From: a virus
DNA: 47,593 nucleotides
Virus record (IMG/VR): IMGVR_UViG_3300037502_000623
Location: 1 to 47,593 of that record
Reading direction: 5' to 3' (one strand)
Part shown: one piece after another, positions 1 through 47,593 of the stretch
Numbering within the stretch: position 1 is the stretch's first letter
How the letters are laid out: each line of letters opens with the position of its first letter
The notes under the pieces: model-generated
Seen by the model: the letters and a program-made list of their open reading frames with translations, nothing else
Told to the model about the DNA's origin: nothing
The model's database searches: none
Made by a program: the position numbers and the translations under genes

Positions 1-2517
1 GGACTGCCGAAACCGAGCCTCGTGAATTCGGGTCGCGGGATTCATGTGTACTGGACTCTGGATAACTCGGTGGGCTACAACGATTGGAAGCCCACGGCAG
101 AAGCCCTGAAAAAGTTTTGTGCGGTGTACTCGCTGGAAGCAGATCCGGCAGTTACGGCTGATGCTGCTCGCATCCTGCGGGTGCCGGGAACGTCCAACTT
201 CAAAGGCATGTCACCCAAGCCGGTCGATGTGCTGATGATGGCACCCCCTGTGTCGTTTGAGAAGTTCCGCGAGATGGTCGGCATCGCAGATGAAGATGCT
301 GACGAGCGAGACATCCCAGAGTTCGCCCCCCGCCAACCGCTCGATGCAACAACCCGGGCCTTGATGGGGAACAGCGTATCCAAGTTCGCAACGATCATGC
401 GAAAGAGCGCGGCGGGGGAAGGGTGCGCCCAACTGACCACCATCTACACCGACCAAGAAAACGTAGCGGAACCCCTGTGGCGTGCTGGGCTGTCTATCGC
501 GGTCAACTGCGAAGACGGTGAAACCGCCATCCATAAGATCTCGTACAAGCACCCGGAATACAGCCCCCAAGAAACTAGGGACAAATCAGCAGCACTCTCA
601 AATAAACCGTACAAGTGCGCGACGTTTACTTCCCTGAACCCAGACGGGTGCAAGGACTGCCCGCTCAAAGGCAAGATCACGTCCCCAATTCAGATCGGGG
701 CACGGATTGCTGAGGCCAAAGCAGAGGACAACATCGTGGTCATGCGCAGCGCCACGCTGGAGCAGGAGATCACGGTTGAAATTCCCGAGTACCCGCAGCC
801 ATATTTCCGAGGCAAGACGGGTGGTGTGTACAAACGTGGGTGGGGTAAGAACGAAAAGGGTGAGGACAACAAAGATGAACTTGTTTATGAGTATGACTTC
901 TATGTGGTCAAACGCTTGAACGACCCGGAGTACGGGGAAGTTCTTTGGTTTCGACTGCACATGCCGAAAGACGGCATCCGGGAATTTGCTGCCCCGCTAG
1001 CGCACGTGACATCGAAAGACAAGTTCCGTGAAACGCTGGCGTTTCAGGGCGTAACCGCAACCGATAAGAAACTCTCAAACATCATGGCGTACGTAACCAA
1101 GTGGGTGCAGGAACTTCAACGACTGACCGAGGCAGAGAAGGCTCGGCAGCAGTTCGGGTGGCAGGATGATGACGCTAAGTTCGTGGTCGGCAACCGTGAG
1201 ATCTCTGCCAGTGGGGTCACGTACAGCCCGTCATCCTCGTCCACATCCGAGGTGGCTGCGATGTATTCCAAGAAGGGCTTGATCAGCGAGTGGCGCAAGG
1301 TCGCCAACATCTATGCGGCACCGGGCAACGAGGCCCGAGCGTTTGTTCTGTTCGCAGGGTTCGGGTCTGCTCTTTTCAAGTTCACCAAATTGAATGGCTC
1401 GATCATTCACCTGACAAACAATGGGTCGGGAGTTGGTAAGACCACCATTCAATTGATGGTCAACTCGATCTGGGGGCGTCCGGTTGAGCCCCTGCTGAAT
1501 CAGGAAGATAAGTATCTGGCACGTATGCACCGGATCGCAGTGCTTGGCAACCTGCCCCCGACCATCGACGAACTGACCAACATGAAGGACGAAGAGGTCA
1601 GCAACATGGCATACGCCATCACGCACGGGCGTGGGCGCAACCGGATGCAGTCTCAGGCCAACGCTGAACGGAGTAACTCCCTGCGGTGGTCATCCATCGC
1701 CATCACATCGGGCAACAAGAGTTTGTACGATCAACTGTACGCGCTGAAAGATTTCCCCGAGGGCGAACTGATGCGGGTCATTGAGATCAGCATCGCCAAG
1801 AACGACAGTCTCAGCAAGACACAATCCGATGAGATGTTTAACCCGATGTACGACAACTACGGCATCGCAGGGGAGATCTTCATACGGTATGTAGCTGCCA
1901 ACCTGCCCGAGGTGTTGCGCATGCTTGCGGCGATTCAACGCAAGTTCGATAAGGCGGCGGGGTTCACGCAACGGGAACGCTTCTGGTCAGGCACTGCGGC
2001 TGTCGCCCTCACCGCTGGGCTCATCACCAAGAAACTCGGTCTGCACGACATCGAAGTCTCAAATGTTTACCGCTGGGCAGTCGGATATCTAGGCAACCTG
2101 CGCATCGACATCCGCCCGGAGGGGCTAACCCCGCTTGCACAACTGGGCCTGTTCATGAACAAACATAACAACAACATGCTGATCGTGAACAGCACCGTGG
2201 ACAAGCGAACCGGGATGTTCGTAGCGCCGATACGGGAACCCCGTGGAGAACTCATCCTGCGGTACGAGCCAGATACGAAACTCTTGTTCGTTGCGTCCAA
2301 GCCCCTGCGGGAATGGTGCAGTTCGCAGCAGGTGTCCTACAACGGCATGATCCGGCAGTTGGTGGCGCAGAAAATTTCCCCCGGGGTCATTAAGAAAAGT
2401 CTGTCCAAGGGATCGGACATCACTTCCCCGTCAGTGGGGGCGCTGGTGGTGGACTGCACTGTAGCCGCTGAGTTGGACCCGGAGTCTAAGCAGGCCACGC
2501 CGAATGATAATGGTTGA
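1..2517 (+). CDS. primase-helicase, 5' truncated by the window edge
   Basis: Probable replicative primase-helicase that primes and unwinds phage DNA. The frame is open from base 1, and the first possible start (GTG at 22) falls just before the conserved SGRGIHVYW motif of archaeo-eukaryotic-type primases, so the true start lies outside the window. Numbering from that GTG: primase-end motif at residues 3-11, a Cys pair (GCKDC) near residue 208 that may belong to a zinc knuckle, and a helicase ATPase with Walker A GSGVGKT at 468-474 and Walker B-like IDE at 515-517. The layout resembles the primase plus DUF927/D5-like helicase fusions of phages and plasmids. It overlaps the next small gene by 14 bases and the pair ends at a strong terminator. 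It is the only clear replication gene in the window; others presumably lie upstream. Confident in replication role, less so in the exact family. Confidence 0.85.
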   Translation, partial: GLPKPSLVNSGRGIHVYWTLDNSVGYNDWKPTAEALKKFCAVYSLEADPAVTADAARILRVPGTSNFKGMSPKPVDVLMMAPPVSFEKFREMVGIADEDADERDIPEFAPRQPLDATTRALMGNSVSKFATIMRKSAAGEGCAQLTTIYTDQENVAEPLWRAGLSIAVNCEDGETAIHKISYKHPEYSPQETRDKSAALSNKPYKCATFTSLNPDGCKDCPLKGKITSPIQIGARIAEAKAEDNIVVMRSATLEQEITVEIPEYPQPYFRGKTGGVYKRGWGKNEKGEDNKDELVYEYDFYVVKRLNDPEYGEVLWFRLHMPKDGIREFAAPLAHVTSKDKFRETLAFQGVTATDKKLSNIMAYVTKWVQELQRLTEAEKARQQFGWQDDDAKFVVGNREISASGVTYSPSSSSTSEVAAMYSKKGLISEWRKVANIYAAPGNEARAFVLFAGFGSALFKFTKLNGSIIHLTNNGSGVGKTTIQLMVNSIWGRPVEPLLNQEDKYLARMHRIAVLGNLPPTIDELTNMKDEEVSNMAYAITHGRGRNRMQSQANAERSNSLRWSSIAITSGNKSLYDQLYALKDFPEGELMRVIEISIAKNDSLSKTQSDEMFNPMYDNYGIAGEIFIRYVAANLPEVLRMLAAIQRKFDKAAGFTQRERFWSGTAAVALTAGLITKKLGLHDIEVSNVYRWAVGYLGNLRIDIRPEGLTPLAQLGLFMNKHNNNMLIVNSTVDKRTGMFVAPIREPRGELILRYEPDTKLLFVASKPLREWCSSQQVSYNGMIRQLVAQKISPGVIKKSLSKGSDITSPSVGALVVDCTVAAELDPESKQATPNDNG

Positions 2518-2704
2518 AAACGTGCCGGTAGTGATAGAGTGGCACAAACTGTTTATGGGCAGTTCGTTCTACATACCGGCGCTCAATCGGCAAGATCTGA
2601 TTGAGCAAGTAACTCGGGAAGCCGCTCGCCGTAAGATCAAGTTGAAGTGCCGAATGACCTTTGAGCAGGACACGTTAGGAGTTAGATTCTGGCGAGTCGC
2701 ATGA
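2504..2704 (+). CDS. small protein of unknown function
   Basis: A 66-residue protein I do not recognise. It begins inside the last codons of the primase-helicase gene (14-base overlap), as in translationally coupled phage genes, and ends 5 bases before a perfect hairpin. ATG at 2504 and ATG at 2510 are both possible; neither has a good Shine-Dalgarno sequence, which fits coupling to the upstream gene. The protein has basic stretches (REAARRKIKLKCR) and no membrane segment. It is placed to be co-expressed with replication functions. The reading frame fills the space up to the terminator, which supports it as real. Confidence 0.55.
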   Translation: MIMVENVPVVIEWHKLFMGSSFYIPALNRQDLIEQVTREAARRKIKLKCRMTFEQDTLGVRFWRVA

Positions 2705-2709
2705 GCATG

Positions 2710-2728
2710 TGCTAGAGTTTCTCTAGCA
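2710..2728 (+). other. short perfect hairpin after the replication operon
   Basis: Arms of 8 bp (TGCTAGAG / CTCTAGCA) around a TTT loop, starting 5 bases after the stop of the small gene. There is no T-run behind it, so it is not a full terminator by itself. It may protect the 3' end of the mRNA or act together with the terminator 30 bases downstream. Confidence 0.5.
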
Positions 2729-2757
2729 GTTACTCTCTCCTTTCATTACTGCTCCTC

Positions 2758-2784
2758 GCCCCCGGCATGCCGGGGGCTTTTTTT
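2758..2784 (+). terminator. rho-independent terminator of the replication operon
   Basis: A perfect 20-base GC palindrome (2758-2777, arms GCCCCCGGCA / TGCCGGGGGC) is followed by seven T residues on the plus strand. The T-run directly touches the stop codon of the convergent giant late gene (complement of TTA at 2783-2785). For minus-strand transcription there is no T-run after the stem, so the signal is one-directional. Confidence 0.9.
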
Positions 2785-5700
2785 ATTGAAGCTCACCAAT
2801 CGCCTGCTCAATCACCGGCCGCAATTTCTTAGAGTACGTCACCCCGTGATGCAGGTACATCTCGTCCGAAATCTTGTCACGCGCCTTGACTGACCTGCGC
2901 AGCATGTCGGGCGAGATTCCCAGTTCGGGGTACTTGTCCCCGATCGCATACAGCCGATCCTCAGCCTTGTTCATGGCCTCAGTGTCACCCTCACGCATGG
3001 CGATGTAGTACCGCTTGAGGTTTTTCTTGACCTGATCCGTGATGGCCTTGTCTTTGGATTTGCCGTATGCGTTCTCTTCGTACTGCCGGATCAAGTCCGC
3101 AGGCGCGAATCCGAGAACCTGCATGGCTGCGTTGTAGCCGCCAATTTCCCCCATCACAGGATCACCCCGCAGGGTGTTGGCACCTTCGGTACTGTAACGG
3201 AATCCCTTGAGGACATTTCGCAGGGCGACTGGAAGTGCTGCTTCAATACCCCGCCCAAGGTGCCCTTCAGCAATAAGATCTCTAGCCCTGTCGATGCTAT
3301 CGACCATGGCGTACGGGGCACCGAGTGCGGACTCCAGCGCCCTAGCCATAAACGAAGCGTCGGTCTTATCGCCCTTGGCTTCCCGGAAGATCAGATCCGT
3401 CCAGCCCACCCGATCCGCGATGCTCAGATTCGTGACGTAGTTAATCGGACCCTTGTACAAAAATTCTCCGAGGAGCTTACGCATCACTGTGTCGAAGTCG
3501 TCATCATCTTCGTCTTGAAACGCGTTGTAGGCGAGTTCAGCAATCCAGTACAGCGGGACACCCTTAGCCCCGGCGAACAGCGCCGCCATGCCATACACCC
3601 CAGCCAACTGCCGTCGAGCCGCAGAGATCATACGTTGCTGCTCAGCAGTGGCCCCCTTCCTCGGAAGTGCCCTAAACATCGTGTCAAACAGCATGTAATA
3701 CATGCTGAAAGCGAACCGCTTAAACACGGTAAGAACACGGCCGATATTGGTTTGTGAGATTCCGGGACCTGACAAAGATCCGCTGGCACCGTGCGTGTAC
3801 TGCACCACCCGGATGGCCTTCTCAATCGCCCGTGCTTCCCGCTCCGCTTCCGGCACCCCTTGAGACTTGAGGCGATCCATCTCCAGATCAAACGCAGCGA
3901 CCGCCGAGATCTCGCGGTTCATCCGCTCGGAGTGGTGGAACAACCCATTAGTGATGAAGTTCGTGATCTCACGCAGCTTACCGCTGGTGTTGACCATACG
4001 CTCACCGAGTTCTTTCTCAGAGCGCAGTGCCTCATGCACGGTGGTGGTCTGAAGCAGCCCTTTGGCTTCAAGCGCGGTGATCAGCCCACGGTACTGCTCA
4101 ACCCCTTCAAACCCCTTACTGAGCAGGTTCTCGATTGAGAGCATGGCCCGACGTTCTGAGGTTTCCCCCGTCAATTCCTTAGTAGAGAGCTTGAACCCAC
4201 TACGGCGGTACAGATTCAGCGCATTCAGTAGAGCACGTCCTGCCTTGGCAAATCCATACTCACCGCCCAGATGCGGCATCGTGACCATCGGGGTCTGAAG
4301 CGTCTGGACGACAGCCGACGAGATGTTGCCCGCAATGTTGAAGTAGTACGCACCAGCACTGGCGTATCGAGCCGCCCAGTGAACATCTGGGTTCATCGCG
4401 TACTTACGGCGACCGACAAACTCTTCGTACAACTCCTTGGCGTACGCGCTGGGCATACCACGCAATTTACTCTGCGCTTCTGCCATCTCCTTCATGTTGT
4501 TCATGAGGCTCTCGCCGTACCGCATCCGAGCAAGTTGTTGTGCCGAGTTCGCGCTAGCGCGACTGAACACGTATGCAGCGTTGTCGATGTAGCCCGGGGT
4601 GCCCTGACGGCGTTGGCGGCTCTTGAGAATGCTAGTCTCAGGCAGTGCCTTGACCACGAGCAGGGTCAACTGGTCGATTGCTTCGGCCCCCGCGCCCGTC
4701 TTCTTCATGATGTCTACGATAGCCGCCAACATCGTGCCGTCAGGCATGTTGCGTGAGTTCATCTCCTCAACACGGGAGAACGACTCGATATTGGTCGCCC
4801 CTTGGGCTTCCACCTGCCTGAGCGCGGCGTCCCGTTCAACAGCCGATGTGAATGCAGGGCGGTAAGTTTTACCGTCGAGTTCGTAGTTCAGCCAAAAGAT
4901 CCCCTCACGATACAGCGGCGCGTAGTGGTCAATCCGAATCTCTGCCAGTTTCAACATGATCTTCTGGTACGCGGACATAGCGTCCTTCTGATCAGGGACC
5001 ATCGCGGAAATGTTGAACTTGAGGGATTCCTCCAACAACTTATCCAGTTCTTTGTACGTGGCGAACAAGTCCTTGAACAGAGCCATGCCTTTCGGACCAA
5101 GCGCCCGGTACCGACGATTGAATTCCGGCCACAGGGCATACTTATCAGGCTGGTTCTGATACGAACTGTGCTCCCGCATCGGGTTCACGTCAGGGATCGT
5201 GGTGTCATGCACCAGCGCCGAGAACTCAGCGTACTTGGGATCTTGGGTGAACTCTTGCAGTCGGTTGTTCAGAGGCTGCATGCGCTTCAGCAGGATGTGC
5301 TGATAGCCCTCCATAAGCGAGACATTCTCGGCAAACTTCTTGGCACCGGGGCCAAGCACCCGCTCAGAGACTTCAGCGAGTTGAGGCAGGTTCAGCAGTC
5401 GGTATGCCTGCTGTCGTGCCAGAGAAGTCAGCCCCTCCAACTTACCCAAGAACTGGGTGGCCCGAGTCTCGTTCATGGCCGGGAGTTTGGACATGGTGTC
5501 CCCCATCCCACGCAGGATGTCCCTAGCGAGGTGCGGGTTGGTCATGCTCTGAGCAAACAGTGTGTCCCCGGTACGGCTCATGGGCGGCACGCTGATGATT
5601 TCATTGAGCAGACGGTCCACTCGATCCACAGCCGATTCGGTCTTGGTGGGGAACCCCAACCAGCGACGCATGGCGTTCATGAACCGATCCCACAGGGACA

Positions 5701-8700
5701 TCTTCTGCCCATTGGGCACATACGCCTGCAACCTGCTACGCAGGTCGTCGTTACTCCAGATCTCAGCAGCAAACTCTTGCAGGTTGGTCGCGCCATACGC
5801 GCCGTCCACACTCCCGCGAACTGCATTGAAGATTGTCTTCAGTTGTTGCGTGACCGGATGCGAAGCGTTATCCAGCACGTGAGACAGGGCGGCGTGCGTG
5901 CCCTCATGCAGGATCTCGTAGTCGGTGGCCCCATCGCGCAGCGTGATGGTGTTAGTGGCTGGGTCATAGGATGACTGATCACCCCCGACCGTAACCTTCA
6001 CCCCTTTCATGAGGGGCATGAGTTTTCTGGCGACCTGAGTATAGAACCCAGAACGGGTGCTGTCCGCCAGCAGCCCCAGTGCAACCTCGAAATTACCCGC
6101 CTTGAGCGTCTCGATAATCACCGGGTGCGCTGCTTTGTGCAGCATCGCCTGCTCAAGCGAAGCATTGAGGCCCAAAGTGTTTTTCAAACCCGCCGACAAT
6201 GGCACCTGCTCGCGGGTCAGCCCATCCTTATTGACCTTGCCCGTGAGGAAGTCTTTAACTTCTGCCTGATTGTCGGGAACCACAAACAACTTGGCCCCAT
6301 CCATCTGGGACTCATGGTTCTTGATCAGGTACTCGTACGAGTCTCTATCGACATTGATGCACCCGAAAGAGAACCGGGCATCATCAGCAGCGCCCGTCTT
6401 GAGAGCGGCCATGCGTTGTTTCGCATCAGACTCTTTGAGCCAGACCGAGTGCATGATGGTGACCGAGTACTCCCCATCAATTGCCTTGTCGAGTACGAAA
6501 ACTTTCTTGAAGTCGTAATCGCTCGCGGTCTTTCCGCCAGCACGCAGACCAAGATTGAACAAGCCTGCGGGCGTGATGCGATTCTCCGGCAGTACGTTAC
6601 TGCCCTTCAGATAATCCCCAACAGCGGCACCAAACAGCGTCTTGCGCTCCATGAGAAGCGAACCGTCCGGGTTGAACACAAACATCCGGGCAGTGGGTTT
6701 GTCCGCGATGATGAGGAACTTATCCGCCTGTTGCAGATCATTCTTGATAGCACTGAACAACGTCTTGTACGCAAGTTGCCCTGCGTCAGACATCCGTGCG
6801 GCCACCTCGGGGGGTACTTGCACCGTGCTAACAGCCTGAGACACGGTGGGCGTGTGGACCACAACCGCCTCAGAGTTGGACACGAAGTTCGGGTTGAAGA
6901 TGAACCCCGCTGCGACCATGGCGGTAACAACCGCTTTGATGATGCTACGGATGCTGGAGGCAACAGCGTTTGCCCCATCCTGCACGTACTTGACTACATC
7001 TGCACGGAGTTTGGACAGGAACCTGCTTGACCCCGAGGGCGCTCCGTATTCGTTCTCAAGCGTCTGAACTTCTTCAGGAGTAAGCGCAGATTGGGTACGT
7101 TCCTGAAGGAATTTAGTGTCGCGGACCTCACGAATGAGGTCTTTCCCGTCGATTACGTCCGACTCGTCCTCAAGTCGTTGCTGCTGCCGCTCGTTGTGCC
7201 AACGCAAGTAGTCATCCTTGCGCTGCATTTGCCGGGTGTAGTAATCAATGAGCGATTCAAACCGAGCAACGGTCTCTGCGGAAAGGTTGGAGCGAATCCA
7301 CAACGCCGCATTGGCGGCGTTCTTGCCCCCTTGTCCCATGAAGAACGCGGCTTCTGCCTGATTGCCAAAAAATGGTTCTGGGCCAAGCTGAGAGAGCAAC
7401 CCCTTAGACGGAGCGCCCTTAACAGAAGCACTCGGCAGAACCATCAGCGCGTTTCTGTACGCGGTGGGGGCCAATGCCAGATCATGCGCAACCGCCTGAA
7501 TCGCCAACTCTGGGATTACCTTTGAGAAGTAAGCATGAGCAGCCCGCTCTACCTCGTTCAGTTTCTTACGCGACTTACCCAGACGCTCCTGAACCACGTC
7601 CATGTCTGTCCTCAACGCAGACAGACTTCTTTGGTTGCCAGCAATGTCAGCGGGGGGCGGCTTGGGCGGTGAGATTTCCGTGGTGGCATAACCGCTCGGC
7701 CCCCGCCCGTTAATGACAGTGATCCACGCCTGCTGTTGTTCAGGTGTGAGTTGCGTCCACAGGGGCTGATCTTTGGGATCGCTGAAGTCCGCCCACAAGT
7801 CAGCGGCATCGACGGTGCGATCCAACGGCGCAATCTGAATGGCGGCGTCAATCGTGGGTTGCCCACTCTCTACCGCATCTGTCCACGCAACCTGCTGCAC
7901 GGGGGACAGCATGCTCCACATGGGTTGTCTGAGCGGGTCAGCGAAATCGGCCCAAGCCTCGGCAGCGGTGGTGAGGGCTACTTGCTCTTCTAGGACTTGG
8001 GCGTCACTGGCAGGGGGAGGGGTGGCAGGTGCTTCTTGTCCTTGCGCTTCGCCTTGCTGGGCTTCAGGGGTTTGAGTGACATCGGTAGTAGCGGTGGTGG
8101 GTGGTTGAGTTACCGTTTCAGCAGTTGAAGGAGCAGCTTGTCCCTCAGCCGTTTGAGTGGGGGCACCTTCTGTAACAGCGGAAGGCTCAGCAGTTTGTAC
8201 AGATGTTTCACTGGGCGCGGCCTGAGTGGTGGGGAGTGGGGGGCTTGGCTTTTTAGCTGTCAGCGCGGCCCATTCTTCCTTCAACTGCGAGAAGCGGTCC
8301 ATAAGGGCGTCGTATTCCGCCCGCTTTTTAGACCCGCTTGGAGGGAGGCGGCCATTTTTTGACAGGAGGGCCATCGCCTTGTCGCCCGCCTCTTTCGCCT
8401 CATAAAATACTTGGTCGGCGGTGCGGGTAGCACCTTCTACTGCACCGGGCTGTGCTTCCGTTGTTCCTTGAGGTTCTCCAGCAGGTTGCACAGCACTGCC
8501 CACTCCGCCTCGCTCAGTTGACTCAGTGGTTCCGGTGGGGGCAACATCAGTGGGCTGTCCAGCCACATCAGTGCTTGTTCCAGTTGGCTGCGTGACAGAT
8601 CCATCAACATCGGATACCCCCTCAAACTCAGGGCGATTGAGAAATTCCTCGATTTTCGCAGCGGCACCGGTAGCGGGCTTGCCCGACGCGTAGGCTTCCA

Positions 8701-10624
8701 ACACCTGCTTGACCACGGCGGCATCAGCCGGGTTGGAGATGTCTTTGCCTGCAAGGGGACTGTCCGGGCGCAGGATCAGCGCGGTGGGGCCAATACCAAG
8801 CGCCTTACCAAACGCTTTAGGGTCATCAATCTTGGTGACCGTTGCGAGATCAACCGCAGGTGTAGCGGGGGCGGTAGGTTTGGTGGGCTCGACGGGTTTG
8901 CCGGGGGTAAACGGCCCCGAGAATAGATCCCCTTGCCCAGTCTTCTCCGTCTCAGCCCGAAGTTCCCTGTACTGCTTGTCAAGCGCGTCCAGTTCTGCAA
9001 TATCCATCCCGGGCAGAGTCATCTGCGCACTGGTGGGGATGGGCGCACGCTTAGCCGCCTGCTGCTTCTGGAACTCAGGCAGTCCAGCAAAAGCCTCTAC
9101 GAGCGCCGCCTTGCGTTCCGCCCGCGCCTGTTTAATAGCTTCCTCGTACTGCGCTTTCTTCTCTTTCGTCAGGGTGCCAGCAGCCTGCTCGGCATCCAGT
9201 TGCGCTTGCAGGGCGGCTTCCGCCTCACGCGTCGCGTCAATTTTCTGCTTCTCATAATCAGGCAGGCCAGCGAAAGTTTCCTTCAACCCCGCCAGACGTT
9301 CTGCTCGCGCCTGTCTAATAGCCGCATCGTACTGGGCTTTCTTCTCTTTCGTCAGAGTGCCAGCGGCTTGTTCCGCAGCCATCTGCTCTTGCAAGGCGGC
9401 TTCCGCGTCCTTGGCGTACTGCGCCTGCTGCTTATTAAACTCAGGCAACCCGGCGAACGCTTCGGTAAGTTCTTTCTCACGCTGAGCGCGAACCTGCGCA
9501 AGAGCAGCGTCGTACTGCGCTTTCTTCTCTTTCGTCAGAGTGCCAGCAGCCTGCTCGGCGTCCATCTGAGCCTGCAATGCAGCTTCAGCTTCCTGAGTAT
9601 CGCGCTGTTCTTTCTTGTACGCACCACGGGCCTGCAACCCTTGGCCCACACCACCCACGGCACCAAACGCACCGCCACCGATTGCGCCTTTGACAAACGC
9701 CTCAGAAAACCGGTCAAAGTTCTCTTTGGAGAAAAAGTCTTTTGTGCTGCCAGCGATTTGTTCAGCAGTTGCGCCGATGGTTTCCTGCGCAGCCTCGGTA
9801 AGTCCCTCTACGCCAGCGGCCTTTGCCGCTTCATTGCGGATGTACTTCCAAACCTTGGGTGCAGCGCCAGTTTCCTTGGCGATCTGCTCTACAACTTTCA
9901 ACTTACCAAACGCGCCGAGGTTACTAAGCAACTTGGCGGGCAGAACTGAATCCAGCACGGAAGCGATACCACCAGCCAACGCCGAAATACCCGGCCCCAT
10001 CTCGCCGGTCTCTTTATATATACCCTGAAAGATCTCAGGGGCAGTCTGAGACAGAGACCCGAGGTACACACCACCGTACATGGCGCGACGACCAGCGGCC
10101 TCACCAACTTGTTTAGCAGCGGCAATCGCAGCAGGAGCCGCAGGGCCAGCGGCCATCGCACCACGAAGCGCAGCCTGACCAGCAAGCCGGGTGCCTGCCG
10201 CACCTAAACCCACGCCGGGGATCAGAGACGTGAGAACGCTCGGGCCAAGTTCACCGATGGTTTCCGCGCCGTACTGAAGTGCTTCGTACGGACCGCCGAT
10301 TTCTCTGAACGATTCAAACTGCTGGGGGTACTTGGCTTGCAGGGCCTCACGCGACTGCTTGGCTTCCTGCATTTGCTTGGCAGCGTATTCGTCTGCGCCA
10401 ATCGCACTGCCGATCATCGCGGGGATCACATCCCCCAGAGCGATACCTGTTTCCCCCAACCCCCGCATAAAACCGCGTTTCAGCAGGGTACCAATCCCTA
10501 CGTCGGGTTTAGGCAGGGTGAAATCATATTTTTGCGCGAGCGCCTTGATCTGCTGCTGAATCTCGGCATCGGAAAGTTCGTCACGGAATTTAACTGGCCC
10601 GAGTTTCGGCAGGTTGATGATCAT
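2783..10624 (-). CDS. giant polyvalent internal virion / ejection protein with L,D-transpeptidase-like and HExxH motifs
   Basis: A 2613-residue protein and the last gene of the late operon. Regions in order: an N-terminal Gly/Ala-rich part with possible membrane segments (about 60-330); three tandem 60-residue coiled-coil repeats (about 340-520); a long Pro/Thr/Ala/Gln low-complexity linker (about 560-900); helical sequence; a hydrophobic segment (IIKAVVTAMVAAGFIF) near 1240; an L,D-transpeptidase (YkuD)-like domain about 1300-1440 with His1392 (MHSVW) and Cys1422 in SFGCINV; an HEGTH zinc-protease-like motif at 1573-1577; then more than 1000 mostly helical residues as in phage large polyvalent proteins. 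Size, position after the tail genes and peptidoglycan-active motifs suggest a protein packed in the virion and ejected with DNA, comparable in role to T7 gp16. The motifs are seen; the role is inferred. The usual Arg after GC-I in YkuD enzymes is Asn here. Confidence 0.75.
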   Translation of the reverse strand: MIINLPKLGPVKFRDELSDAEIQQQIKALAQKYDFTLPKPDVGIGTLLKRGFMRGLGETGIALGDVIPAMIGSAIGADEYAAKQMQEAKQSREALQAKYPQQFESFREIGGPYEALQYGAETIGELGPSVLTSLIPGVGLGAAGTRLAGQAALRGAMAAGPAAPAAIAAAKQVGEAAGRRAMYGGVYLGSLSQTAPEIFQGIYKETGEMGPGISALAGGIASVLDSVLPAKLLSNLGAFGKLKVVEQIAKETGAAPKVWKYIRNEAAKAAGVEGLTEAAQETIGATAEQIAGSTKDFFSKENFDRFSEAFVKGAIGGGAFGAVGGVGQGLQARGAYKKEQRDTQEAEAALQAQMDAEQAAGTLTKEKKAQYDAALAQVRAQREKELTEAFAGLPEFNKQQAQYAKDAEAALQEQMAAEQAAGTLTKEKKAQYDAAIRQARAERLAGLKETFAGLPDYEKQKIDATREAEAALQAQLDAEQAAGTLTKEKKAQYEEAIKQARAERKAALVEAFAGLPEFQKQQAAKRAPIPTSAQMTLPGMDIAELDALDKQYRELRAETEKTGQGDLFSGPFTPGKPVEPTKPTAPATPAVDLATVTKIDDPKAFGKALGIGPTALILRPDSPLAGKDISNPADAAVVKQVLEAYASGKPATGAAAKIEEFLNRPEFEGVSDVDGSVTQPTGTSTDVAGQPTDVAPTGTTESTERGGVGSAVQPAGEPQGTTEAQPGAVEGATRTADQVFYEAKEAGDKAMALLSKNGRLPPSGSKKRAEYDALMDRFSQLKEEWAALTAKKPSPPLPTTQAAPSETSVQTAEPSAVTEGAPTQTAEGQAAPSTAETVTQPPTTATTDVTQTPEAQQGEAQGQEAPATPPPASDAQVLEEQVALTTAAEAWADFADPLRQPMWSMLSPVQQVAWTDAVESGQPTIDAAIQIAPLDRTVDAADLWADFSDPKDQPLWTQLTPEQQQAWITVINGRGPSGYATTEISPPKPPPADIAGNQRSLSALRTDMDVVQERLGKSRKKLNEVERAAHAYFSKVIPELAIQAVAHDLALAPTAYRNALMVLPSASVKGAPSKGLLSQLGPEPFFGNQAEAAFFMGQGGKNAANAALWIRSNLSAETVARFESLIDYYTRQMQRKDDYLRWHNERQQQRLEDESDVIDGKDLIREVRDTKFLQERTQSALTPEEVQTLENEYGAPSGSSRFLSKLRADVVKYVQDGANAVASSIRSIIKAVVTAMVAAGFIFNPNFVSNSEAVVVHTPTVSQAVSTVQVPPEVAARMSDAGQLAYKTLFSAIKNDLQQADKFLIIADKPTARMFVFNPDGSLLMERKTLFGAAVGDYLKGSNVLPENRITPAGLFNLGLRAGGKTASDYDFKKVFVLDKAIDGEYSVTIMHSVWLKESDAKQRMAALKTGAADDARFSFGCINVDRDSYEYLIKNHESQMDGAKLFVVPDNQAEVKDFLTGKVNKDGLTREQVPLSAGLKNTLGLNASLEQAMLHKAAHPVIIETLKAGNFEVALGLLADSTRSGFYTQVARKLMPLMKGVKVTVGGDQSSYDPATNTITLRDGATDYEILHEGTHAALSHVLDNASHPVTQQLKTIFNAVRGSVDGAYGATNLQEFAAEIWSNDDLRSRLQAYVPNGQKMSLWDRFMNAMRRWLGFPTKTESAVDRVDRLLNEIISVPPMSRTGDTLFAQSMTNPHLARDILRGMGDTMSKLPAMNETRATQFLGKLEGLTSLARQQAYRLLNLPQLAEVSERVLGPGAKKFAENVSLMEGYQHILLKRMQPLNNRLQEFTQDPKYAEFSALVHDTTIPDVNPMREHSSYQNQPDKYALWPEFNRRYRALGPKGMALFKDLFATYKELDKLLEESLKFNISAMVPDQKDAMSAYQKIMLKLAEIRIDHYAPLYREGIFWLNYELDGKTYRPAFTSAVERDAALRQVEAQGATNIESFSRVEEMNSRNMPDGTMLAAIVDIMKKTGAGAEAIDQLTLLVVKALPETSILKSRQRRQGTPGYIDNAAYVFSRASANSAQQLARMRYGESLMNNMKEMAEAQSKLRGMPSAYAKELYEEFVGRRKYAMNPDVHWAARYASAGAYYFNIAGNISSAVVQTLQTPMVTMPHLGGEYGFAKAGRALLNALNLYRRSGFKLSTKELTGETSERRAMLSIENLLSKGFEGVEQYRGLITALEAKGLLQTTTVHEALRSEKELGERMVNTSGKLREITNFITNGLFHHSERMNREISAVAAFDLEMDRLKSQGVPEAEREARAIEKAIRVVQYTHGASGSLSGPGISQTNIGRVLTVFKRFAFSMYYMLFDTMFRALPRKGATAEQQRMISAARRQLAGVYGMAALFAGAKGVPLYWIAELAYNAFQDEDDDDFDTVMRKLLGEFLYKGPINYVTNLSIADRVGWTDLIFREAKGDKTDASFMARALESALGAPYAMVDSIDRARDLIAEGHLGRGIEAALPVALRNVLKGFRYSTEGANTLRGDPVMGEIGGYNAAMQVLGFAPADLIRQYEENAYGKSKDKAITDQVKKNLKRYYIAMREGDTEAMNKAEDRLYAIGDKYPELGISPDMLRRSVKARDKISDEMYLHHGVTYSKKLRPVIEQAIGELQ
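9055..9600 (-). repeat. three tandem 60-residue coiled-coil repeats within the giant protein gene
   Basis: Three copies with a 180-bp period. Each encodes a segment containing EAALQ, EQAAGTLTKEKKAQY, a basic RAxR stretch and FAGLPxF/Y. The copies differ at many third positions but share long identical DNA words (the word for AGTLTKEKKAQ recurs near 9170, 9350 and 9535). Heptad-like Ala/Gln/Glu/Lys composition suggests a rod-like coiled coil. Boundaries are approximate. Confidence 0.85.
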
Positions 10625-10636
10625 CAGTCACTCCAC

Positions 10637-13432
10637 TCAATCAAGCAGCGCATCAGCTAACCTTACCGTACTATCAGCCGTACCACCTAACCCGGCAATC
10701 CCAGACGCCCCCAACGCACCCAAGTTTGCGATGAATTGCTGTTGGAATGCCTGCTGTGTTCTGTTTTCCAATATCTGCCGCTGGGTAGGCGTTGAGTTCT
10801 TGTACTGTTCAGATCTCTGAAGCGCCTGCAAATAGGGCTGGAAATCAGTGGTCATCTTACGAGCGACCTCAGCAAGCCGTGCTTGCGCTTGCAAATCCCC
10901 AGCTCTAGCCCGCCCCTCAATAACCGAGAGTTTTCTCACGTTGAGGTCGTAATTCGCACGGAGGGCGGCACCCTGCTGCGCTGTGGCTGCTTGTTGATTT
11001 CTTAGTTGTTGGACACCCAAATTGAACTGATTCTGGTTCCCCGCTTCCCCGAGTCCAGCGGTTACGCCGGTAGCGTACTGTTGTTGCTCCAGACTGGCTT
11101 CGGCTGTCTGGGCGGTGAGCCCCAACTGATCCGCCTGATTCTGGAGCGTACGGATGTTGGTGGCATTGTCTCGGGCTTCTTTACGGTTGCCCTGAGCGAG
11201 GTTCATCGCAAACCGATCCTGCTCTTCACGCAGGTCATCGAGTTTCTCTTTACGTGCAACCAACGCCGCCTTGGCAGTAGTGAAGTCATTCAGCCCTGCC
11301 GTAGCCCCCTCAGCAAGCGCCACACCTAGTTTTTTGGGTGACTGCGCCATGGTGAGTCCAGCCCGCACAAGTGCTTCCCAAGGAGCCTGCTTCTCTGCCT
11401 TCTCGATACGGGCCTCACGTTTTTGCATCCGCTCTTTCTGTGCGGTCAAGAACGGTTCTTGAGCCTTACCGAGTTTTTCTGCCTCGGCTTCCACTCGCCT
11501 TTGGTATTCCTCGGGATCAAAACCACTGAGCCCAGCCGAGAATTTAGGAATCGTCGGGGCATCTGGAAGGTCGGGTTTCACATAATCCAAACCCTTTATG
11601 CCCCCCAATCCCGGTGTCGCAATTCCAGCAGGGGCTGCCCTTTGAGCAAGAGCGCCCAAAGACGGTGTTTCAAACCGAGTGGGTCCGCCAGCGGGACGAG
11701 CGGTCGCCGGAGTAGTAGCGGGGGTAGCAGCGGGGGTAGGGGTGGGAGCAGCAGCGCCAGCTTCTGCCGCACGAAGCATGTCGTAAAACGGAGTGGCCGT
11801 TCCAGAACCAATACGGAACGAGGACTGGGCTTTTTCGTAATCTGGCCCAACCAGTCCCAACGCCCGCGCAGCACGGGGAATACCAAGCGCGTTTACAAGG
11901 TAGTCACTCCCCTTTGCAAGAGCATTGACGGGCATACCGACCAAAATGTCCCCCGCTGCCGCCACCGGCCTGAGAAGGTCAATCCCAGCCCCCCTCAATG
12001 CTGCGCGATCTTCTTTCGCCAGTTGTTCGCGACCCTCTGGGGTTTTATTCAAAGCCGCAATCCGCGCCTCCCGCGCCCTAAGTTGGGCGTTGTACCGGTC
12101 ATACGGCGGAATGTATTCCTCACCCGGGGGAGGATTCATGATCCCACCATACTGATACCGCTCAACCTCACCACCATCATTGAACGCAACGATGCCCCCC
12201 GTTGCCATCGACTGGGGCAGATTAGAAGGAAGACCAGCAACGCCCACAGGCTGCATGGCCTGATCCATGAACGTATTCGTGTCTTGAGGTACCGAGATGG
12301 CAGGCTGCTGCGCTGCCTTCTGTTTTTGCAGTGCGACAGGAACACCAATCAGATCGCTGAGCGTATCGTTCTTAACACCCTGCTGAACCTGCTCCAGAGA
12401 AACCGAGTCAGGATCAAACAACACCTTGCGGTTGACGGCGGGCAAACCACCCGTAGCCATGCTCACGGGACCGCCCTCGGCAAACATCTTCGATGCGCCA
12501 TATGCGGCAGTGCCAAGACCAGCCAACTGATTCACCATCGGCGGAGCGGCTTGATACTGGGTCGTCGTTGTACCCGGCTGAGCGTAACCACGCAGGAGCG
12601 CGTTGAACTGATTGAGGCGCAGCATAGGATTCTCTTGCGCCTGAGCAAAGTTCTGGATTCGCTGGTTGATGACGGCCTGATCCCGCTCGCGCTGGAGAGC
12701 GCCCATTTGATTCTGGGTGCCGATAATGTCGCGCTGTGCTGCAAGCTGTTTAGTACCGAGATCACCCAGTTGACCGTATCCGGCAAGCGCGGTGTTGAGG
12801 CCCTGAAGTCCGAGATTCGCACCGAACTGTTGAGCCTGCTGCGCTTGTTGGAATGCGTTCTGAAGGCCAGTCGCTTGGATGTTCTGCTTCTGGCGCATGA
12901 GTTCAGCGTTAGCCTGAGCCCCGGCAAGACCTTGACGGACACCACCAAAAGCACCCTGCTGAGCAAACTTGGCGTTCATTGCCTGATTGGCAATATCCGC
13001 CTGCCGCTGCGCTTGCTGCTGCTGAACGTCAACCACGTTCTGCATGTACGGGGACATGAACGACTGCATGGAGAACGGGTTGGTCGCCATGCCCATGTAG
13101 CGATCACCAATACCCGCCGCACCAAGAGCAGCACCCTGAGTTCCAGCCGTTGCAGCGCCAAACTGACCGGGGAGTTGCAGATTCCCGGCAGCGCCAAACG
13201 CCTGCTGCTGAAGCGGGGAGAACCCAGCTACGTATTCCTCAGCGTTCTGGCTATACGGTGTAAACGGTTTGATCCGCGTGATTTCTTGACCGCCGCCTTC
13301 TATGGGCGTGGTTTCAAACAACTCTTTGGTTGCACCGCCAATAAGGGTCTCAACCTGAGGGCGCAGCCATTCAGGGACATTGGTTTGCGTAACCGTGCTA
13401 CTAGTAGGACCGCCGCCGCCACCGCCACTCAT
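10637..13432 (-). CDS. putative internal virion / structural protein
   Basis: A 931-residue protein between the GNAT-like gene and the giant protein gene. It begins with a Gly-rich start (MSGGGGGGPTSST), then a region with MSPYMQNVVD and GAFGGVRQ (about 125-165) that I associate with internal or DNA-ejection proteins of podovirus-like environmental phages. Long Gln/Ala-rich helices follow (about 135-290), then repeated Gly-Gly turns (MATGG, DGGEVERYQYGG, about 315-435), an Ala/Thr/Pro linker, and a C-terminal helical region rich in Ala, Gln, Arg and Glu. An AGGGGG-type ribosome site precedes the ATG. It likely forms part of the inner core or ejection apparatus with its neighbours. There is no catalytic motif I can point to; the role is inferred mainly from context. 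Confidence 0.65.
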   Translation of the reverse strand: MSGGGGGGPTSSTVTQTNVPEWLRPQVETLIGGATKELFETTPIEGGGQEITRIKPFTPYSQNAEEYVAGFSPLQQQAFGAAGNLQLPGQFGAATAGTQGAALGAAGIGDRYMGMATNPFSMQSFMSPYMQNVVDVQQQQAQRQADIANQAMNAKFAQQGAFGGVRQGLAGAQANAELMRQKQNIQATGLQNAFQQAQQAQQFGANLGLQGLNTALAGYGQLGDLGTKQLAAQRDIIGTQNQMGALQRERDQAVINQRIQNFAQAQENPMLRLNQFNALLRGYAQPGTTTTQYQAAPPMVNQLAGLGTAAYGASKMFAEGGPVSMATGGLPAVNRKVLFDPDSVSLEQVQQGVKNDTLSDLIGVPVALQKQKAAQQPAISVPQDTNTFMDQAMQPVGVAGLPSNLPQSMATGGIVAFNDGGEVERYQYGGIMNPPPGEEYIPPYDRYNAQLRAREARIAALNKTPEGREQLAKEDRAALRGAGIDLLRPVAAAGDILVGMPVNALAKGSDYLVNALGIPRAARALGLVGPDYEKAQSSFRIGSGTATPFYDMLRAAEAGAAAPTPTPAATPATTPATARPAGGPTRFETPSLGALAQRAAPAGIATPGLGGIKGLDYVKPDLPDAPTIPKFSAGLSGFDPEEYQRRVEAEAEKLGKAQEPFLTAQKERMQKREARIEKAEKQAPWEALVRAGLTMAQSPKKLGVALAEGATAGLNDFTTAKAALVARKEKLDDLREEQDRFAMNLAQGNRKEARDNATNIRTLQNQADQLGLTAQTAEASLEQQQYATGVTAGLGEAGNQNQFNLGVQQLRNQQAATAQQGAALRANYDLNVRKLSVIEGRARAGDLQAQARLAEVARKMTTDFQPYLQALQRSEQYKNSTPTQRQILENRTQQAFQQQFIANLGALGASGIAGLGGTADSTVRLADALLD

Positions 13433-13440
13433 ATAACCCC

Positions 13441-13875
13441 CTAAATCAGTGTTTCAACCAAGGTGAGCCTTGGCTCAAACCCAAAACGCTTCCATAGCCG
13501 CACGATGGTGTCGCGCCCGTACCCTTGGATTTTCGTCGCCCCGCGTTGTTTTAGCAACTCTTTGAACTGCTGAAACGTCTCAGGACCGGAAATAAGTTTG
13601 CCGCCAATCGTCGTTACGAACGCAACCCGATGTTTTGGGTAGTTTGCAAACGCCACGGTCGCAGCACCGTGAATCTTTCCGTCGCCATCTACAGCGACTA
13701 CAAGCAGCCAGTTTCCTGAAGTCAGAAACATCTGCACATGATCCGCGTTGTAGTTCTCATACCAGTCCGGGAAATCAGGACTGCTGGACAACGCTTCTTC
13801 AACAAACTCAACTACAAACGGCCACACCCTGTTGACATACGCAGTATCAACGTACTGGATAGAAATGTCTGCCAT
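13441..13875 (-). CDS. GNAT-fold protein resembling T7 gp13-type internal virion protein
   Basis: A 144-residue protein with the layout of a GNAT acetyltransferase: an N-terminal helix (VWPFVVEFVEEAL), a central strand pair (WLLVVAVDGDGKIHGAATVAF), and a C-terminal part with GATKIQGYGRDTIVRLWKRFGFEP, matching the usual GNAT ending. Small GNAT-like proteins related to T7 gp13 are common next to internal virion genes, where they may be structural rather than enzymatic. The acetyl-CoA loop (Q/RxxGxG/A) is not clear, so catalysis is doubtful. Its ATG overlaps the preceding stop (TAATG), indicating coupling with the 368-residue protein gene. Confidence 0.6.
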   Translation of the reverse strand: MADISIQYVDTAYVNRVWPFVVEFVEEALSSSPDFPDWYENYNADHVQMFLTSGNWLLVVAVDGDGKIHGAATVAFANYPKHRVAFVTTIGGKLISGPETFQQFKELLKQRGATKIQGYGRDTIVRLWKRFGFEPRLTLVETLI

Positions 13876-14981
13876 TAAGCCGCCACAAACTTATTCGGGT
13901 TGATCTGTTTGCCTTGCTTGGGATTGCCGGTACGAGCCTTACGCACTCGGTCCATCATCGCGTACAACTGTTTGGCACCGGCATCGGTCGAGCCATTCCC
14001 AAGGTGGGACACAACATCCGCAGGGATCACGAACTCACCATCAGCCAGACGGGCAGGACGCTTGTTGGCAATAGTAGCGGGGATGTGATCGGACATGCCG
14101 TCACCCGGGCCTTTAAGCAGTCGGCCACCATCAGAGTAAGAGCCCAGATCGGCAATACCGCCGCGAGCCATACGAGACGGAAGCGTAGCGGCCTGATACG
14201 TGTCGGGGTTAAAACGGAAGCGAGAAAGTGCCCCGCTGTAAGGCTCTTGCCCCGGAACTTTATCCCGATTAGTCAGGGCCATCAGACCAAGACCGCCAGC
14301 GCCAGCGCCAAGCGCAAGTTGTTTTGTTGGGGACAGGCCCTTCCACCACTGCGTGGGGCTTTCCAAGAAACCGGGTTTACCTGTCGGCTGGCCGAAGGTC
14401 GATGGCGAAGCGCTGGGGGTACCGTACAGTTTAGAAGCGGCATTCGGGTCAGACAGCAAAGACGGAATACCGGCTTGAGTTGGCGCGGGAGCGACCGCCG
14501 CCACAGGAGGCGCAGCACCTGCTTGGGCCGCAGCAGCTTCCGCACCGAGCCCATATCCTTCCATCGGCATGCCCAGAGCATCCACACCGGCCATCATGCC
14601 GGGACTCTCGGACATTGCTTGGAGGAGGCCCTGATTAGGATTGCCCAGCAGACTGTCAATAAGACTTCTGCTCGTGTCACCGGCCATCATCCCGGCTTCG
14701 GCACCCGTAAGTCCAGCAGCCACCTCTGGACTAGCAGCGACAGCGGCGTCTGCAACGGAAGGGGCAGCACTACCAAGCGTGCCAAGCGCATTAAAAACCT
14801 GACCGCCAATACCGCCAGTGATCCCACCAAAGAGTGCGCCCTTAACTATGTCGTCCATATCGCCGCCACGCAGCGCGGCGCTACCACCACCAAGGGCTGC
14901 GCTAATAAGAAGCGGCTCCATGCCGGTGTTGTATGTACGTCGGCCAGACCGGTAACCGTTGAACTTGTTAGGGATGAGCAT
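13875..14981 (-). CDS. virion-associated Gly/Ala-rich protein
   Basis: A 368-residue protein. An AGGAG site five bases before the ATG supports the start at 14981 over the internal Met at residue 21. The N-terminal half is hydrophobic and Gly/Ala-rich (ALGGGSAAL, GALFGGITGGIGGQVF) and could contact or insert into membranes. The middle is a Pro/Ala linker. The C-terminus holds a well-defined block (GPGDGMSDHIPATI, ARLADGEFVIPADVVSHLGNG, AKQLYAMMDRVRKARTG). I know this block from phage virion proteins near the tail and ejection genes, including tape-measure-like ones. It sits between the lectin-like 215-residue gene and the GNAT-like gene. Most likely a component of the ejection machinery or the inner core; no enzyme motif is visible. 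Confidence 0.6.
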   Translation of the reverse strand: MLIPNKFNGYRSGRRTYNTGMEPLLISAALGGGSAALRGGDMDDIVKGALFGGITGGIGGQVFNALGTLGSAAPSVADAAVAASPEVAAGLTGAEAGMMAGDTSRSLIDSLLGNPNQGLLQAMSESPGMMAGVDALGMPMEGYGLGAEAAAAQAGAAPPVAAVAPAPTQAGIPSLLSDPNAASKLYGTPSASPSTFGQPTGKPGFLESPTQWWKGLSPTKQLALGAGAGGLGLMALTNRDKVPGQEPYSGALSRFRFNPDTYQAATLPSRMARGGIADLGSYSDGGRLLKGPGDGMSDHIPATIANKRPARLADGEFVIPADVVSHLGNGSTDAGAKQLYAMMDRVRKARTGNPKQGKQINPNKFVAA

Positions 14982-14999
14982 ACAAACTCCTGAACCGCA

Positions 15000-15647
15000 T
15001 CACTGCACAAGGGCAGACACAAAAGTCAATGAGGCAATCACTGATGGTATGGCTGGGCGCGTCGGGCTTGTGCCAGTTGCATAACTAACGATTGACACAT
15101 CAGTACTCGTAGAGGACCACACTAGCTGAAGGTAGTCATTTGCTCTCATACTCGACACGAAATTCAAAGCGCCGATTGTATGAAACGGGTCGCCAGAACT
15201 TTTTCTGGGAGGCAGCCCAAATCGACTGTTAGACGCCGGTATATCAACCCCGTTTAGCCTAACCCATACATCAGCATCTTGCTCTGCGTTGCTGTCGCTG
15301 TTGAACTGGATGCTGAACTGTAAGTTATACACCCCCTCCTGTTCAACAACAAACCTAGATCCGCTGGAAAGTCTTACACCGTTACTCTCGGTAGTGGTGT
15401 TTAGGGTGATCGGGTACGCAGTCGTTGTGCTCGCTATTGTTTGTGTCGTGGAGTCGCTGAATGCACCAAACGGAAAGCTAAGGCGCTGACCACCAAGGGG
15501 GGAAGCAAGTTGCCCGAGGTTGTTGCTCAGTTGGTTGAAGTACAGACGCAGCACATTGGAGTACTGATCCTGATAGAGCGGCCCCCACTGCTGAGGCGCG
15601 AGCGGTAGGCTTGGAGTGGGCGGAAACCGAAGATAACTATTACTCAT
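15000..15647 (-). CDS. putative beta-rich fibre or decoration protein
   Basis: A 215-residue protein with a Pro-rich start (RFPPTPSLPLAPQQWGPLYQDQYSNVLRLYFNQL) that may attach it to the virion, followed by a Ser/Thr-rich beta region. The pattern GSRFVVEQEGVYNLQFSIQF ... DADVWVRLNGVDI ... MRANDYLQLVW resembles jelly-roll C1q/TNF-like domains found at the tips of phage fibres. Its ATG overlaps the stop of the upstream nozzle-like gene by four bases (ATGA), indicating translational coupling. Likely receptor-facing or decorating the tail. The fold is inferred from the strand pattern only. Confidence 0.55.
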   Translation of the reverse strand: MSNSYLRFPPTPSLPLAPQQWGPLYQDQYSNVLRLYFNQLSNNLGQLASPLGGQRLSFPFGAFSDSTTQTIASTTTAYPITLNTTTESNGVRLSSGSRFVVEQEGVYNLQFSIQFNSDSNAEQDADVWVRLNGVDIPASNSRFGLPPRKSSGDPFHTIGALNFVSSMRANDYLQLVWSSTSTDVSIVSYATGTSPTRPAIPSVIASLTFVSALVQ

Positions 15648-17749
15648 CGCCTACCGTCCGGGCGAATGTCAAGGCGCGGCGCACCAAGCTGCCATGCCGT
15701 ATTCACTTGGTTGGACGAGATCTTGAAGATCATCTGTCGGCCACGGATGCGCGTGTAGACCTGACCAGTGAATTGTTCGGTATCGGAGATGGTGTACGGG
15801 GCAATCAGGTACACAGGCTCATTTTCTGTCTTGGTGATACCCGAGCCGGAGTTACGCAGCGTGGACAGACCCATTGTCACTTGGGGCGCGACGCCACCGG
15901 GGGCGTTAGATGAGTTGGCGAACGTAAGATCTGGAAGCACGCGCCATACAAACTGGAAGCTATTACCATCGCCAAGGTCAAACTCAGACGATCCGATGTA
16001 AGCGTTAATTGCCGTGGCTGTACCAGTCGTGTTGTCGTTAATGCCAGTCTCGTGCGCGATTACTCGACCCAACCCAGTGCTTGAGTCATAGGTGGTCGCC
16101 ATAGGCACAGCACGAAGGCCGGAATCCAGCCACGCAGTACGAGACATGGTGCCGTAATACCACGCTTTCTCCATGTAATTAAAGATGACGTAGCGGTCGG
16201 GCTGATTTGCCGAGGAGGACGGGTAGAACCACCAAACTTCGTTGAAGCCCTCATTCGACCCAGCATATACCTGCTGATACTGCTGGACGTTAATGTCGCC
16301 GAATACAAACCGACGCAGATCGCAATCAAGCGTCTGCACTCGACCGTCATACATGTAAAACTTATCTACGCCCATCCAGAAAACAACCCCGGACGCAATA
16401 GTTGCGGCGTTCTGGCCGATGATCGAGATATTGTCTGCCAGTAGTTGAGCGCCCCAGACAGTCGGCGGGCCGTAGTATTGCAGTGAATACAGGCTGGAGT
16501 CAGTGAATACCAGAACTTCCTGACGAGCGATAAGCGACGCAACAATCGACGAGCCGTGAGAAACCCTAAGAGCGCCAGCTTGATTAGTAGCATCCGGGGT
16601 CCACGCATACAGATTGTCTTGATCGCTCCAGCGAATCAGCAGAGGGTCAATAACCGACCCGCCATAATCGTTGCAGCCAAACGCAAACACAAACCTGTTT
16701 ACGTCAGAAACGGCGATGAACGTCTGGATGGTGGGGATGTCAACCAGCAGAGAGATAGAAAACGTCCCGCTGCCAGCACCTGTGACGTTAACCAGATTAC
16801 CGGAAGCATTCAGCAGATTCGCCTGCAACCCGTTCACGTTGAACAAGTAATACGTCGTGCTAGCAAGAATTCCGGTTGGCAGTGTGCCGCCACTGGATAC
16901 GGAAAACTGAAGCGCAGTTCCTTCCGTGAGAACCTTGGTCAGCGTCACTACCGTGGGTGAAGCAGTGGTGAACGTAACCGTACCGCCCAGCGTGTTCAGT
17001 AAAACGCCTCGGGTATTAACACCGTTCGTTGCGTCCCAGTAGTAGATACCGCCAACCTTCGGGCCGTAAATCAAATCTTCGCCGTAGTTCTGCTGTGTCC
17101 ACACGCCCAGACTGGTGCTGGTAGTAACCGGAGATCCTTCGCCCCAAGCGCCAGACCCCCACGTACTAAACCCCCAGCCAGCACGAGGCAGTTCAGTAGT
17201 AGCGCTGACGCCGACCTGATACGCAGCAGATACGGCAGATCCACCGTAAGAGCCGCCAGAGATCGCGGAAGAGGTTGTGATCGTGTACGAGTTGGCGTTA
17301 ATGATCGAGACGATCTGGAATTCTGCGTTGAACGTGGTGTCGTAAGTTCCCGTCGCGCCGCTGTAGGTAACAAAATCGCCAGCCGAGCAGCCATGGGCCG
17401 TGTCAGTAACGGTGACGGTCGTTGTGTTGTTGCCAGCGAACGGGTTGGTGCCAAGCGTGACCGTGCGGCGGATCGGGGTGATGTCGTTAAACGCACCGCC
17501 CTCTTCAATGTAGAACTTGAGGTTAGTGCCCACTCCAAGCAGATTGGAGCCGTTGAGCGTCACCCAATTCCACAGCGACCGGCAAAGGCCACGGAAAGTG
17601 TTCAGGGAGTACGGCACCCAGCCACCGATGGACTCGGGGTTGCCTTGACGGAAACGAATCTTGTCGCACTCATACCAGCCGCCCTCAGTGGTATAGCGCG
17701 TGTTTTCCCGGTTCACCCCGGGTTTGAACAAGATCTTCTGGAGCGGCAT
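15644..17749 (-). CDS. tail nozzle / DNA-stabilisation-like protein
   Basis: A 701-residue protein. The N-terminus (LFKPGVNRENTRYTTEGGWYECDKIRFRQG) and the middle (IRWSDQDNLYAWTP, LFWMGVDKFYMYDG-like blades, NEVWWFYPS, YVIFNYMEKAWYYG) match phage packaged-DNA stabilisation proteins of the P22 gp10 kind and beta-propeller nozzle proteins such as T7 gp12. It is longer than P22 gp10 (about 470 residues) because of a Thr/Ser/Gly-rich insertion at about 95-330. The protein would form the distal part of a short tail and keep DNA in place before ejection. It directly follows the lysis genes and precedes the fibre-like gene with an ATGA overlap. The tail role is fairly sure, the subfamily less so. 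Confidence 0.7.
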   Translation of the reverse strand: MPLQKILFKPGVNRENTRYTTEGGWYECDKIRFRQGNPESIGGWVPYSLNTFRGLCRSLWNWVTLNGSNLLGVGTNLKFYIEEGGAFNDITPIRRTVTLGTNPFAGNNTTTVTVTDTAHGCSAGDFVTYSGATGTYDTTFNAEFQIVSIINANSYTITTSSAISGGSYGGSAVSAAYQVGVSATTELPRAGWGFSTWGSGAWGEGSPVTTSTSLGVWTQQNYGEDLIYGPKVGGIYYWDATNGVNTRGVLLNTLGGTVTFTTASPTVVTLTKVLTEGTALQFSVSSGGTLPTGILASTTYYLFNVNGLQANLLNASGNLVNVTGAGSGTFSISLLVDIPTIQTFIAVSDVNRFVFAFGCNDYGGSVIDPLLIRWSDQDNLYAWTPDATNQAGALRVSHGSSIVASLIARQEVLVFTDSSLYSLQYYGPPTVWGAQLLADNISIIGQNAATIASGVVFWMGVDKFYMYDGRVQTLDCDLRRFVFGDINVQQYQQVYAGSNEGFNEVWWFYPSSSANQPDRYVIFNYMEKAWYYGTMSRTAWLDSGLRAVPMATTYDSSTGLGRVIAHETGINDNTTGTATAINAYIGSSEFDLGDGNSFQFVWRVLPDLTFANSSNAPGGVAPQVTMGLSTLRNSGSGITKTENEPVYLIAPYTISDTEQFTGQVYTRIRGRQMIFKISSNQVNTAWQLGAPRLDIRPDGRR

Positions 17750-17757
17750 ATCGTGCC

Positions 17758-18159
17758 TTACTTCGTCACAGCTTTCAGTTTCTCGACTGTTCTAAGACCG
17801 CCGATGCCCAAGAGCCCGGTTACGACCACCCAGAGCAAATCCAAATTGAGTTCAGGCGGGGCAGGCCAGCCACGAATCGCACCAATCCACGCCAATACGG
17901 GCTGACCAATAGTAGCGTAGAGAAAGCCCGCAGCACCACACCAACCGAACGCAGGACGCCAACCGGCTACAAAAATACTGGCGTGCGACGCCTCACGGGC
18001 GTTGATTTCGAGTTGAGCGATGACCTGTTTTAATTCACCGTCAGCAGCAAGACGCACAAGCTCCATTTCAGCAGCCTGTTTGGCGGCGGGATCGGGGATA
18101 AACCGATCCAGTAGCGTCTTGCCAAAATCAAAGAGCGAACCAAGTAGCAACGGGTTCAT
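17758..18159 (-). CDS. holin (3-TM, GTA-holin-like)
   Basis: A 133-residue membrane protein matching the holin family named for gene transfer agent release. An amphipathic N-terminal helix (LLLGSLFDFGKTLLDRFIPDPAAKQAAEMEL) is followed by an Ala/Gln-rich helix. Hydrophobic segments follow, with the conserved WRPAFGWCGAAGFLYATIGQPVL (about 67-89) and LDLLWVVVTGLLGIGGLRTVEKL (about 106-128). It would permeabilise the inner membrane and release endolysin. The ATG overlaps the endolysin stop (ATGA), so the two lysis genes are translationally coupled, endolysin first. Confidence 0.8.
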   Translation of the reverse strand: MNPLLLGSLFDFGKTLLDRFIPDPAAKQAAEMELVRLAADGELKQVIAQLEINAREASHASIFVAGWRPAFGWCGAAGFLYATIGQPVLAWIGAIRGWPAPPELNLDLLWVVVTGLLGIGGLRTVEKLKAVTK

Positions 18160-18635
18160 GGCATCTCCATCAGATCAGCGATGCGTCGCGCCCAGCCCTT
18201 ACTAAAACTCGGCCAGTTTTTAAGTTCAGTCATGAACCGCAGGCGCTGGGCAATGATTCTATTACGCAGAGTGTGAGCATCGACCGTATATGCAGCACCG
18301 ACTGTGATCGGCCCAATAATCCCGTCGGCCTTAACTTTTAATGCCCGTTGAAGCCAGAGGATTGATTGCCCGACACCAGAATTAACGGCCCCATCAAACA
18401 CCACGTACCGCACAGCCAGAGGCAGTTTATCTGCGGAGATCGGGTTCCAATACCGTTCAAGGTAAATGCGCTTTGCCAAATCCAGCGGCAGTTCACGCAT
18501 ATCACCCCGATAACCAACTTCTTTAGCTACCGCTTCAGTTATGCCGAAACGGGTCTTACCCCCGGGATCATCCCAATGGTCAGAGTAATCGCCCTCGTGC
18601 CCGAGCAGGGTGCGGAAGGCGGTATCGAAGTCCAT
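18156..18635 (-). CDS. endolysin, N-acetylmuramidase of the GH108 type
   Basis: A 159-residue peptidoglycan hydrolase. The N-terminal GH108 signature is clear: LLGHEGDYSDHWDDPGGKTRFGIT (residues 10-33) with the probable catalytic Glu14. It continues with RIYLERYWNPI and FDGAVNSGVGQSILWLQRAL. The C-terminal part (KADGIIGPITVGAA ... RLRFMTELKNWPSFSKGWARRI) matches the peptidoglycan-binding domain paired with GH108. There is no signal peptide, so export depends on the holin directly downstream (4-base overlap). Length is close to the family norm (about 160-200). Confidence 0.9.
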   Translation of the reverse strand: MDFDTAFRTLLGHEGDYSDHWDDPGGKTRFGITEAVAKEVGYRGDMRELPLDLAKRIYLERYWNPISADKLPLAVRYVVFDGAVNSGVGQSILWLQRALKVKADGIIGPITVGAAYTVDAHTLRNRIIAQRLRFMTELKNWPSFSKGWARRIADLMEMP

Positions 18636-18636
18636 A

Positions 18637-18978
18637 TTACTGGGGCGGAGTCGGCCACACTACGGTCTGCGGGAACCCCGGTTGCTCAGGCACATCCCGA
18701 AGTTCTTGGCGGTACTGCGCCCATGCCTGCTGCTGCTGAGTCGTCATGGACGCCCAGCGGTCTGCGAGTGCGTGATTGTCAGAGGCAATCAACAGAGCGT
18801 CACGTTGTGTCCGAACTTCAGCCGCAAGCACAGAAGAAGGGACAGGATTAGGGGTGTTGCCCGCAGCCAACCACGCCTGATAATCCTGCCAACCGGTGTT
18901 GTTCGGATCGTCAGGGATGAAAGCGTTATCAGAAAGCCGGATAACGCCAGATGATTGAGTCAGTTGATACACGATCAT
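18637..18978 (-). CDS. tail fibre assembly chaperone-like protein
   Basis: A 113-residue protein from ATG at 18978. This start forms an ATGA overlap with the stop of the fibre gene, preferable to an in-frame ATG seven codons earlier inside that gene. The C-terminal half (RDALLIASDNHALADRWASMTTQQQQAWAQYRQELRDVPEQPGFPQTVVWPTPP) is typical of phage tail assembly chaperone proteins: RDxLL, D, AWxxYRQxLRDxPxQ, FPxxVxWP. The N-terminus (SDNAFIPDDPNNTGWQDYQAWLAAGN) matches their usual leader. Its place directly after the fibre gene supports a role in folding or attaching the fibre. Confidence 0.8.
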   Translation of the reverse strand: MIVYQLTQSSGVIRLSDNAFIPDDPNNTGWQDYQAWLAAGNTPNPVPSSVLAAEVRTQRDALLIASDNHALADRWASMTTQQQQAWAQYRQELRDVPEQPGFPQTVVWPTPPQ

Positions 18979-20693
18979 AGCTCCGAAGAAACAACCCAAT
19001 GAGCCAGCACATAACCATTATTGGATACGGCACTAGTTTGATAAAAGTTCATGCCGCGAGTGCTAATGTCACTTCCGGTTACAGCAATGTCTGCGGCTGC
19101 GGCGACATCTCTAACAACACCAGTCGCACCTGTTGCAGGAGAATAGACAGTAGCAGTGGGGGCCGCTCGCATTTCTACGGGGAATGCCACGTTGTATGCC
19201 ACGGAATTATTCACACCGATTTCGCGGTATTGCCCTGCGGCTGTAATTGTGGCGGGGTTGACCGTCAGACTATAACTCTTTGAGTAATAACGCTGGCAAA
19301 GTGCAACCTCTTGCCCAAACTGCCGATGTTCAAACGGAGTTGCAACTGCCCCAAGCTCAAGTTGCGCACCAGTAATAGCAAAAGTGTTTGACGTAGAGTC
19401 GAGGCAGTTAACTTGGTTTGAAGTGGCAAGAAATACGCCGGTTTGCCAAGCTCCTGCCGTAGTCTGAAAAGTTGTACCACAAGCTAGCGCCCAAGCCACC
19501 CTCAATCCTATTCCGTTTATCCAACTCCAATTGCCAGCAGTTATCAAACCCCCCGAAACGGTTAAGGTTTTATACTCCCACGTATTAGAAGCATTAACTG
19601 TGTACTCAAGAACATAAGCTCGGTCGTTAATGTTTGAAAAAGATACGCAATGGGTTCCCGTTTTTGTACTGCGAACCCAAAACGACAAGGTAAACGTGCG
19701 ACCAATCAAGTCGCGGATGTTGTACCCTTCCACCAATTGCCTAATAATTGTGTAATCTCCCGCAGCAATTGAGGTGTCTGCGGCGGTCACCGAAATACGC
19801 AAACTATTATAAAACTCGTTATTTGACGGTACATCGGTGTCTTGAAGTACGGTTACCGTAGCCGAAGTGGAGTAACTAATCTGCCACCTGTCTAAAGTGT
19901 AAGCATTAGAGGCGGGGGAGGCAAACGTAGTATCACGTTGGGTGATATTCATCCTACCGTTAATGAGTTTGTTAATACCAAGACCAGCTACGGTATTGCT
20001 GCCCCACGTAGTTCCGTTTGCAAGCAGCAGATTGCCGGAGGTACTCGGAGACACAACCTGAAGTGCGGAAGTGCCGTTACCGAGCAGTACGTTATTTGCT
20101 GTCAGGGTGGCCGCACCTGTGCCTCCAGACGAGACAGGCAGGGTGCCCGTGGTCAGGGCAGAAGTAGAAGTGGCGTATACCGCTCCGTTGGCGGTGAACG
20201 AAGTCAGGCCGGTTCCGCCGTTCGTTGTGGCGAGCGTGCCAGTCAGGTCTGTAATCCGGTTAGAAGCAACCAGAGCGTAGTCGGTACCGTTCCACGCAAC
20301 CAAGGCCCGGGTCAGTGAGGGGATGGTGACGCCCGTGGTTGGGCCTGACCCCCGTACCACCACCGATTGATTGGTAGATGTGGCGTTGATGACTACGTAT
20401 GCCCGACTGTCTGCGGGAGCAGTGATCGTTAGAGTACCCGCCGGATTCCCGGTGCATCGAATGATCCGGTATTGAGCAGATCCCGAAGATGTCCCGGCAA
20501 CTTGAACAAGCGCCGTGCCGTTTGCAACGGTAAGATCAACAGAAGTCTGGCTTCCGCTGATAACCTGCGACCCCGCCACTGCGGCATCGACATAAGTCGT
20601 CAGGTAATCATTGACGACATCTCCCCAAGTGCCCGCTAGTTCACCGGTCTGAGGTTTAGCGAGGCCAATCAGGGATGTATATGTAGTGGGCAT
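18975..20693 (-). CDS. tail fibre protein
   Basis: A 572-residue fibre. The N-terminal segment (SLIGLAKPQTGELAGTWGDVVNDYLTTYVDAAV, residues 7-39) is a common virion-attachment region of phage fibres. Gly-Gly-Thr-Gly repeats follow (NGGTGLTSFTANGAVYATS, SGGTGAATLTANNVLLGNG; about 155-210), typical of trimeric fibre shafts. The C-terminal part begins with INKLINGRMNITQRDTTF (about 240) and holds a beta-sandwich region of carbohydrate-binding type. It includes the conserved PFEHRQFGQEVALCQRYY block near residue 460. It probably recognises host surface glycans. The assembly-chaperone-like gene follows directly with a 4-base overlap. Confidence 0.85.
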   Translation of the reverse strand: MPTTYTSLIGLAKPQTGELAGTWGDVVNDYLTTYVDAAVAGSQVISGSQTSVDLTVANGTALVQVAGTSSGSAQYRIIRCTGNPAGTLTITAPADSRAYVVINATSTNQSVVVRGSGPTTGVTIPSLTRALVAWNGTDYALVASNRITDLTGTLATTNGGTGLTSFTANGAVYATSTSALTTGTLPVSSGGTGAATLTANNVLLGNGTSALQVVSPSTSGNLLLANGTTWGSNTVAGLGINKLINGRMNITQRDTTFASPASNAYTLDRWQISYSTSATVTVLQDTDVPSNNEFYNSLRISVTAADTSIAAGDYTIIRQLVEGYNIRDLIGRTFTLSFWVRSTKTGTHCVSFSNINDRAYVLEYTVNASNTWEYKTLTVSGGLITAGNWSWINGIGLRVAWALACGTTFQTTAGAWQTGVFLATSNQVNCLDSTSNTFAITGAQLELGAVATPFEHRQFGQEVALCQRYYSKSYSLTVNPATITAAGQYREIGVNNSVAYNVAFPVEMRAAPTATVYSPATGATGVVRDVAAAADIAVTGSDISTRGMNFYQTSAVSNNGYVLAHWVVSSEL

Positions 20694-20702
20694 GAACTGC
20701 TC

Positions 20703-23579
20703 CTAAACAATCTCTTCAGAGTCTTGAGCGCTATCAACATCTTCCCAGTCGGGGGTCTGGTTGGTAGCCACTCCTTGCCAATTAACTGCTTGCGCGGTTT
20801 CGATGGTAGGCCAATTTCCGGCCTGCTCGTTGGTAACGGATTGCCAGTTCGCGGACTGGGAGTCATTGACCTCTGCCCATCCAGCAGATTGCGCTGTCTC
20901 GGCACTCTGCCAGCTTACAGCTTGTGCAGCATCAACCGCAACCCAGTTGGCGGACTGAGACGTAGCAGCATTCTGCCACCCCGCGCTCTGATTGTCACTA
21001 ATAGTTTCCCAAGCAACAGATTGGCTGGTGTCCGGGGCCTGCCAGTTTGCTTCTTGAGTGTCGTCGATATTATTCCAGAGCCGGGTAATAAACGAACTGA
21101 CCGCATCGGCAGTGCTGCACGCCTCAGCAATAACCTGAATCAATCGAGCGTCGCCCACCAACAGATCACTTGCGACTGCTGCTTCTTCTATGGATCTGTC
21201 GTAACTGCGCCCGCCAAGAATGAAGTCGGTTACCGAAGCGTCTTCGTGAATGTCGCAGTCGTACCGCTGAACCCCAACGGTGGAGTCCAGAATGGAGACG
21301 CCTTCCTCCACGGACACAGCAAAGATCGCCTGTGCGCTAACCAACTCAGCGGCGTTAAGCTGATCGTCGAACGTGCGCGGGTAGGCCGGAATGGCGGCCA
21401 TCTCATCAGCAACAAACGCAGCCTCTTCAATGGACCGACTGAAAACAACGCCATTCCAAGGACCTTGACCCCAAGTGCCCGAACCCCAGCCGCCTTCCGT
21501 ATAGATCACCGCCAGTGAAATAACATCGGTCGCCGTAGCAGGCTCAAGGATGATCTGATTCTGAATTGGGGTCTCAACGTCTACAACATCAGTCGCAGTC
21601 GCGGAGTCAGGGGCAACGCTGAAAGACAGCGGCAGGCCAGTGAAGATCGTGTCGGTAGCCGCAGCGGGCTCCTCGATAATCCCGTTAACCAGAACGAGCT
21701 TAGGGGTAACTTCGTCTGTGGCGACAGCCGTTTCAGCCGCATCCCGGGAGAAGATAATCCCGTTCCACGGCCCTTGGCCCCACGCGCCAGAACCCCAACC
21801 GCCTTCTGTGTAAGTAATGGTCGCGGAAGGCTCATCAGCGCCAAACACCTCCTCAAGAATTATCTGGTTCTGAACCGGCGTCTCAACCGTTATGGCATCT
21901 GCGGCAGTGGCAGAGTCTTGTGCAACGTTGAAGGACAGGGGCAGGCCAGCGGTAACTTCATCTGTCGCCGAGGCAGGTTCAAGCAAAATGCCGTTGACTA
22001 GCGCGAGTCTTGGGGTGATCTCATCAGCAGCAGAGGCGGTATCTGCGGTACTCCGGGAGAAGATAATTCCGTTCCACGGACCCTGACCCCAAGCCCCAGT
22101 ACCCCAGCCACCCTCGGTAAGCGTGATGGTCGAGGAAGTAAGGTCAGTGGCAGTAGAAGTTTCCGCGACCTCGGTTTCGCTATCGTTCGCTTTAAGGACA
22201 GAAACAACGTCCGCTGCCGAAGCGGACTCTTCAACGACGCCATTAACAGTTGTTAATCTCGGGGTGACTTCATCCGCAGCCGAAGCGGACTCCGAAACAA
22301 GCCCGTTGACCAACGGCAGTAGTGCGTCAATCTGATCCGAGATTGCCCCGGATTCGACAACACTCCTGTTGAAGATGATCCCGTTCCAAGCCCCCTGACC
22401 CCATGTGCCAGACCCCCAGCCGCCTTCAGTAAACGTGACGGAAGAATCAATCGAGTCGGCAGTGGATGCTGTTTCCGCTACAGAATGATTGAAGGTGCCG
22501 ATAGCTTCAGTTGAATCAGCGCCCGAGGCAGAGTCTTCTGACCGACCGTTAACGGTCGTCAGTTTGGGCGTGACCTCATCTGCCACAGAGGCAGACTCGA
22601 TTACCGCGCCATTAACCGTCGAGATGGTCGCCGAAAGCAGGTCAGAGACGTTGGCTGACTCAATGACGGAGCGGGCAAAAATAATCCCGTTCCATGGCCC
22701 TTGGCCCCACGTACCAGACCCCCAGCCGCCTTCTGTGTACGTTACGGACAGAGACACGGAATCCGCCGTGGATGCGGCTTCTTCGACGGAAACGCGGGGC
22801 TGAAACGCTGTGGAAGCAACGTCCGATGTCGTCGCAGCCTCAAGTATGAGGCCATTAACAGTCGTTAATCTCGGAGTGACAAGATCTGCACCACTAGCAG
22901 CCTCATCGACTTGCCCATTTACGGCGGGCACAGACAGCGTTACTGAATCCGCAGCAGATGCGGACTCGACAATGTTCCGGTTAAATACAACCCCGCTCCA
23001 AGCGCCCTGACCCCATGTCCCGGTGCCCCAACCGCCCTCAGTCAAGGTGACGGAAGCAGACGCTTCGTCGGCCAGATTGGATGTCTCCGCGAGCGCAGAG
23101 TAAACGCTGGCGATGTTTGATGGGGTGTCTGTTGCGGACGCCGTATCTTGCGTCGTGCTTATGGGAACAAAACGCGCTGAAGCGGCGTCTATTACGGAAG
23201 ATAGCTCGCTGTCTGTCCGCTCGACTTGTAGTCGAACACTCGTCTCATCCGAGCCCGTTGCGGTCTCGGCGGCTACAGGAACAAAAGTTGCCTGAGCACT
23301 TACAGAATCAGTACCTGAGGCAGTCTCTTCCTCAGTGCGGAAGTAGTTTGTGACGCCAAAATTGGCATCAGAGACAGAAGATGTCTCGGCAACACTAACA
23401 AAAACATCACGTATCGAAGATACGGAATCAGAGCCCGTGGCGGGCTCTAAAACTAGACCAGCAGCAGAAGTCCCGGATACTTCATCCGAGCCAGTGGCAG
23501 ACTCAGTTACTGATGACGAGTAAGCTGAGTAACCCCATTTAGGTTGGCCCCAAGTGCCGGAACCCCAGCCACTGGACAC
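20703..23579 (-). CDS. hierarchical Trp/Gly repeat protein, putative adhesin or fibre
   Basis: A 958-residue protein made almost wholly of repeats. The N-terminus has GWGSGTWGQ. Six further copies of TEGGWGSGTWGQGPWNGIIF-like units follow, spaced about 101-104 residues apart. Between them lie acidic Ala/Ser/Thr-rich units with E-x-A-x-x-A-D-x-V and VNG signatures. After a short region near 760-830, the last 124 residues are eleven consecutive 11-residue units, each starting with Trp and carrying Gln at position 8. Very acidic, with almost no Cys. GWG-type repeats occur in phage virion proteins. Its position between fibre and other virion genes suggests a long surface appendage; function unknown. 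Confidence 0.7.
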   Translation of the reverse strand: MSSGWGSGTWGQPKWGYSAYSSSVTESATGSDEVSGTSAAGLVLEPATGSDSVSSIRDVFVSVAETSSVSDANFGVTNYFRTEEETASGTDSVSAQATFVPVAAETATGSDETSVRLQVERTDSELSSVIDAASARFVPISTTQDTASATDTPSNIASVYSALAETSNLADEASASVTLTEGGWGTGTWGQGAWSGVVFNRNIVESASAADSVTLSVPAVNGQVDEAASGADLVTPRLTTVNGLILEAATTSDVASTAFQPRVSVEEAASTADSVSLSVTYTEGGWGSGTWGQGPWNGIIFARSVIESANVSDLLSATISTVNGAVIESASVADEVTPKLTTVNGRSEDSASGADSTEAIGTFNHSVAETASTADSIDSSVTFTEGGWGSGTWGQGAWNGIIFNRSVVESGAISDQIDALLPLVNGLVSESASAADEVTPRLTTVNGVVEESASAADVVSVLKANDSETEVAETSTATDLTSSTITLTEGGWGTGAWGQGPWNGIIFSRSTADTASAADEITPRLALVNGILLEPASATDEVTAGLPLSFNVAQDSATAADAITVETPVQNQIILEEVFGADEPSATITYTEGGWGSGAWGQGPWNGIIFSRDAAETAVATDEVTPKLVLVNGIIEEPAAATDTIFTGLPLSFSVAPDSATATDVVDVETPIQNQIILEPATATDVISLAVIYTEGGWGSGTWGQGPWNGVVFSRSIEEAAFVADEMAAIPAYPRTFDDQLNAAELVSAQAIFAVSVEEGVSILDSTVGVQRYDCDIHEDASVTDFILGGRSYDRSIEEAAVASDLLVGDARLIQVIAEACSTADAVSSFITRLWNNIDDTQEANWQAPDTSQSVAWETISDNQSAGWQNAATSQSANWVAVDAAQAVSWQSAETAQSAGWAEVNDSQSANWQSVTNEQAGNWPTIETAQAVNWQGVATNQTPDWEDVDSAQDSEEIV
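20706..21077 (-). repeat. eleven-unit W-x6-Q 11-residue repeat (33-bp period)
   Basis: The end of the repeat-protein gene encodes eleven successive 11-residue units with Trp at position 1 and Gln at position 8 without a break in register (residues 835 to about 955). Units such as WQSAETAQSAG and WAEVNDSQSAN show that only the Trp and Gln, and mostly small or acidic residues, are kept. DNA identity between units is moderate, so the repeat is under protein-level constraint rather than freshly duplicated. Confidence 0.9.
21451..23041 (-). repeat. six copies of a GGWGxGxWGQGxW module, ~310-bp period
   Basis: Nearly identical 50-bp blocks lie at about 21451, 21761, 22070, 22381, 22689 and 22992, with a seventh partial copy at the N-terminal end of the gene (about 23537-23574). 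Each encodes TEGGWG(S/T)G(T/A)WGQG(P/A)W(N/S)G. The regular spacing shows that the gene grew by duplication of a roughly 103-residue unit. Confidence 0.85.
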
Positions 23580-23589
23580 TTATCCATCC

Positions 23590-24171
23590 TTAGGCTGACA
23601 GACTGAATTGATAGGTGACGTTCAAAATGTCGCCGTTTACAACCGACCGGTCGCCGGGAGACTGAAAGTCAGCAGCGGAAAACAGCGTCCCCGTAGTGCC
23701 GCCCTTGGTGTTGTTGCTAATCAAAAACGCCCCACCGACGGTCGTGGTCGCGTTCATGGTGAACACAGCCTTATTAGATGTGTTAGTCACAACTGATGGG
23801 TTCGCATTCGTAGCAGCAGCAAAGTTCGCGACGGGGCGGGTGGATTCGCTGTAGCTCGTGTTTTCAGTCCACCCACCGTGCGAAGCAGCCGTGTCACCGG
23901 CAGCGGGTGTGTTTGAAGCAGCAGCGCCATAAATACCGACATACCACGTAGTGATCTGAGTCGTAGCCACCAGAGCGGAACCGGCCATGTACTGAAGGCC
24001 GACGTTCACAACAAGATTGGGCGTCTCGGCAGTCCACTTGGGGTTGCCGTCTTTGTCAAAACATTCAACGATGTATTTGCCGGTAGCCTTAAGCGACTCA
24101 GTATTCGGCGTGCTGTTGGCGATCAGACCACCGCCGATCACATCCGAGGTCTTTGCTTTGTTCATCGTCAC
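23590..24171 (-). CDS. virion structural protein
   Basis: A 193-residue Ser/Thr/Ala/Asn-rich beta protein. It may start at GTG 24171, about six bases after an AGGAG site, or at ATG two codons later (24165). Segments such as VECFDKDGNPKWTAETPNLVVNVGLQYMAG and TWYVGIYGAAASNTP...GDTAASHGGWTENTSYSESTRPVANF are familiar from phage minor head or tail proteins in similar clusters. No catalytic motif or membrane segment. Likely a minor virion component; the exact place is unknown. Confidence 0.65.
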   Translation of the reverse strand: MTMNKAKTSDVIGGGLIANSTPNTESLKATGKYIVECFDKDGNPKWTAETPNLVVNVGLQYMAGSALVATTQITTWYVGIYGAAASNTPAAGDTAASHGGWTENTSYSESTRPVANFAAATNANPSVVTNTSNKAVFTMNATTTVGGAFLISNNTKGGTTGTLFSAADFQSPGDRSVVNGDILNVTYQFSLSA

Positions 24172-24180
24172 TTCAGACTC

Positions 24181-24612
24181 CTATGCAATCCTGATGATTG
24201 CGCTGGTGCTAGAGGCAGTGGGGAACTGAACCTCAAACGAGGTTGAGCAAGTTTTATCCCCACCAAAATCAAGAACACATACGGTGGGATTGCCCCCACC
24301 AGACTTATAAATCAACGCGCCGCGACAGGTAAACGCAGCCGGGTTCCACGTAGAGTTTGAAAACGACAGATACGCAGTCGTATTCGTGGGGTCAGCACCC
24401 GTCGTCGGTGTCACAGATACCGTCAGCGTGTTACCACCGGCAGTATATCCGGTCCCAGTAATCTCGCCGTCAGTAGTGTACGCCGAAGTAGTCGGTCCGA
24501 GACTAGCCGTGTCGCTATACAACGCAATCTTGAACGTGTCAGATGCGAAGTTAAACGTGCCCGATGCCAGACCCGTTTTGAAAGTGTTGGTTGCACCTTG
24601 AACGAGTGGCAT
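24181..24612 (-). CDS. virion structural protein, paralogue of the protein at 34453-34884
   Basis: A 143-residue beta-rich protein. The N-terminal FKTGLASGTFNFASDTFKIALYSDTA is followed by an Ala/Thr region, GTGYTAGGNTLTVSVTP, and a C-terminal strand pair (RGALIYKSG ... VCVLDFGGDKTCSTSFEVQFPTA). The order and wording parallel the 143-residue protein encoded at 34453-34884 (FASNTFKVYLSNATP, GYDTAGGETTTVAV, YVVLYND, ESFTVKFN), so both probably share one fold. Such proteins are frequent among minor structural proteins of aquatic phages. It follows the 231-residue connector gene after one base. Confidence 0.65.
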   Translation of the reverse strand: MPLVQGATNTFKTGLASGTFNFASDTFKIALYSDTASLGPTTSAYTTDGEITGTGYTAGGNTLTVSVTPTTGADPTNTTAYLSFSNSTWNPAAFTCRGALIYKSGGGNPTVCVLDFGGDKTCSTSFEVQFPTASSTSAIIRIA

Positions 24613-24613
24613 A

Positions 24614-25309
24614 TCAAGTCACCGGCTGGCGATACTGCCCAGATCTGTAAGCGTCCTGCCGTTCCATACCGTCGCCAAGGCGTTTGGCAAGCCCAAGGGC
24701 TTCTTTGTACTTGGTGTCGTACAGCGTCAGCATGTCGGCATCACCTTTCATGAAGGTATACGCCTCGACCAACGAACCGTACAGCAGCACGCTGTCAAAG
24801 TTGTCCCCGAGCCAAGTGGTCGATGCAGTCACAATCGACTCAGGGTAGTAGTAATAATGAAGCTCAACCGTGTACCCAGCATCAGGCGTAGGCCCGAGAA
24901 TGAACGACAACTCATTCGTAATCGTCGCCCCAGAAACCGTAGGTCCAAACAACGCGTAATATCGTGGCAGACCAGAATCAGTCGGCGAGGGGTATGACTG
25001 ACGGATGAAGTTCACATCCTTGTTTAGCAAGTACTCATACGCACCAGCGCCATCCACAACAGCCAGAGAATACGCCGCGAGGAAGTCGGTAGGGCACGAG
25101 AGATACTTATTGCCGATTGACGTTTGTCCGGTTGCGTTTTTACGCAGGGATGGGAACTGAACGGTGTTGTAGATACGCTGCTCTGCCTGTCGGACAAAGC
25201 GAGCGATCTGGTCAGCAGGCGTAACAGCAGAGCCGTCAGCGAGGTACGTCGTAGGGAACGTATTCTCGGTGTACGACTGAATCGCTGCTGACAACTCGCT
25301 GTAGTTCAC
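24614..25309 (-). CDS. head-tail connector / adaptor-like protein
   Basis: A 231-residue protein starting with GTG that overlaps the previous stop (GTGA). N-terminal MNYSELSAAIQSYTENTFP, DQIARFVRQAEQRIYNTVQFPSLRK and FLAAYSLAVV are typical of phage adaptor or tail-tube-A-like proteins, where long helices pack against the portal. The C-terminal helical part (LLYGSLVEAYTFMKGDADMLTLYDTKYKEALGLAKRLGDGMERQDAYRSG) is also characteristic. It probably joins portal and tail together with the 308-residue protein two genes upstream. Fairly sure it is a virion protein; the exact connector role is inferred. Confidence 0.65.
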   Translation of the reverse strand: MNYSELSAAIQSYTENTFPTTYLADGSAVTPADQIARFVRQAEQRIYNTVQFPSLRKNATGQTSIGNKYLSCPTDFLAAYSLAVVDGAGAYEYLLNKDVNFIRQSYPSPTDSGLPRYYALFGPTVSGATITNELSFILGPTPDAGYTVELHYYYYPESIVTASTTWLGDNFDSVLLYGSLVEAYTFMKGDADMLTLYDTKYKEALGLAKRLGDGMERQDAYRSGQYRQPVT

Positions 25310-25572
25310 GCCATCGGCCCCCGAGCGGTCACACCCTTGGTAGCAGCGCCATTACCCCGGGTCTTTTCACCGGAGGTCTTAGGCTCAGGATAACCGTTGC
25401 GGTTGATGCTGCCAACGCTCATGTTCACATCGTTAGCCCGACGGCGGTTGCCGCCATCGTACCCAGAGTTCTTGATGTCAACCTTGGGCGAACCCTGCAT
25501 CGTGTGCGGGGGCGCGTAGACCGGAGCGGGGCCGACTTCTTTGCCGCCCATCTTCATGCTGAACTTAGCCAT
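25306..25572 (-). CDS. small basic conserved phage protein
   Basis: An 88-residue hydrophilic, basic protein with Gly, Asn and Arg-rich stretches (GYDGGNRRRANDVN, GEKTRGNGAATKGVTARG) and the N-terminal block MAKFSMKMGGKEVGPAPVYAPPHTMQG. I have no function for it. Its start overlaps the stop of the 50-residue gene upstream by one base (TAATG), and its stop overlaps the GTG of the connector gene. This makes a coupled three-gene string. It probably belongs to the virion or its assembly. Confidence 0.65.
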   Translation of the reverse strand: MAKFSMKMGGKEVGPAPVYAPPHTMQGSPKVDIKNSGYDGGNRRRANDVNMSVGSINRNGYPEPKTSGEKTRGNGAATKGVTARGPMA

Positions 25573-25724
25573 TACTTGCTCCGCTGATTCATAGCACGGG
25601 CCATGTTACGCCCGTACTTCTTCATGTCGAGGGAAGTGACACCGCCCTTTTTCATGCCCTTGGCGTGCATGCGCTTCTCGTGCGCTTTCACTTCGGCCTT
25701 AGCAACTTTCTTCATTGAGTCCAT
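25572..25724 (-). CDS. 50-residue very basic protein
   Basis: A short gene easily missed: ATG at 25724 (alternative ATG at 25715) to TAA at 25574-25572. The product is MDSMKKVAKAEVKAHEKRMH followed by a Lys/Gly turn, TSLDMKKYGRNMARAMNQRSK, almost all helix-forming and strongly basic. It fills an otherwise empty gap between the zinc-ribbon gene and the 88-residue gene and overlaps the latter by one base. Tiny Lys-rich proteins of this style are common in the same cluster of related phages. It could bind DNA or an acidic virion surface; function unknown. Confidence 0.7.
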   Translation of the reverse strand: MDSMKKVAKAEVKAHEKRMHAKGMKKGGVTSLDMKKYGRNMARAMNQRSK

Positions 25725-25732
25725 GATTACCC

Positions 25733-26110
25733 CTACGTAGTCACGATAGTGACTGTACCAATTTGAATATCCAATGCCAAGTTATTTGGCGTTAGCCCAG
25801 CATCATTAGCCCTTGAGCCACCAACGGGATTCCAGCCCCATTGAATAACTCGGCTGCCTTCTCTGTTGTTACCAGACTGGTAGTAGCTGGTATCGGGGCG
25901 CGGATCACGAACTGCCTGTGGATCGTAAACCGGATACATGCCCAACTGCAACTGCGGTTGATCTGGTTCCCAGCACTCAGGACAAACCTTGATGTTGACG
26001 GTCTTGGTCTTGATCGTGAGTTTGCGAAGTTCCTTGAGCTTATACCGCTGCCCGCACCGATCACACTCGGCAATCGAGTTCTTCGCTGATGCGTACTTAG
26101 GACCTGCCAT
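25733..26110 (-). CDS. zinc-ribbon protein
   Basis: A 125-residue protein with a four-cysteine zinc ribbon: Cys16 and Cys19 (CDRCG) and Cys43 and Cys46 (CPECW), separated by a basic KELRKLTIKTKTVNIKV stretch. The C-terminal half (DPRPDTSYYQSGNNREGSRVIQWGWNPVGG) is aromatic and Gly-rich. The zinc ribbon is seen directly; what it binds is unknown. The ATG overlaps the stop of the 308-residue adaptor gene by one base. Context suggests a connector-associated structural role rather than regulation. Confidence 0.7.
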   Translation of the reverse strand: MAGPKYASAKNSIAECDRCGQRYKLKELRKLTIKTKTVNIKVCPECWEPDQPQLQLGMYPVYDPQAVRDPRPDTSYYQSGNNREGSRVIQWGWNPVGGSRANDAGLTPNNLALDIQIGTVTIVTT

Positions 26111-27036
26111 CAGTAAAACAGAGAGCGCGGAACGAACCTGAGGCTCGCCTTATCTCTGTCCTCATCAGCCGCCAACTGCCACTGCTGCTCGTACTCAGAT
26201 TTGAGCATGGCAATACGGTTGGGGTCCATCTCGGGGAACTTCAGCGCCATCTTGTACGCCAGTCCAGCCACCATGCACTCGATGAACCTGAACGGAATGT
26301 CCTGAGTCTTGGTGCCGGTACCAGTGTCCTGCATCCGACGCATGCGCCAGTACACGAATGTGTAGTAGGGGCTGCCACTGGACCCTTGGTTCGGCACAGG
26401 CCAGATGTTGATGGAAGTCAAGTTCTGAATCGTTACGCTAGCCCCAGCGTTATGACCAGCCGCTGTCGTTCCGTTCTGCCCGCGAGCGCAGTACACCAGA
26501 TCGCTCCCATTCACCGCCGAGTACGAGATCGTCTCGTTGTCCAGCTTGATGAAGCCAGACGAAGGCAGTTGAGACACGCCCGTGATGGGGATCGTGGTGA
26601 TCGTGGAGTTGATGGTTGAGGTCAGCGTAGCAGTCGTGGTGTTAGAGTCACCAGTCTGGCGATTGACCCAAACCTGAATGGGTCGGCCAGTTGCGTTCTT
26701 ATTCGGGATCGTCGAGTAAGTAGACTCCGAGATCCGGTTGATGTTGATGTCGGTTTGATTTTGACCGGTGCCGGTACGAACAACCTGATCCAGCAGGTCG
26801 ATGGTGTCCGTAGGAATGGGATAAACGGCTTGGTTCGGGTACAGGGGGATCTGCCCCTGCTCAATCGTCCAGAGGTTGATGCCCCGATTGGCCCACTCGA
26901 TAGTCAGCAGGTTCAGGGAACGACGGGCAGTCCTGAAGTTGTAGCCCGTGCGAAGTTCTTGGCCGCAACGCTCAAACGCCTCTTCAATGAGGTCGTTCAC
27001 ATCTAGGTTGAACGCTGCGGTACCGGTAGTAGACAT
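26110..27036 (-). CDS. putative tail adaptor / tail tube-like protein
   Basis: A 308-residue protein. The N-terminus (FNLDVNDLIEEAFERCGQELRTGYNFRTARRSLNLLTIEWANRGINLWTIEQG) is a conserved start of podovirus-like phage connector proteins. A beta region (YPIPTDTIDLLDQVVR) follows, with an inserted Thr/Ser-rich domain (about 135-205) containing TTIPITGVSQLPSSGFIKLDNETISYSAV. The C-terminal helices include YKMALKFPEMDPNRIAMLKSEYEQQWQLAADEDRDKASLRFVPR. Similar proteins serve as the ring between portal and tail. It lies near the second connector candidate (24614-25309). Confidence 0.7.
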   Translation of the reverse strand: MSTTGTAAFNLDVNDLIEEAFERCGQELRTGYNFRTARRSLNLLTIEWANRGINLWTIEQGQIPLYPNQAVYPIPTDTIDLLDQVVRTGTGQNQTDININRISESTYSTIPNKNATGRPIQVWVNRQTGDSNTTTATLTSTINSTITTIPITGVSQLPSSGFIKLDNETISYSAVNGSDLVYCARGQNGTTAAGHNAGASVTIQNLTSINIWPVPNQGSSGSPYYTFVYWRMRRMQDTGTGTKTQDIPFRFIECMVAGLAYKMALKFPEMDPNRIAMLKSEYEQQWQLAADEDRDKASLRFVPRSLFY

Positions 27037-27269
27037 TACCTAAACCTCGCGGTTTTAGCCGCCACCTTGGGTGGTTGCTTCACAAACTGTTTGCCAGCCT
27101 TCTTGCCAGCACGCTTCGCCTTGGTGGTCGCCGCATACTCAGCGGGGGACAGGGCCTTGATCGCATTCTCAGGCAAGTACCGCTCACCCGTCTTGGATGA
27201 CGGTTTACCGGACTTAGTACGCCATTTCTGGGCGGTCCAGTCCTTGAGCGATTGTTGCGGGGCTTTCAT
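27036..27269 (-). CDS. small basic protein of the DUF5872 kind
   Basis: A 77-residue basic protein with QQSLKDWTAQKWRTKSGKPSSKTGERYLPENAIKALSPAEYAATTKAKRAGKKAGKQ, which I recognise as the DUF5872-type domain seen in phages and some viruses. It has about twenty Lys and Arg residues and no Cys. Function is unknown; the charge suggests nucleic-acid or capsid contact. Its ATG overlaps the stop of the 56-residue gene upstream by four bases (ATGA). Confidence 0.7.
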   Translation of the reverse strand: MKAPQQSLKDWTAQKWRTKSGKPSSKTGERYLPENAIKALSPAEYAATTKAKRAGKKAGKQFVKQPPKVAAKTARFR

Positions 27270-27436
27270 TTTGTGGCGCTTTGCAACTCAGCGGGGTATT
27301 TAACCGGGGCCTCGTCAACCTTACACAGGGGTACGTCGGGGATATCTTTGCGGCGGCGCAGATAAGCGATACCGTCTGGTTCTTCGTGTTTCCAAAGATA
27401 TCCGTCTCTGACGTAGTACCAGCGCTCAACCGCCAC
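27266..27436 (-). CDS. 56-residue protein of unknown function
   Basis: I choose GTG at 27436, which overlaps the end of the upstream 96-residue gene by 11 bases. The longer frame beginning at 27544 would overlap it by 119 bases and gives an unlikely sequence. The product reads VAVERWYYVRDGYLWKHEEPDGIAYLRRRKDIPDVPLCKVDEAP: an aromatic start, then charged. No motif is recognised. It is translationally coupled on both sides, which supports it as a real gene. Confidence 0.55.
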   Translation of the reverse strand: MAVERWYYVRDGYLWKHEEPDGIAYLRRRKDIPDVPLCKVDEAPVKYPAELQSATK

Positions 27437-27716
27437 GATAACCGCCCCCCTTAGCCTTGTACTGTTTGGCAAGAAGCTGCGCTTTGCGGGCTGACCACTG
27501 GCCTGCGGCGGTGCCCTGAACAGCGCGAGACTTGATGGACTCAAACAGAGACTTCCGCATGCTGGGTTTGGTGTAATTACCAGCGGCGTTGACCTTGGAT
27601 TTTACTTCGCCACCCTCGGCGTACTGTGTGAAATCAGTGTCGTCTCGCCTCGACTTGCGAGTTCCCTTGGGCATCTTGGAGGGGCTGATGGCCCCCATCC
27701 CGCGAGACGCCATCAT
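27426..27716 (-). CDS. small basic conserved phage protein
   Basis: A 96-residue basic protein. The N-terminal MASRGMGAISPSKMPKGTRKSRRDD is followed by a YAEGGEVKSKVNAAGNYTKPSMRKSLFESIKSRAVQGTAAGQWSARKAQLLAKQYKAKGGGYRGG block, which I have seen in many uncultured aquatic phages and cyanophages. Met1 and Met2 are both possible. The GGEVKSKV turn and Lys/Arg-rich helix recur in neighbouring proteins. Function is unknown; an internal virion or DNA-binding role is plausible from charge and context. Confidence 0.7.
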   Translation of the reverse strand: MMASRGMGAISPSKMPKGTRKSRRDDTDFTQYAEGGEVKSKVNAAGNYTKPSMRKSLFESIKSRAVQGTAAGQWSARKAQLLAKQYKAKGGGYRGG

Positions 27717-27718
27717 GA

Positions 27719-27967
27719 TTACACCATCTTGCCACGAGTCTTACCACGCTGAGCACAGCCATCAGCACGCTTGGAGGCAGACCCAACCATACCGCCCGCC
27801 TTAAATGGCAGCACTTTCTTCAGTCGATCAGGCTCAGTTGCTTTTTTATAACCCTTCTCCGTAGCGGCATCCTGACGGGCTTCACGAACCATGCGATCTT
27901 CGGGGGTCTCAGGCTTAGGCTGGGGCTGAGACGGGGGTGGCGGCGGGGGAGTCTTGGTCTTATCCAT
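27719..27967 (-). CDS. small Pro-rich basic protein
   Basis: An 82-residue protein with a run of prolines (TPPPPPPSQPQPKPETPED) and then a basic part (REARQDAATEKGYKKATEPDRLKKVLPFKAGGMVGSASKRADGCAQRGKTRGKMV). The C-terminal ADGCAQRGKTRGK resembles ADGVASKGKTKAK at the end of the 140-residue protein encoded just upstream, so the two share a C-terminal motif. No function is known. Confidence 0.6.
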   Translation of the reverse strand: MDKTKTPPPPPPSQPQPKPETPEDRMVREARQDAATEKGYKKATEPDRLKKVLPFKAGGMVGSASKRADGCAQRGKTRGKMV

Positions 27968-27976
27968 GATCGTTCC

Positions 27977-28399
27977 TTAGCACTTGCCGCCGCGCTTCAT
28001 GGTGATCTGCTTGGCCTTGGTTTTGCCCTTGGAGGCAACGCCATCGGCTGAGCGCACAAAACCGCCCGACGCCATTTTTGCTTCCTTCATCTCATGTTTG
28101 ATCATGGACTTCGGAGCGCCCTTGGCTTTCATGAAGCCAATCTCTTTCTTGACCATCGCTTTAGATTCTTTCACTTCGCCACCCCGTGCAAAAAGAGTTG
28201 ATTGCCCACGTTCAGTCTTGGGTTTGTTGACCCGTTGAAGATCTGGGCGGGACTTTGAACTGGACCCGAACTTCTTACCCACGTCCGCCTTAACGAAGTC
28301 TTTGCCGACAGACTGCGGAACGCCGACCCGTTTAGCTGCTGCCGGGTCATTAGCCACCATCGCCATGAAATTGTGCTGCTTCTGGCTAGTGCTCGGCAT
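27977..28399 (-). CDS. DUF3008-like small protein with a basic C-terminal tail
   Basis: A 140-residue protein. The start, MPSTSQKQHNFMAMVANDPAAAKRVGVPQSVGKDFVKAD, is the DUF3008-type domain found in many phages and some bacteria. A Ser/Arg/Lys linker follows (FGSSSKSRPDLQRVNKPKTERGQ), then FARGGEVKESKAMVKKEIGFMKAKGAPKSMIKHEMKEA, and the tail GGFVRSADGVASKGKTKAKQITMKRGGKC. The tail motif recurs in the next gene. It overlaps the upstream membrane-protein gene by 14 bases. Function unknown; likely virion-associated. Confidence 0.7.
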   Translation of the reverse strand: MPSTSQKQHNFMAMVANDPAAAKRVGVPQSVGKDFVKADVGKKFGSSSKSRPDLQRVNKPKTERGQSTLFARGGEVKESKAMVKKEIGFMKAKGAPKSMIKHEMKEAKMASGGFVRSADGVASKGKTKAKQITMKRGGKC

Positions 28400-28634
28400 T
28401 TTGCCTACCTTTGATAACGGCGTCCAGCTTGGATTCCAAACGATCTAATCGGTCCAGAACCCGGTTAATGTCAGTATGTACTTCAGTCTTGGTGACATAC
28501 TCTTTGGCAACTTCTTCCCGGGTCTTGTTAAGCAGAATTTCGATCCGTTTGAGTTCCGTTGACTTCTCTTTGAGAATCCAAGACAACAAGCCAATTAGCA
28601 CCGATAGTACGGTGTTCCAGACACTAAGATCCAT
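28386..28634 (-). CDS. small membrane-anchored coiled-coil protein, possible accessory lysis protein
   Basis: An 82-residue protein with one N-terminal membrane segment (VWNTVLSVLIGLLSWIL, about residues 5-21) followed by a charged coiled coil (KEKSTELKRIEILLNKTREEVAKEY ... DINRVLDRLDRLESKLDAVI). This layout resembles XhlA-like haemolysin/holin partners and some inner-membrane spanin-like proteins. No outer-membrane spanin lipobox partner is seen beside it, and it lies 10 kb from the holin-endolysin pair. A lysis role is only a suggestion; it could also anchor assembly intermediates to the membrane. Confidence 0.6.
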   Translation of the reverse strand: MDLSVWNTVLSVLIGLLSWILKEKSTELKRIEILLNKTREEVAKEYVTKTEVHTDINRVLDRLDRLESKLDAVIKGRQNAEH

Positions 28635-28635
28635 C

Positions 28636-28890
28636 TCAGCAGTTCCACGCTCTGAGCGATTTATTGATGCGACTGTTGGGGTCCTTGGCGGTCTTTGCGC
28701 TCGTGAGCTTCTTCTTCATGCCTTTCATGCGGGCACAGAATGAGTCACGGCGAGATCCGCCTTCGGGCTGAGGGGGTTTGAGCCCCGGCTTACCGGGGTT
28801 GGCTGCGTTGTAAGACGCTCGACCCTTGGCGTTAAGACCGCCCTTGGGGTTCTTGCCTTCGGCGCGTTGCCACGCGGGGGTCTTTGCCAT
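28636..28890 (-). CDS. DUF6321-like small basic protein
   Basis: An 84-residue basic protein with KTPAWQRAEGKNPKGGLNAKGRASYNAANPGKPGLKPPQPEGGSRRDSFCARMKGMKKKLTSAKTAKDPNSRINKSLRAWNC. This pattern (NPKGGLNAKGRASYN, RRDSFCARM, DPNSRINKSLRAWNC) is the DUF6321-type domain I know from many phages. It contains two Cys. The function is unknown. It directly precedes the membrane coiled-coil gene (one-base gap) in the cluster of tiny basic proteins. Confidence 0.75.
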   Translation of the reverse strand: MAKTPAWQRAEGKNPKGGLNAKGRASYNAANPGKPGLKPPQPEGGSRRDSFCARMKGMKKKLTSAKTAKDPNSRINKSLRAWNC

Positions 28891-28892
28891 GA

Positions 28893-29492
28893 TTAGTCAT
28901 CGAAGAGGTAGATGGCGTTGCGGACAACCAGAGTCCCAGTATAAATGCCCCCGGGTCCGTAGACCACCCCCTCGCGCACATCGGCGGGGTTGGGGTAGAG
29001 AACAACAGCGGTTAACGTGGCCGGGGCCCCCGTAATAGTATACGCGCCGGGGGACGCAGTTAACAAGAGAGTTGAAGTAAGACGCGCCTCTTGGCCGGTT
29101 ATAGCATAACTTCCAGCGTCTGCCGACAAATATCTGGAAGCAAGAAGATCAGACGGCTGGCCGGTAATCGCGTACGCACCAGCCTGAGCGTTAAATCCTG
29201 CGGCAATTGTAAGGTCTGCGCTCTGACCAGTAACTGCATACGCGCCCGCATCGGCGCTCAGTATGGTGGCAATCGTGAGATCGGCCGCTTGCCCCGTAAC
29301 AGCGTAAGAACCGGGCTCGGCATTAAACAAGTAAGCCCGAATCAGGGCCGCATCTTGACCTGCGATTGCATAACTGCCGGGATCTGCGGTGAGTACCGGA
29401 TTACCAGCGGCAGAACTGACCTGAAGCCACGAGACTTCAATGCTGTTGAAGACTCGTACTGCGAGCCACGAGACTTCAGCGTTCTGAGACAT
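28893..29492 (-). CDS. PGSYAxTG-repeat virion protein
   Basis: A 199-residue protein with six units of about 20 residues of the form (A/S)(D/E)(A/P)G(S/A)YA(I/V)TGQxAxL (about residues 37-155). They follow a short N-terminal part, NAEVSWLAVRVFNSIEVSWLQVS. The C-terminal part (NPADVREGVVYGPGGIYTGTLVV) resembles structural proteins with short beta hairpins. The same repeat fills the neighbouring 309-residue protein, and the N-termini are alike (VSWLQVS versus IYWLELS). The pair is probably the product of gene duplication. Repeats of this kind occur in phage tail or decoration proteins; function unknown. Confidence 0.65.
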   Translation of the reverse strand: MSQNAEVSWLAVRVFNSIEVSWLQVSSAAGNPVLTADPGSYAIAGQDAALIRAYLFNAEPGSYAVTGQAADLTIATILSADAGAYAVTGQSADLTIAAGFNAQAGAYAITGQPSDLLASRYLSADAGSYAITGQEARLTSTLLLTASPGAYTITGAPATLTAVVLYPNPADVREGVVYGPGGIYTGTLVVRNAIYLFDD

Positions 29493-29493
29493 T

Positions 29494-30423
29494 TCAGGTC
29501 TGCACCTCGATCCTCGCTCGGGCTACGATCCCAGACGTACTGACTGACAGGGTATAGGTCGTAAACGAAGATGTCAGTGTTTGCCAACTTGATGTGCCAA
29601 TACTGTTGCCGCTGCTGTCTTGCAGTACAACCCGAATCTGACCAGACGAGTAAGACCGTTTGGCCCTAATCTGAATCTGAAGCGGCCCAGACGGCAGTGT
29701 GCCATTCAAACCAAACACCGCAGGGCCCGGAGACGCCGTGATATCTGGACTGATGATGTAATCGTTGTCGTCCGGCACGGCCTCGTCAATCATGTCGTAC
29801 AAAACTGTACCTGCACTTGCAGTCCAGTTGGTCGTAGTGATGTCAGAGTTCGGCCGAATAACCGAGGGACTGAGAGTCGCGGCAACGCCGGACAGGTTGT
29901 ACGAGCCCGGATCGGCTAAAACTACGCGCCCGAAATCAAGATTCGCTGCAAACCCGGTTAATGAATACGCGCCTGCATCAGCCTCAAGAAGCGTGCCTTG
30001 AAACAGAGTCGCGTCAAAACCCGTGAGCGCGTAAGACCCTGCGTCAGCAGAAAGGAACCGGTTAAGGTCGAGGGTTGTGGCAAAACCAGTAAGCGCGTAA
30101 GCGCCAGCATCTGCGAAAACAAACCGGTTGTACAGAAGCTCCGCGTTAGAACCAGTTAGCGCATAAGAGCCCGCATCAGCGGAAATCAACCGGTTGTACA
30201 GGAGTTCTGCACTAGATCCAGTAAGCGCATAAGAACCGGGATCGGCGGATAAAGTCTGTGCCGCTGTCTTAGTAAGGTCTGCGCTGAACCCAGTAAGCGA
30301 AAACGAACCGGGGCTTGCGATCAGGGTAGTGGTTGTCGGACCTACCTGCGTCTGCGACAGCTCAAGCCAATAGATCTCAACGAGATTCGGCGCTACGAAC
30401 GGCTGACGGACGCGCAAGACCAT
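29494..30423 (-). CDS. PGSYALTG-repeat protein with C-terminal beta-sandwich domain
   Basis: A 309-residue protein. It has seven units of about 20 residues, ADAGSYALTGxxAxL (about 35-195). A C-terminal domain of about 110 residues follows: TASAGTVLYDMIDEAVPDDNDYI ... GPAVFGLNG ... IQIRAKRSYSSGQIRVVLQDSSGNSIGTSSWQTLTSSFTTYTLSVS. This domain is clearly homologous to the C-terminus of the 611-residue protein encoded at 31617-33452, so it is a mobile module shared by two genes three kilobases apart. Probably a surface protein with a carbohydrate-binding-like end. The gene lies between the LamG-like protein gene and its paralogue. Confidence 0.7.
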   Translation of the reverse strand: MVLRVRQPFVAPNLVEIYWLELSQTQVGPTTTTLIASPGSFSLTGFSADLTKTAAQTLSADPGSYALTGSSAELLYNRLISADAGSYALTGSNAELLYNRFVFADAGAYALTGFATTLDLNRFLSADAGSYALTGFDATLFQGTLLEADAGAYSLTGFAANLDFGRVVLADPGSYNLSGVAATLSPSVIRPNSDITTTNWTASAGTVLYDMIDEAVPDDNDYIISPDITASPGPAVFGLNGTLPSGPLQIQIRAKRSYSSGQIRVVLQDSSGNSIGTSSWQTLTSSFTTYTLSVSTSGIVARARIEVQT

Positions 30424-31191
30424 TTACACACCAAACCTTGCGCGGGTGGCGTTGAAGTTTTGCTCGACTTCTGTTGGCGTCAGGGTGCGGTTGTATGCGC
30501 TGAAGATCGCATAAGTGACGTTTCCATAAATTTGCGCGCCATAGCTGTTGATAATTAGCGTATCAGATGAGCCACTGGGGTTGGAGTGCGTTCCAGCGGT
30601 CGATGTTGCATCAATGCCATTTATGTATATGCGAACAGACGACCCGCTTCTTGTAAAACAGATATTGTTCCACGCTCCGATGGTAATGCTTGCCGTGCTC
30701 AATGATGTCTGAACTGCGCCAGATTGATTCGTAAAAAAAGTAACAGCAGCGGGGCTGGCTTGAGAAACTTGAGCGTAATAACCTCTAATCTGAAACCCCC
30801 CTTTGAACAGCAAAACTGGGCCTTGGCCGCCGGTACTTGTAGTTGTGCTTGTAATGTAAAGAAAAATGTTAAAAGAAAAATCTTGAGCAGAAAAGTCACA
30901 AAAATATGGATCACCAAAAGTTATGTTGCTTCCGGCGGAAGCGTTCATATCAAGTGACCCGCCACCATCACGAACATATGTGAAGTTACCTATTGTCCCG
31001 CTATTTCTAATGTCACTGAGGTTGTACCAAGTCGTACCAGAAATCGGATACGAATTAAAATTGCCCGCATCAAGATGCAAAATCAGACCGTCAGTCACCA
31101 GCCCCGGCGAGACGATGCTGTAGCTGTTTGCGTTTGATACGTTGCGCCCTTGAATGCGAGCGGCATCGTAATCATTGACACCGCGAGACAT
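30424..31191 (-). CDS. LamG/concanavalin-like lectin domain protein
   Basis: A 255-residue protein whose body is one LamG-like domain: GLILHLDAGNFNSYPISGTTWYNLSD (about 33-58), DFSFNIFLYI, a middle beta region, SITIGAWNNICFTRSGSSVRIYINGIDATSTAG and YAIFSAYNRTLTPTEVEQNFNATRARFG. These match the sequence hallmarks of phage LamG proteins (LxLDAGNxxSYPGxGTxWxDLS, W..I..TR......YvNG, .iYnRaLt..EI.QNfna). It probably binds a glycan on the host or a particle surface. The start is set by overlap of its ATG with the stop of the 137-residue gene (one base). Confidence 0.8.
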   Translation of the reverse strand: MSRGVNDYDAARIQGRNVSNANSYSIVSPGLVTDGLILHLDAGNFNSYPISGTTWYNLSDIRNSGTIGNFTYVRDGGGSLDMNASAGSNITFGDPYFCDFSAQDFSFNIFLYITSTTTSTGGQGPVLLFKGGFQIRGYYAQVSQASPAAVTFFTNQSGAVQTSLSTASITIGAWNNICFTRSGSSVRIYINGIDATSTAGTHSNPSGSSDTLIINSYGAQIYGNVTYAIFSAYNRTLTPTEVEQNFNATRARFGV

Positions 31192-31604
31192 TACTGAATG
31201 TCCTCGTTGTACGGGGTCACATAGATCTCGTTACCCGATGCCGCCAGTGCCACGCCGCTGTTGTTGACAACCGAGAACCGCAGCGAGAACGGATAGATTC
31301 GCACCATCGGCCAGATCACAACCTTGGCAGACGCGCCGCTCAACAAGACGGACGTATAAAGATCGCCGCCTGCCTTATCAGAGGTATCTACACCATCCGA
31401 CATCGTGACCCGAAGCGTTACTGAACCGCCGCTGCTCGGCGTGATGCTTCCGAGTTTCAACGTCACCGCGCCATACAGGTTGCGGTTCGTGCTGTTGTCG
31501 TAAGTAACGACCGCGCTCTCAGAACCATTAGCCAGACTGTTGAGTGTCGTGCCAGCAAAGTTACTGGATCGTGAACCGGGTGTTGCCCATTTTGCGACTG
31601 CCAT
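31191..31604 (-). CDS. virion structural protein of unknown function
   Basis: A 137-residue beta-rich protein with MAVAKWATPGSRSSNFAGTTLNSLANGSESAVVTYDNSTNRNLYGAVTLKLGSITPSSGGSVTLRVTMSDG and a C-terminal VRIYPFSLRFSVVNNSGVALAASGNEIYVTPYNEDIQ. Pattern and context fit a small fibre- or tail-associated protein of the type seen beside LamG proteins in aquatic phages. No known motif. Confidence 0.6.
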   Translation of the reverse strand: MAVAKWATPGSRSSNFAGTTLNSLANGSESAVVTYDNSTNRNLYGAVTLKLGSITPSSGGSVTLRVTMSDGVDTSDKAGGDLYTSVLLSGASAKVVIWPMVRIYPFSLRFSVVNNSGVALAASGNEIYVTPYNEDIQ

Positions 31605-31616
31605 GTTTGCCTCGGC

Positions 31617-33452
31617 TTAACTTGCGACTTCGATGCTGACTCTTGCGGTGGTTCCCGATGTGGCAACGCTGAGCGCATAGTCCGTGATTGTGGATGTGAC
31701 CGACTGCCAGCTTGAGGTGCCGACGGTGTTGCCAGAACTGTCCAGAAGTAAGACCCGGAACCTGCCAGCGTTTGCCAGCTTCTTCGCACGGACTCTGACG
31801 ATGATGGTACCGGTGGTCAGACTGTTGTCAATCCCCATCACTGCCGGGCCAGGAGATCCATCGACAACTGGGCTGTCAATCCAAGTCGAGTTGTCAGGGA
31901 TGACCTCGTTGACCATCGGGTAAAGCTGCGACCCTTGGCTCGGAACCCATCCGTTCTTCAGGACATCGGAACTTGGTCGGCTGATGATCGGGAGGTTGGC
32001 AGGGTTCGGGAAAACGTAGGTTCTTTGAGGGGCGAAAATCTGCCAGGGGTTGTCCGTGAGACTTTTTATCTCAAACGGAGTCAGCCGCCGTGTCCAAACA
32101 TATCCACAATATAAGCCGATGCGACGGTGGTGATTTACGACAAGAAAAGAAGATCCGGCGTAACCATACGCTCCATTTATAAATGTAATTGATGTGTTGC
32201 TACTTATTTGGCTTACAGCGTCAACAAATAATTCGCGTTCGTTACCTTGATTGATGGCAGCGAGCGCATAGACTTGATTGGTGTTAAGAACTGGGCCAGC
32301 AATTGCTGACCCTCCGCTATTAGTATTAGGTACAAAACTGATTGAGCCGTTGTTGTTTTTTTCAAATCTGGCGTATTGGGATGCATTATTCCCACCGCCA
32401 AAAATAACTCCTGTTGTTGTTGTGTCGTACTGCTCAAACAACGTGAATACAGAAACCGCCGGATAATTAGCGAGAATTCCAACAGGTGCAAAATTGAGCG
32501 TCCAAGGAACATTGGTCCCGGTAACCGCGTACCGAACACCGTTCGTGCCTGGGAGCAACGACCCGCGAGTTGTAGATGTATCAAAGACCTTTGTTACAAG
32601 GTCAATACCGGGGTAACGCGCCGTCGGAAGGTAGGCGGTCGCAAGGCCCCGAGTAATCGGGTTTCCCCAATCAATCTCGACGTTGCCCTGCGGCTGCTTC
32701 GTCCACCTTTTTGGGCGGGATGCCATCCCCGGTCGCGTCGGATCGGGCAGGGAGATGAACTTTCTTTGAGGGGCGAATAGTTGCCAAGGATTTTCTGCAA
32801 GTTGCAGTGCTTCCTGTGCCGACAAACGCCGGCGCCAGATAGCTGCAAACGGAATTCGAGCGTTTGCGCGATTACCTGCCGTTGGTGCAACAATTACGCC
32901 AACGCCGTAGTTAACAATATCTGGGAGATTTCCGTCTCCGGTAGATGAAGTTGGCGTAAGAAGAACGCCGTTTCTATAAAGCTGATTATTTGACCCTTGG
33001 TTCCAAACTGCTGTGTAAGCAGACCAATCAAAAGTTGGTGTATATCTAGTGCCTGAACCGGAAGTTCCAAAACTAATGACACGAAGTGGATCGCCAACTT
33101 CTGTTCCAGACAAATCAAAAACTACATACGGACCGGAAGTAGCAGTACCTAAACCAATAAATGTATTGGTTTGTGTATTGTTATCGGGTCGTACTATTAC
33201 ATGAGCCGAAAACCCTGCTGATTTGTCTACGTTTGAGACGGATTCATAAAGTCCGTCGCTGCTCCCATTAAACGACAGCGTATTGCCAAACTGAGAAAGT
33301 GTTCGACTCGCAGTGCCAGTTAATTGAACTTGACTGACTGCATTGCGACCGTCTTGCAACAAAAACACAAGACCACGGGTAAGCGGATTACCCCAATCAA
33401 TGCGAGTCGGGCTTTGCGGCTGCCTGCTAAACCGACCGGGCAGAATCAGCAT
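31617..33452 (-). CDS. double LamG-like lectin protein with C-terminal beta module
   Basis: A 611-residue protein with two tandem concanavalin/LamG-like domains. The first runs about 18-222 (RIDWGNPLTRGLVFLLQDG ... IPFAAIWRRRLSAQEALQLAENPWQLFAPQRKF). The second runs about 245-475 (EIDWGNPITRGLATAYLPT ... CGYVWTRRLTPFEIKSLTDNPWQIFAPQRTY). The repeated DWGNP and NPWQxFAPQR ends show internal duplication. The last 110 residues are the same module as the C-terminus of the 309-residue repeat protein. A surface glycan-binding role is likely; whether it sits on head or tail cannot be told from sequence. Confidence 0.75.
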   Translation of the reverse strand: MLILPGRFSRQPQSPTRIDWGNPLTRGLVFLLQDGRNAVSQVQLTGTASRTLSQFGNTLSFNGSSDGLYESVSNVDKSAGFSAHVIVRPDNNTQTNTFIGLGTATSGPYVVFDLSGTEVGDPLRVISFGTSGSGTRYTPTFDWSAYTAVWNQGSNNQLYRNGVLLTPTSSTGDGNLPDIVNYGVGVIVAPTAGNRANARIPFAAIWRRRLSAQEALQLAENPWQLFAPQRKFISLPDPTRPGMASRPKRWTKQPQGNVEIDWGNPITRGLATAYLPTARYPGIDLVTKVFDTSTTRGSLLPGTNGVRYAVTGTNVPWTLNFAPVGILANYPAVSVFTLFEQYDTTTTGVIFGGGNNASQYARFEKNNNGSISFVPNTNSGGSAIAGPVLNTNQVYALAAINQGNERELFVDAVSQISSNTSITFINGAYGYAGSSFLVVNHHRRIGLYCGYVWTRRLTPFEIKSLTDNPWQIFAPQRTYVFPNPANLPIISRPSSDVLKNGWVPSQGSQLYPMVNEVIPDNSTWIDSPVVDGSPGPAVMGIDNSLTTGTIIVRVRAKKLANAGRFRVLLLDSSGNTVGTSSWQSVTSTITDYALSVATSGTTARVSIEVAS

Positions 33453-33454
33453 CG

Positions 33455-33961
33455 TCAGGCAACGTCGTACTTGATGCCGACGAAATCGAAACTGTTGGTG
33501 TTGGTGGTGCTCCGCAGATTGACGCCCGTGTTATGAGAGACAAACAGGCCCCAGAACTTAGGCATCACGCCGCCGAACAGCGAAGCGACAGAAAACGGCA
33601 GCACGATGTACTGCACATCACTAGTAGCGGCAGGAACGGCCACCGTCGCGCCAAGACGCAGCGCATTGAGGATGCCGGTGTTGGTTAGCGTCTCAGCACT
33701 ATCAGTGCCGTCCAGAGTATCGAGAGGAGTCGTTGCCAGCGAGGTGTCAGCGCCCCATACATAGACCGCGATCACCGTGTTTGCCGTAGGCGTCGTGCCG
33801 ACGCTCACAGCCCCACTCACAAGACAGTCCATGTACTTGTCAGCGGTGTTGTCGATCTGGTTAGATTCGCGGCCAGCGAGAAACGTCGAGGAGGTGGCGA
33901 GACTCGCCAAGTCCATCGTGATAGTGGTGTTGCCGCTATAAGCCAGTGATGTCGTTGCCAT
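33455..33961 (-). CDS. virion structural protein
   Basis: A 168-residue protein: TTSLAYSGNTTITMDLASLATSSTFLAGRESNQIDNTADKYMDCLVSGAVSVGTTPTANTVIAVYVWGADTSL ... YIVLPFSVASLFGGVMPKFWGLFVSHNTGVNLRST. Two-layer beta pattern, no Cys cluster. This kind of protein is regularly found in the minor structural protein clusters of similar phages. Its ATG overlaps the stop of the preceding 159-residue gene (TAATG). The function is unassigned. Confidence 0.65.
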   Translation of the reverse strand: MATTSLAYSGNTTITMDLASLATSSTFLAGRESNQIDNTADKYMDCLVSGAVSVGTTPTANTVIAVYVWGADTSLATTPLDTLDGTDSAETLTNTGILNALRLGATVAVPAATSDVQYIVLPFSVASLFGGVMPKFWGLFVSHNTGVNLRSTTNTNSFDFVGIKYDVA

Positions 33962-34440
33962 TACAGTGCCCTCGCTTCCTGTACATCAATGTAGGTGATC
34001 GTCTGGTCGAACATCTCGACCGACTGTGGAATCAGTGTCGCAGCAAGGCCAGTCACACCGTAGATCTTGTCGTACTCGTCCTGAGTGATGATAGACGCAG
34101 CCAGCCAGCCATCAAACAGCGCTTTGATCTCGGCTTCTTCGGTATGCACCAAAGACTCAGGACCGGACACGATCAGATCAAGAAACGTCTGGCAGGACGC
34201 CCTGACTTGCTCAGGCTCTTGAGGATCGTTGGCCGCCTGCCCGATACGAACTCGCGGGCCTTCAGCAGCCCACAGCATCGCGGAACCCACAGAAATCGCC
34301 TTGTAGCCGGGATTGCTCGGCGTGTTCATGATCGCTGCAATCTCGTAGTTCCCATCCGGCGTATTCGGGATGTCATTGAGCGCAGGGGTAGCCACGATGT
34401 AGTCGTGGAGTTCTTGGAGTTGAATCGGATTGAGTGACAT
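33961..34440 (-). CDS. conserved phage protein of unknown function
   Basis: A 159-residue mostly helical, acidic protein: SLNPIQLQELHDYIVATPALNDIPNTPDGNYEIAAIMNTP, SVGSAMLWAAEGPRVRIGQAANDPQEPEQVRASCQTFLDLIVSGPESL, then EEAEIKALFDGWLAASIITQDEYDKIYGVTGLAATLIPQS. The repeated pattern of helix, Pro-turn and DxW is consistent in the group of phages I know; it may help assemble the tail or fibres. No enzymatic motif. Confidence 0.6.
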   Translation of the reverse strand: MSLNPIQLQELHDYIVATPALNDIPNTPDGNYEIAAIMNTPSNPGYKAISVGSAMLWAAEGPRVRIGQAANDPQEPEQVRASCQTFLDLIVSGPESLVHTEEAEIKALFDGWLAASIITQDEYDKIYGVTGLAATLIPQSVEMFDQTITYIDVQEARAL

Positions 34441-34452
34441 GTTCCGTCCTTA

Positions 34453-34884
34453 TCAGGCCACGCCCAGCGTGAAGATTGTACCCGGGCTGGCGTTGTTAAA
34501 TTTGACCGTGAAGGACTCGCCAGTATTCAGACTGACTGCACTTCCGTAATCCCACCACGCAATCAGGCTGTCTGAAGCGCTGGTATCGTTGTAAAGCACA
34601 ACATATCGAAATGTTGCCATAGCGCCCGTGGCAGTCCAAGAGACTTGAGTACCCGTAACCGTAGTCGTCGCGCCGCTACGAGAGACAGCCACCGTAGTCG
34701 TCTCACCGCCAGCGGTGTCGTAACCATTCCCGGTTGCAATCTCAGCTAGATCTGCTTTCACAAGATCAGCAGAAGCCGAGGGGGTGGCGTTGGACAGATA
34801 GACTTTGAATGTGTTGGACGCGAAGTTGTGTACGCCCTCAACAAGGTCCTCAGAAAAACACTGAAACCCATTATAAGTAGCCAT
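34453..34884 (-). CDS. virion structural protein, paralogue of the protein at 24181-24612
   Basis: A 143-residue beta protein: FSEDLVEGVHNFASNTFKVYLSNATPSASADLVKADLAEIATGNGYDTAGGETTTVAVSRSG ... FRYVVLYNDTSASDSLIAWWDYGSAVSLNTGESFTVKFNNASPGTIFTLGVA. It matches its paralogue in order of motifs and in length (143 residues), though identity is low. Proteins of this form are common in the structural cluster of aquatic podovirus-like phages. Function unknown. Confidence 0.65.
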   Translation of the reverse strand: MATYNGFQCFSEDLVEGVHNFASNTFKVYLSNATPSASADLVKADLAEIATGNGYDTAGGETTTVAVSRSGATTTVTGTQVSWTATGAMATFRYVVLYNDTSASDSLIAWWDYGSAVSLNTGESFTVKFNNASPGTIFTLGVA

Positions 34885-34885
34885 G

Positions 34886-35218
34886 TCAGAACTCTTCGAT
34901 TAGTGCGGTGACGGCTACTTCAGCCGCTTCGCTCAGATTGATAATCAACGCCCCGTCCATTGGACCGGTCGTCCACTGCCGTTTGCTCACAGCGTACACC
35001 CGAAACTTCTCTTCTGCACCAAGGAAAATCTTGATGAGCGGAGATGCGCTAGACCCCGGATCGTTCAATGCGTAGATCCAGCGCAGCCTCAGACGCTTAC
35101 CTGCTGCCGGGGTGTAAATAGTCGTAGAGCCGGATGCAGTGACTGTCGCTACCACATGGGTAAAGTCGTATTCACCACTATCCAGCCCTTGGACGTAACT
35201 TACGCCACTGACCGACAC
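34886..35218 (-). CDS. small virion structural protein
   Basis: A 110-residue beta-rich protein: SGEYDFTHVVATVTASGSTTIYTPAAGKRLRLRWIYALNDPGSSASPLIKIFLGAEEKFRVYAVSKRQWTTGPMDGALIINLSEAAEVAVTALIEEF. The pattern of eight or so beta strands with a W-T-G-P turn suggests a compact jelly roll of the kind used in head decoration or tail-tip proteins. No motif known to me. Confidence 0.6.
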   Translation of the reverse strand: MSVSGVSYVQGLDSGEYDFTHVVATVTASGSTTIYTPAAGKRLRLRWIYALNDPGSSASPLIKIFLGAEEKFRVYAVSKRQWTTGPMDGALIINLSEAAEVAVTALIEEF

Positions 35219-35221
35219 CGC

Positions 35222-35740
35222 TTACCCCAGCTTGGATCGGAGCGATTCAAGCACGGCTTCAGCCGCCTGACGCTTAGCCTCAATCGCCTGCAACTGAGTT
35301 TCGGCGGCAGCCAGCTTTGCTTTGACCTCAGCCTCAGCGTCGGCAATCTTCTGGGCTGCTAGTGCCTCAGCCTTTTGAACTGCCGCCTCGACTTCTGCCA
35401 GCTTCTTCTCAGTAGCAGCTAGGGTTTTCTTGCGCGTCACGCCAGCATCGGCAAGCTCACGCTCGCGTTCGGCGACTAGACGGCGGGTTTCAGCTTCGGC
35501 AGCCTTGGTGCTAGCTATCGCCGCATCCATTTGCTCATTAACACCGATTAGGCGTCGATTAGCCTCTTCAAAAGCAGACTTAATCTGAGCCTCTGCGTCA
35601 GCAAGTTCTTTCTTCTTGGCCGCTAGTTCGCGGTCAAGATCGACTTGCATGGCAGCCATGTTAATAACATCCGGGATTGCGTCAATAACCGGCTTCCAAG
35701 TAGATTGGAAGAGGCGAAGCGCCCCAACGTCAATAGCCAT
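35222..35740 (-). CDS. coiled-coil protein
   Basis: A 172-residue protein from ATG at 35740, which follows a strong GGGGAGG ribosome site with five bases between. A longer in-frame start at 35890 would lie inside the upstream gene and reads like non-coding sequence. After a short head (AIDVGALRLFQSTWKPVIDAIPDVINMAAM) the rest is an almost continuous Ala/Glu/Lys-rich coiled coil (about 35-170). It may act as a rod-shaped structural or assembly protein. Confidence 0.75.
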   Translation of the reverse strand: MAIDVGALRLFQSTWKPVIDAIPDVINMAAMQVDLDRELAAKKKELADAEAQIKSAFEEANRRLIGVNEQMDAAIASTKAAEAETRRLVAERERELADAGVTRKKTLAATEKKLAEVEAAVQKAEALAAQKIADAEAEVKAKLAAAETQLQAIEAKRQAAEAVLESLRSKLG

Positions 35741-35742
35741 TA

Positions 35743-36072
35743 TTACCTCCCCGGCATACCGGCTTGGATGACGGTCATGGTGCAAGTGCCCGTTCCAGAG
35801 TTCATGTTCAATCGAACAGCACGCACAGGGTAACTGTAGTTGCCGTCCAGCGATGCCACCGCGTTTGCCAAAGAGGCGTGGGGGTACCAAACCGCCGTAG
35901 CCGGATCAAACCCCTGAGCAAACACATCATCGAACGTGTGCTGCACGGTGTAATTCACCGTGCCCGTAACGGCCACACCAATACCAACCGAAAACGGTGA
36001 TTGGTAACTATCAAGCGGGATGGGGGCCGTAACCCCCGCCGCACCCGATACTCCTACACGAACTGGGCGCAT
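35743..36072 (-). CDS. small virion structural protein
   Basis: A 109-residue protein: MRPVRVGVSGAAGVTAPIPLDSYQSPFSVGIGVAVTGTVNYTVQHTFDDVFAQGFDPATAVWYPHASLANAVASLDGNYSYPVRAVRLNMNSGTGTCTMTVIQAG. The strand-rich ending (AVRLNMNSGTGTCTMTVIQ) and VxYTVQHTFDD are typical of a recurrent small structural protein of phages with the same gene order. Its stop lies two bases before the coiled-coil gene start and provides part of that gene's ribosome site (AGGTAATAATG). Confidence 0.65.
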   Translation of the reverse strand: MRPVRVGVSGAAGVTAPIPLDSYQSPFSVGIGVAVTGTVNYTVQHTFDDVFAQGFDPATAVWYPHASLANAVASLDGNYSYPVRAVRLNMNSGTGTCTMTVIQAGMPGR

Positions 36073-36085
36073 GCTACCCCCTTAA

Positions 36086-36592
36086 TCAGTTTTGAGTAGC
36101 AGTCGGAGCCTGAGCGCCGTTATCAGCACGCTGCTGATAGATAACCGTGATGGCAATCTGGCCGGAAGTCGGGTTGCCGGTGGTCGCCGTGAACGTGGCC
36201 TGAACCGGCACATCAACCGATCCAATGTTATCCAGAGCGGCGACCTTGCCGGTAATTGCCGTGTCCATATTGGCCTGAGTCACCCGAGCAACAGCGGTGC
36301 CGGTGTTAAACGAAGCGGCAAACTCAGCGGCAGAACCGCTCTTGCCAATCGTCACACCCACTTGGCTGACCGAGTTACCGGCAATGGTCACCAGAACCTC
36401 AGTAACGAAGTTCAGGATCTTTGCGCCAGCGGGCAGGGTGAACAGGGTTTGAGCGGCAGCGCCCGTAGTCAGGGCCACGCCCGACACGTTAACGTAAGCG
36501 GTGCGCGAAAGCGTCATCAGTCCGGTGTTTTCGGCAGCGCCATAACGCTGAGTGCCAGAACGAACGGGACCGGAGAAAGTAGCAAAACCCAT
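36086..36592 (-). CDS. virion structural protein after the capsid terminator
   Basis: A 168-residue protein from ATG at 36592, preceded by GAGGTAATTAAA, a good ribosome site. An in-frame ATG at 36637 is rejected for lack of such a site. The sequence (MGFATFSGPVRSGTQRYGAAENTGLMTLSRTAYVNVSG...AQTLFTLPAGAKILNFVTEVLVTI...GSVDVPVQATFTATTGNPTSGQIAITVIYQQ) is beta-rich and typical of small head-associated or tail proteins in related phages. It is the first gene after the terminator-like hairpin behind the capsid gene, so it may be expressed at a lower level than the capsid protein. Confidence 0.65.
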   Translation of the reverse strand: MGFATFSGPVRSGTQRYGAAENTGLMTLSRTAYVNVSGVALTTGAAAQTLFTLPAGAKILNFVTEVLVTIAGNSVSQVGVTIGKSGSAAEFAASFNTGTAVARVTQANMDTAITGKVAALDNIGSVDVPVQATFTATTGNPTSGQIAITVIYQQRADNGAQAPTATQN

Positions 36593-36698
36593 TTTAATTA
36601 CCTCGCATGTGTCTACCGTTTGAGGAGAATCTGCCAAGCCAGTCGGTAGAAAGTGATCTTGGGCATAAAGAAACTAACACACTAAACACAAAAAGAGA
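36593..36698 (-). other. gap between the capsid terminator and the next gene
   Basis: About 106 bases downstream of the hairpin on the minus strand. A weak promoter-like pair, TTGGCA and TAGACA with 16 bases between, lies close to the 36592 gene start. The -10 element matches poorly, so I do not annotate a promoter with confidence. Confidence 0.3.
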
Positions 36699-36716
36699 AG
36701 GGGGCCGAAGCCCCCT
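36699..36716 (-). terminator. terminator-like hairpin after the major capsid gene
   Basis: On the minus strand the sequence AGGGGGC, loop TTCG, GCCCCCT is followed by TCTCTTTTTG, a rho-independent terminator form with a UUCG tetraloop. It starts 19 bases after the capsid stop codon. As the structural genes continue beyond it, it probably reduces rather than stops transcription, so that the capsid gene is transcribed more than the genes behind it. Confidence 0.75.
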
Positions 36717-36734
36717 CCCTACTACCCCTTGGTC

Positions 36735-37646
36735 TTACGAAGCACCGGGGGAAGCGAACATACCGAGCGGATCAGACCAACCGAACGAATAACGCTCGCG
36801 GGCCTTGTAACGCACGTTGCCGGTATCGAAGTCACCGTCCATTCCGGTAGACATCGGGGTACGAACAAAGTGCTTCAGACCGTTAGGCACATCGGTGGTC
36901 AGGTACCAAGCGTTGCTGTCGGTCAAGAAGTGGTTGACCGTGTAGCCGCCGGGGATCGAGCCGTTGTTCTTCAGGGCGTTGATATCGTTGTCAGTGGTAC
37001 CGACACGGAGTTCGGTTTCCAGCAGACGGGTAGCAACGAACTGGAGAGCAGGCGGAACGATCAGCTTGTTAGGCTTAGCGGCGATCAGCAGACCACGCTC
37101 GTCGGTCCAAGCAGCGATCTGAATAACGGCGGCCTCAAGCGAGGTCTCGTTCAGGTCGGCAGCGGTCGAAGGACGGTTGCTGTTGGTGTCGCCGTTAACC
37201 AGCGGGTGAGCCGTCGAGAACAGAGCAACGCCGTCACCGCCAGTGTAAGCAGCGGAGAAGCCATTGTTCAGCACCGCAGCGGCCTTAACCTGCTTGGTGT
37301 ACGCCATGGCACGAGCCAGCGCCTTGGTATAACGAGCCGACAGGCTGTCATACAGGTTGTCCTCGATGGCCTCTTCGGTCAGCGAGAAACCCAGAGCGAT
37401 GGTTTCGTGGTTGTAGCGAGCGGTCCACGCCTCTTGCGCGTTATCGTAGGCAATCGCACTGCCCTCGTTCTTCACCGGGGCGGCGGAGAATCCAGACAGT
37501 TTGGTTTCCTCTTCAAACGAGCGCTCGGAGGTCTCGGTCTCGTAGATCTCCTTGTGCTCTTCGCCGTAGCGCGAGTACTCCAGACCGAACAGGGCGTTCA
37601 GGCCGGGGAGAAGTTCTTTCAGCAGTTGTGCGCGTGAGATAGCCAT
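36735..37646 (-). CDS. major capsid protein
   Basis: A 303-residue protein, compact and without signal or membrane segments, placed after scaffold and decoration-like genes and before a terminator, the usual place of the major capsid gene. The sequence (ISRAQLLKELLPGLNALFGLEYSRYGEEHKEIYETETSERSFEEETKLSGFSAAPVKNEGSAIAYDNAQEAWTARYNHETIALGFSLTEEAIEDNLYDSL) shows the E-loop and spine-helix pattern of HK97-fold capsid proteins, similar to the Mu gpT-like group. ALFSTAHPLVNGDTNSN, PPALQFVATRLLETELRVGT and NAWYLTTD further match such capsid proteins. It assembles the head shell. Confidence 0.85.
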   Translation of the reverse strand: MAISRAQLLKELLPGLNALFGLEYSRYGEEHKEIYETETSERSFEEETKLSGFSAAPVKNEGSAIAYDNAQEAWTARYNHETIALGFSLTEEAIEDNLYDSLSARYTKALARAMAYTKQVKAAAVLNNGFSAAYTGGDGVALFSTAHPLVNGDTNSNRPSTAADLNETSLEAAVIQIAAWTDERGLLIAAKPNKLIVPPALQFVATRLLETELRVGTTDNDINALKNNGSIPGGYTVNHFLTDSNAWYLTTDVPNGLKHFVRTPMSTGMDGDFDTGNVRYKARERYSFGWSDPLGMFASPGAS

Positions 37647-37660
37647 GTTAGATCACTCCC

Positions 37661-38470
37661 TTATGCCACGTAGTAACGATGGGCACCGAAGGTGATCTTC
37701 ACAAGCACCTCGGGACTTTGCACCAGAACCAGAGTTCCAGAAGCGGTGGTGGACGCAGCCATCGTCAGCGTCTGAGCGGTCGTGGACGACACGGTAGCGG
37801 CAGTACCAACAACGCCGATCCAGTCCAGTTGATTGGTGGCTGCAACCAGTTGGAACATGTCGGTACCAACGGGGATCACCTGACCAATCGACAGACCCGA
37901 AACAACGATCGAGGTCGAACCGGTGCCCGAAACATAGGTGCAGCCAGTCGTCACTTGCGTGTCGGGAACCAGACCCAGAATGCGGAAGTTGCCGGAACTG
38001 GAGGTCGCAGCAACAACACCACCAGCCGAGTTTCCAGTCGAGGCAGAGCCCGTCGAGGTGTTACCAGCCAAGTTCTGACCAACCAGCGACTGGGTGGCAG
38101 AAGCGATGGTGGCGGTACCAGCAGCGGTCACAACAGCGCACTTGAACACCGTATCGGGGTCATCACACACGATGGCTTTGATATCGCCAGAGGTGATGTT
38201 GCCGGGGTAGTACTGCGAGAAGCGCTTCTGCTTAGTGCTCGGATCGGTATACGAGCAACCAAGGAACACACCAACCGCCGCATTACCGGTGATGGTGTTA
38301 GCCAAAATGGTGATGTATCCGCTCGAAAGCTGAACGAAGTCACCGTAGTAGATGGCCGTGCCATAGTTGTAGTCAATGGCGTATTCGCGGGTAGAACCCG
38401 AGAACACCTGCCCGCCAATCAGATTGACAGGCCGGAACCCATAGGGTGCCGAAACAGTCGGGTAGGACAT
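37661..38470 (-). CDS. head decoration-like protein
   Basis: A 269-residue protein starting MSYPTVSAPYGFRPVNLIGGQVFSGSTREYAI, the typical opening of a protein found next to the capsid gene in many aquatic phages. Strand-rich middle (YYGDFVQLSSGYITIL, GVFLGCSYTDPSTKQKRFSQYYPGNI), then a Ser/Thr/Gly insertion (about 135-170) and LVQSPEVLVKITFGAHRYYVA. It probably stabilises or decorates the capsid. Role inferred from location between scaffold and capsid genes. Confidence 0.65.
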   Translation of the reverse strand: MSYPTVSAPYGFRPVNLIGGQVFSGSTREYAIDYNYGTAIYYGDFVQLSSGYITILANTITGNAAVGVFLGCSYTDPSTKQKRFSQYYPGNITSGDIKAIVCDDPDTVFKCAVVTAAGTATIASATQSLVGQNLAGNTSTGSASTGNSAGGVVAATSSSGNFRILGLVPDTQVTTGCTYVSGTGSTSIVVSGLSIGQVIPVGTDMFQLVAATNQLDWIGVVGTAATVSSTTAQTLTMAASTTASGTLVLVQSPEVLVKITFGAHRYYVA

Positions 38471-38489
38471 TTAAGACTCCTAAGATTGA

Positions 38490-38939
38490 TTAGACGCCCT
38501 TACCGAAAGAAGTTGCCGACTTGCGCTCTTTGAAGAGCGGCATGCGCGGGTCGTTCTGACGCATAAGGTTGTTGTCAACAGCTTCCGTCTGAGCCTGCGT
38601 CTGCTTATCAACGTATTCGTTGCGTTGCTCGACAAACTCACTCGGGGTTTTACACAGCAACAGCCCGCCAATCTCGATGTTGTCCTTAAACCGCGATTGC
38701 GGGTCGGCCAGCAAACGAAACTTGGGCTGCTCTTCGAGGGTCACCGGCTCCCAGCCTTCTCGGAGTTTGGCCGAGATATTACGCGGGTCAGCAGCGTTGA
38801 GCGTCGAAGTACGAATCCAGCGATATTCAAACCCGGGCTGTTTATCAGGCTCGGGCAGAAGTTCAGGCGGCATCCACTGTTTGGGACGGGCCTTGAGTTC
38901 GCGGGATTCCAATTCACGGGTAATGCGGTTTTCAGCCAT
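38490..38939 (-). CDS. conserved phage protein, possible scaffold partner
   Basis: A 149-residue hydrophilic protein: RITRELESRELKARPKQWMPPELLPEPDKQPGFEYRWIRTSTLNAADPRNISAKLREGWEPVTLEEQPKFRLL..., then NIEIGGLLLCKTPSEFVEQRNEYVDKQTQAQTEAVDNNLMRQNDPRMPLFKERKSATSFGKG. The start overlaps the scaffold stop by eight bases, with GGAG about seven bases ahead. It is consistently found between scaffold and capsid genes in related phages as I remember them. Function unknown; a role in head assembly is likely. Confidence 0.65.
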   Translation of the reverse strand: MAENRITRELESRELKARPKQWMPPELLPEPDKQPGFEYRWIRTSTLNAADPRNISAKLREGWEPVTLEEQPKFRLLADPQSRFKDNIEIGGLLLCKTPSEFVEQRNEYVDKQTQAQTEAVDNNLMRQNDPRMPLFKERKSATSFGKGV

Positions 38940-39897
38940 TTCGGGACTCCAATTTAAGCACTTCTTTGGCGTACTGCTCGGGCGTCAGTCCAAGTTTCTT
39001 AGCGAGATTCACCTGACTTTCACGAAGCCGGATCTTGTTTGAAGATGTGCTTCGTACCGCCGGAGCTACAACCGTGCTCGCTTTTGGCTTCGCGGGCTGC
39101 GGTTTTGATTCCTCTTCAGCATCGTCAAATGCTTCCGGGAACCGTTTGCGCATCGTTTTGTCCAATGTGCGGTAATACTCATCGGAGCCAACTTCAACCC
39201 CAGTACGCATGAGTTTTTGGTGCAACCCAAGCGCAGTGGCGGTCATTTCCTCGTCCCTACCAAACCAAGTGTTACGTTCTTGCCACGCAACAGCTTTTTG
39301 ATCCGGTTTTGGGGCGCTAGGAGTGAAGGACTGCGATTCAGTATTACTTTCTACATCAGCAGAAGACTCTTGTAAAGAGGGCATCTTAAAATTCTTCGCT
39401 TGAAGTACTTTAAGGTTGGCCGTCTGAAGTGCCTGCTGTGCGTCAATCAGTTTATCTGCGTCACCAGCCTCATACGCTTCTTTGTATGCCCGCTTGGCCG
39501 CGTCTAGTTCAAGAGTCGCCGCACTCTGAATCGTCTCGACGTACTGTTTCTCGCCGGTAGTCAGAATACTTTTGATGCGTTTGTTTTCCTCAAGCAGGTT
39601 CTTGGCAAACGCCAGTGCCTCCTGCTGTTCGCGCAACGCGGCTTCTTTCTCTCGCCGTTCGTCGTGCCAAACCTTACGCATCTGCTTGAGTTTGGTTTTA
39701 ACCCCCTCGTCATAGGAATCAAGCTCGTCCTGCTCAAGTTCCTGCACCAATTCCTTGGGCATGGGGGTACGCCCACGATCCTCGGGTGGGGTATCGTCCT
39801 CGATCTCGATTTCGATCTCAGACGCCGCCTTGGCGTCGGGCTTGCCCTGATCTACTTCATCAGGAAACTTAAATTCTTCTGCGTCCATCTGAGGCAT
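38932..39897 (-). CDS. scaffolding protein
   Basis: A 321-residue acidic, coiled-coil-rich protein from ATG at 39897, preceded by a strong GGAGGACAAA site. The 70 codons before it in frame overlap the co-chaperonin-like gene and are not protein-like. It has an acidic N-terminus (ASEIEIEIEDDTPPEDRG), a central coiled coil (about 65-180: VKTKLKQMRKVWHDERREKEAALREQQEALAFAKNLLEENKRIK), a Ser/Pro linker and a C-terminal basic end (SNKIRLRESQVNLAKKLGLTPEQYAKEVLKL) that could bind the capsid protein. Position before the capsid genes and composition fit a procapsid scaffold. Confidence 0.75.
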   Translation of the reverse strand: MPQMDAEEFKFPDEVDQGKPDAKAASEIEIEIEDDTPPEDRGRTPMPKELVQELEQDELDSYDEGVKTKLKQMRKVWHDERREKEAALREQQEALAFAKNLLEENKRIKSILTTGEKQYVETIQSAATLELDAAKRAYKEAYEAGDADKLIDAQQALQTANLKVLQAKNFKMPSLQESSADVESNTESQSFTPSAPKPDQKAVAWQERNTWFGRDEEMTATALGLHQKLMRTGVEVGSDEYYRTLDKTMRKRFPEAFDDAEEESKPQPAKPKASTVVAPAVRSTSSNKIRLRESQVNLAKKLGLTPEQYAKEVLKLESRNG

Positions 39898-39907
39898 TTT
39901 GTCCTCC

Positions 39908-40333
39908 TCACTTACGTTTAATGCCACGAGGGTCTTCAACAACCCCCTCGACCGAATCATCATTGATGATTCTGAATTCCCGACCATGGATGAGTAGGCG
40001 GGTACCTGCGTGCGGGCGAACAAGGATGAAGTCACCCTTCTTGCACCACGGACCGCTCGGGAACCGAGTCGCGTCCTTATAGCAGTCAGGCCCGAGATCA
40101 ACGACAAACAGCACCGTCGTCAGAATCTCTTCGTTTCTGAGGGTCAAATCAGCCTTGATAAGACCAACTTCACTGTCCTCAAACTCCTTATCTGCCTCGG
40201 GAATCGCGCACAGAATGCGATAACCAGACGGTTTTGGGAGTTGGCGGGCCTTTTCTTGAGCAGACGCATCAGGGCGATATGCCCCGACTACCTGCGGATT
40301 GCTGGGGTTTGTAGCCAGCAGAATTTCACTCAT
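39908..40333 (-). CDS. GroES-like (Cpn10) co-chaperonin-like protein
   Basis: A 141-residue protein with the recognisable line of a 10-kDa co-chaperonin barrel: GYRILCAIPEADKEF (strand 1), LTLRNEEILTTVLFVVDLGPDCYKD, GPWCKKGDFILVRPHAGTRLLIHGREFRIINDDSVEGVVED. Compare the order in GroES: ILV, G-x-V-x-A-V-G, V-K-V-G-D-x-V, E-Y-x-I-x-x-E-x-D-I-L-A. It is longer than GroES (about 97) by an N-terminal extension (about 30 residues). The GroES mobile loop is not obvious, although the stretch around 56-70 could serve. It probably helps host GroEL fold the capsid or other head protein, as T4 gp31 does. Overlaps the 62-residue gene by eight bases. Confidence 0.7.
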   Translation of the reverse strand: MSEILLATNPSNPQVVGAYRPDASAQEKARQLPKPSGYRILCAIPEADKEFEDSEVGLIKADLTLRNEEILTTVLFVVDLGPDCYKDATRFPSGPWCKKGDFILVRPHAGTRLLIHGREFRIINDDSVEGVVEDPRGIKRK

Positions 40334-40514
40334 CCATATTCTCCAGATTTGATTGAAGGTCTTGGGCGTAACTACGTGCGGTCAGCAGACCCCTAATCTC
40401 ACCGCACATCTTCTGATAATCCTCAAACGTCTGAGCCCGTCCAGCAGCCATGAACTCTTTGATCTGATCAATCTTCTCGTTAGTTTGGTCGATCAATACT
40501 TCTAGCGGACTCAT
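40326..40514 (-). CDS. small helical protein of unknown function
   Basis: A 62-residue helical protein: MSPLEVLIDQTNEKIDQIKEFMAAGRAQTFEDYQKMCGEIRGLLTARSYAQDLQSNLENMDE. It follows the portal gene with a 4-base overlap (ATGA) and overlaps the co-chaperonin-like gene. Small proteins with this YQxxCGEIRGLLxA pattern are a constant companion of the portal gene in related phages. It may help portal or head assembly. Confidence 0.7.
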   Translation of the reverse strand: MSPLEVLIDQTNEKIDQIKEFMAAGRAQTFEDYQKMCGEIRGLLTARSYAQDLQSNLENMDE

Positions 40515-43021
40515 TCGTTCTCCTTAGTCGGTTGTTTGACTTGCCGTGCCTGAAGCCGCTCCTGCATCTGGCGCAGTTTTTTCTCTTGGTTCTGCACAGA
40601 CATGTGCTTGAGTATGTCCACTCCAACGTCAATCATCCGAGCATTCTTGTCGTTGCTCATCTGAACGGCGGTCTTGAGCATGTCTGTCTTGGTCCGCTTA
40701 TCTTCCGTTTGCTGCTGTGCGGCGATCCGCTCCCGCTCAACTTGGATCTGCTGGGCTTTGAGTGCAGCATCGGCTTGGTCTTTCTGAGCCTTACGCTGCT
40801 GGTCGGCCTGCTTGATCTGAAGCTCCTGCATCTGGATCTGCAACAGCGGGTCCTGCATCTGCTGCTGGGCTTTCTGCTGAGCGATCTGCTGCTGGTTCTG
40901 AGTGAGTAGACGCTGCGCGGCCTGAGCCAAGACCGGAGCCAACTGGGCCTCAACTGCCGGGTCCATCGGCACGTCCTCACCCGCCTCGTCCTTCTGCGGG
41001 GGCAGCGTAAACCCAAGCTGCTGCTCAATCTGCTTGCGATACTCAAACCCAAGGTGCTCGTTGATGTGCGCCATCATGGCCGACTGCAACTGCTGGGCCA
41101 TCGGGTTACCCTGCAACAACTGAGCGATCTTCGGGTCCTGCATGGCCGACATGTGGACCATGATGTGAGCCTGATGGTCTTGGTAGGCAAACGCCTTGAC
41201 CGGCTTCATCATCAGCACGTTCTGGTTCTCACTCACCGGGTCGGTCGGCTTCTGGTCCTCGTGCATTGGCACCAACTTGTCCGCGTCCTTGATACCCAGC
41301 ACCTCAAGCATCTGCCGGTGCAGCAGCGGCATGTTGTACAACTGGGGCGACGCCTGCGCCAACTGGAACACCGCCTGATACTGCGTGATCTTCTGCGCCA
41401 TGGTGGACGCGTTCGGGTCACTGACGGGGATCACATCCACGTCGTCGTAGTCAGACTTCTTGGCCTTCCTGTCACCAGCATCGGGCTCGTAGGCGTACTC
41501 CTCAGGGGTGTAGTCCCTGATGATGTCCCGCAGCAGCACCAACTCCTGCTTCATCGAGTAGTGGATGCGAGCCTGCACGGCACTCATGGTCTTGAGCGTG
41601 CGCTCAAGAATCGCCAGCGTCGTCCCGACGGGGGCTTGTGCCGACATGTCACTGATCTGAAGGTCAGCCGTATTGGCGAACCGACGGCCTTCCTCAATGA
41701 TCTTGTCCATCAACCCGGCCAGTGTCTGGCTAGGTTCTTTATATGGCAGGGGCAGCAGGTTGTCCCGGATGGTACCGCTCGGCACGTCCACATCTCGCCA
41801 CTCGCCCGGGCTGACAGGGGTGTCGTCGCCCTTGACCCGCATGCCCCGAGCCTTGAAGCCACCCGGCAGGTTAGCCAGAGTGCCCGCATCGACCAACTGG
41901 CGCAGCAGTGAGGTCCCGCTCTTGGCGTACGCCCCGATCAGGTGAATCAGACCGAAGCAATAGAACCCGAACCCGGGGATGTAGCCGTAGTGAACGAGGT
42001 GGTTTCGCTTGGTATAAGAGTCATCATCCGGCTGCCAGTTACGACGGATTGCCAGAATCTTCGATGAGCCCTTCTCAATAGTGACGATGTACGGCAGCTT
42101 AATGCCGTCCTCGTTCTCATACCCCGGCAGGTCCAACTCGACCTGCATCTCCAGCAGTTTGTACCGCTCGTCCGAAGTCGCCCGGAACCCCAGACGCTCG
42201 GCGATCTTCTTCTCAACCTCGTCCAGAATGTTATTGGGGTCACCCAGATCAATGTCCCGGTAGAACCCGCCGACCTGAAGCCGTCGCAGTTCATTCTCAC
42301 CCTTACGCATGACGTGCGTTACCCGGGGGGACGAGGCCAGATCGCTCGCTCCAAACGGCACCACGATGTCCTCAGCAGGCACATACATGGACACCTGCCG
42401 CTTCAGGTGCGGGTCGAAGTACACCTTCTTGAACGCATTCCCCGCCAGCCCCAGACCCCAGAGCATGCGCTCATGCTCAGGCCGGTACTCGGTCATCACG
42501 TCCGTCAACTGGTGATTCATGTCCTCACGGACACGCTCGGAAGCAGCCTTCTTAGCCGGGGTCTCTTTACCGATGACCTTGGTTTTCACCGGCCCAGCAG
42601 CCGGGAACGTACTCATCATGGTCTCGGACTGGAACTTCACCAACGCCTCAGCCAGCATGGGGTGATACACACCACAGGCACCTTCCCACGGCTCGGAGCG
42701 TTCTTCCAGCTTCATGCCCAGCAACTCCAGACCATCAACATAGGTCTGAATCCAATCCCGTCGGCTGGAGATGTCGTCGTTGTAATCGCTGATCAATTCC
42801 GCAGCGATTGAGTCCAACTCACCCTCGTCCATGTTTTCCGCCAGATTGGCGTCAAACTCATCTTCTTTCTCGCCCCTGTCAGGAGTCAGGCTGATCTCCA
42901 TACCCCCCATACCAATAGTGACTGACTCGGGGTTCTCAATCTCGATCTCAATCGGTTCCGCATCAAGTCCGGGCAGTCCGGGGGGCGGCGAGTAAAGAGC
43001 CTTGTCGATGTTGGTAGCCAT
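40511..43021 (-). CDS. portal protein
   Basis: An 836-residue portal that forms the DNA entry vertex. The N-terminal third has the P22-type pattern: SSRRDWIQTYVDGLELLGMKLEERSEPWEGACGVYHPMLAEALVKFQSETMMSTFPAAGPVKTKVIG (about 85-150). The middle has QVSMYVPAEDIVVPFGASDL and HYGYIPGFGFYCFGLIHLIG. The C-terminal 180 residues are a Gln/Lys-rich coiled coil (about 640-830), a helical barrel as in P22 gp1. Length is close to P22-like portals (about 725) plus the longer coil. It lies directly after the terminase genes, as usual. Confidence 0.9.
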   Translation of the reverse strand: MATNIDKALYSPPPGLPGLDAEPIEIEIENPESVTIGMGGMEISLTPDRGEKEDEFDANLAENMDEGELDSIAAELISDYNDDISSRRDWIQTYVDGLELLGMKLEERSEPWEGACGVYHPMLAEALVKFQSETMMSTFPAAGPVKTKVIGKETPAKKAASERVREDMNHQLTDVMTEYRPEHERMLWGLGLAGNAFKKVYFDPHLKRQVSMYVPAEDIVVPFGASDLASSPRVTHVMRKGENELRRLQVGGFYRDIDLGDPNNILDEVEKKIAERLGFRATSDERYKLLEMQVELDLPGYENEDGIKLPYIVTIEKGSSKILAIRRNWQPDDDSYTKRNHLVHYGYIPGFGFYCFGLIHLIGAYAKSGTSLLRQLVDAGTLANLPGGFKARGMRVKGDDTPVSPGEWRDVDVPSGTIRDNLLPLPYKEPSQTLAGLMDKIIEEGRRFANTADLQISDMSAQAPVGTTLAILERTLKTMSAVQARIHYSMKQELVLLRDIIRDYTPEEYAYEPDAGDRKAKKSDYDDVDVIPVSDPNASTMAQKITQYQAVFQLAQASPQLYNMPLLHRQMLEVLGIKDADKLVPMHEDQKPTDPVSENQNVLMMKPVKAFAYQDHQAHIMVHMSAMQDPKIAQLLQGNPMAQQLQSAMMAHINEHLGFEYRKQIEQQLGFTLPPQKDEAGEDVPMDPAVEAQLAPVLAQAAQRLLTQNQQQIAQQKAQQQMQDPLLQIQMQELQIKQADQQRKAQKDQADAALKAQQIQVERERIAAQQQTEDKRTKTDMLKTAVQMSNDKNARMIDVGVDILKHMSVQNQEKKLRQMQERLQARQVKQPTKENE

Positions 43022-43031
43022 TCAATAATCC

Positions 43032-44570
43032 TCAGTAGTACTCGCGTTTGCGGTGATATGTCGGCTCATCTGGCTCGTCAGAGGCCAACTGAATAAACCC
43101 ACCCCGTCGATACCGCAGCAGGGCCTGAGTCATCGAGTCCACCATGTCATCGTGCTCGCCCGCAGGAAATGACGCGACTTCTTCCATCAGTTCCTCAGCC
43201 CAATGAGTATTAGGCACCCAAACCATACCGGACGCAAATATGTCCGCTACTGCGTTCAAGCGGGCGATCTTATCGTTTCCCTTACTCGGCGTGAACTCCT
43301 GCACAGGAATACCCATGGCCCGCAGTTCAAAAATCAGTGGTGAACCCGCCGCCTTGGCCTCGACAATCAGACTGTCGACTTCCCACGACTTGAATTCTTC
43401 AAACGCCCGCTGCTTCAGTTCCGGGAACTCCATCCGCTTTTTGAACGCATTGAGCAAGATGATATTGGCACGGGGGATACCCGTGTCGTCCTCCCGATAA
43501 AACACCCCCCACGTCGTGCATGCGGAATAGTCCGACCGTTCGGTCTTCAGGAACGCCGTGTCCCACGACTGAATAATGAACTCGCACTGGGGCGGGGAGT
43601 CTTTCTCCCAAATACGCCACCACTCGCGCTTGACGATGGCACCGGCTTCTGAGGTGGGACTCTGCTGGTACTGTGCCTGCCACTTTGAGTTCGGCAGTTC
43701 TTCTTTTAGCGCGTTGAGTTCCACTTCACTCCAGAACTCGGGCCACAATGGCCTGCCACTGGGCAGCAGCGCAGGAAACTCAATGACCTTCCACTCTTCC
43801 CCACCCCGCTGAGCGGCACTTTTAAGCACCTGAGCGGTCAGATCCCGCTTTGACCAGCGAGTCATCACGATCACGATAGACCCACCCGGCTGCAAACGCT
43901 GCCGAGGACCCGAGGTGTACCACTCATAGGTCTTGTCGTAGATCTCCGGGTTCACTTCGGCCAACGTAGCCTCTTGTTCCGAGTGCGGATCGTCAATAAT
44001 CAGCAGATCAGCACCCTTACCGGTCACTGCACCCCCCACACCGATAGCGAAATACTCGCCACCGAAGTTGGTATTCCACCTTCCGGCCGCTTTCGAGTCG
44101 CTTTGCAGGTCCAAAGCCGGAAAAAGTCGCTTGTAAACCTCAGAATCCACCAAATTTCGCACTTTTCGGCCGAAACCGACCGCTAATTCAGCGGTATGGC
44201 TGGTTTGGATGATCTTTTTGTTGGGAAATTTACCGAAAAACCACGACGGCAGCAGGTATGAGGCGAATTCTGACTTGGTATGCCGTGGCGGCATGTTCAC
44301 AATCAGCCGTTTGCACTCCCCCCGGGCCACTTCCTCAAACGCACGGGCCATTCTGGCGTGGTGTTGCCCATGAATAAACGACGGCCAGACCTGCTGGACG
44401 TATTCCATGAAGTCATCTGCCACCCGTTTACGGGTTTTACGCAGGTTCAACTCATCAATAATGCCCGTAACCGCTTCCCGCTCATCGGAAGGCAGCTTAC
44501 TAATCAGTTTTTGCAGTTGATCTGGAGACAGTTTGTGCAACTGCTCAATCACAGCGGCCATGGCTGTCAT
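43032..44570 (-). CDS. terminase large subunit
   Basis: A 512-residue DNA-packaging ATPase and nuclease. ATPase: Walker A-like PPRHTKS (94-100), Walker B LLIIDD (189-194), coupling motif VMTRW (235-239). Nuclease: SWDTAF with Asp337, VEAKAAGS with Glu404, and HDDMVDS with Asp474/Asp475, giving the three acidic residues of the RNase H-like fold. The start ATG overlaps the small-subunit stop (ATGA). Its size and domain order are typical of phage terminases. It cuts and pumps DNA into the procapsid through the portal encoded next. Confidence 0.93.
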   Translation of the reverse strand: MTAMAAVIEQLHKLSPDQLQKLISKLPSDEREAVTGIIDELNLRKTRKRVADDFMEYVQQVWPSFIHGQHHARMARAFEEVARGECKRLIVNMPPRHTKSEFASYLLPSWFFGKFPNKKIIQTSHTAELAVGFGRKVRNLVDSEVYKRLFPALDLQSDSKAAGRWNTNFGGEYFAIGVGGAVTGKGADLLIIDDPHSEQEATLAEVNPEIYDKTYEWYTSGPRQRLQPGGSIVIVMTRWSKRDLTAQVLKSAAQRGGEEWKVIEFPALLPSGRPLWPEFWSEVELNALKEELPNSKWQAQYQQSPTSEAGAIVKREWWRIWEKDSPPQCEFIIQSWDTAFLKTERSDYSACTTWGVFYREDDTGIPRANIILLNAFKKRMEFPELKQRAFEEFKSWEVDSLIVEAKAAGSPLIFELRAMGIPVQEFTPSKGNDKIARLNAVADIFASGMVWVPNTHWAEELMEEVASFPAGEHDDMVDSMTQALLRYRRGGFIQLASDEPDEPTYHRKREYY

Positions 44571-45199
44571 TGGTCGTCGTCCAACTCGTTACCAACCAGA
44601 CCCAATTCGGCATCCACATCAATCACCTGCACGGCAGGGGCATTCTCCAACGCCTGCAACTCGGCACGGTCGGGGCGTACAGACTCTGTGGCGTCCACAT
44701 CAATGATGTCCTTCATATAAGAGGACAACTTACTAGCCAATTCAGCCTCAAGATCAGCAGTCGGACGGTGAGTGATGTTGACTTCCAAGCGTTCGGAGAA
44801 CGCCTGCACATCGGACATCTTGCCCAGCAGTTCCAGCGCCTTGAGTTGCACGGCCTCTTTCTTGGAGTCAGTTAACTCCAACAGACGCATCTTGACGTAG
44901 TTGCGTACCTGAGCCGCATTTCGCACGACCTCAACGTCGTACTCGGTCAGGATTGAATGCAGCAGGAGTGCCTTACCCGGGGTCAGAGGATCAAGAGACG
45001 CGTGTTCAGCATTGTTGAACAGAGCGTGGGCTTCCTTGCGATCTGCTTCTGTCGGGTTGGGATCGAGGTCTGCGCCCATCTCCTGCAAAAACCCCACGGT
45101 GTTAAACGCACGCAGGGCTGCTTCGTGAATGGACTTGGCTTCCTGTGCAGACATGGAAGCGGGGAGTGGCACATTCAATTCAGGTGTGACGAGGATCAT
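44567..45199 (-). CDS. terminase small subunit-like protein
   Basis: A 210-residue, mainly helical, acidic protein that begins the late operon and overlaps the large subunit gene by four bases. Region 20-110 (AQEAKSIHEAALRAFNTVGFLQEMG ... LHSILTEYDVEVVRNAAQVRNYVKMRLLELTDSKKEAVQLKALELLGKM) is helical with a possible DNA-binding helix pair. The C-terminus is acidic (DVDAELGLVGNELDDD), typical of TerS proteins that contact the large subunit. The assignment rests on position and composition; a clear HTH match is lacking. Confidence 0.7.
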   Translation of the reverse strand: MILVTPELNVPLPASMSAQEAKSIHEAALRAFNTVGFLQEMGADLDPNPTEADRKEAHALFNNAEHASLDPLTPGKALLLHSILTEYDVEVVRNAAQVRNYVKMRLLELTDSKKEAVQLKALELLGKMSDVQAFSERLEVNITHRPTADLEAELASKLSSYMKDIIDVDATESVRPDRAELQALENAPAVQVIDVDAELGLVGNELDDDQ

Positions 45200-45310
45200 G
45201 GTAGCGGTTTGTGGCTACAAATAATGGGGTGGATGATAACAGGAGGTTTGGGACTCCAATAGGGGGGTGTTTCTATAAGAAGTTACGCAGGGCTGCCGGG
45301 AAAAAACAGA

Positions 45311-45359
45311 AGGGGGTAGGGGGGTGTATAAATATACAGTAATGTGGGGGGGTTTGGTT
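45311..45359 (+). other. G-run cluster around the first operator
   Basis: On the plus strand, AGGGGGTAGGGGGGTG precedes the first LexA-like box and GGGGGGG follows it, with GG pairs in the next few bases. The tract could form a G-quadruplex with a long loop holding the palindrome, or simply make the minus-strand transcript C-rich. Seen directly; function not known. Confidence 0.35.
45324..45340 (-). promoter_or_regulatory. LexA-box-like operator 1
   Basis: On the minus strand the site reads TACTGTATATTTATACA, with arms TGTATA / TATACA and AA/TT in the centre. It fits the E. coli LexA consensus TACTGTATATATATACAGTA on the TACTG side; one terminal base of the ACAG half is changed (ACAC). It stands about 125 bases ahead of the small-terminase start. 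Confidence 0.5.
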
Positions 45360-45361
45360 GG

Positions 45362-45377
45362 CTGTATAAATATACAG
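45362..45377 (-). promoter_or_regulatory. LexA-box-like operator 2
   Basis: CTGTATAAATATACAG fits CTGT-N8-ACAG exactly, with an all-A/T centre as in strong E. coli LexA boxes. Its 14-base core is identical to operator 1, and the two centres are 38 bp apart. The site could bind host LexA or a phage repressor with the same specificity and would control the late operon, possibly also the rightward 45683 gene. Confidence 0.55.
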
Positions 45378-45554
45378 GACTATGAGGGTTTTGGTTGGGG
45401 AAGTGTTGTGGAATGTGCAGATTAGTGCCCGTAGCCGCGCCCGGGGAACCTTAACCCAAACCCGGGGGGTGGGGGTCGCTCCAGCCCCTCCGACCGATCG
45501 CGCATGGCGTGGGGTGCTCGTCGCGTGGCGCGTGGGTGGCCGACTGTCCATGTG

Positions 45555-45573
45555 ATTTCATACGGTATTAGAT
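45555..45573. promoter_or_regulatory. degenerate copy of the right-end palindrome
   Basis: ATTTCATAC-G-GTATTAGAT matches the right-end palindrome (TTTCATAC-N-GTATGAAA) except for two bases in the right arm. It lies about 110 bases before the 45683 gene, where the same DNA-binding protein could act on that gene. Confidence 0.45.
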
Positions 45574-45619
45574 CGTGCTATCTCATGCAAAGCATTACCG
45601 GATAGTGTGTAATTCACTC

Positions 45620-45668
45620 ATGCCGCAACGATGGCCGGGACACTTCGATTTACGGGTCAATGCGGCAT
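45620..45668 (+). other. inverted repeat in the leader of the 45683 gene
   Basis: ATGCCGCA at 45620-45627 and TGCGGCAT at 45661-45668 are perfect complements with 33 bases between. The right arm ends two bases before the AAAGGA ribosome site, so a hairpin could influence translation. Confidence 0.35.
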
Positions 45669-45682
45669 ATAAAGGACTTACC

Positions 45683-46189
45683 ATGGCCAAGACTATGAAC
45701 CATGCCGCGATCGGTGCCGCGATCGCATCTCATGCCCTCGATTACAAGGGCGCAATGGAACGTGCCGCATCATGCCGTGATGCGTGGAACGTCCACGTAT
45801 TGGAATTGCACAGTGAGGGTATCGTGATCGGTAGGCAAGGGGTTTGCCCCATTGCCACCGCATTCGTCGATACCCTTGTGAATGCCAAACCTAAGGGTCT
45901 GGCCAAAGGCACCGCAGACAATTATCTGCGAACCCTCAAACGGCACGTTAAATCGGGAGAACCGATCGAGGACTGGAACCCCGATCGCAAGGGCAAGGGC
46001 AAGGGCAAGGGCAAGGGGGAACCGAAAACCCTCGCAACCCTCTTGCTCATGGCATACAACCATGAGGACTTTGAGTCCATGTGCGATTCAGTACAGGAAG
46101 CATTCCAAGACGATCGGTTTCCGACGATCGTCGAGTGTGTTACCGACTGGCTCAGGGCACAGGGCCAGACGTTCGAGGGTGATGAATAA
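45683..46189 (+). CDS. early protein of unknown function with a (GK)n tract
   Basis: A 168-residue protein from ATG at 45683, with AAAGGA about eight bases ahead; the longer frame from 45575 reads poorly upstream. It has a helical, Ala-rich N-terminus (MNHAAIGAAIASHALDYKGAMERAASCRDAWNVHVLELHSEG). It then has a segment GLAKGTADNYLRTLKRHVKSGEPIEDWNPDRKGKGKGKGKGEPKT, and an acidic C-terminal helix region. GTADNYLRTLKRHVKSG could be a helix-turn-helix-like or core-binding-type DNA contact, but no family is recognised. It is the only plus-strand gene at the right end, sits between operator-rich regions and ends at two terminators, so a regulatory role is possible. This is inference. Confidence 0.65.
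   Translation: MAKTMNHAAIGAAIASHALDYKGAMERAASCRDAWNVHVLELHSEGIVIGRQGVCPIATAFVDTLVNAKPKGLAKGTADNYLRTLKRHVKSGEPIEDWNPDRKGKGKGKGKGEPKTLATLLLMAYNHEDFESMCDSVQEAFQDDRFPTIVECVTDWLRAQGQTFEGDE
45987..46019 (+). repeat. GGGCAA hexanucleotide microsatellite
   Basis: Five consecutive copies of (GGGCAA/GCAAGG) inside the 45683 gene encode GKGKGKGKGKG. Such tracts change length by slippage in steps of six bases, keeping frame, so the linker length may vary between phages. Confidence 0.8.
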
Positions 46190-46206
46190 CATCTCACCCT
46201 GTAGTG

Positions 46207-46238
46207 AAAACCCCGGACAATTGTCCGGGGTTTTTTTT
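46207..46238 (+). terminator. first terminator after the 45683 gene
   Basis: A 14-bp-arm perfect palindrome (AAAACCCCGGACAA / TTGTCCGGGGTTTT) with eight T in total after the stem. It lies 18 bases after the stop of the 45683 gene. Because the stem begins with AAAA, it could also work for minus-strand transcripts arriving from the right. Confidence 0.9.
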
Positions 46239-46265
46239 CGCCCATCGTCGGCACATCGTGCCACC

Positions 46266-46293
46266 AGCCCCGGCCTCGGTCGGGGCTTTTTTT
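46266..46293 (+). terminator. second terminator in series
   Basis: AGCCCCG ... CGGGGCT stem with GCC/GGT extension inside, then seven T. Two strong terminators within 90 bases isolate the 45683 gene from the palindrome-rich region to the right. Confidence 0.85.
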
Positions 46294-46300
46294 CGCCCTT

Positions 46301-46323
46301 GAACTTCATACCGTATGAAGTTC
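46301..46323. repeat. palindrome P1
   Basis: Arms GAACTTCATAC and GTATGAAGTTC around one C. 11-bp perfect arms. One of five good copies in this region; the GAACTT flavour. Confidence 0.9.
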
Positions 46324-46338
46324 TCCGGGGCACCTGAA

Positions 46339-46365
46339 ACCTGTTCCCTCGGGGCTGGCCGCACA
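46339..46365 (+). repeat. 27-bp direct repeat, copy 1
   Basis: ACCTGTTCCCTCGGGGCTGG followed by CCGCACA. It recurs 146 bases to the right with one base changed. A shorter inverted copy of its GTTCCCTC part (TGAGGGAAC) occurs near 46591. Confidence 0.8.
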
Positions 46366-46389
46366 GCAGCGGGCCAGACAGTGGCGGGC

Positions 46390-46414
46390 CGAACTTCATA
46401 CGGTATGAAGTTCG
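46390..46414. repeat. palindrome P2
   Basis: Arms CGAACTTCATAC and GTATGAAGTTCG around one G, 12-bp perfect arms. Over 23 bases it is the exact reverse complement of P1. Centre-to-centre distance to P1 is 90 bp. Confidence 0.9.
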
Positions 46415-46459
46415 CAGCGTGTCGAGGTCAGCAGGGCTGACCTTACCAGAACGCTTTTC

Positions 46460-46477
46460 GGGCGTCAAGCCCTTTTT
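46460..46477 (+). terminator. weak terminator-like hairpin
   Basis: GGGC, loop GTCAA, GCCC followed by five T. The stem is only four base pairs, so it is weak; it might be a pausing site. Confidence 0.3.
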
Positions 46478-46484
46478 GCGCGAT

Positions 46485-46511
46485 ACCTGTTCCCTCGCGG
46501 CTGGCCGCACA
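46485..46511 (+). repeat. 27-bp direct repeat, copy 2
   Basis: Identical to the copy at 46339-46365 except for one base (CGCGGC for CGGGGC). Both copies lie about 20-70 bases from a palindrome, so the pair may have arisen by duplication of a palindrome-containing unit. Confidence 0.8.
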
Positions 46512-46529
46512 AGACCGTACAACACGCCA

Positions 46530-46553
46530 CAATTTCATACGCGTATGAAATTG
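46530..46553. repeat. palindrome P3
   Basis: Arms CAATTTCATAC and GTATGAAATTG around GC: a 24-base perfect palindrome, the CAATTT flavour with a two-base centre instead of one. Confidence 0.9.
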
Positions 46554-46612
46554 ATAACACCAAGTTATCGGGGATAAAATTTTCATCGCGTGAGGGAACG
46601 AACCGTACCAAC

Positions 46613-46635
46613 CAATTTCATACCGTATGAAATTG
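46613..46635. repeat. palindrome P4
   Basis: Arms CAATTTCATAC and GTATGAAATTG around one C, 82 bp to the right of P3. An ATG of an unconvincing plus-strand frame lies within the right arm. Confidence 0.9.
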
Positions 46636-46728
46636 CGGAACCTAACCGATCGAGGTAAAGCCTATGCCAAGTTGCGCCAAGTTGTACCAGACCATACGGA
46701 CTTAGAAGTGATGGTTGGTGATAAAACG

Positions 46729-46770
46729 GTTAAGGTCGTAAAATTCACACTTTTCCACCCCCTCGGAAAA
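46729..46770. repeat. long inverted repeat, left arm
   Basis: Bases 46729-46757 match the reverse complement of 47051-47079 at 28 of 29 positions. The last part forms its own small hairpin TTTTCC - 8 bases - GGAAAA (46751-46770). Contains the word CGTAAAATTCACACTTTTCC. Confidence 0.85.
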
Positions 46771-46809
46771 ATAGGCACGGTCTTACAGATCAAGCACTTG
46801 CGAGAGTTG

Positions 46810-47035
46810 GCACGGCTATTATTCTTAATTTCTTTAATAAATATATATATAACCCCCCTGAGCCCCCCGGATCTACCCGTTTTACCCCCTAAAACAACAC
46901 ACCAAAACAAACTTTTTCTATGTTGGGGAATTCGTGTTTTTCCCTCTCATTTTGCTGTTCTCACTTAAAAATCACGGAAATTAGGAATAATAGACCTGTC
47001 CCCAATTTTATCTCCTTGATTTCATTACGCTTTTA
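46810..47035. other. AT-rich stretch between the inverted-repeat arms, possible unwinding element
   Basis: It includes TTATTCTTAATTTCTTTAAT followed by an alternating AT run, and further A/T-rich runs near 46890-47035. This is by far the most AT-rich part of the window. Lying between the inverted-repeat arms and near the palindromes it has the make-up of a replication origin; no DnaA box array was found by eye. Confidence 0.4.
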
Positions 47036-47036
47036 C

Positions 47037-47079
47037 TTTTTCCGCCCCTCTGGAAAAGTGTGAATTTTACGCCCTTAAC
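47037..47079. repeat. long inverted repeat, right arm
   Basis: Reverse complement of the left arm, with a hairpin TTTTTCC - 8 bases - GGAAAA (47037-47057). The loop keeps the same direction (CCCCTC) on the plus strand in both arms although the flanks are inverted, so the loop is not simply part of one large inverted repeat. Confidence 0.85.
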
Positions 47080-47125
47080 TTTTTCGTACCCTTTCATAAC
47101 GCCCCATAACTCCACATCACAGGAC

Positions 47126-47154
47126 TTGACAAACCCGTATTCGTATGCTATACT
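47126..47154 (+). promoter_or_regulatory. strong sigma70 promoter, rightward
   Basis: TTGACA (47126-47131), 17 bases, TATACT (47149-47154): full consensus -35, five of six bases at -10, and ideal spacing. Transcription would start near 47161 and run off the right edge, presumably into the early genes. Confidence 0.85.
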
Positions 47155-47170
47155 TACTGCGTAGCAGTAA
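47154..47170 (+). promoter_or_regulatory. operator-like inverted repeat at the promoter start site
   Basis: TTACTGC - GTA - GCAGTAA, 7-bp perfect arms, placed over the expected transcription start. It may be a repressor operator or an early-transcript hairpin. Confidence 0.6.
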
Positions 47171-47171
47171 T

Positions 47172-47185
47172 CGTTCTTTAACAAG
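47172..47185 (+). promoter_or_regulatory. boxA-like antitermination element
   Basis: CGTTCTTTAACAAG closely matches the boxA of ribosomal RNA leaders (TGCTCTTTAACAA), sitting about 11 bases after the predicted start of the strong promoter, as in rrn leaders. A host Nus complex could load here. No boxB hairpin and no N-like gene can be pointed out. Confidence 0.5.
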
Positions 47186-47203
47186 TTAGTAGTGCCAGTG
47201 TTC

Positions 47204-47227
47204 CGCGCTCCCGCGCTCCCGCGCTCC
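47204..47227 (+). repeat. triplicate CGCGCTCC repeat
   Basis: Three successive copies of an 8-base unit (CGCGCTCC), the last one followed by ACCCGG. It lies in the leader of the rightward transcript, just before palindrome P5. Confidence 0.75.
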
Positions 47228-47235
47228 ACCCGGCG

Positions 47236-47256
47236 AACTTCATACCGTATGAAGTT
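47236..47256. repeat. palindrome P5
   Basis: Arms AACTTCATAC and GTATGAAGTT around one C; the next pair is G/T and so breaks the symmetry. It is about 75 bases downstream of the strong promoter's start site, where a bound protein could block transcription. Confidence 0.85.
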
Positions 47257-47580
47257 TTCGCCCGTACATGGACGCTCCCGCGTCCGGGACACAAACACAC
47301 CCGCCGCTGCCCCATGGGTAGAAGCGCTAAGTCCCGAGCCACCCCGATGCGTCACAACGCACGGCGCGGTGAGGGTCTCCCTGCGTGAGAAGGCGTCCGG
47401 TAGCCAGCCCGGTGCATCGCATGGCGTCCCCTCGACGTTGTGCCACTACAACCCACTGCCAACCCCGGACAGTGCGATGCAAGCCAAGCAAACCAAAAAA
47501 TCAACTGAAGTACCGTGAGATGTTCCTCGCTGAAGGGCGCACACATCTCTGCGGGTGGATATGAGACGAAAGTCGGAGTT

Positions 47581-47593
47581 ATGAGAGCAAAGG
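47581..47593 (+). CDS. possible start of the first early gene (cut off)
   Basis: ATGAGAGCAAAGG at the last 13 bases, preceded by CGGAG with two bases between. The spacing is short for a ribosome site and only four codons are visible, so this is a weak suggestion. Confidence 0.2.

Follow-up and report, generated by a model that had tools for sequence, protein, structure and literature searches.

The window, that is, the whole stretch of DNA that was analyzed, corresponds to a virus record and spans 47,593 bases; it encodes a terminase, a portal, an HK97-type head protein, an SU10-type adaptor, a nozzle-type protein, a holin, an endolysin and ejection-type proteins, a gene content that fits a short-tailed phage. 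On its minus strand, an open reading frame at positions 20,703–23,579 translates into a repeat protein of 958 amino acids (aa) that starts with GTG, and direct reading of the sequence places a Shine-Dalgarno-like AAGGA (23,587–23,591, minus strand) seven bases before this start. The gene sits between the genes for an SU10-type adaptor (24,614–25,309; Pfam SU10_adaptor, E = 4e-25; phrog_2941), a phrog_644 protein (24,181–24,612; PHROG assignment; same slot in the relative L019 and in phage DSL-LC04) and a phrog_8123 protein (23,590–24,171; PHROG assignment), the function of which is not known, on one side, and the gene for a tail fiber-like protein directly downstream (18,975–20,693; phrog_4492, E = 5.7e-65) on the other, all encoded on the minus strand and about 10 bases apart. 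Further along lies the nozzle-type protein (15,644–17,749), assigned by a phmmer match to the nozzle in PDB entry 8zkk (E = 2e-5) and by phrog_3287, a virion structural protein.

The repeat protein opens with the motif GWGSGTWGQPKWGYS (residues 4–18; 23,526–23,570, minus strand), and a motif of the same kind opens the collected relatives. It is followed by the repeat body (residues 19–834; 21,078–23,525, minus strand), a probable beta-solenoid by autocorrelation and by the model of a relative discussed below. The original prediction of a module of about 103 residues, repeated six times around a GGWG center, is borne out: on the minus strand, GGWG motifs occupy residues 182–196 (22,992–23,036), 284–298 (22,686–22,730), 386–400 (22,380–22,424), 490–504 (22,068–22,112), 593–607 (21,759–21,803) and 696–710 (21,450–21,494), with starts spaced by 102–104 residues. 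Together with a diverged copy at residue 4 in the N-terminal motif, GWGxGTWG is used seven times. The two levels of repeats proposed initially are both real, but a third, finer level is also present, given that each of the six supermodules (102–104 residues) is composed of "ExASxxD" units of about 20–21 residues; the autocorrelation of the protein peaks at 102–103, 40 and 20–21.

The closing element (residues 835–958; 20,706–21,077, minus strand) is a ladder of 11 units of the form W-x6-Q-x3, delineated from the sequence and from an hhalign alignment to the ladder of compact relatives. Here, too, the expectation of eleven strict Trp/Gln units proved correct: the 11 Trp (835, 846 ... 945) and the 11 Gln (842 ... 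952) are each separated by exactly 11 residues at every step, and the best phase scores 20 hits compared to a maximum of 9 in 20,000 segment shuffles, none of which reached the observed value. The ladder contains 19 Asp or Glu residues and no Lys, Arg or His. The 11-residue unit does not capture its whole pattern: Gln at position 2 is confined to units 2, 4, 6, 8 and 10, and identity at lag 22 exceeds that at lag 11 (permutation p of about 0.04). Among 53 non-redundant ladders pooled, an excess of lag 22 over lag 11 as large as that observed arose in 1 of 2000 permutations, although only 28 of the 53 show it individually, so that the 22-residue alternation is weak.

Of the 50 loci that a protein search yielded, nine are near relatives; further scans by alignment and by the DNA pattern of the ladder alone added at least about 190 loci; the ladder rule (Trp at 1, Ile or Val at 4, Gln at 8, every 11 residues) was found in at least 120 viral-contig stretches. 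A scan of genome contigs produced two hits only, both on contigs of metagenome-assembled genomes. The family set drawn from this collection consists of 138 unique, complete proteins of 103 to 960 residues, each of which begins with a GWG-type N-terminus and carries a ladder at the C-terminus. All share the same layout, with the N-terminal motif followed by a varying number of 20–22-residue repeats and the ladder as the final element. The window gene belongs to a large uncharacterized family, mostly from uncultured short-tailed phages.

Among complete members found via the N-terminal motif only, 70 of 71 end in a ladder (68 full and 2 short), and the remaining one has a ladder with a single Trp replaced; conversely, a GWG-type N-terminus is present in 67 of the 107 5′-complete members found via the ladder only, the others carrying a different N-terminus, such as MFGFTAFSAAPF. 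These proportions indicate that the ladder is the constant element, whereas the N-terminus and the body repeat can be exchanged. An alignment of the window-type ladder with that of the marine type, represented by the compact relatives, was obtained with hhalign (probability 97.8%, E = 1.2e-12); common ancestry of the two types of repeat body is not established because only the ladder, and not the bodies, aligned. Some proteins, for example, L131 and L147, seem to carry both types of body repeat.

Across the family, the ladder unit is W-x2-[IV]-x3-Q-x3, with Gln at position 8 in 279 of 287 units (97%), Ile or Val at position 4 in 271 of 287 and a segment rich in Asp, Asn and Ser at positions 5–7. 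The ladders are acidic and nearly devoid of basic residues, and the final aromatic residue lies 4–6 residues before the stop in 129 of the 138 members. In 71 non-redundant members, the N-terminus has a mean pairwise identity of 0.65, the ladder one of 0.45 (0.36 with Trp and Gln left out) and the body one of 0.29, a ranking that is biased in that many relatives were collected by their N-terminal or ladder pattern. The dN/dS values of the window gene compared with L008 (0.115/0.877, whole gene) and L004 (0.156/1.025), and of the ladder compared with L001 (0.168/0.896), indicate that the gene is under purifying selection.

The most common lengths in the family (189, 211, 231, 254, 276, 297 and 321 residues) increase in steps of about 21–22 residues. 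As for the sequence of the body, 117 of the 138 members fit best to a period of 22 residues and 17 to a period of 20. In the lineage of the window, L001 and L006 have ends that are 97% and 96% identical and differ in length by exactly 205 residues, that is, by two supermodules. This length series and the difference between L001 and L006 imply that the body readily gains and loses units while both ends are retained.

The compact relative L077 (232 aa) was modeled as a monomer with AlphaFold2 from 56 sequences. Its body has a pLDDT above 90 over approximately residues 31–170, with strands repeating every 22 residues, a confident model of a beta-solenoid with a 22-residue coil. For the window protein, the same fold is probable, being transferred from L077, the repeat consensus of which differs; the C-terminal 369 residues of the window protein itself (590–958), modeled from 16 sequences, have a mean pLDDT of 31. 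The L077 ladder was modeled as coil with no secondary structure (pLDDT 54–73), which points to a part that may be flexible as a monomer or may fold only in a complex or oligomer. The regular solenoid that had been foreseen is thus supported for the repeat body of the relative but not for its ladder or for the modeled segment of the window protein, and a stacked aromatic ladder is not supported by the monomer model.

A VIA-align comparison superimposed the L077 body on the secretion domain of filamentous hemagglutinin (1rwr; Z = 12.3, rmsd 4.2 over 156 residues, the best match), SufB-SufD (5awf; Z = 11.3, rmsd 3.3 over 165) and the CsgA fibril (8enq; Z = 10.5, rmsd 7.9 over 107). These are generic likenesses of fold with no sequence match, and the alignments leave out the ladder. 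Foldseek searches with the model returned nothing from the PDB at E ≤ 0.001, and the significant BFVD matches are proteins of uncultured Caudovirales phages with no known function. Given the presence of CsgA among the structural neighbors and of curli genes in HTVC023P-type pelagiphages (PMC9599517), a curli-like amyloid was considered and rejected: the CsgA repeat S-x5-Q-x4-N-x5-Q is absent from the window protein, and no family member has two or more copies.

Synteny was counted by phmmer hits to seed proteins of three neighboring genes in members with sufficient flanking sequence. The phrog_644 gene is upstream in 131 of 139 family members, the adaptor is upstream in 127 of 135 and a homolog of the fiber protein is downstream in 99 of 103. 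For loci seeded by the DNA pattern of the ladder alone, phrog_644 was found in 84 of 104 and the fiber gene in 83 of 99. In the cultured Roseobacter phages CRP-603 and CRP-902 and in the uncultured genome ct7L0027, the slot is empty: these related phages pass straight from phrog_644 to the fiber gene, so that the repeat-protein gene is an optional part of the cassette of tail genes. The earlier suggestion of a virion protein or fiber draws its support from this order of genes, in a tail module next to the adaptor and fiber genes, and, from its fixed position, the repeat protein is probably a part of the tail.

The same slot is filled in two cultured phages, in both cases by an uncharacterized protein. 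In DSL-LC04 (OR003939), the host of which is given as Gammaproteobacteria, WJZ48131.1 (376 aa) follows the adaptor and phrog_644 genes and has N-terminal GWG motifs, VTG repeats of about 20–22 residues and a C-terminal ladder of four Trp. In the Pelagibacter phage HTVC027P, gp68 (QGZ17849.1; 321 aa) follows phrog_644 and contains repeats and three motifs of the GWG type, and its end is vestigial, with two Trp (IWNQI...GWREVVA). Both are shorter than the window protein (958 aa), contain VTG-type rather than ExASxxD-type repeats and lack the 103-residue supermodules.

A motif of the kind that opens the repeat protein, GWGFSTWGSGAWG, also occurs in the nozzle-type protein of the window at about residue 191 (17,141–17,179, minus strand), and of the 39 ORFs or ORF fragments of the nozzle type in the collected loci, 21 contain such a motif, which suggests that it is an element of tail assembly. 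The excerpted description of the tail of SU10 (Kuravirus) names an adaptor, gp11, to which the long tail fibers (gp12/gp13) attach, and a nozzle, gp17 (PMC9509320). The window resembles SU10 in its SU10-type adaptor and in a nozzle-type protein, the latter by a PDB match to another podophage; no protein of the repeat-rod or ladder kind is described in that excerpt (PMC9509320).

In the searches carried out, no named fold emerged for the 11-residue unit, in agreement with the original statement. Sequence searches of the PDB with the window protein and with a 56-member profile gave no match; in PHROGs, none was found for the window protein, and phrog_31224 was weakly matched by 3 of 56 relatives. 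The motif strings were not mentioned in the literature searched. Two database matches were rejected: Pfam Gpi16 (window protein, residues 357–401, E = 1.5e-7) is a low-complexity match with no stretch significant alone, and matches on Zymomonas plasmids come from an unrelated lysine-rich repeat, WVKEKVRQALN, in which the positions of W (1) and Q (8) agree by chance and not by homology.

The reading that best covers the gene order, the change in length and the pattern of conservation is that of a rod associated with the tail, adjustable in length and constant at both ends, and we favor it tentatively, at a probability somewhat short of even. The gene product would be an accessory component of the structure of a short tail of the podovirus type, in which the N-terminal Trp/Gly motif, common to the phage's nozzle-type protein, would seat the rod. 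The body would form a beta-solenoid, the length of which changes as coils and, in the lineage of the window, the observed supermodules of about 103 residues are gained or lost. The constant acidic ladder would act as an element of docking or self-association for a conserved phage partner, such as the neighboring fiber or another copy of the protein, and would probably be ordered only inside that complex. A constant C-terminal tip speaks for a constant partner, and a protein of the phage or a second copy of the rod is a likelier one than a receptor; the ladder is better conserved than the body, a ranking that is biased by the method of collection.

Alternatively, the protein could be an adhesin, with the body as a stalk and the ladder as an exposed tip whose Trp side chains bind polysaccharide of the host surface or other polymers, a reading to which we assign a distinctly lower but still appreciable probability. 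The gene adjoins that of a tail fiber, Trp-rich repeats are often sugar-binding and phage fibers usually run from an N-terminal anchor through a variable stalk to a C-terminal tip. However, unlike typical receptor-binding tips, the ladder is more conserved than the stalk, and this conservation, along with its strong acidity, appears to fit an unchanging partner more readily than a receptor that varies. Moreover, choline-binding GW-x(n)-WY repeats occur in 0 of 138 members, and the Asp-box pattern tried gave no match. Binding of glycans by the ladder is possible.

It is also conceivable, but unlikely, that the ladder is itself a regular solenoid or stacked aromatic column that continues the body, with two units per 22-residue coil and two stacks of Trp. 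The 22-residue body coils of most relatives and the 22-residue alternation in the pooled and window ladders are compatible with such a continuation, as are the counts of aromatics per ladder, which are 4 or 6 in 119 of 131 non-redundant ladders and odd in 12, although even counts could come from shared ancestry and the window ladder has 11. The L077 ladder, furthermore, was modeled with no strands right next to the well-predicted body, and when ladders are taken one by one, just over half prefer lag 2 to lag 1. The fuller version, in which the pairs of units prolong the solenoid as a thin, highly acidic fiber with two continuous Trp stacks, ordered only on assembly, and constitute a new fold and a standard tail part in a large group of uncultured phages, is slightly more doubtful still.

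A docking tail that is multivalent and permanently disordered, similar to the C-terminal repeat of Spt5, is as unlikely as the solenoid ladder. The Pfam CTD model of Spt5 (PF12815) matches 22 of 56 compact relatives at E ≤ 0.01 (best E = 5.3e-8), with L077 at 33.7 bits against a curated cut-off of 25.4, and the low pLDDT and coil of the L077 ladder and the family composition rich in Ser, Thr, Asn, Gln and Asp point in the same direction. The compact relatives and Spt5 do share tandem TPxW-like units, but the Spt5 repeat is a nine-residue unit of a eukaryotic transcription factor, whereas the unit in the window and family ladders of this phage tail module is exactly 11 residues; the window protein does not match PF12815, and the resemblance looks like convergence on TPxW-like repeats. 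In addition, exact spacing over up to 11 units, with Gln at position 8 nearly throughout, is stricter than disorder requires.

Ion-triggered folding, in which loops rich in Asp, Asn, Ser and Gln would bind divalent cations such that the ladder folds outside the cell by analogy with RTX proteins, would be in line with the acidic repeats, their Asp/Asn/Ser-rich positions 5–7 and the low-confidence monomer model of the L077 ladder, but the RTX nonapeptide GGxGxDxUx was found in 0 of 138 members and not in the window, and we consider this reading improbable. That the ladder is just low-complexity sequence, a repeat arisen by chance or an alpha-helical hendecad of the LEA/synuclein type is scarcely credible: the composition is repetitive and 11-residue repeats are common in helical proteins, but the shuffling results and purifying selection argue against chance, the Pro that 178 of 287 family units (62%) have at position 10 is incompatible with a continuous helix and no helix is predicted anywhere in the L077 ladder.

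The element defined by the ladder rule recurs in viral contigs, mostly beside the same tail genes, with no describing PHROG, fitting Pfam family or solved relative, and the family appears to be uncharacterized and widespread among uncultured phages. If the protein is a part of the tail, uncultured phages have a widespread component that has escaped notice until now. The existence of cultured relatives, in DSL-LC04 and, in vestigial form, in HTVC027P, makes its position in the virion directly testable, and the combination of an adjustable rod with constant ends would be a natural test case for the tuning of appendage length by phages.

Near the ladder protein gene (20703-23579, minus strand), the gene at 24181-24612 belongs to phrog_644, a PHROG of unknown function. 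Marine podovirus-like phages, Gordonia phages and giant phages of Caulobacter carry phrog_644 alongside a tail fibre gene or minor tail genes; in the satellite phage MiniFlayer, it follows the capsid gene. The SU10 adaptor family was matched in Pfam by two genes of the window, 24614-25309 and 26110-27036, with E-values of 4e-25 and 1.8e-9. The gene at 2783-10624 encodes a 2613-residue protein with a match to phrog_10089 (DarB-like antirestriction) in its C-terminal quarter and a weak match to phrog_2206, the virion RNA polymerase family, in its N-terminal part. Three copies of a 183-base tandem repeat unit lie within this gene, at 9056-9594, and a 66-base unit is repeated 2.5 times at 30084-30249.

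A GWGxGxWGxGxWG-type motif is common to the N-terminus of the ladder protein and to the nozzle-type protein of the window (15644-17749), where it is encoded on the minus strand at 17141-17179, around residue 200, a site at which it was found again in many related nozzle genes.

The lysine-rich 11-residue repeat WVKEKVRQALN of the Zymomonas plasmid pZM36 (L052, 7971-8852) is unrelated to the ladder and was rejected as a homologue; its W at position 1 and Q at position 8 are coincidental. Among the collected loci, the ladder proteins of L128, L130, L131, L138, L141, L145, and L147 carry a different N-terminal motif, roughly F/Y-G-x-x-x-F/Y-A/S-x-x-P-F/Y, and thus the N-terminus of ladder proteins can be exchanged.
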